Made by a program: the position numbers and the translations under genes
Shown: piece by piece, positions 1 to 56,230 of the stretch
Numbering within the stretch: the stretch's first letter is position 1
How the letters are laid out: every line of letters begins with the position of its first letter
Notes under the pieces: model-generated
What the model was told of the DNA's origin: nothing
The model's input: only the letters and a program-made list of their open reading frames with translations
Databases searched by the model: none
NCBI GenBank assembly: GCA_013314715.1
Contig: JABUFC010000020.1
Span: 1-56,230, forward strand
Direction of reading: 5' to 3'
DNA length: 56,230 bases
From: Bacteroidales bacterium
Lineage (GTDB): Bacteria; Bacteroidota; Bacteroidia; Bacteroidales; GWA2-32-17

Positions 1-2
1 AT

Positions 3-186
3 GTCTTAATCCTTGCAAAGTTTTTCCAAACAACGCTAGTTGTTGGTAGAATTTTAATGGACTATGCACTACGACACCCACATTTTCAAATTTCCTAATT
101 TCCACATTACCATGTCTTAATCCTTGCGAAGTTCTTCCAAACAACGCTAGTTGTTGGTAGAATTTTAATGGACAATGTACTACGAC
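3..186 (-). repeat. Two expanded CRISPR repeats with a shared 36-bp insertion
   Basis: Repeats at 3-75 and 114-186 are 73 bp long. Each has the first 13 and the last 24 bases of the normal repeat, separated by 36 extra bases (16-51 and 127-162). The two insertions differ at only two positions and contain an imperfect inverted repeat (CCAAACAAC, then GTTGTTGG). The outer flanks of the second copy match the consensus exactly, while the first copy has further substitutions. They enclose a 38-bp spacer (76-113), and a normal spacer (187-224) follows. Confidence 0.9.
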
Positions 187-2774
187 GTTGGCGATTGTTT
201 TATATCGTCTGAACCTGTTACAGGGTCTTAATCCTTGTTTTAATGGACAATGTACTACGACTAGTGGTTTTGTGTAGTAAACGGTAATAGTTATTCAAGG
301 TCTTAATCCTTGTTTTAATGGACAATGTACTACGACGCCGTCACTGCAGGACATTCTTAACGCTCCAGAGTTGTCTTAATCCTTGTTTTAATGGACAATG
401 TACTACGACGATTATGAGAATTTGCCATACTATTTTGATTATGGTATAGTCTTAATCCTTGTTTTAATGGACAATGTACTACGACAGGGTTATCTTACAG
501 ACGAACAACTCTTAATTAGGAGTCTTAATCCTTGTTTTAATGGACAATGTACTACGACTAATGTCAGCTCCAGAGTTTCAGGCAGACAAAGAAAAGTCTT
601 AATCCTTGTTTTAATGGACAATGTACTACGACAACAGGAAAATAATTTGTAAAGTATGATAAAAGTCAGTCTTAATCCTTGTTTTAATGGACAATGTACT
701 ACGACGTTATTATGGAAACAAAAGAATTAGCAAAAATTGTCTTAATCCTTGTTTTAATGGACAATGTACTACGACTTTTAATGTTGATTATTACTCTGGA
801 GACCCGTCTTATAAGTCTTAATCCTTGTTTTAATGGACAATGTACTACGACATCACTGGAAGAAATTCTCAATGCTCCAGAGTTTCAGGGTCTTAATCCT
901 TGTTTTAATGGACAATGTACTACGACTTGTCCGTTCGACGTAATGGACGACTAATCTCGTTGTCTTAATCCTTGTTTTAATGGACAATGTACTACGACGG
1001 AAGTGAGATATTCATTTTCATTGAAGATGGCAATAGTCTTAATCCTTGTTTTAATGGACAATGTACTACGACGTCTCAAATGGTGACAATGTCGCCATTC
1101 GAGAAAACCGTCTTAATCCTTGTTTTAATGGACAATGTACTACGACAAATTATAAAAATCAGCACTTACCAAAAAGGCGACAATGTCTTAATCCTTGTTT
1201 TAATGGACAATGTACTACGACGCCATAAAGACGCCAGCAACGTTGCCACATGGCTATAGTCTTAATCCTTGTTTTAATGGACAATGTACTACGACAACTC
1301 GAAGATGTGATGCAAGAAATTGCATCACAGTCTTAATCCTTGTTTTAATGGACAATGTACTACGACCGGACATATTTGTCCGTTCGACGTAACGGGAAAT
1401 TGATCGTCTTAATCCTTGTTTTAATGGACAATGTACTACGACATACTTATTTGTCGCTCAGACGAAACGGCAAGCTCAGTCTTAATCCTTGTTTTAATGG
1501 ACAATGTACTACGACACTTATTTGTCGCTCAGACGAAACGGACGACTCATCTGTCTTAATCCTTGTTTTAATGGACAATGTACTACGACAGAAATGTTAA
1601 ATTACTTTGAAAACAATATAGATTTTGTCTTAATCCTTGTTTTAATGGACAATGTACTACGACAACAAGTTAGGGAGTATTAATAAAAAAAATAAAATAG
1701 TCTTAATCCTTGTTTTAATGGACAATGTACTACGACTTGAGATTCAAAAAGGAAGAAATCAGTATAACCGTGGTCTTAATCCTTGTTTTAATGGACAATG
1801 TACTACGACTTTATCAGAAAAACGACAGGAGTTATCTTTCCTGTCGTAGTCTTAATCCTTGTTTTAATGGACAATGTACTACGACTTATATTTGTTGATA
1901 ACGGTAGCATTGTAGCAATGCTAGTCTTAATCCTTGTTTTAATGGACAATGTACTACGACATAGAATATACGAAATGTATAAACTCGAAAGTTTGTCTTA
2001 ATCCTTGTTTTAATGGACAATGTACTACGACAGATACTTACAGGATAACTATAACGGTGAAAGAAGTGTCTTAATCCTTGTTTTAATGGACAATGTACTA
2101 CGACGAAAAGAAACAAGAAGAAAAGAAGGAGGTGGACTGTCTTAATCCTTGTTTTAATGGACAATGTACTACGACGACCAAAAAGGCTTTATGAACTATT
2201 ACAAGGCAGGCGAGTCTTAATCCTTGTTTTAATGGACAATGTACTACGACAATATATAGCTAAGCCGTTTGATATTGATAAGTTTCTGTCTTAATCCTTG
2301 TTTTAATGGACAATGTACTACGACCTCAGCCATCAGCCCAAGCAATCTTGGGTGAAGGAGCAGTCTTAATCCTTGTTTTAATGGACAATGTACTACGACT
2401 ATACATAACAGAACGCCTACTCGACCGATTGTTTGAGTCTTAATCCTTGTTTTAATGGACAATGTACTACGACAAAGCGTGAATTTGCCGAACGTATGGC
2501 AACCGATACGGGTCTTAATCCTTGTTTTAATGGACAATGTACTACGACCTTATAAAAAATAAAATTATAGATGAAGTGGATGAATGGGTCTTAATCCTTG
2601 TTTTAATGGACAATGTACTACGACCCATACATTATTAAAGAGTTAAAAAAATATTTTACTACAAGTCTTAATCCTTGTTTTAATGGACAATGTACTACGA
2701 CACTTGCCAAGACGTCGAGCAAAGATATAGATATCGAGTCTTAATCCTTGTTTTAATGGACAATGTACTACGAC
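3..2774 (-). CRISPR. CRISPR array, 37 repeats and 36 spacers (type III-A locus)
   Basis: Thirty-five near-identical 37-bp repeats (225-261 through 2738-2774) plus two altered copies at the left end alternate with 36 spacers of 33-40 bp. On the + strand the repeat starts GTCTTAATCC and ends ATGTACTACGAC; on the minus strand it ends GGATTAAGAC, giving a likely 8-nt crRNA 5' handle ATTAAGAC. Transcription is inferred to run leftward. The AT-rich leader and a promoter lie at the right end beside cas2, the altered repeats lie at the left end, and most spacers read as coding sense on the + strand, so minus-strand crRNA would be antisense to mRNA. The array may continue beyond the left edge of the window. 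Short open frames inside it come from repeat translation and are not genes. Confidence 0.98.
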
Positions 2775-3020
2775 AGCAGATTTTTAATGATTTGATAATC
2801 AGTATCGTTTAAGAAAATTTAAGTTAAAATTAACATTTGTTAACATTTCAACACCCTGCACGCATTTAGCGATTTTAACACTTTTTTAACATTTCAACAA
2901 TTTGCAATAATATCGTTTTAACAAATTTTTAACATTTGTTAACGTATTTTAACAATCACAATCGGTCAAAGAACTTGGTACAAATATATAAATATATCAG
3001 ATAAATTCCAAAAAAATCAT
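2775..3020 (-). promoter_or_regulatory. CRISPR leader
   Basis: This is a 246-bp AT-rich, gene-free stretch between the last repeat and the cas2 stop codon. It has several copies of the motif TTAACATTT followed by GTTAAC or CAACA (near 2830, 2840, 2886 and 2929), some forming imperfect inverted repeats. It ends on the right with a promoter pointing into the array. Position, composition and the intact terminal repeat fit a leader where new spacers are inserted; the role of the TTAACATTT motifs as adaptation or protein-binding sites is inference. Confidence 0.75.
2981..3012 (-). promoter_or_regulatory. Predicted pre-crRNA promoter
   Basis: On the minus strand TTTG (3012-3009) is followed after 20 nt by TATATTTG (2988-2981). 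This matches the Bacteroidetes sigma-A pattern of a -33 TTTG and a -7 TAnnTTTG. Transcription would start near 2974 and run about 200 nt of leader before the first repeat. The site lies just downstream of the cas2 stop codon, so the array has its own promoter. Confidence 0.65.
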
Positions 3021-3473
3021 TTAAAAAAATAAAATATCTTTATTGCCTGTAATTATTTCTATATCGATGTTTTTTCCTATTATTTTCATGGCTTTAATTT
3101 CGTCGGTCGAAATAGGTACTATTAAAATACTATCGTTATTTTCGTATGCTTCTTGAACTTCTTGCAGTGTTTGTTTTATTTCATGGTATATGGCATGGGG
3201 AGTATCGGCTATAAAAATGCTTTTTTGTATTCGAATTAAGCCTTTTCGTTCTAAATATTTAGCAATGAGGTTACGTACACGGTTGTTTTCAATATCGTAC
3301 ATTACAAAATAAAGCATATTTCTTTGTTTGTTTTGTTTTATTAACGATTGCAATTGATTTATTCTATCTATAAGTTGGTTAAGTTCTTCAAAATTTTTAT
3401 TATTAGATTGTTCTTTATTTTTTGAAGCTTGAATAATTAATTTTTTAAATTTTTCTACATTTAGTGTTTTCAT
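3021..3473 (-). CDS. cas2: Cas2 with an N-terminal extension
   Basis: This is the CRISPR adaptation protein that pairs with Cas1 to capture and integrate spacers. Residues 53-150 form a typical Cas2 domain: MLYFVMYDIEN carries the conserved Asp after strand 1, and IQKSIFIADT and ILIVPIS form later strands. Residues 1-52 are an unusual, charged, Asn/Gln-rich, probably helical extension; plain Cas2 is usually about 90-100 residues. The ATG at 3473 lies 2 nt after the stop of the upstream primase-polymerase gene, which favours translational coupling and therefore the long form, although Met53 is a possible alternative start. It is the last gene of the leftward cas1-CAPP-cas2 unit. Confidence 0.93.
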   Translation of the reverse strand: MKTLNVEKFKKLIIQASKNKEQSNNKNFEELNQLIDRINQLQSLIKQNKQRNMLYFVMYDIENNRVRNLIAKYLERKGLIRIQKSIFIADTPHAIYHEIKQTLQEVQEAYENNDSILIVPISTDEIKAMKIIGKNIDIEIITGNKDILFF

Positions 3474-3475
3474 TA

Positions 3476-4474
3476 TTAAATTGATAATAGTTGTTGAATA
3501 AATTGAAGTACAATAAGTCCTAATTCTCCATCGCTTCCGTTTTTGGGAGTTCTAACAGCAGAGAATCCTTTTTTGCCATAGAAAATATTAATTTCGCACC
3601 ATCGATGTTGCAAGCAAATTTTAAGTTTTTTGCCATATTGAATATTTTCTATTTTTTCTATGAATAAACCTTGTTGTTCGAGTTGAGTTACGATGGAGGG
3701 TATAATTGCGTTTAGCTTTTCGGGCACATAAGGTATTTTTTGAGGTTGTTTATAGTTTGGATTCAGTTTTTGCTTGATATTTAAAAGGATGTCGTCAGAT
3801 AGGGTAGTTTGTTGGGTTTGAGTTGTAGGATGATTTTTTTCGTATGCAATAATTTGTTTTTGCAATTGTTCTATTTCGAGTGTATTATCTAAATTTATAA
3901 ATTCGTTATAGTTAATAGCCAGGCTTTGATAATTGACAAAAACTTCTGGGTCAAAGCTTAAAAAAGTAGCGCGTGTGGCATCGCAAGTTTTTAAATCGAT
4001 AAGTTCTTCGAATTGATACTGTTGTGCAAATTTAATAGCAAAAAGTTTATAAAAGTTTTTATAAAGTGCTATATCGTTTATTCGTGGTTGAAGTTTAAAT
4101 AATATTTTTAGTCCCTCGTTGCTTGGCGATGTAAAAGCACACAATACATTTGTGTTGGATGCTATTTGTTTTTTTACTTGATTAGGTGTAAGGTTTTGTT
4201 TTGATAAATGATCGATATCGATAATAAGATAATGGCTGTATGCAAAATTTTCGGTTCTTCGATGTGGTGGATTAAAAATAGATACAGTAAAATAAGGTAA
4301 CATGGTTTTGAGTTTTCGATATGCTTGTACATCGATGGTTTGTATTCGACGCAATTCTTCTATTTGATGTATTAAGGGTTTATATTCGCCCTTAATAATA
4401 TTAATAAGTTGATCAAAACTTATTTTAGCCAGTAAGTCGCCGCTTTGTTGAATATTTTTTCCTAACATGAACAT
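3476..4474 (-). CDS. CRISPR-associated primase-polymerase-like protein (BT4734/VirE-N type AEP domain)
   Basis: The first ~190 residues resemble the BT4734-like/VirE N-terminal domain of the archaeo-eukaryotic primase superfamily common in Bacteroidetes. A YLIIDIDHL stretch supplies a DxD pair (D86, D88), SPSNEGLK (116-123) fits the second motif, and TRATFLSFDPEVF supplies the third Asp (D175). The C-terminal ~100 residues are not recognised. Primase-polymerases of this kind sit with cas1 and cas2 in some type III loci (CAPPs) and are implicated in adaptation, perhaps by processing or copying prespacers. Here it lies between cas1 and cas2, 17 nt after cas1 and 2 nt before cas2. Met3 (4468) could also be the start. 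Confidence 0.8.
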   Translation of the reverse strand: MFMLGKNIQQSGDLLAKISFDQLINIIKGEYKPLIHQIEELRRIQTIDVQAYRKLKTMLPYFTVSIFNPPHRRTENFAYSHYLIIDIDHLSKQNLTPNQVKKQIASNTNVLCAFTSPSNEGLKILFKLQPRINDIALYKNFYKLFAIKFAQQYQFEELIDLKTCDATRATFLSFDPEVFVNYQSLAINYNEFINLDNTLEIEQLQKQIIAYEKNHPTTQTQQTTLSDDILLNIKQKLNPNYKQPQKIPYVPEKLNAIIPSIVTQLEQQGLFIEKIENIQYGKKLKICLQHRWCEINIFYGKKGFSAVRTPKNGSDGELGLIVLQFIQQLLSI

Positions 4475-4491
4475 GGTAGCAATATTTTAAA

Positions 4492-5487
4492 TTATAAATT
4501 TAAAAAATATTGAGCAAGTTGTTGTGCATATATATTAATATGTGTTAGTCGAGAACGTTCGAGATTATTGATGGTAATAATCTCGTTAAGATAATCGTTT
4601 ATCGATTGTATAAGTATTCTTTTTCCAGCAGCTTCTAACCAATAGGAACCATTATCTTGAATACTAAACCAATCTTCGGTAGGTGCTTCTTGCAGACATA
4701 AGTCGCATACAATATAATCGATCCATTGTCGGAATAATTCTATAATGTCAAAAACCAAGACGGGGCGGTTATAATTTTCGCGATGAAAAACTCCTAGATA
4801 GGGGTCTATGCCGGCTTTTATTAAAGCGCTTTCTATTTTACCATATAAAATACCGTAGCCGTAATTGAGCAGGCAGTTAAACATATCGAATGCGGGATGT
4901 TGGCTACGTTGTTCGAACCGATAAGGTTCTGGTAAAAGTTGCGATAATGTTTCGAAATAACGTTTACTAGCTATGCCTTCCCATCCTCTTATGCTTGGTG
5001 CTATATCGCTAATGGTTTCACCTTCAATTTGTTCAATTTTTTGAATATAGTCTTTTAAGGCGGTAATGGTTTGTAAAAAGTTAGGATTGTTTTGCCAAAA
5101 ATTTTTATCGATATCTTGTTTGCTTACTAAAGAATAGAGTAACGCCGTTTGATTTTTTATTTTCTCAATCAATATTTCTTTAATCCATGATATAGCCTTT
5201 TGTGAGTATATAAAATCGGCTTGTTTTTGGCGAATGGTAGAAATAGAACCATAGTTAACACTCCATATACGTCCCTTGGGGGTTCCTGTGTTATCGAGAA
5301 ATAATACGTCTATTTCGTGTTCAATGGCAAGCATTACTGCATCGCTTGTTATTTTGGCTCCTTTACTTATATAAATATTTTTTACTTTTTGGGGGTCGAT
5401 ATATTGTTTTCCTTCGCTATGTATAATTAAAAATTGCCGATTCTCTACATGCAGCGAGCTTCCAAAATTATTTAAAAAAATTTCCAT
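4492..5487 (-). CDS. cas1: Cas1 integrase
   Basis: Cas1 is the metal-dependent integrase of spacer acquisition. The 331-residue protein has the N-terminal beta domain (MEIFLNNFGSSLHV onward) and the helical catalytic domain. The catalytic Glu sits in GWEGIASKRYF, the His in GVFHRENYNRP, and the third acidic residue in VFDIIELFRQW. The ATG at 5487 is preferred over an upstream start because MEIFLNNFG begins the conserved first strand and the upstream codons run into the cas6 promoter region. It is not fused to a reverse transcriptase. It is the first gene of the leftward adaptation unit, divergent from cas6. Confidence 0.95.
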   Translation of the reverse strand: MEIFLNNFGSSLHVENRQFLIIHSEGKQYIDPQKVKNIYISKGAKITSDAVMLAIEHEIDVLFLDNTGTPKGRIWSVNYGSISTIRQKQADFIYSQKAISWIKEILIEKIKNQTALLYSLVSKQDIDKNFWQNNPNFLQTITALKDYIQKIEQIEGETISDIAPSIRGWEGIASKRYFETLSQLLPEPYRFEQRSQHPAFDMFNCLLNYGYGILYGKIESALIKAGIDPYLGVFHRENYNRPVLVFDIIELFRQWIDYIVCDLCLQEAPTEDWFSIQDNGSYWLEAAGKRILIQSINDYLNEIITINNLERSRLTHINIYAQQLAQYFLNL

Positions 5488-5516
5488 AATTTTATTAAAA
5501 TTTAAAAAAATATTTT

Positions 5517-5535
5517 TACATTTGCATCGATGCAA
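5517..5535 (+). promoter_or_regulatory. cas6 promoter element overlapping a 14-bp palindrome
   Basis: The 55-bp gap between divergent cas1 and cas6 contains TACATTTG (5517-5524), a perfect Bacteroidetes -7 element for rightward transcription. It overlaps a perfect palindrome TTGCATCGATGCAA (5522-5535). No convincing -33 box is visible. The palindrome covers the predicted start region of the cas6-csm operon and could be an operator; that role is inference. Confidence 0.5.
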
Positions 5536-5542
5536 CAAATTT

Positions 5543-6226
5543 ATGAAAAAATTAAAAACTCTCTATATTTCTTTTGAGAATGAAATAAAAATCAACGAAT
5601 TGTATGCATTTAGGTCGGCTATTATCGAAAAAGCAGGACGAAATCATATATTATTTCATAATCATCTCGATGCAGAAAAATATCTCTATCGCTATCCGCA
5701 AATACAATATAAAATAATAAATAATAAACCATCGTTATTATGCCTCGAAAAAGGTATAGACGAAATACATCATTTTTTTATTAAGCCGAGTTGGGATTTG
5801 CAATTATACAACCGAACTTATGAGGTAAAAGTTAGAAAATTACAAGTCAATCAGTTTACCATGCAAGTATGGGACCATGTATTTGTTTATAACCTTTACC
5901 GATGGAATCCATTAAGTCAAAATAATTATGTAAAATTTAAAGAATTACAAAATAGCGACCACCAAAAACAAATGTTACAAAAAATTTTGATCGGTAATAT
6001 ACTATCTTTTGCCAAAGGTATTGAATGGACTATTGACAAAGAAATAAAAGTAGAACTTAATTATGTTTCTGATGTAAAATGGTTACGCTACAAACAAAAT
6101 AAATTAGCATGTTTCGATGTGCAATTTAAAAGCAATGTTTTTCTGCCCAATTATATTGGTTTAGGGAAACATGCCTCACTTGGATTTGGAATAGTAAAAC
6201 AGTTAAAAGGTAAGAAAAATGAATAA
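5543..6226 (+). CDS. cas6: Cas6 crRNA-processing endoribonuclease
   Basis: Cas6 cuts pre-crRNA within the repeats to give crRNAs with an 8-nt 5' handle. The 227-residue protein ends with the hallmark glycine-rich loop, YIGLGKHASLGFGIVK, and has the two-RAMP-domain size of the family. His residues near position 40 (ILFHNHLD) are candidates for catalysis, but I cannot assign the active site with certainty. The ATG at 5543 is chosen because the seven codons before it would start at a TTG inside the promoter palindrome. It is the first gene of the csm operon and overlaps cas10 by 8 nt (ATGAATAA). Confidence 0.85.
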   Translation: MKKLKTLYISFENEIKINELYAFRSAIIEKAGRNHILFHNHLDAEKYLYRYPQIQYKIINNKPSLLCLEKGIDEIHHFFIKPSWDLQLYNRTYEVKVRKLQVNQFTMQVWDHVFVYNLYRWNPLSQNNYVKFKELQNSDHQKQMLQKILIGNILSFAKGIEWTIDKEIKVELNYVSDVKWLRYKQNKLACFDVQFKSNVFLPNYIGLGKHASLGFGIVKQLKGKKNE

Positions 6227-8876
6227 CGATAAAGATAAAATACGCGAAGAAATATATCTGGGTGCATTGCTGCACGATATAGGGAAGTTTTATCAAAGAG
6301 CAAGTGGAGATTTTGACTCAAATGATAGTAATTTATCAGAAGATACAAAAAAACTCGCCAATTATATCTGTCCAATCAATCAAAATGGATACTACGGTTA
6401 TCAGCATGTATTGTGGACAGCTCAATTTTTTAAGAATAATAAAGAAAATTTCAATAAAATTCTAAATACTTCAGAAAATAAAATAGATAATTTTATTAAT
6501 TTTTCAATTTATCATCATAAACCTGCTTCGCTTAATCAAGCAATAGTTCAACTTGCCGATTGGTGGGCTAGTGGAATAGACAGAAGTCAGTCTGAAGAAT
6601 ATTCAAACCACTTTATTAACTGGGGAAAAGAAAAATACAAAAAAGTACCCTTATCGGCCATTTTTCAAAATTTGTATGTAAATAACAAAAGACCCAATAG
6701 GGAAAATGAATGGTATTTTAATTTAAAAACGTTAGAAATTAACAAAGAAACTATATTTCCTAATGCATTAAAAGAAAATCAACTAACCTCTCATCAAGAA
6801 AAATATAATACTATATGGAAACAATTTAATACCGAATTTCAAAATTTACCCACAGGAAATTTTAAAGTTTTTATTGAAAGTTTATATTTTCTATTAAAAA
6901 AATATACCTGGTGTATTCCTGCTTCCACAAAAGATTATCCTGATTCAAGTTTATTTGAACATTCTAAAATGGTAGCAGCTTTTGCAGACTGTTTATTTAG
7001 ATTCTACGTAGAAAACTCAGATGCATTTAATTATGATAATTCTAGATTCAGAATTAAATTAAAAAATGAAAAAGAACATAAATATTATCCTGTTATTTTA
7101 CTATGTGTTGATTTATCAGGCATTCAAAATTTTATATATAATATCTCGAGTAAAAGAGCTGCAAAAAGTTTAAGAGGTCGGTCTTTTTATTTGCAAATAT
7201 TAGTAGAAACTATTACCAATCAATTACTTGAAAAAACAGATACATTCCGTTCTAATGTTATTTATTCCAGTGGTGGGAAAATGTTTATGCTTCTTCCCAA
7301 TACTCAAAATATTCGTGAAACTATATCAAATTACAGAGAAAATTTAGAAAATTGGATATGGAAAGAATTTAATGGTGATATTTATATAAGTTTAGATTAT
7401 GTAGCTTTTGCTTATGATATGGATCACCGAGATGAAAAAGGCCAGAATTTGCTAATTGAAGGAAAGAATAATTATTATTACTTAGGAGATTTATGGAAGG
7501 AAGTTGTAGATAAAACTGCAAAATGCAAAAACAGGAAATTTAAATCTATAATAAAAAATGACACAAGTTTTTTTGATCCTTTTGGTCAAGGAGGTGATAT
7601 AGATATTTGTGCTATTACTGGTATTGAATCGAATAACTTAAAAAATCTTGAAAAAAATAATTACGAAGAAGAGATAAAAATATTACCTATTGTAAAAACG
7701 CAAATTGAAATAGGAGAAAATTTAGTTAACCATAAATACCTTCTTTACAGCAAGCAAAAACAACCTGATAATATTTTTAAATCAAGTAAGTATTCTTTTG
7801 AAATATTTAATTCTTATTGGTATATATTTGATAATAATGGATATAACAACGTTACATCTATTGATGATGGAATAATATACTACGAAAATAATTTTGATTT
7901 TTTATCTAATACAAAGGGCGAAAAAAGTTCAAACGCATATAGGTTTTATGGAGGAAACCGTGTTCCTGAGATAAATGAAAGAATGAAAACATTCGAAGAA
8001 CTTGTTGATAAAGAAGCTGCTTTTAAGCGTCTTGCTATTTTGCGAATGGATGTGGATAACTTAAGTCAGATATTTATAAATGGTTTCAAACAAAAAGACG
8101 ATAAGGGAAATATCATTAAAGATGGAAGTAATTTTTCAAGATTATCAACTTTATCATTTCAATTAGATTTATTTTTTAGTGGCTACATCAATAAGATACA
8201 TGAAAATTATAGAGATAAAATAATAATTGTTTATTCAGGCGGAGACGATTTATTTGCTGTAGGCGATTGGCAAGCTATTATCAATTTTGCTGAGGATGTT
8301 CGCAACGAATTCAGAAACTATGTATGCAATCGTGAAGATATTTCGCTATCGGGTGGGATTGTGCTAGTCGATAAAAAATTTCCCATCAGCAAAGCAGCTG
8401 AATGGGCTGATGAAGCTGAAAAAAAGGCTAAAAAATTTGGAGAAATAAAAAAATATGATGAAGCTAATTGTAAAGTATATGAAGAAGTAGAAGCTATAAA
8501 AAATGCTGTAAATTTATTTGGTGAAAATATAAACTGGCATAAAGAATTTGATGGAGTTAAAGCGATGAAGGATTTTTTGTATGATACTTTAAAAAATCAG
8601 AAACTATCTAAAGGATTATTGCAAAAAATATTCATATTCAGAAACATGAAGAAGTCAAATAATCTTGGATGGCATTGGGTATCGGCATATACTTTTGCGC
8701 GTCATAAAAATGAAAAAAATAAAGATTGTATTGAAAAACTCAAAAATTATTTTATTACAGGTGCAATAAATCTGAATAATAAAGATTATAAGTTTGGAGA
8801 TAGGGCTATAGATATACTTGCAATTGCAGCCCGCTGGGCCGAATTGAAACTTAGAAGTGAAAAAAATGCTGAATAA
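6219..8876 (+). CDS. cas10: Cas10/Csm1, large subunit and cyclic oligoadenylate synthase
   Basis: This is the signature subunit of type III complexes. Near the N-terminus GALLHDIGKFY gives the HD nuclease motif (H19-D20), the site of single-stranded DNA cleavage in the family. The first Palm domain begins around VDLSGIQNFIY. The second Palm domain carries the GGDD motif (residues 674-677, SGGDDLFAVGDW) that converts ATP to cyclic oligoadenylate when target RNA binds. Both sites look intact, so DNA cleavage and signalling are both expected, which fits the three CARF effectors downstream. The 885-residue length is at the long end for Csm1. It overlaps cas6 upstream and the Fic gene downstream. 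Confidence 0.96.
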   Translation: MNNDKDKIREEIYLGALLHDIGKFYQRASGDFDSNDSNLSEDTKKLANYICPINQNGYYGYQHVLWTAQFFKNNKENFNKILNTSENKIDNFINFSIYHHKPASLNQAIVQLADWWASGIDRSQSEEYSNHFINWGKEKYKKVPLSAIFQNLYVNNKRPNRENEWYFNLKTLEINKETIFPNALKENQLTSHQEKYNTIWKQFNTEFQNLPTGNFKVFIESLYFLLKKYTWCIPASTKDYPDSSLFEHSKMVAAFADCLFRFYVENSDAFNYDNSRFRIKLKNEKEHKYYPVILLCVDLSGIQNFIYNISSKRAAKSLRGRSFYLQILVETITNQLLEKTDTFRSNVIYSSGGKMFMLLPNTQNIRETISNYRENLENWIWKEFNGDIYISLDYVAFAYDMDHRDEKGQNLLIEGKNNYYYLGDLWKEVVDKTAKCKNRKFKSIIKNDTSFFDPFGQGGDIDICAITGIESNNLKNLEKNNYEEEIKILPIVKTQIEIGENLVNHKYLLYSKQKQPDNIFKSSKYSFEIFNSYWYIFDNNGYNNVTSIDDGIIYYENNFDFLSNTKGEKSSNAYRFYGGNRVPEINERMKTFEELVDKEAAFKRLAILRMDVDNLSQIFINGFKQKDDKGNIIKDGSNFSRLSTLSFQLDLFFSGYINKIHENYRDKIIIVYSGGDDLFAVGDWQAIINFAEDVRNEFRNYVCNREDISLSGGIVLVDKKFPISKAAEWADEAEKKAKKFGEIKKYDEANCKVYEEVEAIKNAVNLFGENINWHKEFDGVKAMKDFLYDTLKNQKLSKGLLQKIFIFRNMKKSNNLGWHWVSAYTFARHKNEKNKDCIEKLKNYFITGAINLNNKDYKFGDRAIDILAIAARWAELKLRSEKNAE

Positions 8877-9603
8877 TCTATCAAAAATATTAACCGAGAT
8901 AGATAAAATACAACAGCAAATTGCTGGCATAAAGCCGCTTTCGCAAACCCAAATAAAAGATTTGCGTAATTATTATAAAATTGGTATAACCTATAGTTCC
9001 AATGCAATAGAAGGTAATACCTTGAACGAAAGCGAAACCAAAATTGTAATCGAAGAAGGTATCACAGTTTCCGGAAAACCACTCAAACATCATCTCGAAG
9101 CGGTTGGTCATGCCGCTGCATACGATTATATATATTCTTTTCTTAAACAAAGAGAACTCACTGAAAACAATATTAAAAAACTACACAAAATCTTTTACCA
9201 AAAAATAGATGAAAAAAATGCCGGTAAGTACCGTAAAATACAGGTTTATATTACAGGTTCCGAACACATACCCCCAAAACCTAAAGAAGTGCACGAACTT
9301 ATGGCCAATTTGATTAAATGGTATAATTCATCCAACGAACATCCTGTAGTAACAGCAGCACTTTTACACCAAAAATTAGTAATAATTCATCCTTTTGTTG
9401 ATGGAAATGGTCGTGTTGCAAGGTTATTAATGAACCTGCATTTAATTAAAAACCAGTTACCTGTTACCATAATACCGCCCGTATATCGTTCTGAATACAT
9501 AGCTTTGCTCGAAAAATCGCATCATGACGTTGAACCCTTTATGGAGTTTATTGCCAATTGCGTTAAGCAGGCACAACTGGAATATTTAAGACTGATAATG
9601 TAA
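8866..9603 (+). CDS. Fic-family AMP-transferase (class II, self-inhibited), inside the csm operon
   Basis: Fic enzymes usually move AMP from ATP onto a Ser, Thr or Tyr of a target protein. The 245-residue protein has the complete catalytic motif HPFVDGNGRVAR (175-186), including the catalytic His and the phosphate-binding GNGR. Near the N-terminus SNAIEG (45-50) matches the inhibitory-helix motif (S/T)xxxE(G/N), whose Glu blocks the ATP site; class II Fic proteins carry it in the same chain. The ATG at 8866 overlaps the cas10 stop by 11 nt; a GTG nine bases earlier is also possible. It lies between cas10 and csm2, so it should be made with the complex. Its target is unknown; a Csm protein, a host enzyme or a phage protein are all possible. 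Confidence 0.93.
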   Translation: MLNNLSKILTEIDKIQQQIAGIKPLSQTQIKDLRNYYKIGITYSSNAIEGNTLNESETKIVIEEGITVSGKPLKHHLEAVGHAAAYDYIYSFLKQRELTENNIKKLHKIFYQKIDEKNAGKYRKIQVYITGSEHIPPKPKEVHELMANLIKWYNSSNEHPVVTAALLHQKLVIIHPFVDGNGRVARLLMNLHLIKNQLPVTIIPPVYRSEYIALLEKSHHDVEPFMEFIANCVKQAQLEYLRLIM

Positions 9604-9623
9604 AACCTTTAAAAAAATAAATT

Positions 9624-10109
9624 ATGAATTATTCTCAACATCAAAATCAGGCAAATCCCAACAATCAAGCAGAGAATCAAGATAAAATAAAAAGTTGGGA
9701 GGAAATTAAAAATGGATGGCAAAACGATTGGATAACATCCTCTTATGGAATTACAAAAGAAGCCATTAAATGGGCTGAAGATTTTGGAAAATACTTAGCA
9801 GTAGATAAAAATAAAATAAAAAAATTAACAACATCTCAGTTGAGAAAGTTCTTTAGTCATTTAAAACGTATGCAGGCTATTGGTTTTGATGAAAACAACA
9901 AAACGGACTTGTATATGCTAAAAGCACAGCTTGCTTATGCCAATGGAAGAGATAAAAAAGAGGGAGGACAAAACAAAACAAAAATTTGCCATTTTGCAGA
10001 GATGTTGTTTGAGGCGATTGACCAAGTTCAAACAAAAGAACACTTCAAAAACTTTGCAAATATAGTAGAAGCCATTGTTGCTTTTCATAAAGCAGCAGGA
10101 GGCGAATAA
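9624..10109 (+). CDS. csm2: Csm2, small helical subunit of the Csm complex
   Basis: Csm2 lines the inner filament of the type III-A complex and helps hold crRNA and target RNA. The 161-residue, mostly helical, charged protein has the family's features: TTSQLRKFFSHLKRMQ in the middle and a C-terminal VEAIVAFHKAAGG. The first ~25 residues are Asn/Gln-rich and look disordered. It follows the Fic gene by 20 nt. Together with csm5 it marks the system as III-A rather than III-B. Confidence 0.9.
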   Translation: MNYSQHQNQANPNNQAENQDKIKSWEEIKNGWQNDWITSSYGITKEAIKWAEDFGKYLAVDKNKIKKLTTSQLRKFFSHLKRMQAIGFDENNKTDLYMLKAQLAYANGRDKKEGGQNKTKICHFAEMLFEAIDQVQTKEHFKNFANIVEAIVAFHKAAGGE

Positions 10110-10156
10110 TCTAAATTTTTTAAAATGTAATTTGTATAACATAAAAATTAAAAACT

Positions 10157-10852
10157 ATGAAACAACTGGAAAAGAAAATTTTTATATCAGCAACATTAAA
10201 TCTATTAACAGGCCTTCATATCGGCGATAACAAAGAAAGCATCGAAATCGGCGGGGTAGATAATCCAGTAGTCAGAAGAAAAGATAATAATGAACCATAC
10301 ATACCAGGTAGCTCGCTGAAAGGCAAAATGAGATGCTTGTTAGACCAAATTTATGGAGTAAATCCTGATGGCAAATGTAAATCTGAAAACTATACCAATG
10401 ATGCAAAAATTATTGCTGATTTATTCGGAGCATCGGGTGATAATGGTAATCCATCTCGTTTAATTGTCAGAGATGCTTATTTAACGGAAGAATGGGCAGA
10501 AAAACTAAAAAATAGTGAATTTACAGACATGCCTTATACCGAAATAAAATTTGAAAATGTTATCAATCGGGTTAAAGGAACCGCCGAACATCCACGACAA
10601 ATAGAAAGAGTACCGGCTGGTGCTGAATTTGAAGTAAACTTTATTATTAACATTTTCAAAGATGATAAAGAAAGCGATTTGTTGGATTTGTTTTATAAAG
10701 GGATACAATTACTTCAAGATGATTACTTAGGCGGCAGCGGTTCAAGAGGGTATGGCCAAGTACAAATTGAAATAAAAGAAAGAAAAGAAAAACTTTATAA
10801 AGTGCAAGTGAATGGTCAAATAGAAATTGAAGAAAAAATTATAAATAACTAA
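10157..10852 (+). CDS. csm3: Csm3, backbone RAMP subunit with target-RNA cleavage activity
   Basis: Csm3 polymerises along the crRNA and cuts bound target RNA every six nucleotides. The 231-residue protein shows the RAMP fold: an N-terminal GLHIGD strand, the catalytic Asp in IGGVDNPVVRR (D35), the conserved YIPGSSLKGKMR glycine/lysine loop, and a C-terminal GGSGSRGYGQV loop. The catalytic Asp is present, so target RNA cleavage, and with it shut-off of Cas10 activity, is expected. Spacing is 47 nt after csm2 and 19 nt before csm4. Confidence 0.95.
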   Translation: MKQLEKKIFISATLNLLTGLHIGDNKESIEIGGVDNPVVRRKDNNEPYIPGSSLKGKMRCLLDQIYGVNPDGKCKSENYTNDAKIIADLFGASGDNGNPSRLIVRDAYLTEEWAEKLKNSEFTDMPYTEIKFENVINRVKGTAEHPRQIERVPAGAEFEVNFIINIFKDDKESDLLDLFYKGIQLLQDDYLGGSGSRGYGQVQIEIKERKEKLYKVQVNGQIEIEEKIINN

Positions 10853-10871
10853 TTGGATTAATTCTTTAACT

Positions 10872-11867
10872 ATGTCATTTGTTCTGTTTAGGTTAAAATT
10901 TTCTACTCCACTTCATATCAGTAATGTAAGGAGTGACTATGCACAAAGCGAAACTATTATCCATAGCGATACGTTGTATTCTGCTTTTTTTGAAGCATGG
11001 ATTAAACATGGACTAACCCAACAAATCGAAAAACAAATCAATCAATTACAATTTACCCTTTCAAGTTTATTCCCTTTTACTATGGATAATAAAACTAAGG
11101 AATATGTTTACTTTTTTCCTAAGCCATTAAATCTGAGCTATGCAAAAGTTAGCGAAAAAAAACATAAAGACATTAAAAAAATTCAATATGTTGATAAAAA
11201 TTTTTTAGAAAAATATAGAAATGGATACAGAGAACTGATTGATGAAGATTATAACTTAGTAAAAGGAAAATATCTTACTGAGGGATGTATAGATACAAAC
11301 TTTATATCATCAGAGGTTTTTCCGCGTGTAACTATTCCACGACAGGGAGGAGATGCTACACCCTACTATATTGAACGAATTTTCTTTAAAGAAAACTCTG
11401 GTTTGTTTTTTATTGCACAGTTTGATAATGATGAGATAAAAAATCATGTCATTTCAGCACTCCATTATTTATGCGATGAAGGTATCGGGACAGACCGTCA
11501 TGTGGGTAACGGTTTCTTTCAATTTGAAGAAGATACCATAGATTTTGAAACCATCCCTTCTGATTATGCCTTCAATCTTTCTCTTTATTGCCCATCAGCA
11601 GAACGTGTTAAAGAAATCATGAATGATGACCATATTGCTTACGACATCATTACACGAGGAGGCTGGATAACAACCCCTGGTTACAATACCCTAAGAAAAA
11701 AATATATACGAATGTTCAAAGAAGCAAGTATTCTAAAAATCAACTATACAACAGATGGTCGTATTGTTGATATAACCCCCGACAAAACTACGCTTCCTGA
11801 AACTGCCCAAAATATACATCCAGTGTATAGAGTTGGTAAATCATTATTTCTAACTGTTAAGGTTTAA
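10872..11867 (+). CDS. csm4: Csm4, RAMP subunit binding the crRNA 5' handle
   Basis: Csm4 pairs with Cas10 at the base of the complex and holds the 5' handle. The 331-residue protein begins with a RAMP strand (FVLFRLKFSTPLHIS), has SETIIHSDTLYSAFFEAW, which is typical of Csm4/Cmr3-type proteins, and a glycine-rich GIGTDRHVGNGFFQFE loop. The C-terminal HPVYRVGKSLFL resembles the second RAMP domain. It sits in the usual place between csm3 and csm5, with a 10-nt gap to csm5. Confidence 0.92.
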   Translation: MSFVLFRLKFSTPLHISNVRSDYAQSETIIHSDTLYSAFFEAWIKHGLTQQIEKQINQLQFTLSSLFPFTMDNKTKEYVYFFPKPLNLSYAKVSEKKHKDIKKIQYVDKNFLEKYRNGYRELIDEDYNLVKGKYLTEGCIDTNFISSEVFPRVTIPRQGGDATPYYIERIFFKENSGLFFIAQFDNDEIKNHVISALHYLCDEGIGTDRHVGNGFFQFEEDTIDFETIPSDYAFNLSLYCPSAERVKEIMNDDHIAYDIITRGGWITTPGYNTLRKKYIRMFKEASILKINYTTDGRIVDITPDKTTLPETAQNIHPVYRVGKSLFLTVKV

Positions 11868-11877
11868 ATTTGAATCT

Positions 11878-13452
11878 ATGAGTGAATTAAATTATAATTA
11901 CAAACTAAAACTAAAGGTTTTAACCCCTTTGCATATTGGGGCAGGCAAAGAAAAAGATTGGATAAAAGGGATTGATTATATAATTCATAATGGTTATTTG
12001 TATATTCTTAACCAAAAAAAGTTATTTGAATACCTAAATAACAAACAACTTCTTGAAAAATACATAAACTTAATTTCAAAAAATCATTATTCAGAAATCG
12101 AAAAATTTTTTAGAGAAAATTTAAAAGAAGATATTAAATCTATCTCACAATCAACCTATGAAAATATTAATAATATCAATACCGAAATTAAATATTTTAT
12201 TCGTGATGGAATGGGAAAAGCATATATTCCAGGAAGTTCGATAAAAGGGGCGATTAGAAGTGTGTTATTTAGTTATATACTCAAAAATCATAACAAGGAG
12301 ATAACCTCAATAACTAAATACGATAGAAGGACAAATTCAGAAGTACCAATAGAAAAAAGGGAATATATTGAATATGCATTAGGTAATTATGATAAAAGTA
12401 TAATGCGATTCATCAAACCTAACGATATCTATGGATTAGATGATTATTTATCCATATACAACGTTAATTTATACAATGTAAAACATCCTCAAAATAACTC
12501 AAAATCTGAGACCAAAAATATTGTTACTATCGAATGTTTGTACCCATTTGAAAATATTCCCTCTTTCGACTTTCAACTCAACATTGCAGAGCCCTTTATA
12601 AATGTAATCAATAATAAATATAACCGACAATATAACCTGCCAAAATACAAAAATGATGTTTTTAAAAATAGAGAAAAAGAAACCATTCATCACTTATTCA
12701 AAATCATCAACGAATATACCTATCAACATATAGAAAAAGAAATAAAGTTCTTTGAAAAGTACACTCACACCAGCAATATAGAAGAAAACATTATTAAAAA
12801 ATTGAAAGAAATTCAAGATAAAACTAAAGACCACAAAAAAAGTTGTGTTCTTAGAATGAGCTATGGCTCAGGATTTCATGGAATAACCGGTGATTGGTTA
12901 TTTGATGACCATTCAATAGATACTATTAAATTGGAAAAAAATAAAACAGATGAAGATTATAAATCTGTAGCATACTTAAATAAAAGAAAAACTGCTAAAT
13001 CCCGCCGAATTATTGACGACACCTATCCATTAGGATTTATAGAACTTATATTGTTAGATGATAGACCCGACAACCTTTCGCCTTTTTCTGCTGAAAAAGT
13101 ATCTGATAGTAAAGTTAAGAGTAATATACCTAAAGTAGAAATATCAAAAACTAACGAAATAAATAAAACAAATCAAAATATAATTGAGCACACACAACCA
13201 AGGCAATCCTTTAAAACCATTACCCGTTTAAATGAAATTGCAAAAGGAAAATATGTTGTAGCTGAAATTTCACAATTAGGAAAACCATCGCATAAAGTTA
13301 AAATTGTATTAGAAAATAAGATTTTTGAAACAATTATATCAAATGTTAAAAATGCTAATTTAAAGATAGGTGATAAAGTTATTGCTGAGATAAAAGATAA
13401 TAAGGGAAGCGAAAAAATTAATATGGTAGCCTTTGTATCTCATTTTAAATAA
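11878..13452 (+). CDS. csm5: Csm5, capping RAMP subunit with an extra C-terminal domain
   Basis: Csm5 caps the 3' end of the complex and takes part in crRNA trimming. Family signs are KLKVLTPLHIGAG at the N-terminus, AYIPGSSIKGAIRSVL near residue 115-130, and a conserved LRMSYGSGFHGITGDW loop around residue 325. At 524 residues it is longer than most Csm5 proteins. The final ~85 residues (about 440-524) follow a low-complexity linker and form a small beta-rich segment, with VVAEISQLGKPSHKV and IGDKVIAEI, that looks like an OB-fold or TRAM-like nucleic-acid-binding unit; that identification is tentative. It is the last gene of the csm unit before a 93-nt gap. Confidence 0.92.
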   Translation: MSELNYNYKLKLKVLTPLHIGAGKEKDWIKGIDYIIHNGYLYILNQKKLFEYLNNKQLLEKYINLISKNHYSEIEKFFRENLKEDIKSISQSTYENINNINTEIKYFIRDGMGKAYIPGSSIKGAIRSVLFSYILKNHNKEITSITKYDRRTNSEVPIEKREYIEYALGNYDKSIMRFIKPNDIYGLDDYLSIYNVNLYNVKHPQNNSKSETKNIVTIECLYPFENIPSFDFQLNIAEPFINVINNKYNRQYNLPKYKNDVFKNREKETIHHLFKIINEYTYQHIEKEIKFFEKYTHTSNIEENIIKKLKEIQDKTKDHKKSCVLRMSYGSGFHGITGDWLFDDHSIDTIKLEKNKTDEDYKSVAYLNKRKTAKSRRIIDDTYPLGFIELILLDDRPDNLSPFSAEKVSDSKVKSNIPKVEISKTNEINKTNQNIIEHTQPRQSFKTITRLNEIAKGKYVVAEISQLGKPSHKVKIVLENKIFETIISNVKNANLKIGDKVIAEIKDNKGSEKINMVAFVSHFK

Positions 13453-13490
13453 AATTTTCACTCTAAGGAAAAGTATAATAAATTATGTCA

Positions 13491-13526
13491 AAAGTTTTCA
13501 TTTTATTGAAAACTTTATTATATTTG
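13491..13526 (+). promoter_or_regulatory. Inverted repeat and promoter before the effector operon
   Basis: A perfect 10-bp inverted repeat (AAAGTTTTCA at 13491-13500 and TGAAAACTTT at 13507-13516, 6-nt loop) is followed at once by TATATTTG (13519-13526), a -7 element of the Bacteroidetes pattern, 19 nt before the AAA gene ATG. The arrangement fits an operator over the -33 region of a separate effector promoter. It is AT-only enough to be a poor terminator for csm5, though that cannot be excluded. Confidence 0.5.
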
Positions 13527-13545
13527 CATAAATATTATCACTATA

Positions 13546-14736
13546 ATGAAAATAATCAAACGCCCAAGATATCTCGAAAAAATTAAACCGCACATTGGTA
13601 AAAATATCATTAAAGTTTTAGTGGGTGCACGACGAACGGGTAAAACTTATCTCCTATTTCAAATTATCGAAGAAATTAAAAAAATAGATTCACAAGCCAA
13701 TATCATTTACATCAATAAAGAACAATACGAATTTCGATTCATTGATAACGATGAAAATCTATACAGTTACGTCGTAAGTAAGTCAAAAACTAATAAAAAA
13801 AACTATGTTTTTATTGATGAAGTACAGGAAATAAAGTATTTTGAAAAGGCTTTAAGAGCATTACTTGTGGATGATTTTGATATTTACTGCACCGGCAGTA
13901 ATGCTCATATGTTATCTTCTGATATTGCAACCTACTTAAGCGGTAGATATATCGAAATACCTGTGTATAGTTTATCATACAAAGAATTTTTAAAATTTCA
14001 TAATCTTAAAAACACAAAAAATTCTCTGACAAAATATATCAAATATGGAGGGTTACCTTATCTTATAAACCTTGAATTAAACGACGAAATTGTATATGAT
14101 TATCTTTCAAATATATACAATACAATTATTTTAAAAGATGTAGTTACACGATACAATATTCGCGACATAGATTTTTTACAAAGATTAATAGAATATACAT
14201 CCGATAATCTTGGAAGTTACATATCAAGCAAAAAAATTACCGATTATCTAAAATCACAGAAAGTTAGTTTATCTGTCAATACCGTAATGAATTACTTACA
14301 ATATCTGCAAAATGCCTTCTTTATTGATAAAGTTAGACGATATGATATAACAGGGAAACGAATTTTTGAAATAAACGAAAAATATTATTTTCGAGATTTA
14401 GGATTAAAGCATTCTGTAGTGCCTTATAAACCCAATGATATAGCTAAAATATTAGAAAATTTAATTTACAATCAACTAATTTTTAACGGATATACCGTTT
14501 ATACCGGCAAACTATATGACCTCGAAATAGATTTTGTGGCCATACGAGGTAATGAAAAAATATACATACAAAGCACCTACTTATTATCAGACGATAAAAC
14601 TGTGGAAAGAGAATTTGGTAATTTACTTAAAATAAAAGATAATTATCCCAAATTAGTGATTTCAGCGGATGATTTTACAATATCAAATTATGAGGGGGTT
14701 GAACACTTAAATATTTTAAATTTTCTTAATAAATGA
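13546..14736 (+). CDS. AAA-type ATPase with C-terminal DUF4143 nuclease-like domain
   Basis: The 396-residue protein has a Walker A motif GARRTGKT (27-34) and a Walker B motif YVFIDEVQEI, followed by a sensor segment DIYCTGSNAHML, a winged-helix-like middle, and a C-terminal DUF4143-type domain (NLIYNQLIFNGYTVYTGK through EIDFVAIRG and IYIQ). The last part resembles a PD-(D/E)XK fold, with Gln where an active enzyme usually has Lys. This family is widespread and poorly understood. Its ATG follows a dedicated promoter and its stop overlaps the next gene by ATGA, so it is the first gene of the effector unit and not a chance neighbour. Its role in the CRISPR response is unknown. Confidence 0.85.
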   Translation: MKIIKRPRYLEKIKPHIGKNIIKVLVGARRTGKTYLLFQIIEEIKKIDSQANIIYINKEQYEFRFIDNDENLYSYVVSKSKTNKKNYVFIDEVQEIKYFEKALRALLVDDFDIYCTGSNAHMLSSDIATYLSGRYIEIPVYSLSYKEFLKFHNLKNTKNSLTKYIKYGGLPYLINLELNDEIVYDYLSNIYNTIILKDVVTRYNIRDIDFLQRLIEYTSDNLGSYISSKKITDYLKSQKVSLSVNTVMNYLQYLQNAFFIDKVRRYDITGKRIFEINEKYYFRDLGLKHSVVPYKPNDIAKILENLIYNQLIFNGYTVYTGKLYDLEIDFVAIRGNEKIYIQSTYLLSDDKTVEREFGNLLKIKDNYPKLVISADDFTISNYEGVEHLNILNFLNK

Positions 14737-15845
14737 ATCGCCACCTACATATCACCCTCGTTGGAGGGCAAACTGTCCCGGTTTATCAGGGCATTATTTA
14801 CGACCAGCCCGATTATGTAATTTATATCTGCTCCGAACAGACCAATAGTTCTATAGAACTTATTGCTTCTGCAACTTCTATTCCATACGAATTAAAATCT
14901 CTTTCACCTGTTGATATTAAAGATGTTGAGGAGTATTTAGATTTTTTAAAATCTATCATTCAAAATTATGAACGTATAACCATAAATATTTCAAGTGGCA
15001 CAAAAATATGGAGTATATTGTTTTACGATTATTTCAAAAATATTGAAAAGGCTAAGATAATTTATATTGATCAAAACAATAAAATATGGAATTTTAAGAC
15101 AAAACAATGTTCCGATCATGAGTTTATTACCGATATTCAAAACTATTTGATTATTCTGGGCAGTAAAGTAAATAATTTCAAGAAGATTGAGAATTTTGAT
15201 GCAAGCGATATCCAAGCCGTCAAAACAATAGAGGAGATAAGAAAATTTGATTATGTTGAGTTTAATGCTTTAACCCAATCCCTTTCGAATCATTCAAATT
15301 TAAATGAATATTCAACTACACAAGGGTCGTTAATAAAATATGATACTGAAGAAAAATCGTTTTACCTGAAATTGATCAAAAAAAGTGGAACAAGCAAGGA
15401 ATGCAAACTAAAATCGCCCAATATTCGCTATTTATTACTCAATACAGGTTGGTTTGAGTTTAAAGTGGCAAACATTTTATCGAAATGGAATCATGCAAAA
15501 CAAATAATTTTGAATTGTGATTTTCAAACTAAAGAAGGGGCTTTAAAAAATGAAGTTGATGTAATTGTCAATACCGGCAAAAAACTGCTTTTTGTTGAAT
15601 GCAAAACCCAGGTTTATAACTCTACCGATATTGATAAATTTGCTTCGGTAATTCGCAATTACGGTGGATTAGGGACAAAAGGAATTTTGATAACCGAGGT
15701 TGATATTAATAAAAATGTGCTTGAGAAATGTGAGGATAATGGATTACTTACCTTTTGTTTAAACCAGGGTAATTACATGTTTTCGCCCGAACAAATGTTA
15801 TACCTAAAATTAGAGAGCGAATGGCTGAATATAAATCCAAGATAG
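14733..15845 (+). CDS. CARF-domain nuclease of the Card1/Can2 (DUF1887) type
   Basis: In this family a CARF domain senses cyclic tetra-adenylate and activates a PD-(D/E)XK nuclease that cuts single-stranded DNA and/or RNA. Residues 1-~150 form the CARF domain; ITINISSGTKIWSI carries the conserved SSGTK ligand-contact turn. The C-terminal half has the full nuclease motif: E242 in GWFEFKVA, D276 in NEVDVIV and E289-C-K291 in FVECKTQ. The length (370 residues) fits the family. The start overlaps the AAA gene stop by 4 nt, and the 3' end overlaps the deaminase gene by 25 nt. The exact substrate cannot be read from sequence. Confidence 0.9.
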   Translation: MNRHLHITLVGGQTVPVYQGIIYDQPDYVIYICSEQTNSSIELIASATSIPYELKSLSPVDIKDVEEYLDFLKSIIQNYERITINISSGTKIWSILFYDYFKNIEKAKIIYIDQNNKIWNFKTKQCSDHEFITDIQNYLIILGSKVNNFKKIENFDASDIQAVKTIEEIRKFDYVEFNALTQSLSNHSNLNEYSTTQGSLIKYDTEEKSFYLKLIKKSGTSKECKLKSPNIRYLLLNTGWFEFKVANILSKWNHAKQIILNCDFQTKEGALKNEVDVIVNTGKKLLFVECKTQVYNSTDIDKFASVIRNYGGLGTKGILITEVDINKNVLEKCEDNGLLTFCLNQGNYMFSPEQMLYLKLESEWLNINPR

Positions 15846-17908
15846 ACAAGAACATCATTGTAACCACATTTGGAGGCACCTGGCTTATTTTACCGGAAAT
15901 AATAGGATTTTGCTGTGATAATGTAACTATTTTTTGTAAAAACGATATATATGATTCATTTATTCAAACCTTAAAAAATAACAATGTTACCACAATCGAT
16001 GAATTGTGGGTAATCTGTACACACGGAGAAACATCTAATAAAGCAATTGAAAATTTTAATTTATGGTATAAACAAGTAAGCGAAAAAGGAATAAACATAC
16101 CAGAATGCAAGTTTATCGGACTCAAAGATATATCGGATTTGACTACTGAAGCTGTATGTAAACAAATGGCCGATTTTATTTTTCGAGTAGTTTTAAAGGC
16201 CTATGAAGAAAAAAGAAACGGCAAATTACTATTGTCGTTGGCCGGAGGTCGCAAGACTATGAGTTCCGATATGCAACGCGCTGCATTCTTCTTCGGATGT
16301 GACATCTTGTTTCACATTGCTGATAGTGGAAGCCCACTAGGAGCAGAACCTAATAAATTATTAGACACTCTTAATGAAAAAATGGCAAATGCTGTTTTTC
16401 CTGTGATTATTCAGGAAAAAATTCCAACAAGTCCATTAACCGAAATACCCACAAAACTAATATCATCAGATTATCCTATAGAGTTTAACCGAGAAAATAT
16501 AGCTTCAACAATTTTATTAGATGAAATAAACAATAGACTCATTAATGCCCAAAGTATAAGTTTTAATGCATATAAACTAAGAACTAGTGATTTTAAAATG
16601 AGTATATTTCAAGGTTTACATCAATTAAACCCAATAATTTTAAACCAACTTAATACCGAAAAACCCGACATAGAATGGATAAATAAATTACCCAAAACCG
16701 ATTTACATTGTCATTTTGGGGGAATATTAGACATACAAGGATTGATAAAAGTTGCTAAAGCCAATGAAAATAAAATTCTTGAAGCACTATCGCAAAATAT
16801 TCAATTTAAACAATGGTATAACAGTATTTATCATTTGGTTGAACAAGCCAATATTGATGAGTTAAAAAAAATTTTAAATCACAAAGATTATCTTAGACAA
16901 GAAATTCCAGAAAAATACAACTTACCTCGTCCTTTACCTTTGGCATCCTTCATTATTTGTTTCAAAAAGAAAACAGATTTACTAGAAAAAATAATTTTTG
17001 GAGAGTACCAACAATCCAACAAATATAGAAATATTGGCATAGAATCATACGAACGTTTAGGCGATTTACAAGGTAGTGGATTACTACAATCAAAAGAATC
17101 AATTGTTGAAGCATGCCATTATCTAATTGATTATTGTAAACAACATAACATTAAATATCTCGAGTTACGTTGTTCTCCAGTAAATTATACAATGGGGGGA
17201 TTAAAAGAGGATGAAATTGTTTTAATACTGCATAATGAGTTTGAAAAATGTAGAAATATTGTTGACATTCGTTTAATTATTATCGGTTCACGACATGGGG
17301 ATGCAAATGTTTTCAGAAGACATGTTACCCTAACTCAGAATTTCTTAAGGGATGTAAGGTATAAAAATTTCATCGTTGGTTTCGATGTTGCGGGGAACGA
17401 AGCCAAAAAATCACCGAAACAATTGCGTGAAGAATTACTCCCATTGATGAAAGAATGTGTTCGATTCACCATACATGCTGGTGAAAATCAACCTGTAGAA
17501 AATATTTGGGAGGCAGTTTATGAGTTAAATGCCGATCGAATAGGTCATGGTTTAACCTTACTGAAAAATAAAGAATTACTAGATAGATTTCGCGACAAAA
17601 ATATTTTTATCGAACTATGCCCATCAAGTAATTATCAAATCTGCGATTTTGAAAATAATGAATATCCCCTAAAAAAATATTTTGAGGAAGGTTTAAAAAT
17701 TACAATTAATACCGACAATCCAGGTATATCAAGAACCAACATCACAAACGAATACTACTTTGCATCAAAAATTGCAGATTTAAATAAAATACAGATAATA
17801 CAGTTAATACGAAATAGTATTCAAGGAACTTTTTTACCCAAAAATGAAAAAAAGAAACTTATACTTCAATTTGAAGAAGAAATTTACAAAATCTTGACTA
17901 ATGAATAA
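15821..17908 (+). CDS. cad1: CARF-adenosine deaminase effector (Cad1/CAAD)
   Basis: This is a fusion of a CARF sensor and an adenosine-deaminase-like enzyme. Residues 1-~230 form the CARF part, with the ligand-contact stretch LSLAGGRKTMS (AGGRKT at 141-146). Residues ~290-690 carry the metal-dependent deaminase signature: TDLHCHFGG (H296, H298), TIHAGE (H552), RIGHG (H576) and NTDNP (D632). ELCPSSN is also conserved. The Asp pair usual in this family (TDD) is TDN here, so the second position is Asn. Members of the Cad1 family are reported to deaminate ATP to ITP on cyclic oligoadenylate binding, arresting growth. The next gene is a Nudix hydrolase overlapping by 8 nt, suggesting that the product is processed further. 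Confidence 0.93.
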   Translation: MAEYKSKIDKNIIVTTFGGTWLILPEIIGFCCDNVTIFCKNDIYDSFIQTLKNNNVTTIDELWVICTHGETSNKAIENFNLWYKQVSEKGINIPECKFIGLKDISDLTTEAVCKQMADFIFRVVLKAYEEKRNGKLLLSLAGGRKTMSSDMQRAAFFFGCDILFHIADSGSPLGAEPNKLLDTLNEKMANAVFPVIIQEKIPTSPLTEIPTKLISSDYPIEFNRENIASTILLDEINNRLINAQSISFNAYKLRTSDFKMSIFQGLHQLNPIILNQLNTEKPDIEWINKLPKTDLHCHFGGILDIQGLIKVAKANENKILEALSQNIQFKQWYNSIYHLVEQANIDELKKILNHKDYLRQEIPEKYNLPRPLPLASFIICFKKKTDLLEKIIFGEYQQSNKYRNIGIESYERLGDLQGSGLLQSKESIVEACHYLIDYCKQHNIKYLELRCSPVNYTMGGLKEDEIVLILHNEFEKCRNIVDIRLIIIGSRHGDANVFRRHVTLTQNFLRDVRYKNFIVGFDVAGNEAKKSPKQLREELLPLMKECVRFTIHAGENQPVENIWEAVYELNADRIGHGLTLLKNKELLDRFRDKNIFIELCPSSNYQICDFENNEYPLKKYFEEGLKITINTDNPGISRTNITNEYYFASKIADLNKIQIIQLIRNSIQGTFLPKNEKKKLILQFEEEIYKILTNE

Positions 17909-18482
17909 ATTAATTGCTACTATACATAGGGATTATTTACCCAAAAATGTTTTACAGGAAAAGGCCATATTATTTTTGGATGTTGAAAAAATAGAAACTT
18001 TTCTTACTAAAGTTGAGTTTCTACCACGTGAAAAAGTGGAAAAAATTATAGATTACAAGCAAATAATACCCTATATCGTTCTTGAAAATGAATTTAATCA
18101 AATTGCTGCTTACAAAAGAAAAGGTAACGAATTGCGATTGCATCATTTATGGTCTATTGGATTTGGTGGTCATATAGAACATACTGATGTTGAAAATAAT
18201 TTCTGCACAGAAACAATAAAAAAAGCTGCTATTCGGGAATTAAAAGAAGAGTTTTCGGATAAAGTAAACTATGAATTAATATTTAAAGGAATTATTAATG
18301 AAGAAATTACAGATGTTGGTAAAAACCACTTGGGATTTGTATTTAAAACTCGGGTAAAAAAAAATGAGTATATTCTATCTAAAGAAATCGGTAATATAGA
18401 TTGGATAAATTTTCACAACATTAATCTTTCAGAATTTGAATTATGGTCTCAAATGACCATGGAATTATTAACTAAAAATTAA
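17901..18482 (+). CDS. Nudix hydrolase coupled to the deaminase effector
   Basis: Nudix enzymes hydrolyse a nucleoside diphosphate linked to another group. The 193-residue protein has GGHIE (89-93) and, after a longer loop than the classical box, E-x7-RELKEE (RELKEE at 112-117), which supplies the metal-binding glutamates. The first ~60 residues are a separate N-terminal segment (PREKVEKIIDYK). It overlaps the cad1 stop by ATGAATAA and precedes the HEPN gene by 4 nt. A role in hydrolysing ITP or other nucleotides made by Cad1 is inferred from this placement and from reports of Nudix partners of such deaminases; turnover of an adenylate signal or an NAD-type substrate is also possible. Confidence 0.85.
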   Translation: MNKLIATIHRDYLPKNVLQEKAILFLDVEKIETFLTKVEFLPREKVEKIIDYKQIIPYIVLENEFNQIAAYKRKGNELRLHHLWSIGFGGHIEHTDVENNFCTETIKKAAIRELKEEFSDKVNYELIFKGIINEEITDVGKNHLGFVFKTRVKKNEYILSKEIGNIDWINFHNINLSEFELWSQMTMELLTKN

Positions 18483-18486
18483 TCTT

Positions 18487-19806
18487 ATGGGCAAAACAAT
18501 ATTCCTATCATTTTTAGGCACCAATAATTACTTAGAGTGTATTTATCAATTCCCCGATAATCAATCAGTGCAAACCAAATACACTCAAATTGCAGTTATT
18601 CAAAAACATATCAATGAAATAAACGAGTTTATCTTCTTTTTAACAGAAGATGCAAAAAAACTGAATTGGGAAGGCGAAACTAATTTAAAATCTGAATTAA
18701 ACAAACTGAATATTGATGAAAGTAAAATTAAAACCGTTGATATACCCAATGGATTTAATAACGATGATTTGCTTAATATATTTACAAAATTAACAATTAG
18801 CACACCTGAGCAGGCTAACTTAGTAATAGATGTAACCCATTCATTTCGTTCTTTACCTATCACGCTTAGTTCAGTATTGGAATTTCTAAAAAAAGTAAAA
18901 AATGTAAACATTCAACACATTTACTATGGTGCTTTTGAAGTACTCGGAAATCCAAAAGACCTTCAAGGAAAACCTATAGAAGAAAGAGTCGCACCAATGC
19001 TCGATATTACCTACCTAAGCGCCATTCAGGATTGGACCACAGCCGTTGATCACTTCTTAAAATTTGGTAATATATCAAAACTAAAACAATTAAGTGAAAC
19101 AACCATTAAACCCATATTAACAAAAACAAAAGGACAAGATCAATTTGCAAGTAAAATCAGGAACATCGTTTATACATTAAACGATCTATTAACAGCTATT
19201 TATACTTGCAGATCTAAAACTATACTTGAAATATTCTTAAAAAATAAAAACAATAATAAAAGCAAATTAGATACACTATTAGAAGATTTAGATTATATCT
19301 TAAACAATAATGACTTACTTCCACAATTAAACGAACCATTCAAAAAGATTAAAGAAAAAGTTATTTCAATAAACGATGAAAAAACACTAATAAGTTCTAT
19401 TAAAATAGTTCAATGGTGCATAGATTTTAATTGGATTCAACAAGGATATACGCTACTGCAAGAAAATTTGCGTAGTTTTATTATGACTGTATTTAATAAA
19501 GATTATAATAATAGAGATGAGCGGGAAAATTTATCAAAGGCACTTAATATAATTAGTAAAAATATACCTGAAAATGAATGGGGAGCAGAAAATAAAGATT
19601 CAATAAAGTATTATGTTGACCAAAAAGATAAATTATATGAACTAGCAAAATTATTTACGGATTTAAGTGATTTCAGAAATGATATAAACCACGCCGGGTA
19701 TCGGGATAATGCAATAAATTCAAGAACTTTAGTTGATGGATTAAATTCCTTTTATGAAAAAGCTTTAGAAGAAATTGAAAGTTTTAAAATTAACCGATTA
19801 TGCTAA
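18487..19806 (+). CDS. CARF-HEPN ribonuclease of the Csx1/TM1812 (Csx2) family
   Basis: The N-terminus KTIFLSFLGTNNYLECIY and the later LVIDVTHSFRSLPI are hallmarks of the TM1812/TIGR02221-type CARF domain, which binds cyclic oligoadenylate. The C-terminal helical half ends with DFRNDINHAGYR, giving the HEPN RNase motif R-x4-H (R397, H402). Once activated, such proteins cut RNA without sequence specificity apart from mild preferences. The 439-residue length fits. It is the third CARF effector in this unit, 4 nt after the Nudix gene, and its stop overlaps the next start by 7 nt. Confidence 0.92.
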   Translation: MGKTIFLSFLGTNNYLECIYQFPDNQSVQTKYTQIAVIQKHINEINEFIFFLTEDAKKLNWEGETNLKSELNKLNIDESKIKTVDIPNGFNNDDLLNIFTKLTISTPEQANLVIDVTHSFRSLPITLSSVLEFLKKVKNVNIQHIYYGAFEVLGNPKDLQGKPIEERVAPMLDITYLSAIQDWTTAVDHFLKFGNISKLKQLSETTIKPILTKTKGQDQFASKIRNIVYTLNDLLTAIYTCRSKTILEIFLKNKNNNKSKLDTLLEDLDYILNNNDLLPQLNEPFKKIKEKVISINDEKTLISSIKIVQWCIDFNWIQQGYTLLQENLRSFIMTVFNKDYNNRDERENLSKALNIISKNIPENEWGAENKDSIKYYVDQKDKLYELAKLFTDLSDFRNDINHAGYRDNAINSRTLVDGLNSFYEKALEEIESFKINRLC

Positions 19807-20168
19807 TTAACCTCTCCAATCATCCATCTGATAGTTGGCCTGAATCGCAAAAGCAGAAGGCCCATGAACTATATCAGGAAATTATTGATCTTTCTTTTCC
19901 TGAGGTTGACCCTAATGGCGATGAGGAGTATATTGAAAATTTAGCAGAACTTTACTTAAATAAAATAATCGAAATTAAAAATAGAACTTCAAATACTGTT
20001 ATAGTTCATCTTATGGGTGAACTAACATTTTGCTTTGCGTTAGTTAAGAAATTACAGGGCTATAACATCAAATGTGTTGCATCTACTACTAAGCGTATGG
20101 TTGATACAACTTCGAAAAATACAATAGTAAAAACCTTTTCTTTTGTTCGTTTTCGCGAGTATATATAA
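19800..20168 (+). CDS. Small CARF-like protein, candidate ring nuclease
   Basis: This is a 122-residue protein beginning MLINLSNHPSDSWPESQ, with a Rossmann-like alternation of strands and helices: NTVIVHLMGELTFCFALVKKL, then NIKCVASTT. Stand-alone single-domain CARF-like proteins of this size (families such as Csx15, Csx16, Csx20) sit at the ends of type III operons and degrade the cyclic oligoadenylate signal. I cannot place it in one of these families with confidence. It overlaps the HEPN gene by 7 nt and is the last gene of the effector unit, as expected for an off-switch that is made with the effectors. Confidence 0.65.
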   Translation: MLINLSNHPSDSWPESQKQKAHELYQEIIDLSFPEVDPNGDEEYIENLAELYLNKIIEIKNRTSNTVIVHLMGELTFCFALVKKLQGYNIKCVASTTKRMVDTTSKNTIVKTFSFVRFREYI

Positions 20169-20276
20169 TTTTTGCAAAAAAATATTAAACCCAAATAAAT
20201 TAAGTAGTTCGGCTCTTACAGCGCCTTCTTCTGATAAATTTGGATTGAAAACAAGTCTAACATTATTTGACTACCA
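20169..20276 (-). pseudogene. Possible gene remnant at the CRISPR island edge
   Basis: Downstream of the last CRISPR gene, the minus strand has an open stretch after a stop codon that reads plausibly as protein (VRLVFNPNLSEEGAVRAELL and onward) but has no start, and it runs into the end of the small CARF-like gene. It could be a broken C-terminal fragment left by an insertion or recombination. The family is not recognised, and chance is quite possible. Confidence 0.15.
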
Positions 20277-20294
20277 TAAATTGATAAAAAAAGT

Positions 20295-20302
20295 TAATTT
20301 TG
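20295..20302 (+). promoter_or_regulatory. Predicted mscL promoter, -7 element
   Basis: TAATTTTG matches TAnnTTTG, 45 nt before the preferred mscL start. The nearest upstream TTTG (20266-20269) lies 25 nt away, which is longer than usual, so only the -7 box is convincing. Confidence 0.35.
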
Positions 20303-20346
20303 TATATTATAACATATTTAAAAACAACTAATGAAAAATCATGATT

Positions 20347-20778
20347 ATGGGTATTATTAAAGAATTTAAAACATTTGCCATGAGAGGAAATGTAATAGAC
20401 ATGGCGGTTGGTATTATTATTGGTGGCGCATTTGGTAAAATAGTAAGCTCACTTGTTAATGATATTATTATGCCCCCTATCGGTGTTTTAATCGGTGGGG
20501 TTAAATTTACCGATTTAAGCATTGTAATTAAAGATGCTGTTCCTGCTAGCGTTAATAATTTAGGGCAAACCATTCCTGAAGTGCCTGCTGTAACGATTAA
20601 TTATGGTAACTTTGTTCAAGTCGTTTTTGATTTTTTAATAATTGCATTTGTTATTTTTATGATGATAAAAATGATGAATCGATTGAAAAAGAAGGAAGAC
20701 GAAACACCAGAACCTCCGGCTCAGCCAACAAAACAAGAATTGCTGCTTACAGAAATACGCGATTTGTTAAAAAAATAA
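20347..20778 (+). CDS. mscL: Large-conductance mechanosensitive channel MscL
   Basis: MscL opens under membrane tension to release solutes during osmotic downshock. The 143-residue protein has the family N-terminus [21 protein letters not shown] and a first membrane helix with a glycine-rich face ([19 protein letters not shown]). A periplasmic loop and a second helix ([19 protein letters not shown]) follow, and the cytoplasmic C-terminus is rich in Pro and Glu. The start at 20347 matches the usual beginning of the family better than the ATG six bases earlier. It is the first ordinary chromosomal gene after the CRISPR island and ends 7 nt from the convergent Nudix gene. Confidence 0.95.
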
Positions 20779-20785
20779 GAATATT

Positions 20786-21394
20786 TCACTTAGATTTATA
20801 AGATAAAAACTTTTCAACGACCTGAACAATAGAAGGATAGGACAATTGCTTACGTTTTTTCCATTGTTCGCGACTTACCCATTCTACTTTTTCAATATTT
20901 TCTTCGATTTGAGGAATGAGTAAAGTATATTGTTCTCTATAATTACATAAATACCAATGAGTACGCTTTAAAATAGGTTTATTATTTAAATTATAAACAT
21001 GGTAGGTGTGCTCAAAAAAAGTACAATCATCGGGATTTATAGTTATGTTGCACTCTTCTTTTATCTCCCTCACTGCAGTTTGCAATGGGCTTTCACCCTC
21101 ATCAATTTTTCCTTTGGGTAAATCCCAATAACCTAATCGGTAAATCATTAACCATTGTTGCTGCTCGTTTACAATTAAACACCCGGATGCTTCTATGGGT
21201 TCATAGTTCGATTGAAATTCGTTGAAAGCAACTTCAGGTTTTTTAGTTATAAGAACGATCGATTTTTCATTGAACAACGAAATGATTTTATTCCAATCGA
21301 AAGGTTCGTAAAAAAATATATCTTTGTCGCCAGATAACGGTAAATGATCGGTAATCAAAAGTTCATGGTTAACATTATAAATTGAATATTTCAT
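20786..21394 (-). CDS. Nudix hydrolase (housekeeping type)
   Basis: The 202-residue protein has the canonical Nudix box GKIDEGESPLQTAVREIKEE around residue 115-135, including the G-x5-E-x7-REUxEE pattern, with GYWDLPKGK ahead of it. A separate N-terminal domain of ~75 residues (IFFYEPFDWNKI) precedes it. It is unrelated in layout to the CRISPR-linked Nudix gene. The substrate is unknown; a nucleoside diphosphate derivative or an oxidised nucleotide is likely. Its start codon shares CATG with that of pyrE on the other strand, so both leaders lie inside the opposite gene. Confidence 0.88.
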   Translation of the reverse strand: MKYSIYNVNHELLITDHLPLSGDKDIFFYEPFDWNKIISLFNEKSIVLITKKPEVAFNEFQSNYEPIEASGCLIVNEQQQWLMIYRLGYWDLPKGKIDEGESPLQTAVREIKEECNITINPDDCTFFEHTYHVYNLNNKPILKRTHWYLCNYREQYTLLIPQIEENIEKVEWVSREQWKKRKQLSYPSIVQVVEKFLSYKSK

Positions 21395-22031
21395 GAGTCA
21401 AGAATTAAAAATGGAAATTGCTAAAAATTTGTTACAAATTAAAGCAATAAAATTGAATGTAGAACAACCTTTTACCTGGGCTTCGGGTTGGAAGTCGCCT
21501 ATTTATTGCGATAACCGTAAAACCTATTTCTATCCCGAATTGCGAAAACTCATTACTCAAGGCTTTGTTAAGACTATACAAGAAAAATTTCCCCATGTTG
21601 AAGTTATTGCCGGAGTGGCAACCGGTGCGATTGGATATGGTGCATTAGTTGCCGAAGCTATGAATTTACCCTATGTATATGTACGCAGTGAGCCCAAAAA
21701 GCATGGTTTAGAAAATCTTATCGAGGGCGAAAATCCACAAGGCAAAAAAGTGGTGGTGATTGAAGACTTAATTTCGACCGGCGGCAGCAGTTTAAAAGTT
21801 GTTCAGGCTTTACGCGATGCCCAAGCCAATGTACTTGGTCTTACTGCAATTTTTACATATCAATTCGATACTGCCATCAATGCTTTTAACGAAAAACAAT
21901 GCGATTATTATACATTAAGCAACTACGAAACGCTCATAAATATTGCTATTGAGATGAACTATGTAGAGCAACATCATCTCGAAACATTATCGGAATGGAG
22001 AAAATCACCCGGAACTTGGAAACAAGAGTAA
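21393..22031 (+). CDS. pyrE: Orotate phosphoribosyltransferase
   Basis: PyrE joins orotate to PRPP to make OMP in pyrimidine synthesis. The 212-residue protein has the FTWASGWKSPIYCDNRK substrate stretch and the PRPP-binding loop VVVIEDLISTGGSSLKV. Its length is normal. The ATG at 21393 overlaps the Nudix start codon on the other strand; MEIAKNLLQ at 21411 is an alternative start that would remove the overlap. The next gene begins 1 nt after the stop, so the two are probably cotranscribed. Confidence 0.96.
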   Translation: MSQELKMEIAKNLLQIKAIKLNVEQPFTWASGWKSPIYCDNRKTYFYPELRKLITQGFVKTIQEKFPHVEVIAGVATGAIGYGALVAEAMNLPYVYVRSEPKKHGLENLIEGENPQGKKVVVIEDLISTGGSSLKVVQALRDAQANVLGLTAIFTYQFDTAINAFNEKQCDYYTLSNYETLINIAIEMNYVEQHHLETLSEWRKSPGTWKQE

Positions 22032-22032
22032 T

Positions 22033-22437
22033 ATGCTAAAAATAGAAAGTAAAATAGGAACGGTTCGTCGAAGTTCAATGGAATTATACGAACTTTTAAG
22101 TAATTTTGAAAACTTTATTTCTTATATTCCTCAAGATCAAATTAAAGATTTATTAGTTGAAAAAGATCGGTGTTCGTTTACCGTAGAAGGACAAAAAATG
22201 GAGATCATTATTATTGATAAAGAGCCTCAAAACTTTATCAAATTTGGCAGTGGCGAATTAAGTCCTGTAAAGTTCTTTTTCTGGATTCAAATGAAAGAAG
22301 TAGAGCCTTATGTAACTAAAATAAAGTTAACCATTCATCTCGACATTCCGCTTATAGCTCAACCTTTTGTAAAAGGGAAAATTGAAAAAGCTCTCAACGA
22401 AATGATGGAACGTATCTCTTCTATGGGGAATAATTAA
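22033..22437 (+). CDS. SRPBCC-superfamily protein
   Basis: This is a 134-residue protein with the helix-grip pattern of START/polyketide-cyclase-like proteins: IESKIGTVRRSSMELYELLSN at the start, alternating strands, and a long C-terminal helix (PFVKGKIEKALNEMMERISS). The family binds hydrophobic ligands. A specific ligand or role cannot be read here. Close linkage behind pyrE is common in Bacteroidetes, but the functional link is unknown. Confidence 0.85.
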   Translation: MLKIESKIGTVRRSSMELYELLSNFENFISYIPQDQIKDLLVEKDRCSFTVEGQKMEIIIIDKEPQNFIKFGSGELSPVKFFFWIQMKEVEPYVTKIKLTIHLDIPLIAQPFVKGKIEKALNEMMERISSMGNN

Positions 22438-22540
22438 TTATTTAACAAGAGTGTTTTTACCCTATTTTATGCAATAATTTTTTAAATATTTTTATATTGG
22501 CACAATTTGTGTTAACTTGCTTTGCCAAAAATTATTCATT

Positions 22541-25500
22541 ATGACACATAAACATGTTTTTTCGTTGCTGACAATTGTTTTGTTGGCTGGTTTTTCGTTT
22601 TCGCAACCTAAACCATCTTTTTACAAAAATCAATGGCGAAAAGTAGATAGTCTCGAAAACAAAGGCATGGTAAAATCTGCTTTAGAATTGGTTTTACAAA
22701 TTCAAAAAAACGCAAAAGCAGAAAACAATGTGGCACAGGTTGTCAAAACACGCATTTATCAGTTGAAGTATCGAAACATCATCGAAGAAGATGCTTTCGA
22801 AAAAATATTAACCGAAATGAGCAACGAATCGTACCAAGCACCCTTTCCTTATTCGTCTTTATATCATAGTTTGTGTGCCGAATTATACTGGCAATATTAC
22901 CAAAATAACCGTTATCGTTTTTACAATCGAACCTATTCGTCCGACGAAAGCAACGATATGCGGACATGGAGCTTGACACATCTTACCGATGTAGCTATTA
23001 AGCATTATTTAAAATCGCTTGAAGAAAAAGAAAAACTTCAAAAAACGCCATTAAAAAATTTTCAGGAGATATTAACTTATGGAGAAAATTCTGAAAATCT
23101 TCGACCAACGTTATACGACTTTTTAGCATTTAGAGCTGTTACCTTTTTTACCAATAAAGAATTAACCTTGTCGCGACCGATCGATGCATTTGAACTTGAT
23201 GACAGCACCTATTTTACCAATGCCCAATCGTTTATACAACAAAAAATTAAATCAAACGACACGTTATCGCTCCAATTTTATGGAATAAAAATACTGCAAG
23301 ATATATTAGCCTTTCATATCAACGATGCTCAACCCGATGCTTTTATTGATGCCGATTTAAACCGCCTCGATTTTGTGTACAAAAACACCATTCTCGAAAA
23401 CAAAGACCAACTCTATATCAATGCACTGCAACAATTATTTGAAAACTATAAAACATTTCCATATTCCAATGCCATTGCATATCAGTTGTGCTTACAATGG
23501 TCGCTTATGTCGCAACAATACAATGCCTTCGACAGCAGCACTTATATGTTCAAAACCTATAAAACCAAAGCCTATCAATTTGCCCAAGAATGCATCAACC
23601 GACATCCCAAAGCTTTATACAGTCAACATCTAAAAAATTTTATGGAAGGATTGGAAAATCAAACTCTTATTTTTGAAGTAGAAGAAACGGCCATTCCCAA
23701 TAAACCCTTTGCTATAAAATTAACTTATACCAACATTACAAAAGCATTTATTTCGGTTCGCTCCATTGATAAAAATAAATACCAAGAGCTTGTTTACAAA
23801 GAATATGGCGAGAAACTTATCAATACCCTGGTTCAGGAATCAAAAGAGGTGTATAAAAAAACAACGGTTTTCCCCGACGACAAAGACTTTAATACCCATA
23901 GCGTAGAAGAAATATTAAGCGGACTACCCCAAGGTTATTATGTTGTTATTGTTTCGGGCTCCGAAAATTTAATGGACAATAATGCTACTCGATGCTATCA
24001 GAAATTAGTGGTTACCAATTTGGCAATGATATCCAACCGCCAAGAAGATGGTTCTTACAAAATTGTTGTTACCAATCGCGAAAGTGGAAAACCTATTCCC
24101 AATACTCAGGTCATTTTGTACAAATATGTTTATGGTCAAACTAAAGATCATTATGTTAAAGGGAATACCTATATTACCGACAACAATGGTATGGTAACTG
24201 TTCTAACACCAGACGATCCCTTTAGAAAGAAAAACGACGGCAGTCTATATATCGAAATCAAAACCGACAACGAAAGTTTGATGTCCAATCAAAGCTTTTA
24301 CTCCTATTACTACAATCAACGTGATGATATGGCTCGCCAACAAATTACACTCTTTACCGATAGAGCTATTTACCGCCCAGGGCAAACTGTCTATTTTAAA
24401 GGTATCGTAATTACAAGCAAAGGTAAAAGCAGAGAAATTGCCCCGAACTATCCTGTGAATATTTCGTTACGAGATGTTAACTATCAAGTGGTTGATGAAA
24501 TACAAAAAATTTCTAATGATTTTGGCACTTTTAGCGGTTCATTTAAGATTCCTGAAGGTTTGCTTAATGGAATGTTTACTTTGCATACCAACGAAGGAAG
24601 CATTAATATTCGAGTAGAAGAATATAAACGACCCAAGTTCTTTGTTACTGTTGAACCCAACGAAACTGAATATGTATTGGGAGATTCGATTACTGTAAAA
24701 GCCAGTGTAAAAAGCTATGCTGGTGTTCCATTGCAAGGTATTCCCGTCAAGTTTCGTGTAATTCGTGTTCCACGTTGGAGGGGCTATTGGTATTGGTATC
24801 GTCCACAAACTCCACCCACAGAAATCGCTAGCGGAACCATTAAGACCAACGATAGTGGTTTTGTATTTATTACATTTAAAGCAATTCCTGATAATCATTA
24901 TCCGATCAACGAATCGAGCTTTTACAATTACCAAGTAACCGTAGATGCCACTGATATCAATAACGAAACCCAATCCTCTTCGGTTACCGTATCGGCAGGT
25001 GCAGTTAGCTTGTTTTTCAATCTTGCAGTTAGCGATATAATGACTCATAAAGAGATTGAAAAAATATTATTTAAAGTTGAAAATTCAAATGGAATAAAAA
25101 TTCAGGCTAATGGGAGCTATAAAATAACTAAACTTCAAGACCCTGTTACACTTAATCGAAATCGTTTGTGGACGGTACCCGATAAAAAACTTTATACACG
25201 CGAAGAATGGGAAAAAATATTCCCTCATAATGAATACGATAACCCTCTTACTATTTATCAATACAAAGAACTGCAAACGCTTTATAGTGGCACCTTCGAC
25301 ACAAAAACCGATACCGTTTTAGCTTTTCCATTGGCAAGCACTTGGCTTCCCGGAGCCTATGTAATTGAATTAACCGCCAAAGACAGCAAAGGCAAAGATG
25401 TTCATCATAAAGAATATTTTACCCTTTTTGCTCCCGAACAAGGCAAGCAAGTTCCACAGGCTGTGCCCTTATTTATTAAAGCCTCTAAGCAACAATACAA

Positions 25501-28500
25501 ACCTGGCGAAACGGCTAATATAACTTTAGGTAGTGCTTTTGATGAAGCTCAGGTTTTAATGGGAATGTCATATTTTGATAGCCCCGAAACCTATCGTTGG
25601 ATTACATTAAAAAATAAACAACAAACCGTAATTGAAATACCAATTGAAGAAAAACATCGCGGTAATGTATATTTATCTTTCCTTATGATTCAAAACAACC
25701 GCGTATATCAGCAAAATATTTCTATTTATGTACCATTCGACAACAAGGAACTTAAAATCACCACCGAGACTTTCCGTTCTAAAATATACCCAGGTCAAAA
25801 AGAAACTTGGAGATTAAAAATTACCGGACCACAAGGCGAAAAAGTAAATGCAGAATTACTGGCTTCGATGTACGATAAATCGTTAGATGCTTTTATCGGT
25901 CACAATTGGTCTTTTAATCCTTATCCATATTTCTATCAAAATATGTATTTTGCAGCAGACCAATTTTCGCTATTATCGGGGAATTGTTATCAAAGCTATA
26001 AAAACTATACCAATATTCCATCTATTACCTATCCTCAATTAGATTGGTTTGGTTTTTATTATTCTTATGGTTCTTACCGCAATGGTGGTCATAAAAGTGC
26101 ACGCTATACAACTTCACGTTTAATGGATAGCCCTGGTAAAGCAGATACAAAAGAAGCTGAAGAAGTCGTAGATGCTATGTTGCCTGCAACAGCTAAATCC
26201 CTTTCAGAACAAACGGTTGCAACAGAAAAAGACAATAGCAAAAAACAAGAAGAAAAGGGCGGAATGATGTCAGATATAGAAAATAATACAACACTCCCAA
26301 CAATTCGTAAAAACCTAAATGAAACAGCTTTCTTTTTACCAGATTTAAAAACAGATGTTGATGGAAATGTTGTTTTTTCGTTTGATGCACCCGAAGCACT
26401 AACTACCTGGAAATTTATGTCTTTTGCCGTTTCAAAAGATTTGAAATATGGATTCTATCAAAATGAGTGTATCACTCAAAAAGAAATGATGGTTACACCA
26501 CAGTTACCACGATTTTTTAGAGAAGGTGATAGCTTACAAATATTCATAAAAGTTGATAATTTAAGCGATAACGAACAAAAAATAAAGGTTCGTCTGCATA
26601 TCGAAAATGCTTTAGCCAACCAAAACAATCTTGTGCTAAAAGACGAAAAAGATATTGTGATAAAACCTAAACGCAGCGATGTGGTTTCGTTTACCTTTAA
26701 TGTACCCTCTCATTTAGCTTTAGTAAAAGTTACATCGTTGGCACAGGGAGTCAACTTTAGCGATGGCGAAGAAGTAATGTTACCTGTATTGCCCAACAGA
26801 ATGCTTGTTACCGAATCGTTGCCTTTTTATGTACGGGGTAAACAACAAAAACAAATTGATTTTAAACGCATAAAAGAAGCATCACAAAGCTCGACTTTAA
26901 CCCATGAATCATTAACATTAGAATATACCGCTAACCCTATTTGGTATGCCGTTATGGCAATTCCATATTTACGTTCATTCCCTTACGAATGCAACGAACA
27001 GTTGTTTAATCGTTATTATGCCAATAAGCTTTCGCAATATATTGTAAATGCCATTCCTAACTTCAACAATGTTTTTAACGAATGGCTCAAAGACACCGTA
27101 AATAATCCGCTCAACTCACCGTTAAGCAAAAACCAAGAATTAAAATCGGTTGTTTTAGCCGAAACACCTTGGGTTGAAGAAAGCATGGACGAAACATCTC
27201 AACGACACGATATTGCTTTGTACTTCGACAAAAAAAGAATCAACAACGAATTGAGGCAAGCTGCATCAAAACTAATAAAGAATCAATATCCCAATGGTTC
27301 GTGGAGTTGGTTCCCCGGTATGCCCGAAAGTCGTTACATTACACAATACATCGTAGCTTCGAATGGACGTCTCGAAAAGTCGTATCAAATCGATTCTGAT
27401 TTACAAAATGCTATGAGTAAGGCGATTGTTTACCTCGACCGACAAATAGAAAAGGACTATAACGAATTGAAACGATATACCCGAAAAGAAGATCTGGATA
27501 AGTATCATATCAGCTATTTTCAAGTTCATTATTTATATGCCCGAAGCTTTTATTTAAATAAGAATAAAGGCTTTTTGCAATCGGAAGCGTATCAATATTT
27601 CTATGGGCAGGCTAAGAAATACTGGATAAATATGTCGGAATACATGCAAGGAATGATTGCTTTAGCAATGAACAGAAGCAACGACATTGAAACGGCAAAA
27701 ACTATTATCAAGTCATTGCAAGAACGCACGGTCGAAAGCGAAGAACAAGGAATGTATTGGAAGACCATCAGTCGTGGGTTATCGTGGTACGAATCGCCTA
27801 TCGAAGCTCACTCGCTATTGATCGAAGCGTTTAATGAAATTTCAAAAGACTATAAAGTAGTTAATGAGCTTAAATTGTGGTTGTTACTCCAAAAGCAAAC
27901 ACAAAACTGGAAAACTACAACTGCCACTGCCGATGCTATTCACGCTTTACTATTTACAGGAACCACTGAAATGACTACTACTTTTGATGCAGAAATTATC
28001 TGGGGTAATAAGCCTGTAAAAATATCTAAGTCTAATGTTGAAGTAGCTACGGGTCATATCAAAGAAAAAATTGAACGAGATAAAATCAGCGACTCGTATG
28101 CTCAAATCAATGTTGAAAATAAAGGGAACGACATTTCGTGGGGTGCCATTCATTGGCAATATTTTGAAAACCTCGATAAAATTTCGGGTTACGAAAGCAA
28201 TTATATGTCGCTAAAACGCGAATATTACCTCGAAAAAATAACGCCATCGGGAAAAGTTTTGGAACCCATCAATCCCGGAAGTACCCTAAAAATTGGCGAT
28301 GTAGTTATTGTCCGTTTGGTTCTTGAATGCGACCGTAATTTAGAATATGTACACTTGAAAGATATGCGTCCCTCGTCGTTTGAGCCTATGCAAACTCTAT
28401 CGGGATATTTTTATAAAGATGGCTTAGGATATTATGGCGAAACCAAAGATGCATCGTACAACTTTTTCTTTGATTATATGCCACGGGGCAAATATGTGTT

Positions 28501-28621
28501 GGAATATAGTTTACGCGTATCGCAGAAAGGCAAATTCTCGACAGGAATATCTACACTGCAATGTATGTATGCTCCCGAATTTAATGCCCACGCACAAGGC
28601 ATGTTGATAAAAGTAAAGTAA
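22541..28621 (+). CDS. Large alpha-2-macroglobulin-family protein
   Basis: Bacterial alpha-2-macroglobulins trap proteases and are thought to guard the periplasm. The 2,026-residue protein starts with a signal peptide (HVFSLLTIVLLAGFSFS then Q). A ~450-residue N-terminal region, MG-type domains (ITLFTDRAIYRPGQTVYFKG near 610), the macroglobulin core (LPDLKTDVDGNVVFSF, then a bait-like linker rich in Lys and Glu before it) and a thioester-type helical domain follow. YECNEQLFNR holds CNEQ (C1484), matching the thioester motif CxEQ. The ATG at 22541 is chosen because it starts the signal peptide; the frame extends upstream only by a TTG start. No lipobox is seen. Confidence 0.93.
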   Translation: MTHKHVFSLLTIVLLAGFSFSQPKPSFYKNQWRKVDSLENKGMVKSALELVLQIQKNAKAENNVAQVVKTRIYQLKYRNIIEEDAFEKILTEMSNESYQAPFPYSSLYHSLCAELYWQYYQNNRYRFYNRTYSSDESNDMRTWSLTHLTDVAIKHYLKSLEEKEKLQKTPLKNFQEILTYGENSENLRPTLYDFLAFRAVTFFTNKELTLSRPIDAFELDDSTYFTNAQSFIQQKIKSNDTLSLQFYGIKILQDILAFHINDAQPDAFIDADLNRLDFVYKNTILENKDQLYINALQQLFENYKTFPYSNAIAYQLCLQWSLMSQQYNAFDSSTYMFKTYKTKAYQFAQECINRHPKALYSQHLKNFMEGLENQTLIFEVEETAIPNKPFAIKLTYTNITKAFISVRSIDKNKYQELVYKEYGEKLINTLVQESKEVYKKTTVFPDDKDFNTHSVEEILSGLPQGYYVVIVSGSENLMDNNATRCYQKLVVTNLAMISNRQEDGSYKIVVTNRESGKPIPNTQVILYKYVYGQTKDHYVKGNTYITDNNGMVTVLTPDDPFRKKNDGSLYIEIKTDNESLMSNQSFYSYYYNQRDDMARQQITLFTDRAIYRPGQTVYFKGIVITSKGKSREIAPNYPVNISLRDVNYQVVDEIQKISNDFGTFSGSFKIPEGLLNGMFTLHTNEGSINIRVEEYKRPKFFVTVEPNETEYVLGDSITVKASVKSYAGVPLQGIPVKFRVIRVPRWRGYWYWYRPQTPPTEIASGTIKTNDSGFVFITFKAIPDNHYPINESSFYNYQVTVDATDINNETQSSSVTVSAGAVSLFFNLAVSDIMTHKEIEKILFKVENSNGIKIQANGSYKITKLQDPVTLNRNRLWTVPDKKLYTREEWEKIFPHNEYDNPLTIYQYKELQTLYSGTFDTKTDTVLAFPLASTWLPGAYVIELTAKDSKGKDVHHKEYFTLFAPEQGKQVPQAVPLFIKASKQQYKPGETANITLGSAFDEAQVLMGMSYFDSPETYRWITLKNKQQTVIEIPIEEKHRGNVYLSFLMIQNNRVYQQNISIYVPFDNKELKITTETFRSKIYPGQKETWRLKITGPQGEKVNAELLASMYDKSLDAFIGHNWSFNPYPYFYQNMYFAADQFSLLSGNCYQSYKNYTNIPSITYPQLDWFGFYYSYGSYRNGGHKSARYTTSRLMDSPGKADTKEAEEVVDAMLPATAKSLSEQTVATEKDNSKKQEEKGGMMSDIENNTTLPTIRKNLNETAFFLPDLKTDVDGNVVFSFDAPEALTTWKFMSFAVSKDLKYGFYQNECITQKEMMVTPQLPRFFREGDSLQIFIKVDNLSDNEQKIKVRLHIENALANQNNLVLKDEKDIVIKPKRSDVVSFTFNVPSHLALVKVTSLAQGVNFSDGEEVMLPVLPNRMLVTESLPFYVRGKQQKQIDFKRIKEASQSSTLTHESLTLEYTANPIWYAVMAIPYLRSFPYECNEQLFNRYYANKLSQYIVNAIPNFNNVFNEWLKDTVNNPLNSPLSKNQELKSVVLAETPWVEESMDETSQRHDIALYFDKKRINNELRQAASKLIKNQYPNGSWSWFPGMPESRYITQYIVASNGRLEKSYQIDSDLQNAMSKAIVYLDRQIEKDYNELKRYTRKEDLDKYHISYFQVHYLYARSFYLNKNKGFLQSEAYQYFYGQAKKYWINMSEYMQGMIALAMNRSNDIETAKTIIKSLQERTVESEEQGMYWKTISRGLSWYESPIEAHSLLIEAFNEISKDYKVVNELKLWLLLQKQTQNWKTTTATADAIHALLFTGTTEMTTTFDAEIIWGNKPVKISKSNVEVATGHIKEKIERDKISDSYAQINVENKGNDISWGAIHWQYFENLDKISGYESNYMSLKREYYLEKITPSGKVLEPINPGSTLKIGDVVIVRLVLECDRNLEYVHLKDMRPSSFEPMQTLSGYFYKDGLGYYGETKDASYNFFFDYMPRGKYVLEYSLRVSQKGKFSTGISTLQCMYAPEFNAHAQGMLIKVK

Positions 28622-28640
28622 AACAAGAATATTTTTTCGG

Positions 28641-28665
28641 GAAATACAAGAATTTCATTTTTTAA
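28641..28665 (+). terminator. Weak hairpin after the alpha-2-macroglobulin gene
   Basis: GAAAT and ATTTC form a short stem with a 6-nt loop, followed by a T run, between this gene and convergent trxB. The stem is only five base pairs, so termination here is uncertain. Confidence 0.25.
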
Positions 28666-28718
28666 AGAAAAAAAAAATTATTGCGGATCAATAAAAATGG
28701 GTGGTGTATTTTTATATT

Positions 28719-29711
28719 TTATTCTCTATTTGACAAATATCGTTCAGCTTCGATAGCTGCCATACAACCTGAACCTGCTGCTGTAATGGCTTGTCTAAAA
28801 AGTTTATCTTGTACATCACCACAAGCAAATACACCTGCAACATTGGTTTGTGTACTACCTGGTTTTGTAATAATGTAACCAACTTCGTCGGTTTCGATAT
28901 ATGGTTTAAAAATTTCAGAATTTGGATGATGTCCGATTGCGACAAAGAATCCTGAAATATCTATTCTTTTTTCGTTACCATTTTTATCGGTAAGAATGAC
29001 CCCATTAACGCCGTTATCATCTCCCACTATTTCTTTTGTTTGGTGTTCAAATAAAATTTCGATATTAGGAGTATTCATTGCTTTTTGTTGCATAGCTTTG
29101 GATGCTCTTAAATAATTTTTACGTACAATTAAATATACTTTGCGACAAATTCCAGCTAAATAGGTAGCTTCTTCGCAAGCTGTATCGCCACCACCAACTA
29201 CTGCAACGTCTTGTCCGCGATAGAAAAATCCATCGCATGTGGCACATGCCGATACGCCTTGTCCTTTGAACTTTTCTTCGGAGGGTAGCCCTAGATATTT
29301 GGCAGTAGCTCCTGTCGCAATAATAACCGATTCTGCTTCGATTATTTTTTCGTCGTCGATCCAAACTTTATGAATGGGTCCGGTAAAATCTACTTTGGTT
29401 GCCATGCCAAACCGAATGTCGGCTCCGAAGCGTTGTGCTTGTTTTTTTATATCTTCCATTAAAACCGGACCGGTAACACCTTCGGGGTAGCCTGGAAAAT
29501 TCTCAACTTCGGTAGTTGTTGTAAGCTGGCCACCAGGTTGTAATCCTTCGTATAAAACAGGCTTAAGATTTGCTCTAGCAGCATAAATAGCTGCTGTAAG
29601 CCCTGCAGGTCCGCTGCCAATAATTAAACATTTTACTTGTTCTTTGGGTAATTCTTTGTTTAAATTTGAATCGTTTTTTTCGTTTGAGTTAAATGTTGAA
29701 AATAATCCCAT
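28719..29711 (-). CDS. trxB: Thioredoxin-disulfide reductase
   Basis: TrxB passes electrons from NADPH through FAD to thioredoxin. The 330-residue protein has the FAD-binding CLIIGSGPAGLTAAIYAARA, the redox-active ACATCDGFFYRG (CxxC), the NADPH-binding VAVVGGGDTACEEATYL, and the C-terminal FACGDVQD. A ~25-residue polar N-terminal extension precedes the first strand. It has its own -7 element (29753-29760) just beyond the convergent end of the DUF4249 gene. Confidence 0.97.
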   Translation of the reverse strand: MGLFSTFNSNEKNDSNLNKELPKEQVKCLIIGSGPAGLTAAIYAARANLKPVLYEGLQPGGQLTTTTEVENFPGYPEGVTGPVLMEDIKKQAQRFGADIRFGMATKVDFTGPIHKVWIDDEKIIEAESVIIATGATAKYLGLPSEEKFKGQGVSACATCDGFFYRGQDVAVVGGGDTACEEATYLAGICRKVYLIVRKNYLRASKAMQQKAMNTPNIEILFEHQTKEIVGDDNGVNGVILTDKNGNEKRIDISGFFVAIGHHPNSEIFKPYIETDEVGYIITKPGSTQTNVAGVFACGDVQDKLFRQAITAAGSGCMAAIEAERYLSNRE

Positions 29712-29752
29712 ATAATAAAATTTTAATGTTTTTCGCTTAAATAACTATTTTG

Positions 29753-29760
29753 CAAAGTTA
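29753..29760 (-). promoter_or_regulatory. Predicted trxB promoter, -7 element
   Basis: The minus strand reads TAACTTTG then C, a full match to the Bacteroidetes -7 pattern, about 40 nt before the trxB ATG. The expected -33 region lies in the end of the DUF4249 gene and shows no clear TTTG. Confidence 0.5.
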
Positions 29761-29771
29761 TATGAAAATAT

Positions 29772-30668
29772 CTAATATTTTACATATTTAGGAATTTTTA
29801 ACGTGTCGATAAATACTCCATATCCTCCCCAAATGCCAATAGCACCTCCTTCAATGTTAGTTTTTAGCGATGTGGGTGTTGCAAATGGATTTCCATCGGT
29901 CATAAATTGTTGTTCTACTGAGTACCAAAAACGGTAATGTTGTACATCAATTTGGCAGAGTTTAACTACAACTGTTTGTCCGGTTCTGAAATACCAACGT
30001 GCAACCCCAGCTGAATCTAAACCTTGGTCGTCGTATAAATTATCTTCAAGGGGATTTCGTCCTCTAAATAGTTGATATTCTGCCTTTTGTCCGTTAAAAT
30101 ATCGGTCGTCTGCTACAGATGGATAGGGATGTAGAAATACGCTATCTTTTCCAATAATTTTTGTAAAAGCACGGTAATAATTTCCGAGGGTATCGGGGTC
30201 TTTTAAATATATCCAAATAAAACCTAAAGTATCTTTATTGACATCTGGTTTGAATTTTAAGCTATCGAATGCAACGGGATGAGGGATAGTAGTACGGGCG
30301 GTGTAGGTTTTGCCGTCAACCATAACGGTTAAATAGTATTGTTTGCCTGCTTGTCCTTTAATTTTTGTTCCTATATATTTAAGATAAGGAAAAGTGTAAG
30401 GGTCTAAGCTTAATTGCATGGTATCTGTTTCGATACCGTCTGATACGACAATGGTAGCATTTTTAACTATCATATTCATAATAATTTCAGAATCGACGGG
30501 GGCAAAGTAAGCAGCAGTTCGAGTAATAAAAGCCCATGCGTATTGCCCATCTTCAATGGCTGCTTCAATTACAATTTTATTTTCGGGGGTAGGCATATTT
30601 ACTGTAATTTCTTTTTCACATGAAATGAATAGTAAGCTAATTAAAACAATGTTAACAAACTTTTTCAT
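29772..30668 (-). CDS. DUF4249-family outer-membrane-linked lipoprotein
   Basis: The 298-residue protein begins MKKFVNIVLISLLFISCEKE, a lipoprotein signal peptide with a lipobox Cys. Further features are an Ig-like start (NKIVIEAAIEDGQYAWAFITRT) and the family's alternating beta pattern. DUF4249 proteins pair with TonB-dependent receptors in Bacteroidetes and probably bind the cargo at the cell surface. The start at 30668 is preferred to an ATG 36 codons upstream because only it yields the signal peptide. It lies 123 nt downstream of the receptor gene, in the same operon. Confidence 0.88.
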   Translation of the reverse strand: MKKFVNIVLISLLFISCEKEITVNMPTPENKIVIEAAIEDGQYAWAFITRTAAYFAPVDSEIIMNMIVKNATIVVSDGIETDTMQLSLDPYTFPYLKYIGTKIKGQAGKQYYLTVMVDGKTYTARTTIPHPVAFDSLKFKPDVNKDTLGFIWIYLKDPDTLGNYYRAFTKIIGKDSVFLHPYPSVADDRYFNGQKAEYQLFRGRNPLEDNLYDDQGLDSAGVARWYFRTGQTVVVKLCQIDVQHYRFWYSVEQQFMTDGNPFATPTSLKTNIEGGAIGIWGGYGVFIDTLKIPKYVKY

Positions 30669-30791
30669 CTGTATTTTTATTAAATAAATGTTACATGGAA
30701 TAAGCTTTTTGAACAAATAGAAATCAATATTAGTAACGAATAAATTCATTTTGTGTTGATGTAGATTTGTTCTCATGGCTATTGTATTGTT

Positions 30792-33149
30792 TTAAAAATT
30801 AAAATTGTAGGTAATCGATGGTAAAATTGAAAATAAAGATACTTGTTTGGCTTTAGTGGTAATAGAATAGTTTTCGAGATCGGTTTTAGTGTCGAAATAG
30901 ATAAAGTAAGGGTTCATGCGGTTGTAAACATTATAAACCGAAAAGTTGAGCGACGATTTCCATTTTTTGTTTTTTTGGGGAAAGTTATAATTGACTGAAA
31001 TATCGGCTCGATGATAAGGTGCTAATCGAAACGAATTACGTTCGCCATATTCGCTAACTATTCTTCCATCAATAAAATATCGTGATATGGGGAGTGTGGT
31101 TGCATCGCCGGTTGCATAAACAAATACTGCTCCGAAGTTCCATTTTTCGTTTAAATCGTAAGTTAAAACAACTGATAAATCGTGACGTCGGTCGTATTTG
31201 GCAGGGTATTCTTTACCATTGTTTATTTCTTCGAAAAGTCGTGTTGTTTTAGAAAGGGTATATCCTATCCATCCATTGAGTTTGCCGAATCGTCGTTTGA
31301 CAAAAAATTCTGCGCCAAACGATTTTCCAGAGCCAAATGTAAAGTTATTATCGGGGTTATTTGCCATGTTATCGTCGCTCGTTAAACCTTCTTTGTAGTC
31401 AATTAAATTATCCATTGTTTTATAATACAACTCTACAGAGGTTTCGTAAGTGTCGTTTTTAAAGTTTTTAAAGAAACCAACAGCATATTGAACAGCAAAT
31501 TGTGGTTTTATTTTATCGGTGCAAGGAATCCATGCGTCGGTTGGTAGTGTAGCTGACGACATGCTTGCTAATTGAATATATTGATAGTTTTGAGAATACG
31601 ATGCTTTAATCGATGTACTTTTATTGATAGAATATCGGAATGAAATTCGTGGTTCTATGTTTTTATAGGTTGCAATATTTTCCATAGACGCATAAGTTAA
31701 AGTATCTCTTGCTTGTCGATTTTGATCTAACTCGTAGCGTGTAAAAGGACCTACATGTTGAAAAAGAGTAGGACGGATTCCGGCTGAGAGCTTTATTTTT
31801 TCGCTTATATCAAATTCGTCATTGATATAAATAGCTGCATCGTTGGCGTAATAATGAATAATTTTGCCTGTATCGAAGTGAGTGTTTCCAATACGGGCAG
31901 AGGCGCTTCCTGGTTCAAAGTCGTGAAAGGTATATTGAGTTCCGAATTTTATAGTATGTAAAACATTGGGCAAAAAGGTATAATCGAGCGATAGAGAGTA
32001 ATCTTTAACTCCCGAGTACATTTTAAATTCAAAATCGTCTTGTTCGGCATCGAATATAAAATGATAATCGCTAAAAGTTGCGGTTAAATTTTGAAATAAC
32101 TTTTGGTTAAAAACATGATTCCACCGGGTCGATAAAGTTGTGTTTCCCCAAGGGAATTTGACACCAAAACCATCTTGGCTGTTTTTAAACGAAAATACAT
32201 CGCGTCCAAAATAGCCACTTAAAAATAGTCGATTGTTTTCTGAAAAACGATAATTTATTTTTGCATTTAAATCATAGAAATAGTAGCCACTTCCTTTCAA
32301 TTTACCTTTAATAAAAGGTTTAGTTAGTATATCGATATAAGTTCTACGACCCGATATTAAAAAAGATGAGGTGTCTTTTTTAATAGGACCTTGTACAGTA
32401 GCTCTCGATGCAATAACACCAATACCGCCATCGATATGATAGGTTTGATTGTTGCCCTCTTTCATGCTAATGTCTAATACAGATGATAACCTACCTCCGT
32501 AATTAGCAGGTGCACCACCTTTAATAAGGTTTAAATCTTTAATCGCATCGGCATTGAAAATAGAGAAAAAGCCAAATAAATGTCCGGCATTGTAAACAAC
32601 GGCATTGTCGAGCAGAATTAAATTTTGATCGGGACCTCCTCCTCGAACGTAAAAGCCACTATTGCCTTCGCCCGATGATTGTACACCTGGTAATAATTGT
32701 ATTGATTTTAACACATCTACTTCGCCCATAAACGAAGGTATTTCTTTTATGGTTTCGACTGGCAATTTATAGGTGCTCATTTCAACACTTTCGACGTTTT
32801 TATTAGTACGTTCACCGGTTACTACAATTTCTGATGCTTGAATAACAGTTGGATCGAGTGTGAAGTTTAATTTTTGATCTTTATCGAGGGTTATTTTTTT
32901 GGTAACATCGCTATAGCCAATATACGATACTTTTAATGTGTAAGTGCCTTTGGAGAGTGTTAGCGAAAAGAAGCCATAATTATTAGTAGAAGTGCCTTTT
33001 TTTAATTCTTCAACGAAAACATTTGCTGCAGGTAAATCTTCTCCCGATTTTTTATCGCGAACATAGCCACTTATTGTATATTTTTGTCCTATACTCCATA
33101 TATTTAAGCCTACCAAAATTAATACAATGATGTATTTAAAATATATCAT
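30792..33149 (-). CDS. TonB-dependent outer-membrane receptor with carboxypeptidase-regulatory-like N-terminal domain
   Basis: The 785-residue protein has a signal peptide (FKYIIVLILVGLNIWSIG), then a CarboxypepD_reg-like domain (YTISGYVRDKKSGEDLPAAN) and the plug domain (LLPGVQSSGEGNSGFYVRGG, LILLDNAVVYN). A beta barrel with paired aromatic strands runs to the C-terminus. It lacks the very long barrel of SusC proteins. With DUF4249 it forms the usual receptor pair. The imported substrate cannot be told from the sequence. Its promoter (33195-33225) is well formed. Confidence 0.93.
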   Translation of the reverse strand: MIYFKYIIVLILVGLNIWSIGQKYTISGYVRDKKSGEDLPAANVFVEELKKGTSTNNYGFFSLTLSKGTYTLKVSYIGYSDVTKKITLDKDQKLNFTLDPTVIQASEIVVTGERTNKNVESVEMSTYKLPVETIKEIPSFMGEVDVLKSIQLLPGVQSSGEGNSGFYVRGGGPDQNLILLDNAVVYNAGHLFGFFSIFNADAIKDLNLIKGGAPANYGGRLSSVLDISMKEGNNQTYHIDGGIGVIASRATVQGPIKKDTSSFLISGRRTYIDILTKPFIKGKLKGSGYYFYDLNAKINYRFSENNRLFLSGYFGRDVFSFKNSQDGFGVKFPWGNTTLSTRWNHVFNQKLFQNLTATFSDYHFIFDAEQDDFEFKMYSGVKDYSLSLDYTFLPNVLHTIKFGTQYTFHDFEPGSASARIGNTHFDTGKIIHYYANDAAIYINDEFDISEKIKLSAGIRPTLFQHVGPFTRYELDQNRQARDTLTYASMENIATYKNIEPRISFRYSINKSTSIKASYSQNYQYIQLASMSSATLPTDAWIPCTDKIKPQFAVQYAVGFFKNFKNDTYETSVELYYKTMDNLIDYKEGLTSDDNMANNPDNNFTFGSGKSFGAEFFVKRRFGKLNGWIGYTLSKTTRLFEEINNGKEYPAKYDRRHDLSVVLTYDLNEKWNFGAVFVYATGDATTLPISRYFIDGRIVSEYGERNSFRLAPYHRADISVNYNFPQKNKKWKSSLNFSVYNVYNRMNPYFIYFDTKTDLENYSITTKAKQVSLFSILPSITYNFNF

Positions 33150-33194
33150 AAAATCAATTAATTAAATAAAAAGTTTGCTCAATTTTCATCTGCT

Positions 33195-33225
33195 CAAAGA
33201 TAATTACATAAAAATATCTTGCAAA
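33195..33225 (-). promoter_or_regulatory. Promoter of the TonB receptor operon
   Basis: Minus strand TTTG (33225-33222), 19 nt, then TATCTTTG (33202-33195): an excellent match to the Bacteroidetes consensus, about 46 nt before the receptor start. Its -33 box abuts the -33 box of the divergent tRNA promoter. Confidence 0.7.
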
Positions 33226-33249
33226 TGTAAAAATGTTAAATTAACTTTG
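33219..33249 (+). promoter_or_regulatory. Promoter of tRNA-Pro
   Basis: TTG (33219-33221), 20 nt, then TAACTTTG (33242-33249), ending 21 nt before the tRNA gene. It is divergent from, and touches, the receptor promoter. Confidence 0.7.
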
Positions 33250-33270
33250 CACTGTAAAATTTTTAATATT

Positions 33271-33344
33271 CGGGGCGTGGCGCAGTTGGCTAGCGCACTT
33301 GCATGGGGTGCAAGGGGTCGGAAGTTCGAGTCTTCTCGCCCCGA
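33271..33344 (+). tRNA. tRNA-Pro, anticodon GGG
   Basis: The 74-nt cloverleaf has a perfect 7-bp acceptor stem (CGGGGCG with CGCCCCG), a D arm (GCGC, AGTTGGCTAG, then GCGC pairing) and an anticodon stem CTTGC/GCAAG around the loop ATGGGGT, giving anticodon GGG. The T arm is GGAAG-TTCGAGT-CTTCT and the discriminator is A. The CCA end is not encoded. It has its own promoter and a terminator directly downstream. Confidence 0.96.
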
Positions 33345-33356
33345 CAATATGAAAAG

Positions 33357-33389
33357 GGCTGTCTCAAATGTGAGTCAGTCTTTTTTTTT
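33357..33389 (+). terminator. Rho-independent terminator of tRNA-Pro
   Basis: GGCTGTCTCA and TGAGTCAGTC pair in a 10-bp stem with one wobble and one mismatch around a 4-nt loop, followed by nine T residues. The rest of the 263-nt gap to the antiporter holds nothing else I recognise except the antiporter promoter. Confidence 0.8.
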
Positions 33390-33580
33390 CAATGTTTTGA
33401 AAATTAGTTTATTGATTGTTTAAGTTGCACAATTTTGAATAAACTTCATTTAATTTATCAATTACGCATAAAAAAAATGTAACTTAGGTTTAACAGATAA
33501 TATTAGTTTGTTTAAGAAACGATGTTTTATGTTTAAATTTATTTTGAATGGATATGCAGTGTTTTATATATTAAATATCG

Positions 33581-33588
33581 TATCTTTG
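33581..33588 (+). promoter_or_regulatory. Predicted antiporter promoter, -7 element
   Basis: TATCTTTG followed by C lies 19 nt before the antiporter ATG and matches the Bacteroidetes -7 consensus; the -33 box is weak. Confidence 0.5.
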
Positions 33589-33607
33589 CATTACTGAAAA
33601 AACTTTT

Positions 33608-35734
33608 ATGTTGCCCATAAATGAGCTTTTGTTGCAGGAATTTAAAATTCCTTTACAAAATCCGATTTTAGTTTTTGCGCTTATACTGTTAATAATCTTG
33701 TTTTCTCCCATAATTCTTAAAAAACTAAATATACCTTCGCTCATTGGTTTAATTATTTCTGGTGTTATTATTGGACCTCATGGGCTCAATTTACTTGAAA
33801 AAAATTTTGCAGTTGATTTATTTTCAACTATCGGATTGTTATATATTATGTTTATTGCAGGCTTAGAGTTAGATTTGAATGAATTTATAGCCAATAGGAA
33901 AAAGAGTATAATTTTTGGTTTTCTTACTTTTGCTATACCTATTGGAATAGGCTTCCCAATTTGTTATTATTGGCTTGGTTATAATATAATTGCAAGTTTT
34001 TTAATTTCAAGCATGTTTGCAACTCAAACATTAGTGGCATACCCCATTGTGAGTAAGCTTGGTGTAGCAAAAAATGAAGCCGTAGCTATAACTATAGGTG
34101 GAACAATTTTTACCGATACGGCTGTTTTAATAAATTTGGCCATTATAAAAAATATTAACGCAGCTACTACTGACAATACCTTTTGGATTGCCTTAACCAT
34201 CTCATTGATCATTTTTTTAATAATAATGTTTTTTATTATTCCGCGTATTACAAAGTGGTTTTTTCAGAAGTTAGAGAGTGAAAAATATTCGCATTACATA
34301 TATGTATTATTTATTCTTTTTTTATCTGCATTTTTATCTCAATTATCGGGTTTAGAGCCTATTATTGGTGCTTTTGCGGCTGGAATAGCTATGAATTTGG
34401 TTATTCCGCACTCCAGTGCTCTTATGAACAGAATAGAATTTATTGGCAATTCTCTTTTTATTCCGTTTTTTTTAATTTCGGTAGGTATGATAATAGACGT
34501 CAGCGTCATTTTTCAAGGTCCTACAACTATATTGATATCGGCAATTCTTATTATTATTGCTTTATTTAGTAAATATCTTGCTGCATTATTCACTCAATTT
34601 ATTTTTAAATATACAGCTACTCAACGACAACTTATTTTTGGTTTAAGTAGTGCTCATGCGGCTGCCATATTAGCTTTTATTTTGGTTGGTTATAAGGCTC
34701 ATATTATTGACGATACCGTTTTTAATGGAACGATTATATTAATTTTGATTACTTGCATAGTCTCATCATTTGTTACCGAGAAAGCAGCCAAACAATTAGT
34801 TATTCAAGGTGATTCAAAAATACATAATTTAGGTTTAAATGTTTGGGAATATATTCTTATTCCAATTGTAAATTGGACGAATTTAGAAAAGATTTTACGT
34901 TTTGCTATTTTGCTAAAAGATAAAAAATCGCCGAACCCGATTTCTTTACTAACGATTGTTCCAAATGATTTAGAAGCAGAGGTAAATATTATCAAATCGA
35001 GAAAAAAATTGGAAGAATATTTAGAAACTGCTTCGTCGACAGAAACTCCAGTTAATATTATCGTAAGTATTGACCATAATGCTATAGCCGGCATACTACG
35101 AACATCAAAAGAAATTATGGCCAATATGCTCTTAATAGGTTGGCCAAAGAAAGCAGATATTTTTGATAAAATATTAGGCGATAATATAGAAAAACTTATT
35201 ACTGAACTTGATAAAAATATTTTTTTAGCTCATTTCGAAAAACCTTTTACTAGTATAAAGCGGATTATACTTATTACTCCACCATTAGCGGAAAAAGAAT
35301 ATGGTTTTAATCTTTGGAGAACAAAAATTTTGAAAATTGCTAACGAACTAACTGTTTCTATTGTTCATTTTGGCGATATAAAAACCTATGATGCGATTTC
35401 TGATGAATATAAAAAGAAAAATAGTTCATTACCAATTACATTTATTCCTTTTAATGAATGGGAAGATTTTTTAATACTTTCAAAATATATCAAAAATAAT
35501 GATTTAATAGTATTAGTGTCGGCAAGAAAAAGAAGTGTTTCTTATATTAACGAATTAGAAAATATTCCTGTTAAAATGGATAAATATTTTAATGAAAACA
35601 ACAAGATAGTTGTTTTTCCACAACAATCGTCGAATAATTATTTAAATTTAAGTTACGAAAATATTCCAACAGGAATGAAAACTGTACGGCTTGTGGGGAA
35701 AGGAATTAGTTATATTTTTAAAAAGCAAAAATAA
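33608..35734 (+). CDS. Monovalent cation:proton antiporter (CPA2/Kef type)
   Basis: The 708-residue membrane protein exchanges Na+ or K+ for protons. About 12 hydrophobic segments occupy residues 15-390, with the family's GLIISGVIIGPHGLNLL, the FIAGLELD acidic pair and ISSMFATQTLVAYP. The C-terminal ~290 residues are soluble: two segments (LRFAILLKDKKSPNPISLL and FTSIKRIILITPPLAEKEYG) look like universal-stress-type regulatory domains rather than the TrkA-N domain of KefB. The ion specificity cannot be read. Confidence 0.88.
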   Translation: MLPINELLLQEFKIPLQNPILVFALILLIILFSPIILKKLNIPSLIGLIISGVIIGPHGLNLLEKNFAVDLFSTIGLLYIMFIAGLELDLNEFIANRKKSIIFGFLTFAIPIGIGFPICYYWLGYNIIASFLISSMFATQTLVAYPIVSKLGVAKNEAVAITIGGTIFTDTAVLINLAIIKNINAATTDNTFWIALTISLIIFLIIMFFIIPRITKWFFQKLESEKYSHYIYVLFILFLSAFLSQLSGLEPIIGAFAAGIAMNLVIPHSSALMNRIEFIGNSLFIPFFLISVGMIIDVSVIFQGPTTILISAILIIIALFSKYLAALFTQFIFKYTATQRQLIFGLSSAHAAAILAFILVGYKAHIIDDTVFNGTIILILITCIVSSFVTEKAAKQLVIQGDSKIHNLGLNVWEYILIPIVNWTNLEKILRFAILLKDKKSPNPISLLTIVPNDLEAEVNIIKSRKKLEEYLETASSTETPVNIIVSIDHNAIAGILRTSKEIMANMLLIGWPKKADIFDKILGDNIEKLITELDKNIFLAHFEKPFTSIKRIILITPPLAEKEYGFNLWRTKILKIANELTVSIVHFGDIKTYDAISDEYKKKNSSLPITFIPFNEWEDFLILSKYIKNNDLIVLVSARKRSVSYINELENIPVKMDKYFNENNKIVVFPQQSSNNYLNLSYENIPTGMKTVRLVGKGISYIFKKQK

Positions 35735-35737
35735 GTA

Positions 35738-37114
35738 TCAATTGGAAATAATTTTTAAAATTTTATTTACATGGTTCCATGCCTTTTCTTTGTTAGGAGC
35801 TTCGGCATAAAGGCGAATAATGGGTTCGGTATTTGAAGGTCGAATGTGTACCCAACCATCGGCAAAATCTAAGCGAAGACCGTCAATGGTTGATTTTGAT
35901 TGATAGGGAATAGTGGTTTCGATTTTTTCTTTGATGATGTTGAAATTAAAACCGGGTTGAAGGTTTATTTTATGTTTAACCATATAATATTGTGGATATG
36001 TAGCTTTTAATTGCGACATTGAAAGTCCTTTTTTTGTGAAATAGCTTAAAAACAAGGCGACACCGACTAAAGCGTCGCGGCCATAATGTAAGTCAGGGTA
36101 AATGACGCCACCGTTTCCTTCGCCTCCAATTACTGCATTTTTTTCTTTCATCATTTGAACGACATTTACTTCGCCAACAGCCGAATGAAAGCATTGACTG
36201 TTGAATTTAGCACTAATATCATCTAATGCACGCGAAGAACTGAGGTTAGAAACAGTGTTGCCTTGGGTGTGAGATAAAACATAATCGGCAACAGCAACTA
36301 AGGTATATTCTTCGCCGAACATGGTACCATCTTCGCAAATAAAAGCAAGTCGATCTACATCGGGATCAACCACAATGCCAAGATGTGCATGGTTTTCTAC
36401 TACTGTCTGTTTTATTTGACTTAAATGTTCATCGAGCGGTTCAGGATTATGAGCAAATTGTCCATTGATTTCGCTGTTTAGTAAAATTATATCGTTAACG
36501 CCGAGTTGCTTGAGTAAAGCAGGGATAGCCATTGCACCCACAGAATTAATGGCATCGACTACTACTTTTAGGTTGGCTGATTTTATTTCTGTAGGCGTAA
36601 CAAGAGGAAGTGCAAGTATTTTTTGAATATGATAATCGAGATAATCTTTAGTAATTATTTGACCAAGTTGATGTATTTTGGCAAATTCAAACGATAAATT
36701 GTTGCTAAGTTCAAGTACCGAGGCTCCGTCAGCAGCACTCAAAAATTCTCCACGATGGTTGAGTAGTTTTAGCGCATTCCATTGTGCAGGGTTATGGCTT
36801 GCTGTAACAATTATGCCTCCATCGGCATGTTCGCCCATGACGGCCATTTCGGTGGTAGGTGTAGTGGCTAAACCGATATCAATAACATTTGCACCACAAG
36901 CAACCAGCGTGTTAATAATGAGATTTTTTATCATCTCGCCTGATATGCGAGCATCGCGTCCTACTACTACAATAATATTTTCTTTATTAACATGTTGTTT
37001 GCACCATGCTGCATACGATGCTGTAAAAAGAACTACATCGAGGGGTGTGAGGTTTTCGTTGATTTTGCCTCCAATGGTACCTCTAATACCCGAAATAGAT
37101 TTTATTAAAGTCAT
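35738..37114 (-). CDS. glmM: Phosphoglucosamine mutase
   Basis: GlmM converts glucosamine-6-phosphate to glucosamine-1-phosphate for UDP-GlcNAc and cell wall synthesis. The 458-residue protein starts SISGIRGTIGGKINEN and has the phosphoserine loop GIIVTASHNPAQWNALKL, the metal-binding VDPDVDRLAFI (DxDxD) and the sugar-phosphate RPSNTEPIIRLYAEA loop near the end. Other alpha-D-phosphohexomutases (phosphomannomutase) are close relatives, so the exact sugar is likely rather than certain. It follows the glucosaminidase gene by 2 nt, forming a wall-related operon. Confidence 0.92.
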   Translation of the reverse strand: MTLIKSISGIRGTIGGKINENLTPLDVVLFTASYAAWCKQHVNKENIIVVVGRDARISGEMIKNLIINTLVACGANVIDIGLATTPTTEMAVMGEHADGGIIVTASHNPAQWNALKLLNHRGEFLSAADGASVLELSNNLSFEFAKIHQLGQIITKDYLDYHIQKILALPLVTPTEIKSANLKVVVDAINSVGAMAIPALLKQLGVNDIILLNSEINGQFAHNPEPLDEHLSQIKQTVVENHAHLGIVVDPDVDRLAFICEDGTMFGEEYTLVAVADYVLSHTQGNTVSNLSSSRALDDISAKFNSQCFHSAVGEVNVVQMMKEKNAVIGGEGNGGVIYPDLHYGRDALVGVALFLSYFTKKGLSMSQLKATYPQYYMVKHKINLQPGFNFNIIKEKIETTIPYQSKSTIDGLRLDFADGWVHIRPSNTEPIIRLYAEAPNKEKAWNHVNKILKIISN

Positions 37115-37116
37115 AT

Positions 37117-38073
37117 TTATTTTATAGTTTCAGGAGTTAATGGTCGTCTAGTTCTTAAATAGATTACGTCACCGAGCTTTACTTCTTCGTCAGACATGAG
37201 ATTGTTTCGATAACGCAGTTTTTTTAGCTTTACTGCATAATATTGCGAAATACTATAAAGTGTTTCGCCAGGTTTTACGATATGTTTTTCTTTACCGACT
37301 TCTGCTTTGTTGCGTTTGGGTTGAATGTAAAGTACCTGTCCAACATGTAAAGTGCTATCTTTCGTTAAATCGTTATATTTATATAATTGTTTTTCCCACA
37401 TATCGAATTCTTTGGCAATTCCTTCGAAGCTATCATTGTTTTTGACAATAATGTATAGCACGTCGTTATTTTTCTTGACTTCGTGTTTATTAAGCTGAAT
37501 ATTCCAGTCGTCAGAAGCTGTTTTGCCTTGAGAAGCAGTTTGATTATTGTTGTGCGCATTAAGTTTTATGTCTTCGTCGTATTGGAACAACTGAAAATCT
37601 TCGATAATCTTTATGAGCAAGTCGGCATATTGTGGGTTGGTTGCGTAACCGGCATCTTTGAGCCCTTTTGCCCATCCTTTATAATCTCGTGTGTCGAGTT
37701 GAAATAAACCTGCATATCGCTTGGTTGTGGTTAAATATGAAGAATGATCATCGAAGCTTTCTTTTACTGAGTTGTATTTGCGAAAGCAATCGTTGGGATT
37801 ATCATCGTCTTTATAAACTTTTTCGCCGTTCCAATTCATACCACATTTAATGCCAAAATGATTGTTGGCTTCTTTTGCTAGCCAACTATTGCCGTCGTCG
37901 CTTTCGAGGCATGCCTGAGCAAGTGTTATACTAGCCGGAATGCCCGTTTTCCGCATTTCGTCGATAGCAGCTTGTTTATATTTTTCAATGTATTCAAGGC
38001 GTGTTGTTCGTTTATTTTGGTTGTAAACAAATAATGATAGTGTTATAAATACAAGTGTAACTAACGTCTTCAT
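37117..38073 (-). CDS. Secreted glucosaminidase-domain protein with two LysM repeats
   Basis: Such enzymes cut the glycan chain of peptidoglycan. The 318-residue protein has a signal peptide (MKTLVTLVFITLSLFVYNQ). A glucosaminidase (FlgJ-like) domain follows, with IPASITLAQACLESDDGNS containing the catalytic Glu and NNHFGIKCG further along. Two C-terminal LysM modules follow (IIVKNNDSFEGIAKEFDM and HIVKPGETLYSISQYYAV), which bind the wall. It precedes glmM by 2 nt on the same strand. Confidence 0.93.
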   Translation of the reverse strand: MKTLVTLVFITLSLFVYNQNKRTTRLEYIEKYKQAAIDEMRKTGIPASITLAQACLESDDGNSWLAKEANNHFGIKCGMNWNGEKVYKDDDNPNDCFRKYNSVKESFDDHSSYLTTTKRYAGLFQLDTRDYKGWAKGLKDAGYATNPQYADLLIKIIEDFQLFQYDEDIKLNAHNNNQTASQGKTASDDWNIQLNKHEVKKNNDVLYIIVKNNDSFEGIAKEFDMWEKQLYKYNDLTKDSTLHVGQVLYIQPKRNKAEVGKEKHIVKPGETLYSISQYYAVKLKKLRYRNNLMSDEEVKLGDVIYLRTRRPLTPETIK

Positions 38074-38092
38074 ATAAATATTTTTTTGCCTT

Positions 38093-38100
38093 CAAATTTA
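38093..38100 (-). promoter_or_regulatory. Predicted promoter of the glucosaminidase-glmM operon, -7 element
   Basis: The minus strand reads TAAATTTG, a full match to the -7 consensus, 19 nt before the start codon. Confidence 0.5.
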
Positions 38101-38293
38101 CATGAAAAATTTTAGGTTTTATATAGAATTAGTAAAAGAAATGAAACAATTGGGGCTTTTGCATTAAGTTGTAGAAGTAACGCTATGATTTAACGAATCC
38201 ATAAATTTTAATATGAGGTAGTAAAAATATTAAATTCAAATTTTTAAGTTTATAGAAATTTCATTTTTTCTATCTTTCAATTATTTCATAAAA

Positions 38294-39760
38294 ATGATTA
38301 GGTTTGCAGAAAAAAATATGACACAAATAGATAAAATAACCAGTATTTTACCAGATGTTCATTTGGTATTCCTAATGAACGAACATAGTGAAATAGAACA
38401 AGTTTCGTTGACAAAAACCGAACAAACTTATTTTCAGCAACAAATTAAATCTAAACAAAGGTCAATTAATATCAACGCCTTTTATCGATGGATGTTCTTT
38501 AGGGTTATTGAGTCTGATATCGAAAAAAATGAAATTAAAGAAAAAATACGTCGAGAAGCAGCTTCTTTGCTTAATATTCTTAAAGAACAAAGAATTAGTA
38601 CGATTCAACTCATTAATGTTACAAATAATGCTCAGCACACACTTGCATTCATCGAAGGGCTTCTACTTGGACAATATTCTTTTACAAAATATCTTACCCA
38701 GAAACAGGAATCGGCTTGGATGCTCCAAAAAATTATGGTTTACGATGAAAATATTGAATGGGGAAGCATAAACGAGCTAAAAAATATTTCCGAGGCTGTT
38801 TATTTTTCTCGTGACTTGATAAACGAACCTCCTAACACTTTAAACACTATATATTTAGCCGAACAAGCAAAAAAAATGGCAAACGAAAACGGCATCGAAA
38901 TAAAAGTTTTCGATAAAAAAGAAATTGAAGCCATGGGTATGGGAGGATTACTTGCTGTAAATCGTGGTAGTGTCGATCCTCCTATTTTTATGCATTTAAC
39001 GTATAAGCCTCAGAATGCTAGAAATACTCAGCCTTTTGTTTTTGTGGGTAAAGGAATTACTTTCGATTCGGGAGGCTTAAATCTTAAGCCTGGCGATAGT
39101 ATGGATGGTATGAAAAGCGATATGAGTGGAGCTGCTGCTGTATTAGGTTGTTTAATGGCATTAGCCAAAAACCAAGTTCCGGTTTATGTTATAGGTTTAA
39201 TTCCTTCGACCGATAATCGTCCGGGGTTTAATGCTTTTGCACCAGGCGATATTATTCGCATGATGGATGGTAGTACGGTTGAAATGCTTAATTCCGATGC
39301 CGAAGGTAGAATGATACTTGCCGATGCGCTTCACTTTGCCAAGCAATTTGAGCCCAAATTAGTTGTCGATATAGCTACGCTTACTGGTTCAGCCAGCGCT
39401 GCTGTTGGAAGAAATGCGACGGTTGCATTTGCTAAAACTAATGAAAAAACTTATGAAATACTAGAACAATCGGCATTTAATACATGGGAACGTATAGTTC
39501 GATTTCCATTATGGGACGATTATGCTGAGATGTTAAAATCTGAAATTGCCGATTGCAAAAATATTGGTAATCGCCATGCTGGAGCTATAACAGCAGCTAA
39601 GTTTTTAGAACGCTTTACTCAATATCCATGGATACATTTAGATATTGCAGGTCCCGCATTTCTCGATAAAAAAGATAGTTATCGTGGAGTAGGAGGCACT
39701 GCGGTTGGTGTACGGCTTGTTTATGACTTTTTTAAGAAAATGATGAGTGAATCATTTTAA
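38294..39760 (+). CDS. pepA: Leucyl aminopeptidase family protein (M17)
   Basis: M17 enzymes are two-zinc aminopeptidases that release N-terminal residues. The 488-residue protein has the metal and substrate motifs VGKGITFDSGGLNLKPG, SMDGMKSDMSGAAAVLG and the signature NSDAEGRMILADAL. The first ~180 residues are the variable N-terminal domain. The ATG at 38294 is used; Met9 is an alternative. Its 3' end overlaps the convergent RNase R gene by 29 nt. Confidence 0.94.
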   Translation: MIRFAEKNMTQIDKITSILPDVHLVFLMNEHSEIEQVSLTKTEQTYFQQQIKSKQRSININAFYRWMFFRVIESDIEKNEIKEKIRREAASLLNILKEQRISTIQLINVTNNAQHTLAFIEGLLLGQYSFTKYLTQKQESAWMLQKIMVYDENIEWGSINELKNISEAVYFSRDLINEPPNTLNTIYLAEQAKKMANENGIEIKVFDKKEIEAMGMGGLLAVNRGSVDPPIFMHLTYKPQNARNTQPFVFVGKGITFDSGGLNLKPGDSMDGMKSDMSGAAAVLGCLMALAKNQVPVYVIGLIPSTDNRPGFNAFAPGDIIRMMDGSTVEMLNSDAEGRMILADALHFAKQFEPKLVVDIATLTGSASAAVGRNATVAFAKTNEKTYEILEQSAFNTWERIVRFPLWDDYAEMLKSEIADCKNIGNRHAGAITAAKFLERFTQYPWIHLDIAGPAFLDKKDSYRGVGGTAVGVRLVYDFFKKMMSESF

Positions 39761-41864
39761 AATCGAGGTGACGTTTTTCGAGGTTGATTTTTAGTACTTC
39801 GATAGTAACAGTATCGCCCATGCGGTAGCGTTTTTTATATTTTCTACCGTACACTTCCATTCGTTCTTCGTCGTAGATATAAAAGTCGTCATCCATGTCG
39901 CGGAGGGCAATCATGCCTTCTGCTTTAGTTTCGGGTAATTGAACAAAAATTCCCCATTCTGTCATGCCTGAAATAAATCCTTTGAATCGTTGACCTATTT
40001 TATCAGACATGTATTCAATTTGTTTATATTTAATAGAAGCACGTTCTGCATCGGCGGCTAATTGTTCCATTTCTGACGAATGTTTACATTTAACTTCTAA
40101 TTGTTCGGCATGTACCGATTTTTCTTTATTCAAATATCGTTCGAGTAGCCGATGAACCATAAGGTCGGGATAACGTCGAATAGGCGATGTAAAATGTGTA
40201 TAATAATCGAAAGCTAAGCCATAGTGTCCAATGTTTTTAGAAGAGTAAACAGCTTTAGCCATTGCTCGAATGGCCATGTTTTCAAGAATATCGCGTTCGG
40301 GTTTAAGTCTAATTTGTTCGAGCATTTGATTTACCGAGTTTGAAATTTGCTGTTGTGAGCGGGTTTTAATTTCAAAGCCCCATTGTTTAGCAAAAATACT
40401 AAATTGACGAAGTTTTTCGGGATTGGGTTTATCGTGGATTCGGTAAACAAAAGCTTTGGCACTTTCTTGACCTTTGCGTTTTCCGACATATTCAGCTACC
40501 TTCCGATTGGCAAGGAGCATAAATTCTTCGATTAGTTTATTCGAATCTTTTGTTTCTTTAAAATAAACACCAATGGGTTTCCCTTTTTCGTCGAGCTTAA
40601 ATTTTACTTCTATTTTGTCGAAAGCCATTGCACCTTTTTTCATACGTTGTTGGCGTAAGATTTTGGCAAAGCGATCGAGGGTTAATAATTCTGTAGCAAA
40701 TTCGCCTTCTTGTTTTTCGATTATTTCTTGTGCTTCGTCATAATTAAATCGGCGATTGCTTTTAATAATTGTTTTACCGAACCATTCGTCTTTGATGTTC
40801 ATTTCGTCGTCAACTATAAAAACAGCCGAAAAGCAGAGTTTTTCTTCGTTAGGGCGTAATGAGCAAACTTTATTAGAGAGTTTTTCGGGTAACATGGGGA
40901 CCACTCTATCGACCAAGTAAATAGATGTAGCACGCTTGTATGCTTCTAAATCAAGAACTGAGCCTTCCTGAACATAATAACTGACGTCGGCGATATGGAC
41001 TCCTATTTCCCAAAGATTATTTTCTACTTTTTGTATTGAGAGAGCGTCGTCAAAATCTTTGGCATCGGCAGGGTCGATGGTAAAAGTGAGTATATTTCTG
41101 AAATCGCGACGTTTTTTATATTCTTCAGCTGGAATTTCGTCTGGAATTTGTTCGGCAGCTTTTTCTACTTCTTCGTTAAATCGAATGGGTAAATTGAATT
41201 CGGCTAAAATAGCATGCATTTCGGTTTGATGTTCGCCAGCTTTACCTAATATTTCAACAACTTCGCCTAATGGATTTTTGCTTCGTTCTGCCCATTCTAC
41301 TATTTTAACAATTACCTTTTGACCATTTTTAGCTCCGTGCAAGTTTTCGAGTGGTATAAAAATATCGTAAGGATAAATTTTGGCATCAGTAACTAAAAAT
41401 GCAAAAGAATGTGATATTTCAATGGTTCCAACGATGGTACGTTGCGAACGTTCGATTATTTCAACTACTACTCCTTCTAAAAAGTCCGATTTTTTTTGAG
41501 CAAAAAGGCGAAGCTTAACTTTATCGCCCGGTAGAGCTTTGTTTAAATAACGTGGGTAAATAGTAATTTCTTTGCCTGTATTTTCGTCAATAACAGTTCC
41601 AATGCCATGTGGGTTAATTTGCATAATGCCAATTACGGTTCCTGTTTCAGATTTTAAGCGATATTTGCCACGTTGAGCCTCTTCAAGAAAATCCTGACGA
41701 GCGAGCTCTTCTAATGCGTGTAATATTTCGTGTTTTTCGACAACATTTGTTATTTGAAGCTGTTTGCTAACTTGCTTGTAATTTAAACTACGTCCAGGGT
41801 TGTTAATAAAGAATCCTTTAACTATATTTATGATATTAGAATTCTGTCGTTTTTTTGATGCCAT
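39732..41864 (-). CDS. rnr: Ribonuclease R
   Basis: RNase R degrades structured RNA from the 3' end. The 710-residue protein has an N-terminal winged-helix segment (NNPGRSLNYKQVSKQL), cold-shock domains, the RNB catalytic domain (TIDPADAKDFDDALSI with the metal-binding Asp residues, and HYGLAFDYYTHFTSPIRRYPD) and a C-terminal S1 domain (FKGFISGMTEWGIFVQL). The length matches the family. A -7 element (41885-41892) precedes it. Confidence 0.96.
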   Translation of the reverse strand: MASKKRQNSNIINIVKGFFINNPGRSLNYKQVSKQLQITNVVEKHEILHALEELARQDFLEEAQRGKYRLKSETGTVIGIMQINPHGIGTVIDENTGKEITIYPRYLNKALPGDKVKLRLFAQKKSDFLEGVVVEIIERSQRTIVGTIEISHSFAFLVTDAKIYPYDIFIPLENLHGAKNGQKVIVKIVEWAERSKNPLGEVVEILGKAGEHQTEMHAILAEFNLPIRFNEEVEKAAEQIPDEIPAEEYKKRRDFRNILTFTIDPADAKDFDDALSIQKVENNLWEIGVHIADVSYYVQEGSVLDLEAYKRATSIYLVDRVVPMLPEKLSNKVCSLRPNEEKLCFSAVFIVDDEMNIKDEWFGKTIIKSNRRFNYDEAQEIIEKQEGEFATELLTLDRFAKILRQQRMKKGAMAFDKIEVKFKLDEKGKPIGVYFKETKDSNKLIEEFMLLANRKVAEYVGKRKGQESAKAFVYRIHDKPNPEKLRQFSIFAKQWGFEIKTRSQQQISNSVNQMLEQIRLKPERDILENMAIRAMAKAVYSSKNIGHYGLAFDYYTHFTSPIRRYPDLMVHRLLERYLNKEKSVHAEQLEVKCKHSSEMEQLAADAERASIKYKQIEYMSDKIGQRFKGFISGMTEWGIFVQLPETKAEGMIALRDMDDDFYIYDEERMEVYGRKYKKRYRMGDTVTIEVLKINLEKRHLDFKMIHSSFS

Positions 41865-41884
41865 TGATATGATTATTAATTTAA

Positions 41885-41892
41885 CAAAGATA
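41885..41892 (-). promoter_or_regulatory. Predicted rnr promoter, -7 element
   Basis: The minus strand reads TATCTTTG, a full match to the -7 consensus, 20 nt before the rnr ATG. No clear -33 box. Confidence 0.5.
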
Positions 41893-41997
41893 ACTGTTTT
41901 AAGTAACAGAAAGAAATGTTTATTCCGCTAAATAAGGGATATTAACTTTTATTTAATATAAAGTTGAAATAGGAATAATTTGCTGTTTTTTTGTTGA

Positions 41998-42426
41998 TTA
42001 GTTGATTTTATTGGGTAATTCTTTTATAACATCATCAATTTTATCGTCAAAACGTAAATCTTGTATTTGCCAATGGTCGGTTGCGAAGTATAGAGTAAAA
42101 ACAATTTTAATAGGTTGTCGGTCAAAAACCATCAAATATCCCATATGTACCAATGTATTGTTGACCTCTTTGTGCATGTATTTTTCGTAACGATAAAAAT
42201 TGCCGATAATGGGCAAAGCCTTATCGAACTTAGCTTTTAAACTGGTAACGATTTCAGGATTCTGTTTTAAGTATTTATTTGTAGCAAAGACATATTCTAA
42301 ACTGCGTTCTACTCCTTTGGTTTTAAAATAAATAAAAAACGAATCTGCTACTTCGTCTGGTGTTTTTTGAGCTAGTACCGATTGAATAATCAATATTACG
42401 AATAGTGTTAAAATAATGGTTCTCAT
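41998..42426 (-). CDS. Small exported protein of unknown function
   Basis: The 142-residue protein has a signal peptide (MRTIILTLFVILIIQSVLAQ). A compact alpha/beta body begins TPDEVADSFFIYFKTKGVERSL and ends with a strand-rich VHMGYLMVFDRQP and IVFTLYFATDHWQIQDLRFDD. The pattern recalls DUF4019- or NTF2-like secreted proteins, but I do not recognise the family. It lies 2 nt after apbE, so it is probably cotranscribed with it. Confidence 0.75.
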   Translation of the reverse strand: MRTIILTLFVILIIQSVLAQKTPDEVADSFFIYFKTKGVERSLEYVFATNKYLKQNPEIVTSLKAKFDKALPIIGNFYRYEKYMHKEVNNTLVHMGYLMVFDRQPIKIVFTLYFATDHWQIQDLRFDDKIDDVIKELPNKIN

Positions 42427-42428
42427 AT

Positions 42429-43451
42429 TTATGGTTTTTGTGATTCTATGGAAGCTATGTTATTTTTTAAATCGTTTGTCATCCAAGTTTTGAGTTTTCC
42501 AGAATCTTCAGAATAAATCAAAAATGCACTAAGTTTATTTTCTAAAATAAATTGTTTGCCTTTTTCTAATCCCATAACCATGATAGCAGTCGCTAAGGCG
42601 TCGGCATCGGTGCAAGACTTAGATAGGATTGTTGCACTTAATAAGTGATGATGCGTTGGGTATCCTGTATGAGGGTTAATGGTATGAGAGTACTTGGTAC
42701 CATTTAATTCAACAAATTTGCGATAACTACCACTTGTAGCTAATGATATGTCGGTTATGGATAAAATTGTTTGTAATTCGCGATTGGTTTCATCGCTATT
42801 TTCAATGGGTTTATCAACGCCAACTTTCCACTTTTCGCCATTGGGGTTAACGCCCTTTACTTTAACCTCGCCACCTACTTCAACCATATAATTTTTAATT
42901 TTTTTTGATTCTAGAAGCATGGCTAATTTATCGACGGTATAACCTTGGGCAATAGCATTAACATCGAACTGAATTTGTGGGTAGTCTTTGATGATTTTGT
43001 TTTCTTTTAAATGAACTTTGTGCATACCTACATATTGCAGTAGGCTATCAATAGTTTGGCTATTTTTTATCATGGTATCTTTGGGTAAAAATCCCCAATA
43101 TCGAACCAAAGGGGCAACGGTAATATCGAAAGCTCCATCGGTTTGTTGATATATTTTATATGAATTTCTGAATATTTCAATAAAATATCGGTCGGGTTCA
43201 ACGGTAGAATCATTTCTATTGATACGGCTAATTATAGATGATGAGTCGTAAATAGAAAGCGAAGCCGAAATAGCATTTAATAATTTATAAATTTCTTGAA
43301 CAGGAATGCTATCGGGGTTAGGTTGGTATTTTATATGAAAACTTCCGCCTTGTGTAAAGCCCTCGATAAAAATATACTCTTTATTGGGCTGTTTACAACC
43401 AATAATAATGAATGTTAAACCAAAAATACAAAACGTTATGAGTTTGCGCAT
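42429..43451 (-). CDS. apbE: FMN transferase ApbE (lipoprotein)
   Basis: ApbE attaches FMN covalently to Thr residues of exported flavoproteins such as Na+-NQR/RNF subunits. The 340-residue protein starts MRKLITFCIFGLTFIIIGCK, a lipoprotein signal with lipobox Cys. It has the family's SIYDSSSIISRINRND, FDVNAIAQGYTVDKLA and KYSHTINPHTGYP motifs and the C-terminal SCTDADALATAIMVMG with the Mg-binding Asp. The start at 43451 is preferred to an upstream ATG since it begins the signal. It lies 7 nt after hutU. Confidence 0.94.
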   Translation of the reverse strand: MRKLITFCIFGLTFIIIGCKQPNKEYIFIEGFTQGGSFHIKYQPNPDSIPVQEIYKLLNAISASLSIYDSSSIISRINRNDSTVEPDRYFIEIFRNSYKIYQQTDGAFDITVAPLVRYWGFLPKDTMIKNSQTIDSLLQYVGMHKVHLKENKIIKDYPQIQFDVNAIAQGYTVDKLAMLLESKKIKNYMVEVGGEVKVKGVNPNGEKWKVGVDKPIENSDETNRELQTILSITDISLATSGSYRKFVELNGTKYSHTINPHTGYPTHHHLLSATILSKSCTDADALATAIMVMGLEKGKQFILENKLSAFLIYSEDSGKLKTWMTNDLKNNIASIESQKP

Positions 43452-43458
43452 AAATATG

Positions 43459-45468
43459 TTAAAATAAGCTATCAATGAGTTGATCGTTGGTAAAATTAGG
43501 TAAAGTAACTTTTAAAAGGGGTTCTTTTTCCATTGCACGTTTTATAGCAAAAATAGCTCCTTTATTACGAGCCCAGTTTCTGCGTGCAATACCGTTGTTA
43601 ACATCCCAGTGAAGCATCATTTTTAAACGGCGGTCGGCATCGGGTGTACCATCGAGCACCATTCCAAATCCGCCATTTATTACTTCACCCCATCCAACGC
43701 CACCTCCGTTGTGAATAGAAACCCAGGTAGCTCCACGGAATGAGTCGCCAATAACATTTTGAATAGCCATATCAGCGGTGAACGAAGAACCATCGTATAT
43801 GTTCGATGTTTCGCGGAATGGAGAATCCGTACCAGAAACATCGTGATGATCGCGACCTAAAACAATAGGAGCTGAAATTATACCGTTTTTAATTGCTTCG
43901 TTAAATGCTTTAGCTATTTCGATGCGTCCATCGGCATCGGCATATAAAATGCGGGCTTGACTACCTACCACTAATTTGTTTTTCTTCGCTTCGCGTATCC
44001 ATTTAAGGTTATCGAGCATTTGTTGTTTAATTTCTTGTGGGGCAGTTTTAGCAAGTTTTTCGATGACGTCGCCCGCTATTTGGTCTGATTTATCTAAGTC
44101 GTCGGGATTGCCCGATGTACATACCCAGCGGAATGGTCCAAATCCGTAATCGAAGCACATAGGTCCCATAATATCTTGAACATAAGAAGGATATTTAAAC
44201 AAACCATCGCTTTTTAAAATATCGGCACCGGCTCTGCTGGCTTCGAGCAAAAATGCGTTACCATAATCGAAGAAATACATGCCTCGTTGACTGAGTGTAT
44301 TGATGGCTGCCACATGCCTACGCAGCGACGCATATACCATTTCTTTGAATTGTTCGGGTTCTTTTGCCATCATTTCGTTCGATTCTTCGAACGATAAGCC
44401 TACAGGATAATAGCCTCCTGCAAAAGGATTATGTAATGAAGTTTGGTCGCTACCTAGTTCAACATCAATATTTTCGTTAACCAAACGTTCCCACAAATCA
44501 ACAATGTTGCCATGGTAAGCAATCGAAATAGCTTCTTTATTTTTTTTAGCTTTTACAATTCGAGGGATTAAGTTATCTAAATTGTCGTAAACTTCATCGA
44601 CCCATCCTTGAGTGTAGCGGGTTTCAATTGCTTTTGGATTTACTTCTGCAATTACTCCAACAGCGCCTGCAATAACAGCCGCTTTGGGTTGAGCTCCCGA
44701 CATGCCACCTAAACCACTAGAAACAAAAAGTTTACCCGATAAATTTTCGCCATGTTTGCTTATAATTCTACCTGCATTTAATATGGTAATGGTGGTGCCA
44801 TGAACAATACCTTGAGGACCTATATACATATACGAACCTGCTGTCATTTGTCCGTATTGAGTTACACCAAGTGCATTGAATTTTTCGTAATCGTCTTTTG
44901 AAGAATAATTTGGAATCATCATGCCATTTGTAACCACTACACGGGGAGCGTCTTTGTGTGATGGAAACAATCCCATAGGATGTCCCGAATACATTACTAA
45001 TGTTTGTTCGTCGGTCATCTCGCTTAAATATTTCATGGTAAGCAGATATTGTGCCCAGTTCTGAAAAACAGCTCCATTGCCACCATAGGTAATAAGCTCA
45101 TGTGGATGTTGCGCTACGCGTTTATCGAGATTATTCTGAATCATGAGCATGATGGCTGCAGCTTGTTTTGAATTGTGAGGATATTCGTCGATAGGGCGTG
45201 CATACATTTCGTAATCGGGTCGAAAACGATACATATAAATTCGCCCATAGGTGTTCAATTCATTTAGAAATTCGGGGGCTAAAATGGCATGAAATTTTTC
45301 AGGAAAATATCGAAGAGCATTTCGAAGGGCTAATTTTTTTTCATCTTTAGTTAAAATATCTTTACGTTTAGGAGCGTGATTGATGCTAGGATCGTAGGGT
45401 TTTGGTTCTGGTAGGTTGTCTGGTATTCCTTGACGAATAAGTCTTTTAAATTCTTCTTTTGAAATCAT
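43459..45468 (-). CDS. hutU: Urocanate hydratase (long Bacteroidetes form)
   Basis: HutU adds water to urocanate in histidine breakdown, using tightly bound NAD. The 669-residue protein contains MYSGHPMGLFPSH, the glycine-rich SSGLGGMSGAQPKA of the NAD site, VELGSDQTSLHNPF, and the conserved LGRDHHDVSGTDSPF. It is longer than the ~555-residue form of proteobacteria, as is usual in Bacteroidetes. The ATG at 45468 (ISKEEFKRLIRQ) is chosen over one 24 codons upstream that would run into the MFS gene. No other hut gene is in the window. Confidence 0.93.
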   Translation of the reverse strand: MISKEEFKRLIRQGIPDNLPEPKPYDPSINHAPKRKDILTKDEKKLALRNALRYFPEKFHAILAPEFLNELNTYGRIYMYRFRPDYEMYARPIDEYPHNSKQAAAIMLMIQNNLDKRVAQHPHELITYGGNGAVFQNWAQYLLTMKYLSEMTDEQTLVMYSGHPMGLFPSHKDAPRVVVTNGMMIPNYSSKDDYEKFNALGVTQYGQMTAGSYMYIGPQGIVHGTTITILNAGRIISKHGENLSGKLFVSSGLGGMSGAQPKAAVIAGAVGVIAEVNPKAIETRYTQGWVDEVYDNLDNLIPRIVKAKKNKEAISIAYHGNIVDLWERLVNENIDVELGSDQTSLHNPFAGGYYPVGLSFEESNEMMAKEPEQFKEMVYASLRRHVAAINTLSQRGMYFFDYGNAFLLEASRAGADILKSDGLFKYPSYVQDIMGPMCFDYGFGPFRWVCTSGNPDDLDKSDQIAGDVIEKLAKTAPQEIKQQMLDNLKWIREAKKNKLVVGSQARILYADADGRIEIAKAFNEAIKNGIISAPIVLGRDHHDVSGTDSPFRETSNIYDGSSFTADMAIQNVIGDSFRGATWVSIHNGGGVGWGEVINGGFGMVLDGTPDADRRLKMMLHWDVNNGIARRNWARNKGAIFAIKRAMEKEPLLKVTLPNFTNDQLIDSLF

Positions 45469-45529
45469 AATTTCTTCAATTTTGGGTGTAAAGATATAAA
45501 AAACAAATATTGTTTTTGAAGATATTTTG

Positions 45530-46726
45530 TCAATATTCAAAAACTTCTTTAGTAAGTTTTAAATAAATGTTTTTTAAAAAGAAAATAAAGCTTAAGATAA
45601 TGACAAATCCTAAAATAATACCTCCGATGGTGAGCGAATATTTTAAGCTAAGTTTGTCTGATAAATAGCCTAATATGGGTCCTACAACTGAGAAAACAAT
45701 ACGAATAAAAAAGTTGCGAATTGAAAGTACTGTAGCCCGAATATTAGATGGCGTAAATTGATTTATGTTATTTTTTAAAATAGGTGTGGCTATTCCACGG
45801 GCGATATAAAAAATAAACAATAAAATTATTCCTGACCAAAAAGGTAACCAGCCTAAAGCTAAAAATCCGATAATGATAATAAAATTAAAAAATAAATGTA
45901 CCTTTTTTTCACCAAAAGTATGTTGTATTTTATATGAGAATAACGATGCTATGCCAACAGTTAGATTCAGTAACGTCCACAAAATACCAAAATAAGCAGC
46001 AGGAACAGTATTCATAATAAACCAAGGCTGGACAAACCAAGCCATAGTTAATGTTGATACTCCTATAAACGAAGAATAAAGGATATTCCAAAATAAGACT
46101 TGTGTTTTAATAGAGTATTTAACAACATTAAATATTTGTTTCCATCCTAATGCAATTCGGATATTACTACAATGAGGTTCTTTTAATAAAATAGCAGCAG
46201 GTATTGCTATTGCAGAAATTATTACTTGACCGTAATACGGATATCGAAGGCTATATATAGCCAGCAAACCTCCGATTATTCCAGCTATAGCTTCGGCAAA
46301 ATTGCCTATAGAAATAATACGCCCTTCGAGCTTTAGGTATGCTTTTTCATTCTGGTCATCTCTTAAGCTGTCGTAAAGCATTGCAGAATCGGCTCCGGAT
46401 ATCATGCTTTGTCCAATACCAAGAGTTATTTCAGCAAAAACAAAACTCCAAAAACCTTCTGTAAAGGAATAAATAATGTAACCTAATAAGCCGAGCCATG
46501 CACCAATGAGGATGGTTTTTTTTCGGCCAATCACATCGGCAATGTAACCAGAAGGTATTTCAAAAACAACAATCGATATAGAATAAATACTTTGAAGAAT
46601 AAATATTTCGTGCATACTAAGATGGTTGCTTTGATAAAATAGAACGATTATGGGCATTACGAGCATGAACCAATGGGATACCTTAATCAGAGAAAGTAAA
46701 TAAAAGTTTCGGCTCGAAATATTCAT
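45530..46726 (-). CDS. MFS transporter
   Basis: This 398-residue protein has about 12 hydrophobic segments and the MFS-type loop between helices 2 and 3 (GYIADVIGRKKTILIGAW). The substrate is unknown. It is directly upstream of hutU, but a link to histidine use is only positional. The 161-nt gap beyond its start (46727-46887) holds nothing I recognise. Confidence 0.87.
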   Translation of the reverse strand: MNISSRNFYLLSLIKVSHWFMLVMPIIVLFYQSNHLSMHEIFILQSIYSISIVVFEIPSGYIADVIGRKKTILIGAWLGLLGYIIYSFTEGFWSFVFAEITLGIGQSMISGADSAMLYDSLRDDQNEKAYLKLEGRIISIGNFAEAIAGIIGGLLAIYSLRYPYYGQVIISAIAIPAAILLKEPHCSNIRIALGWKQIFNVVKYSIKTQVLFWNILYSSFIGVSTLTMAWFVQPWFIMNTVPAAYFGILWTLLNLTVGIASLFSYKIQHTFGEKKVHLFFNFIIIIGFLALGWLPFWSGIILLFIFYIARGIATPILKNNINQFTPSNIRATVLSIRNFFIRIVFSVVGPILGYLSDKLSLKYSLTIGGIILGFVIILSFIFFLKNIYLKLTKEVFEY

Positions 46727-46887
46727 GCTAAATTAGTTATTTAGATATAACTTTTTAAACAATATAATTTTAGTAGATAAAACAATTGCTTTTAAATTTG
46801 AAAAGTTGTAATAGCTTTTGGCTGCAAAAGTAAAAATATTTTGTAGAGACTAAAAAAAGAAAAAATTATTATCGGAGGTTCAATGAT

Positions 46888-47487
46888 TTAAATCCAACCA
46901 AAAGTGTCATTGTCAGGAATATTATTTTTAACCAAAGCACCGGCCGAAATAATAGCATTTTTGCCAATATGCAAATGGGGTAATACAATGGCACCTACTG
47001 CAATATAGGCATAATCGTCAATGATACAGGGACCTACTATATTGGCTCCGGGACCTACATTTACGAATTTGCCTAGTTTTACAGCATGTCCAATGGTGCA
47101 GTTGATATGAATAGCACAACCGTCGCCAAGTTCGGTACTGTGTGAGATACCAGCTCCCGGCTCAATAATACAACCGTTGAAGGGTTTAAGAAAAGTGAAT
47201 AAATGAGCATGGTTTGAAATAACGTTGGTAGGAGTTCCTCCCCAGTGAAGCATTTTTTTGTACATGCGTTCGCGTAAACGAGGATGACCAATGGCTACCA
47301 CAAAATCGTTGTTTTGCTTCAACTCGTTTTTTATGCGTTCTTCGTCGGTAATAACGGGGAATTGATTAAAAAGCAGTCCTTCTTTTGACTTGTCGGTATC
47401 AAAGAAAACAATCTTGCCCGCATATTGATTAGCTAAAAGAATGGATAAAACCTCTAAACCTAAATTAGCTGCACCTACAATAATCAT
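46888..47487 (-). CDS. NeuD/PglD-type sugar acyltransferase
   Basis: NeuD-family enzymes transfer an acetyl group to an amino sugar. The 199-residue protein has an N-terminal Rossmann-like PglD domain (IIVGAANLGLEVLSILL) and a C-terminal left-handed beta helix with hexapeptide repeats (CIIEPGAGISHSTELGDGC, KFVNVGPGANIVGPCIID, AYIAVGAIVLPHLHIG). The ATG at 47487 overlaps the aminotransferase stop as ATGA, which fixes the start over an ATG 27 bases upstream. It is the last gene of the amino-sugar unit. Confidence 0.85.
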   Translation of the reverse strand: MIIVGAANLGLEVLSILLANQYAGKIVFFDTDKSKEGLLFNQFPVITDEERIKNELKQNNDFVVAIGHPRLRERMYKKMLHWGGTPTNVISNHAHLFTFLKPFNGCIIEPGAGISHSTELGDGCAIHINCTIGHAVKLGKFVNVGPGANIVGPCIIDDYAYIAVGAIVLPHLHIGKNAIISAGALVKNNIPDNDTFGWI

Positions 47488-48590
47488 ACATAAAACGATT
47501 TTATGGTTTGGCAAATATAATGTATTTCTTCGTTAGTTAGCTGTGGATAAAGAGGCAATGTGAGTTCTTTTTGCTTTATCAAATGGGCATGTTTTATATT
47601 TTCTGCTTTATAAGGTTTATCTTTAATAAGTTCGTATTCAAATAAAAGTCGGTCATAATGAATGTTGGTTTGAATACCTTTTTCGGTTAGATATTTTTTC
47701 AATTCGTTTCGTCTTTCAGCAAATATGGCAAACTTATGATAATTGGAAACAACCGATAATGGATATTGAGGTAATGTAATGGACGAAACTTCGGATAATT
47801 TTTCTTGATAAAGATGAGCTATTTGAGTTCGTTTTTCAATTATTTTATCGATTTGAGCCATTTGCCAACGTAGTAATGCAGCTTGTGATGACGAAATGCG
47901 GCTATTATATCCGGCTTCGACAAAATTGTTTTTTTCTTTGCCATGATAATGCATGCGTTTTATTTGTTGATAAAGCCATTCGTCATCGGTAAGGATGGCT
48001 CCACCGGTGCCAAAAGCCTGAACAATTTTAGAAGGGTCAAAGCTGAAACAACTTAGTTCACCCAAAGTTCCTGCTTTGCGTTGTTGATAAGCAGCACCTA
48101 AAGCCTGTGCAGCATCTTCGATAATAGGAATGTGATGTTTTTTCGAAATCGCTTCTAACGAATCAAACTGATTTACACTTCCAAAAAGTTGAACCACAAC
48201 AATAGCTCTTGTTTTTGATGTTATTTTTTGTTCAATTTCTTCAACAAAGAGACTTAGGTTATTGGGATGGATGTCGACAAAAACCGGTATGGCTTCACAA
48301 TGTAAAATAGGACTCAACGAAGCGATAAACGAAAATGCTGGCACAATAACTTCGTCGCCTTTTTTTATGCCTAAAGCCTTTAGAGAAAAAAACAAAGCAT
48401 CGGTACAACTCGAAACGGCAATTGCATATTTTCTTCCAATATATTGTGCTAATTCTTGCTCAAATTGTTTTACTTCGTCTGAGTCGAGAAAATAACCTTT
48501 TGCATAAGCCCTATCGGTTAAATTTAAAATAATTTCTTTATGTTCTTGATAAAAACGTTCTAAACCGTAAAACGAAATAGGTAAGTTCAT
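47484..48590 (-). CDS. DegT/DnrJ/EryC1-family aminotransferase
   Basis: These PLP enzymes transfer an amino group to a keto sugar nucleotide. The 368-residue protein has SSCTDALFFSLKALGIKKGDEVIVPAF-like features (as SSCTDALFFSL then VIVPAFSFIA), IIEDAAQALGA with the PLP-binding Asp, and the Lys-bearing CFSFDPSKIVQAFGTGG. A C-terminal small domain follows. It is 3 nt downstream of the epimerase gene and overlaps the acyltransferase gene, so all three should act in one pathway for an acylated amino sugar on surface polysaccharide or glycoprotein. Confidence 0.93.
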   Translation of the reverse strand: MNLPISFYGLERFYQEHKEIILNLTDRAYAKGYFLDSDEVKQFEQELAQYIGRKYAIAVSSCTDALFFSLKALGIKKGDEVIVPAFSFIASLSPILHCEAIPVFVDIHPNNLSLFVEEIEQKITSKTRAIVVVQLFGSVNQFDSLEAISKKHHIPIIEDAAQALGAAYQQRKAGTLGELSCFSFDPSKIVQAFGTGGAILTDDEWLYQQIKRMHYHGKEKNNFVEAGYNSRISSSQAALLRWQMAQIDKIIEKRTQIAHLYQEKLSEVSSITLPQYPLSVVSNYHKFAIFAERRNELKKYLTEKGIQTNIHYDRLLFEYELIKDKPYKAENIKHAHLIKQKELTLPLYPQLTNEEIHYICQTIKSFYV

Positions 48591-48593
48591 AAT

Positions 48594-49580
48594 TTAAACG
48601 GTTTCAATTTGTTTAATGAAATCGATATACTTAGCAATCCCTTTTTCGAGTGAGTATTGAGGCGAATAACCTAATAATGTTCGAGCTTTGTGAATATTTA
48701 ATGCTCCTCTATTCGGTCTATAAGGTTTACACTCGTTATTTTGAATGGTTATGTTTGGAAAGTATTGTTTTACAATATGGGCCAAATCGGCAATTTTTCG
48801 TCCTTCGCCATAGGTTATATTAAAGATTTCGTTATTTGCTTTTGCTGAAATGAGTGCGAGCCAGATTCCTTCGATTAAATCGTCGATATAGGTAAAATCG
48901 AGTTGGTGCTGTCCTCCATTATCCAGGGTAAGGCTTTCACCCTTTATGGCTTTTTTAATAAATATCTCGGTTACTCTTAGATTTGCATCGGTAGGACCAT
49001 ATACTGCCGAAGGTCTGATAATGGTAAATGGGATTTGATAGCGATACGCATATTGTTGAATTAAAAGCTCATTGGCGGCTTTAAATGCTCCGTAGGTATC
49101 AATGGGCTTACATGCTTGATTTTCGGTAGCAGGAATAATATCCCCTTTTTCGTCTCGTTCAAAATTTCCATAAACCATGGATGAGCTAATGTAAACATAA
49201 CGAAGTATATTTTTATTGAAGCTTTTTAATACTTCTAAAAGATTAAAATTCGAATCGAAAATATCTTTTTTGGCATGTTGAGGATTAAGGTCTGCCAAAA
49301 GAGCGATGGGCATAGAGGCCAGGTTTATAATCCATTCAGGGTTGGTTTGATGAATGATTTGTTTTAAATTGGCAGTATGGATGTCTTCAATAATAAAGGA
49401 AACGCTCATCTTTTCTAATTCGTTTTTCCGATATTGAATGTAAAAATTCCATGTGTCAAAATTATTTGGAAGATAGTTGATCATAGCATCAACCACAACT
49501 ACGTCATGTCCTTGGTTTTTTAATTTTTTTGCGAGATGGTAGCCCATAAAGCCTAAGCCACCCATTACCAATGCTTTCAT
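48594..49580 (-). CDS. NAD-dependent sugar epimerase/dehydratase
   Basis: The 328-residue short-chain dehydrogenase has the NAD-binding GGLGFMGYHLAKKL, the catalytic YGAFK pattern (Tyr-x3-Lys) in IDTYGAFKAANELL, and the family's FTIIRPSAVYGPTD and C-terminal RGALNIHKARTLLGY. It starts the three-gene amino-sugar unit and has a predicted promoter in the preceding gap. The exact sugar cannot be read. Confidence 0.92.
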   Translation of the reverse strand: MKALVMGGLGFMGYHLAKKLKNQGHDVVVVDAMINYLPNNFDTWNFYIQYRKNELEKMSVSFIIEDIHTANLKQIIHQTNPEWIINLASMPIALLADLNPQHAKKDIFDSNFNLLEVLKSFNKNILRYVYISSSMVYGNFERDEKGDIIPATENQACKPIDTYGAFKAANELLIQQYAYRYQIPFTIIRPSAVYGPTDANLRVTEIFIKKAIKGESLTLDNGGQHQLDFTYIDDLIEGIWLALISAKANNEIFNITYGEGRKIADLAHIVKQYFPNITIQNNECKPYRPNRGALNIHKARTLLGYSPQYSLEKGIAKYIDFIKQIETV

Positions 49581-49596
49581 TTTTCCATTATTTTAT

Positions 49597-49625
49597 CAAA
49601 GGTAGTTATTTTCGATAAAAACAAA
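49597..49625 (-). promoter_or_regulatory. Predicted promoter of the amino-sugar operon
   Basis: Minus strand TTTG (49625-49622), 17 nt, then TACCTTTG (49604-49597), 17 nt before the epimerase ATG. The spacing is slightly short, and the -33 box lies in the T-rich tail of the terminator next door. Confidence 0.45.
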
Positions 49626-49626
49626 A

Positions 49627-49651
49627 AAAGCTGTCAAAAATTGACAGCTTT
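49627..49651 (-). terminator. Rho-independent terminator after the giant type IX-secreted gene
   Basis: AAAGCTGTCAA and TTGACAGCTTT form a perfect 11-bp stem around a 3-nt loop; reading on the minus strand the stem is followed by a T-rich tail. It lies 23 nt beyond the stop codon. Confidence 0.85.
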
Positions 49652-49673
49652 CTTTGTAAAGGGATGTAAGTTA

Positions 49674-52600
49674 TTATTCAACAACTAATTTCTTTTGAAT
49701 GGTTTTTCCGTCTGTAGTTACTTTTACAGTATATAAGCCGGTAGCAAAGCCATTAAGCGAAATGGTTTCGATATTCTTTTTAACAGAAGCGTTGTAAACT
49801 ACTTTTCCGTCAGCAGCTACAATTTCAATTTTTGCGTTGTTCAACGATCCCAAATTAACCACAGTGTAGTTATGAGCAGGGTTCGGGCTTACAGAAATCA
49901 TTGAAGCAAACTGATTTTGTGCAATAGCCGTTGGAATTACATGGATGGAGTTCGACATAGCCGAGCAACCATTGGCATCGGTTACAACTACATAATAATC
50001 ATCTTCTGTAGTTACAACATAAGATGTATCAGTTGCTCCTGCAATGGGACCTTGTGAATTGTGCCACTGGTTACCACTATTGGACGAAGAGTATAATGTG
50101 TCTGCATTTTGAGTAATGGTAACTGTAGGAGTAGCAAAAATGGTTAGCATAGCTGTGGCAGCGTCGCTAGCACAAGTTCCATTCAAGGCAACAACATAGT
50201 AAGTATAAGTGCCTGGATTGGTTTCTTGGCTTTGGAAGGTGTTTCCGTTTCCAATAGGAATAGTGAGACCAGCATCGGCATACCATACAAAATCGTTATA
50301 GTTTGAACTTGCCACAAAAGCATCAACGGTTTCGCCAAAGCAAGCAGTAACGGGAGCAACAGTTGGAATAGTTGGAATTTCGATAGGAGCAGGAGTTGCG
50401 GTGGCAGCATCGCTGGTGCAAGCACCATCGGTATAGGTTACTGTAATGGGGTTGTTGGTTGTAACTGTAATGGTATCAGTTGTTTCATTGGTGCTCCATA
50501 ATAATGTTCCTGTATAATTGGAAGCAATGAGTTCTGATACGCCACATAGATTGTTAACTGTAACTATTGGAGCAGGAAGATTATTTACCGTAACTGTTAC
50601 AGACGCTGTGTTGGTACAGTTATTAGATGAGGTTACTACAACGTTGTATTCGGTTGTTGCTGTAGGAGCGTCGGTTGGGTTATATATGTTTGAGCTAAAG
50701 CCTAGTGGGGTTGATGTCCAGGTTAAAGTATTAGCATGGTACAAGTTAATACCGGCATTATCAATAGCCCAATAATAACCAAAAGACTGATCGTAAACAA
50801 AACGAATTTGTAAGTTAGGATTGTTTAAATAAGAATTATTTAAAGGAAGAACTACGTGTGCAAAGTTTGTAAAATTGCCTTGATCTGATGTCCATGTTTG
50901 GAGTGTTGTCCATTGTGTACCATCAAATATTTCAACCTTAGCTGTACCATTTGTATAATGTCTATAAAAATGATCCATCATAATAGTAACAGAATCAACA
51001 CCAACAGAACTGAAAGGCATAGAAATTAATTCGGTATGAGTAGTTCCACCACTTCCTTGAGCATCGGAGTTAGACATTATAAATTGACTATTGTCAGGGC
51101 TATGGAAAGTATTTGAACTATAAACATAACCATCGGGTCTTAACGTCCAAGCAGCAGCAGCAGGATTACCGCCAGTAGAAGTATTAACTGTAGTCATGCT
51201 GTGAGTTGTACCATTATAGTTTTCTAATAATATTTCAGGTGAATATAAGTCACCAGCAGTTAGTTGCACCGTTTGTCCACAGGTGATGGTTGCATTATCA
51301 ACAGTGGCTGTGGCAACAGGTAACGGATAAACATTAACAAAAGTTTCAGCAGTAGTAATACATCCGGTATTTGGGTCGGTAGCAGTAACTACAAAAGTAG
51401 CAGACGATGGAGGATTTACGGTTATTATTTGACCATTGTCGCCTGTACTCCATGCATAAGTATAATCGTTGTTTGAGCTATTGGCTGTTAGGGTAACCGC
51501 ACTGTTTGCACAAACATCACTTGCTGAGCTGTTAATAGAAACAGGCGGTGCAGGAGTAATGGTTGCTACAATCTGATCGCGTGAACCAGAACAGAATGTA
51601 GTTACATCCCAATTATAAAAATACATACGTGTACCGCCAGTAATGTTGTTGCCGTTAAAAGTATTACCTGTTATGCTAAAACCGTTAGCGCTATATGGAT
51701 ATGCATATGTACCAGATCCTCTGTATATAGCTAAATCGTAATAGAGCATCCATCCTGTTGCATTAGCTGGAACAAAGAAATCTAAATTTAATGTCTTTTT
51801 AGTTGTTGTAGAAATATCACCGCTTGTAATAGTAAACGAACGACCGTTTACTACTTGCCCTAGATTATTAACAAGCACAACATTAAGTGTGCCGGCAGTT
51901 GAAGGATAAATATCAACTGAATTAATAACAGCAGCACTTGTTGTAGCAAAGTACATTCCATAATTTCCATAAGAAGCAAAAGCAGAAGGTATATCGCTGA
52001 TAGGACCTAAATTGAAGGTTAAATTTTCAATAATAGGTTCTACATAATAATCTTCAGTTGCGGTTAATAAAGGAGTAATAAATGAATTTCCTGAAGCGAT
52101 TGGATATACTGCATTTAATGAATCGTACCATAAAATAGTACTTCCACTATTGGCAGTTGCGCTAAGCGTAATGGTACCTTGTCCACAAGCACTTCCAGGT
52201 GTGGTTGAGGTAATGGTCGGATTATTTACCATTACGAGTGTTTGTTCTTGAATACAAGTATTACCACCAACCGAAGCGGTCCATTGGTAATAAGTATTAC
52301 TATTTAAAATGCCTGAACTATAAGTAAATCCATTTGCACCTGATATGTCAGTATAGGAGTTGCCATCGGCAGATTCAGCAAATTGGAAAGTTGCAGTTCC
52401 AAAACCTGTGGTGGGCGTTACAGTTAATACGGTACTTCCGGATAGACAAATATTAGAGGGACTCGCGGTTAAAGTTACACTGGCAGGTAAAACGGTAATG
52501 TAAACCGTATCGGTAGCACCACATTCGGTAGTTGTGTTGTAAGCATTGCAAACAAATTGATAGGTACCTGCTACATTAGTTTTCATGTAAACTTGTTGGT

Positions 52601-55600
52601 TATTGCCACCCGTATAAGGACTTGTACAAGCTGCATCAGTAAATAGATTGGTGTTAGGTAACCATGTAAATTGGTTATAATTGCTTGCACCGGCAGTTAC
52701 TTCAAGTAATTTTACTTCGTTATTACATACCGTAGCATCGGATGTAATGGTAATTGGAGTAGAAGAACTTACAGTTGCTGTAACAGCAATGCGTGGACTA
52801 GAACAAATTGCTTGACCGTTAATTATAAATTTAGGTCTCTTGTTTTGCGTTGCAGTTGCTAATGTTGTAGCACAAAGTGTGCTTGCAGGGGTATTATCAA
52901 CTCTATAATAAGCTTGAGCAGCATAAGTAGTATTATCGTATTTTACAGTAGCACTTGTGCCTCCAGCATTATTATTACTCCAGCAAAATTCTACTACTAA
53001 ATTAGATATACCATCCCAATTGTAAGGAGTTGTAAAAGTTATTGTATTAATGCCAGTATTAAGCGTATAAGCCGGGTTTGAATATACATTGGTTAAGCCA
53101 CTTTCGAATGTAGTTGTTAAAGCATTATTGCTGGTAGCACCGATGCTAAAATTAAAATCTTGATAGGTTGTGCCATTGGCTACTACATCGAAAGCTAATG
53201 AATTAATAGTTCCAGCAGAAAATCCAGCAGCTTGTAGTTCTGAAGCGAGAATTAAATATTGCGATTTTAGACCACCATAAAAATGATAAAATGGACTTTC
53301 ATAACTTGTACTAGTTGTAGAGCCAGTACCAACAGTAGCAACTGCTGGATTTGTGGTTTCAGCAGCTACATAATAATTGGTTGTTGAAGCAATAATAGGA
53401 GTAGTAAAGGGCGAACCAGTTCCTACTAAGTTGCCTCCGGTTGGTGCATCGTACCAATTGATCGTTGAGCCTGCTGTGGCAGTTGCTTCTAAATTGGCTT
53501 GACCTGCTCCGCATATAGCATCGGGGGTTGTGGTTAAAATTTTGTTAGCAAAATCGACAAAAATAGGGGTCGAACTTACTGTAACCGGTCCGTTAGCACA
53601 AGTTACATCGCACATAAAATAGGTGGGTTCGGTAATGGTATAGTTGTTTACGGTAGCACTTGTGGCTGATGGCATATCGGTATAATTTGTACCATCAGTC
53701 GATTTTTTCCATTGATAAGTAATGCCTGTTCCGGGAACTGCATTTTCTAAACTTAAGTTAATAGCGTCGTTAAAACAAACACTGGTATTGCTAGCTACAG
53801 TGTTGCCGGGTGTGGGAGTGGTACATGTAAAATTAGCTACTCCGTTAAACTCATCAGCACCCATATCGGGAGCAATACCCGTACCTGCATATCCAGTACT
53901 ACCTTGACGAATATCACCTTCTGCATCGGTATCAATACCTGGAATGGGTTGACCACCACTTTCAATCCCCGTACTTACAGTTGTTTGAATATGTAGATCG
54001 TAAGGATGAGTAATGGTATTTACAAATGGTGGCATATTGCTTATTGAAGCTGTTTCTCTAGGTGATACGGCTGTTTGAAAATCGCCAATGGTTTGGTAAG
54101 CATTGGTCCCATCGTAATATATTAAATTATTGGCAGAGGGAGTACCTGCATAAAACAAGTTGTTGTTACTTTGAGGAACGTATTTAGCCAAAGCCGTTTC
54201 GGCTCTTTGGAGAGCTACACAGCGTCCAGTACCGTTAGGAGTACTATTATTTACAAATATATTATTAACAAGTTTTACATTGGCAGGGGTAGTTGAAACA
54301 TACAAGGCAGCAGTTGAAAAATCTACTCCGGTTGAGGTTGCATCTAAATAAATAGTATTGTAATATAAATTTACATTAGTACCATTAATAGCAGCAATAC
54401 CGGCTACCGAAGGTGTAGTAGATGAAGCACTGGGAGTATATAATTCGGTAATTACATTGTTATATACACTAATATTTGTACCTGCTGAAATTGAAATACC
54501 GCCTACTGTTGAACTTGTACCACCAGCACTTATACCCGATATGATGTTATTATAAACATTAGAAACAGCATTGGTTCCCGAAGCAGTAATGTTAATAGCG
54601 TTAATGGAGCCTGATGATGTAGATAATGCAGCAATAAAGTTATTGTAAGTATTTGCTAATGTAGAATTTGTACCACCTGCTGTGATCCCAGTAATCGCAG
54701 CACCATTGCTAATGGTTTGTAAAATATTGTTGAAAATATGGTGAATGCCATAAGCGGTATAAATACAAGTAATAGCACTTGTTCCACCGGTTATGTTCTG
54801 AAATGAATTGTTCGAATAGATTTTTGTGGGAGCGCCTCCATCAGCGTCGTAAAAGCCATAAAAGCTCGTAGCTCCTGTTAAGCTTATATTATGAAATATA
54901 TTATGATCGAATGTTTTTACCACACCTGCAGGGCTTGAGGCATTACTGTAATAGCCATATACCGTACCACCTGCAACGTTTTTGTTTATTTGAATATCGT
55001 TGTTATTGGCAGTTACAGTACCGGAGGTTGGCATGGTATTGTTAGCATAAATAGCAGCTACAGTACCGGTTGTATTAGGAGTTAGTTGAAAAATATTTCC
55101 ATTGAAATATTCATTAAGCGAAGCACTTTGTTGATAAATACCATAAGCAACAGCTGAACTTGCAACAGTACTGTTTAAGTAATTTATAGTATTTCCATTT
55201 ACATTGGTAGTGAACTGTGCATTTAAGTTGTCTAAATGAATACCATAAGTGGCTGTGCTTGTTCCATTTGTTAAACTTATAGTATTATAATTGTAGGTAT
55301 TTACATAAGTTCCGGTTGTAGGTAAAGTTCCGGTATTATTATGATAAATACCACGAAGTGTACCAGCCGTACTTGTACCATTGCAAGTAATGGTATTGGT
55401 GTTTACAGTTACATTTAAGCAATTATTAATATAAATACCATTAACCGATCCACTAACTGAAACATAAGAAGAAAATGTTCCTGTTCTACCAAAGGTAATA
55501 GTATTATTATTTACTTGAACATCAGTAGCCATGTATGCTGTTGTTGGAGAGCCTACTAAAACAATACCAAGGTTTACGCTTGAAATGGTATTATGATTAA

Positions 55601-56213
55601 TATTCAAATAGCTAAAAGCACCTGTTTGAGCTGTAATGTCAGCTGTACTTGTCATATTTGTTGATGTATGGCGGCTGTTAGCATAAATACCAAAAGCATT
55701 TTGATAGGCTGCACCAAGTGTAATGTCGTTGTTTTGAATGGTACAGTGTTGAGGACCATCGGTTGTCGATGCATAAAACAATGCAACACCAAATTCAGTC
55801 ATGTTATTGCTTGATGCTGTTGTTGTTGTATTAGCAGCGTTTTCTTGCATAACAAAACCATCGATGGTAATGTAGTCGCCACCAATAATCTTAAAGAAAG
55901 CATCGTTTAAAGCACCTACAGTTAATGAGGCAGACGATGTAATGGTATTCCCATTACCTTTAATTAAAATAGGACTGTTAGGAGTACCGGAAGCAGTAAT
56001 TGAATACCCGCCCGATGGAGCGGTTTCGGGATTGCCTGCAGTAAGCTCAATAGTAACTCCGCCAGGACCTACACCCTGAGTGTTTAAATCGGTAATCGCA
56101 TCCGCAAGGGTTGCATAATCGCCGGGAATTGTTTTGGTTCCCGTAAGCTGCCCAAAGGTAAAGGTTACCCAGAGCAACATCATGGTTGTAAAAAATAAAC
56201 GTTTCATATTCAT
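49674..56213 (-). CDS. Giant surface protein with type IX secretion (T9SS type A) sorting domain
   Basis: The 2,179-residue protein has an N-terminal signal peptide (RLFFTTMMLLWVTFTFG). A long right-handed beta-helix region rich in Asn, Thr and Ser spans roughly residues 40-720, with many NxIxx-type turns such as YNTISLTNG. This is followed by Ig-like and adhesin-like modules (several CxxxxTVTVNNxPxP-type units, e.g. VCFNDAINLSLENAVPG). The last ~75 residues are the T9SS type A sorting domain: ISVSPNPAHNYTVVNLG, then IEIVAADGKVVYNA and GLYTVKVTTDGKTIQKKLVV. It should be exported by the type IX system and tethered or released. The start may be at 56213 or at the second Met (56207). Confidence 0.93.
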   Translation of the reverse strand: MNMKRLFFTTMMLLWVTFTFGQLTGTKTIPGDYATLADAITDLNTQGVGPGGVTIELTAGNPETAPSGGYSITASGTPNSPILIKGNGNTITSSASLTVGALNDAFFKIIGGDYITIDGFVMQENAANTTTTASSNNMTEFGVALFYASTTDGPQHCTIQNNDITLGAAYQNAFGIYANSRHTSTNMTSTADITAQTGAFSYLNINHNTISSVNLGIVLVGSPTTAYMATDVQVNNNTITFGRTGTFSSYVSVSGSVNGIYINNCLNVTVNTNTITCNGTSTAGTLRGIYHNNTGTLPTTGTYVNTYNYNTISLTNGTSTATYGIHLDNLNAQFTTNVNGNTINYLNSTVASSAVAYGIYQQSASLNEYFNGNIFQLTPNTTGTVAAIYANNTMPTSGTVTANNNDIQINKNVAGGTVYGYYSNASSPAGVVKTFDHNIFHNISLTGATSFYGFYDADGGAPTKIYSNNSFQNITGGTSAITCIYTAYGIHHIFNNILQTISNGAAITGITAGGTNSTLANTYNNFIAALSTSSGSINAINITASGTNAVSNVYNNIISGISAGGTSSTVGGISISAGTNISVYNNVITELYTPSASSTTPSVAGIAAINGTNVNLYYNTIYLDATSTGVDFSTAALYVSTTPANVKLVNNIFVNNSTPNGTGRCVALQRAETALAKYVPQSNNNLFYAGTPSANNLIYYDGTNAYQTIGDFQTAVSPRETASISNMPPFVNTITHPYDLHIQTTVSTGIESGGQPIPGIDTDAEGDIRQGSTGYAGTGIAPDMGADEFNGVANFTCTTPTPGNTVASNTSVCFNDAINLSLENAVPGTGITYQWKKSTDGTNYTDMPSATSATVNNYTITEPTYFMCDVTCANGPVTVSSTPIFVDFANKILTTTPDAICGAGQANLEATATAGSTINWYDAPTGGNLVGTGSPFTTPIIASTTNYYVAAETTNPAVATVGTGSTTSTSYESPFYHFYGGLKSQYLILASELQAAGFSAGTINSLAFDVVANGTTYQDFNFSIGATSNNALTTTFESGLTNVYSNPAYTLNTGINTITFTTPYNWDGISNLVVEFCWSNNNAGGTSATVKYDNTTYAAQAYYRVDNTPASTLCATTLATATQNKRPKFIINGQAICSSPRIAVTATVSSSTPITITSDATVCNNEVKLLEVTAGASNYNQFTWLPNTNLFTDAACTSPYTGGNNQQVYMKTNVAGTYQFVCNAYNTTTECGATDTVYITVLPASVTLTASPSNICLSGSTVLTVTPTTGFGTATFQFAESADGNSYTDISGANGFTYSSGILNSNTYYQWTASVGGNTCIQEQTLVMVNNPTITSTTPGSACGQGTITLSATANSGSTILWYDSLNAVYPIASGNSFITPLLTATEDYYVEPIIENLTFNLGPISDIPSAFASYGNYGMYFATTSAAVINSVDIYPSTAGTLNVVLVNNLGQVVNGRSFTITSGDISTTTKKTLNLDFFVPANATGWMLYYDLAIYRGSGTYAYPYSANGFSITGNTFNGNNITGGTRMYFYNWDVTTFCSGSRDQIVATITPAPPVSINSSASDVCANSAVTLTANSSNNDYTYAWSTGDNGQIITVNPPSSATFVVTATDPNTGCITTAETFVNVYPLPVATATVDNATITCGQTVQLTAGDLYSPEILLENYNGTTHSMTTVNTSTGGNPAAAAWTLRPDGYVYSSNTFHSPDNSQFIMSNSDAQGSGGTTHTELISMPFSSVGVDSVTIMMDHFYRHYTNGTAKVEIFDGTQWTTLQTWTSDQGNFTNFAHVVLPLNNSYLNNPNLQIRFVYDQSFGYYWAIDNAGINLYHANTLTWTSTPLGFSSNIYNPTDAPTATTEYNVVVTSSNNCTNTASVTVTVNNLPAPIVTVNNLCGVSELIASNYTGTLLWSTNETTDTITVTTNNPITVTYTDGACTSDAATATPAPIEIPTIPTVAPVTACFGETVDAFVASSNYNDFVWYADAGLTIPIGNGNTFQSQETNPGTYTYYVVALNGTCASDAATAMLTIFATPTVTITQNADTLYSSSNSGNQWHNSQGPIAGATDTSYVVTTEDDYYVVVTDANGCSAMSNSIHVIPTAIAQNQFASMISVSPNPAHNYTVVNLGSLNNAKIEIVAADGKVVYNASVKKNIETISLNGFATGLYTVKVTTDGKTIQKKLVVE

Positions 56214-56230
56214 TTAGTTTAGTTAATAAT

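Follow-up and report, generated by a model that had tools for sequence, protein, structure and literature searches.

The CRISPR array of a type III-A locus in a Bacteroidales genome holds families of spacers that fall on the same short coding sites. Members of a family differ in the way diverging coding sequences do, share one reading sense, begin at nearly identical positions and lie close together in the array, and a second genome, which encodes the same kind of adaptation module with a CRISPR-associated primase-polymerase of type B (CAPP-B), shows the pattern again in one of its arrays, a long one. We consider it probable, at about two chances in three, that these spacers were repeatedly captured or retained at fixed coding sites from diverged members of an unsampled invader group. 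The sites would thus be hotspots of capture or of retention, and the invaders were presumably viruses or phages. The stretch analyzed, hereafter the window, is the entire contig C20 (56,230 nucleotides) of a 3.0 Mb genome, whose other array-bearing contigs are C32, C46, and C13.

The CRISPR-Cas locus and its array

The locus belongs to type III-A, since it has a cas10 gene with HD and GGDD motifs together with csm2 to csm5, and its adaptation module is of the CAPP-B type, with a primase-polymerase that scores above the family cut-off and lies between cas1 and cas2. The cas1, cas2, and CAPP-B genes diverge from a block made of cas6, cas10, a Fic-family gene, csm2 to csm5, and accessory genes. 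The features of the window are as follows.

1..224, no strand assigned: older array end, two elongated 73-nt repeats with an internal insert of ~36 nt and a spacer-like unit between them
187-224: spacer no. 2, following the elongated repeats at the older end
225..2774, minus strand: CRISPR array with 35 perfect 37-nt repeats, probably transcribed leftward from the leader
~2775..3020, no strand assigned: AT-rich leader-like stretch beside cas2; a near-identical stretch adjoins array repeats on contig C46
3021..3473, minus strand: cas2 (PF09827)
3476..4474, minus strand: CAPP-B (NF040562, 345 bits against a cut-off of 200)
4492..5538, minus strand: cas1 (PF01867), in which no reverse transcriptase domain was found
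5522..6226, plus strand: cas6 (PF17262/PF17955)
6219..8876, plus strand: cas10 (csm1)
9624..13452, plus strand: csm2, csm3, csm4, csm5
14733..20168, plus strand: accessory genes, encoding a Card1-like nuclease, an adenosine deaminase fused to a CARF-like part, a NUDIX protein, and a TM1812 family protein

A Pfam scan of 20 genes (3021 to 22437), 3 of which have no Pfam family at all, found no reverse transcriptase, which sets the locus apart from type III systems with RT-Cas1. Among the accessory genes there is also a Csx20-like match, weak and under its cut-off. The type III-A operon includes the Fic-family gene (8857-9603), which separates cas10 from csm2, and the NUDIX gene directly follows the deaminase gene; one may speculate that its product acts on the product of the deaminase.

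Because ATTAAGAC forms the end of the repeat on the minus strand and the leader-like stretch lies to the right of the array, the crRNAs are predicted to be minus-strand molecules, antisense to peptides encoded on the plus strand and so complementary to the corresponding mRNA. The position of this stretch beside cas2 also fits the proposal of the first-pass annotation that spacers at the left are the older ones.

Further array pieces occur on contigs C32 and C46. The spacer set of the genome numbers 48, reduced to 43 once five copies of the spacer-like unit beginning with ACCCACATTT are dropped. At four contig ends (C20, C32, C46, and C13), repeats are split at one internal point by inserts of ~36 nt or ~99 nt (window 1-186; L035 3680-4733; L043 1-530; G000:C13:63555-64187, or L108), and one recurring spacer-like unit of 36-38 nt lies between many of these interrupted repeats, in a partly tandem arrangement. 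On C46 the leader-adjacent repeat carries the insert, which would therefore be copied at each new acquisition. The outer flanks of two array ends (L035 ~3540-3675 and L108 ~538-635) bear a short element whose ends are similar to CCTTTGCAAAACT and TTTTGCAAAGG and which, judged by eye only, resembles a small mobile element.

Four families of same-site spacers

The first-pass annotation had singled out four spacers as encoding variants of one peptide on the plus strand. These spacers, here family A, are indeed variants of TYLS(L/V)RRNG(K/R)LI and lie exactly where it placed them.

927..961, plus strand: family A spacer no. 12, LSVRRNGRLIS
1367..1405, plus strand: family A spacer no. 18, RTYLSVRRNGKLI
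1443..1478, plus strand: family A spacer no. 19, TYLSLRRNGKL
1516..1552, plus strand: family A spacer no. 20, TYLSLRRNGRLI

Their peptides score 37-53 in pairwise BLOSUM62 comparison, with nucleotide identities of 61-88%; in three sets of shuffled spacers the top-scoring pair reaches 36, 27, and 34. The excess of third-position differences that had been reported is borne out by the counts (15/67, 5/64, and 31/64 at codon positions 1, 2, and 3, summed over six pairs that are not independent). So is the neighbouring placement of three of the four, nos. 18, 19, and 20 being consecutive, for which the probability by chance is 0.018 with 4 spacers among 36. The family looks mosaic: nos. 12 and 18 have their 5' half in common and nos. 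19 and 20 share theirs, while the 3' part GGACGACTnATC is common to nos. 12 and 20, across this grouping.

Restricting the pattern to one family was too narrow, as three others, B, C, and D, behave like A in the array and in the pieces on C32.

337..372, plus strand: family B spacer no. 4, PSLQDILNAPE
559..595, plus strand: family B spacer no. 7, MSAPEFQADKE, sharing GCTCCAGAGTTTCAGG with no. 11
852..889, plus strand: family B spacer no. 11, SLEEILNAPEFQ
1886..1923, plus strand: family C spacer no. 25, IFVDNGSIVAML, with a partner on contig C32 (L035 4183-4219)
999..1035, plus strand: tentative family C spacer no. 13, GSEIFIFIEDGN, score 25, within the chance range
Contig C32: family D, two spacers

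The best pairs of these families score 42-45, above the values of 36, 27, and 34 at which the shuffled sets peak, and two shuffles of the own-genome set gave no pair scoring at least 36. The peptide of no. 7 scores 30, below the cut-off of 36, and was joined to family B by a 16-nt DNA identity with no. 11.

Same-site pairs in other arrays

CAPP-B scores above the family cut-off in 7 of 149 related genomes, our own counted. All six other loci were examined; five gave arrays, and one (L118) gave none in the array finder. Using one pipeline for all arrays and calling same-site any pair that scores at least 36, we found 9 pairs among the 43 spacers of the window set and, in G029, a genome of the same order, 14 variant and 3 near-identical pairs among 133 spacers. 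The other arrays yielded one pair in G012 (28 spacers), one near-identical pair in G111 (13 spacers), and none in G026 (6 spacers) or G044 (5 spacers). There were no same-site pairs in two shuffles of each array, nor among the 89 spacers of a Runella plasmid array taken as control. The latter is a single control from another class; it adjoins cas6-cas1-cas2-cas4 and has no CAPP annotated in the stretch, whose gene table is incomplete.

In G029, 11 spacers tile a hotspot of ~84 nt encoding TKKDPKVSIFLYFVEAGTVKVRASSYNR and variants, and a further two perhaps continue it in the upstream direction, beyond a possible start codon. A likeness between family C and the hotspot peptide was seen by eye only and was set aside, all cross-array pairs involving the window scoring 30 or less. 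The proteins scanned in G029 include Cas1, Cas2, RAMP proteins, and the products of two Card1-like genes, and those in G012 include Cas1 and an adenosine-deaminase effector; the scanned sets of both genomes do not include Cas10. That a related species with the same type of system has the same habit hints at a return to fixed sites of the invaders. Only the long arrays of the window and of G029 show the pattern strongly, four of the five CAPP-B arrays outside the window being short, and a link with CAPP is a candidate association, which one control array from another class does not establish.

Divergence, reading sense, start positions, and folding

Pooling the four families, differences fall on codon positions 1, 2, and 3 in 31/131, 14/131, and 67/128 cases, a count that takes in the tentative spacer 13 (score 25) and spacer 7 (score 30). 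The variant pairs of G029 give 21/129, 20/132, and 65/133, and the third-position excess is absent from the single pair of G012 (4, 5, and 3 of 12). Plus frames are open in 41 of the 43 spacers of the genome, against 34.2 +/- 2.5 in shuffles (p 0.0035), and frames of the opposite strand in 40 against 38.8 (p 0.37). This excess is not specific, because the control array shows one too, with open target-sense frames in 82 of 89 spacers against 72.3 +/- 3.6 in shuffles. The sense bias of the window agrees with the coding-strand bias known for type III spacers (PMC8482600).

Spacer boundaries shift by 0-9 nt between family members. Of the 22 variant pairs in the target sense, 15 have starts offset by at most 3 nt, where a null of simulated coding divergence, conditioned on what the search can detect, predicts a share of 0.295-0.333 (binomial p 2e-4 to 9e-4 over pairs). 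The coincidence persists over 13 cluster representatives (10/13 within 3 nt, p 6e-4 to 1.6e-3), which were hand-chosen; averaging all the pairs of each cluster lowers the figure to ~9/13. Same-site spacers are also close to each other in the arrays, with p 0.003 in G029 and 0.007 for families A and B of the window, whereas treating the G029 hotspot with its 11 spacers as a single cluster gives no significant closeness (p 0.14). Family B precedes family A entirely, the probability of such a separation, either way round, being 0.057. All these p-values assume independence of pairs or clusters, and they are optimistic to the extent that the pairs of a family depend on each other.

Stable folds (-5.5 or lower) are found in 7 of the 43 spacers, against 0.68 expected from 37-mers of the window: six at 1296-1329, 1367-1405, 1810-1848, 1886-1923, 1073-1109, and 2325-2362 and one at L035 4110-4145, with perfect stems of up to 10 bp. 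Perfect stems of at least 6 bp are not significantly enriched over the 43 spacers (6 against 3.4 expected, p 0.12). G029 has a similar excess of stable folds, with 15 of 133 spacers at p <=0.02 against 2.7 expected, and the control array a weaker one (5 of 89 against 1.8). An origin of the families in hairpins was considered and found unsupported: a consensus fold is absent in B and D and weak in A and C.

Searches for the targets

Eight scans of viral_contigs, covering families A to D and spacer 29 (two scans for A, three for B, one for C, two for D, one of them shared by B and D, and one for spacer 29), and two of genome_contigs, one with the strict pattern of family A and one on B and D only, revealed no credible protospacer. 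The strict patterns of family A, used on viral_contigs, genome_contigs, and 295 genomes of the order, restrict L/V to CTN/GTN and serine to TCN; the relaxed one, used on viral_contigs, widens the L/V and serine codons, replaces TAY by TWY, and adds a leading ACN. Looking for the family A peptide and its codon variants in phage sequences, as the first-pass annotation had recommended, gave no credible match in viral_contigs with either pattern. Within its own genome, the family A pattern matches only the four spacers and a four-family profile matches only the arrays. Family A has one chance-like match beyond the own genome among the 295 order genomes. The four-family profile has one match in 393 genomes of the order (E 0.0044, about chance level for that many searches) and none at E 0.003 in 395 genomes of the phylum besides the own genome, these samples overlapping.

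Peptide profiles of B and D gave 52 pattern matches in viral_contigs and 328 in genome_contigs, all unconfirmed. Another 23 loose-pattern hits in viral_contigs look unrelated. The nearest loose-pattern hit, L054, has EILNAPEF in common with family B (score 42); we take it as chance, without proof, because the pattern itself selects most of EILNAPEF, the residues on either side are different, and scores of the other families in this locus are at about the level of their shuffles. Neither tblastn of X-padded peptides against phages, in which even a perfect 12-residue match is estimated to fall short of E 10, nor PHROGs and Pfam scans of padded peptides returned anything. With composites of 29-44 residues, one PHROG (E 0.34) and one PDB chain (E 1.5) were retrieved, and no Pfam or phage match. 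BLAST of the array and of two spacers produced weak matches that resemble chance or the repeats of other arrays: those to Felixounavirus, from the array, overlap a repeat in part, and one spacer matches a microvirus over 20 aligned bases, antiparallel to the annotated gene. A check on microvirus sources with PF02305 found 0 of 393 genomes positive, but the control genomes also gave 0, so that it excludes nothing.

The first-pass annotation had read family A as repeated acquisition from a diverging phage gene and as a lasting contest with one virus group. The view that spacers were acquired repeatedly as a coding sequence diverged is upheld by the third-position excess, by the existence of four families, by the second genome with the pattern, and by the closeness of same-site spacers in the arrays. 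The attribution to a phage, and to a single virus group, finds no support in these searches, since they gave no credible protospacer. Since overlapping variant spacers allow fragments of the proteins of an unseen target to be read from the arrays, they also offer a way forward: the G029 array provides a 44-residue composite, long enough for searches of RNA viruses and metatranscriptomes.

Explanations of the pattern

Under the reading we favor, a type III-A system with its own Cas1, Cas2, and CAPP-B would capture or keep spacers at preferred short coding sites, and the arrival of a diverged relative of the same group of viruses or mobile elements would lead to capture or retention at the old site again. 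A crRNA complementary to the mRNA would license Cas10-Csm, and that of one variant may often pair poorly with the next; each variant may have needed its own spacer, since identity within family A is so low. The variants could instead all come from one virus, plasmid, or integrative element, met in one or a few infections, in which a protein family has paralogous members or internal repeats. As the target was not found, diverging orthologues and paralogues within one element are inseparable, and the closeness of family members in the array and the mosaic look of family A suit the latter. Yet the four families here and the eight target-sense variant clusters of G029 would each need paralogues, and differences at about half of the third positions suit lineages long separated, which makes this explanation rather unlikely in our view. 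The proximity of nos. 18-20 might also evoke duplication of spacers inside the array followed by mutation, but mutation in the array would not spare codon positions 1 and 2, the 35 repeats are perfect, and the boundaries are shifted by 0-9 nt; this is hardly credible. Diversity-generating retroelements produce variation limited to adenine positions, and a target of this kind is ruled out by the C/G and C/T differences and by the third-position bias.

Random sampling of a genome of ~3-5 kb (a microvirus, a small plasmid, or an RNA phage) could crowd spacers together without any preferred site. Supposing a common source group for all 43 spacers, the probability of having at least 12 in overlap clusters (nos. 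7 and 13 counted), with one cluster of at least 4, falls from 0.24 at 3 kb through 0.11 (4 kb) and 0.05 (5 kb) to 0.002 (10 kb). Purely random sampling would thus need a target of ~5 kb or less, and of ~3 kb or less for the hotspot of G029, where the probability of 11 spacers in a 60-nt start window is 0.38, 0.03, and 0.004 for genomes of 2, 3, and 4 kb. The starts coincide too well for this account, which we regard as unlikely. Guided, primed-like re-acquisition, in which a partly matching crRNA steers capture to its own site, would explain both the coinciding starts and the timing suggested by closeness in the array, and priming in type III systems is an open question according to a 2022 review (PMC9048733). 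The same-site starts and the closeness are compatible with the usual sign of primed adaptation, new spacers around an old target, without demanding it: the pattern would equally be expected from a fixed hotspot or from selection for effective sites, and type III adaptation reportedly needs only Cas1 and Cas2 (PMC9048733). We find guidance of this kind quite improbable. A broader conjecture is that CAPP-B type III systems return to fixed coding sites, either guided by crRNAs or because a site is cut or folded in a fixed way, and that their source is a pool absent from databases of DNA viruses, possibly RNA phages; we would give this only a small chance. CAPPs use RNA templates inefficiently (PMC8211822), which speaks against simple capture of RNA by CAPP, and RNA phages as a source are a mere possibility.

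Comparison with known systems

Targets are unknown for a larger share of spacers in type III than in any other type (PMC8482600). Spacer pools of RT-linked type III systems likewise include sources that were not found (PMC5513706), whereas here reverse transcriptase is absent in the 20 genes scanned. Among the literature matches listed, consisting of titles and beginnings of abstracts with subscription journals mostly uncovered, same-site variant families in type III arrays are undescribed, and they may thus be new. Return to the same site, if general, would be a measurable signature of the choice or retention of spacers in type III systems.

CAPP-B is almost confined to Bacteroidetes, and in their type III loci CAPP lies between cas1 and cas2, as it does here (PMC8211822); the passages of that work treat biochemistry, and same-site spacer families are absent from them. 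Type III-A acquisition has been described as preferring ssDNA hairpins and sites close to start codons (PMC9048733). Stable folds are enriched in our spacers, but stems of at least 6 bp are not significantly so and the control array is mildly enriched too; the hotspot of G029, for its part, may lie just after an ATG. A further parallel is type III acquisition by Thermus thermophilus during phage infection (PMC7515739), which has both a strand bias towards spacers complementary to RNA and a hot region, as would hold here with the predicted crRNA direction, and in which bias and hot region are attributed to selection. The hot region of Thermus is nevertheless a multi-kilobase early region of one phage, while here the sites span ~36 nt and the sources would be diverged.
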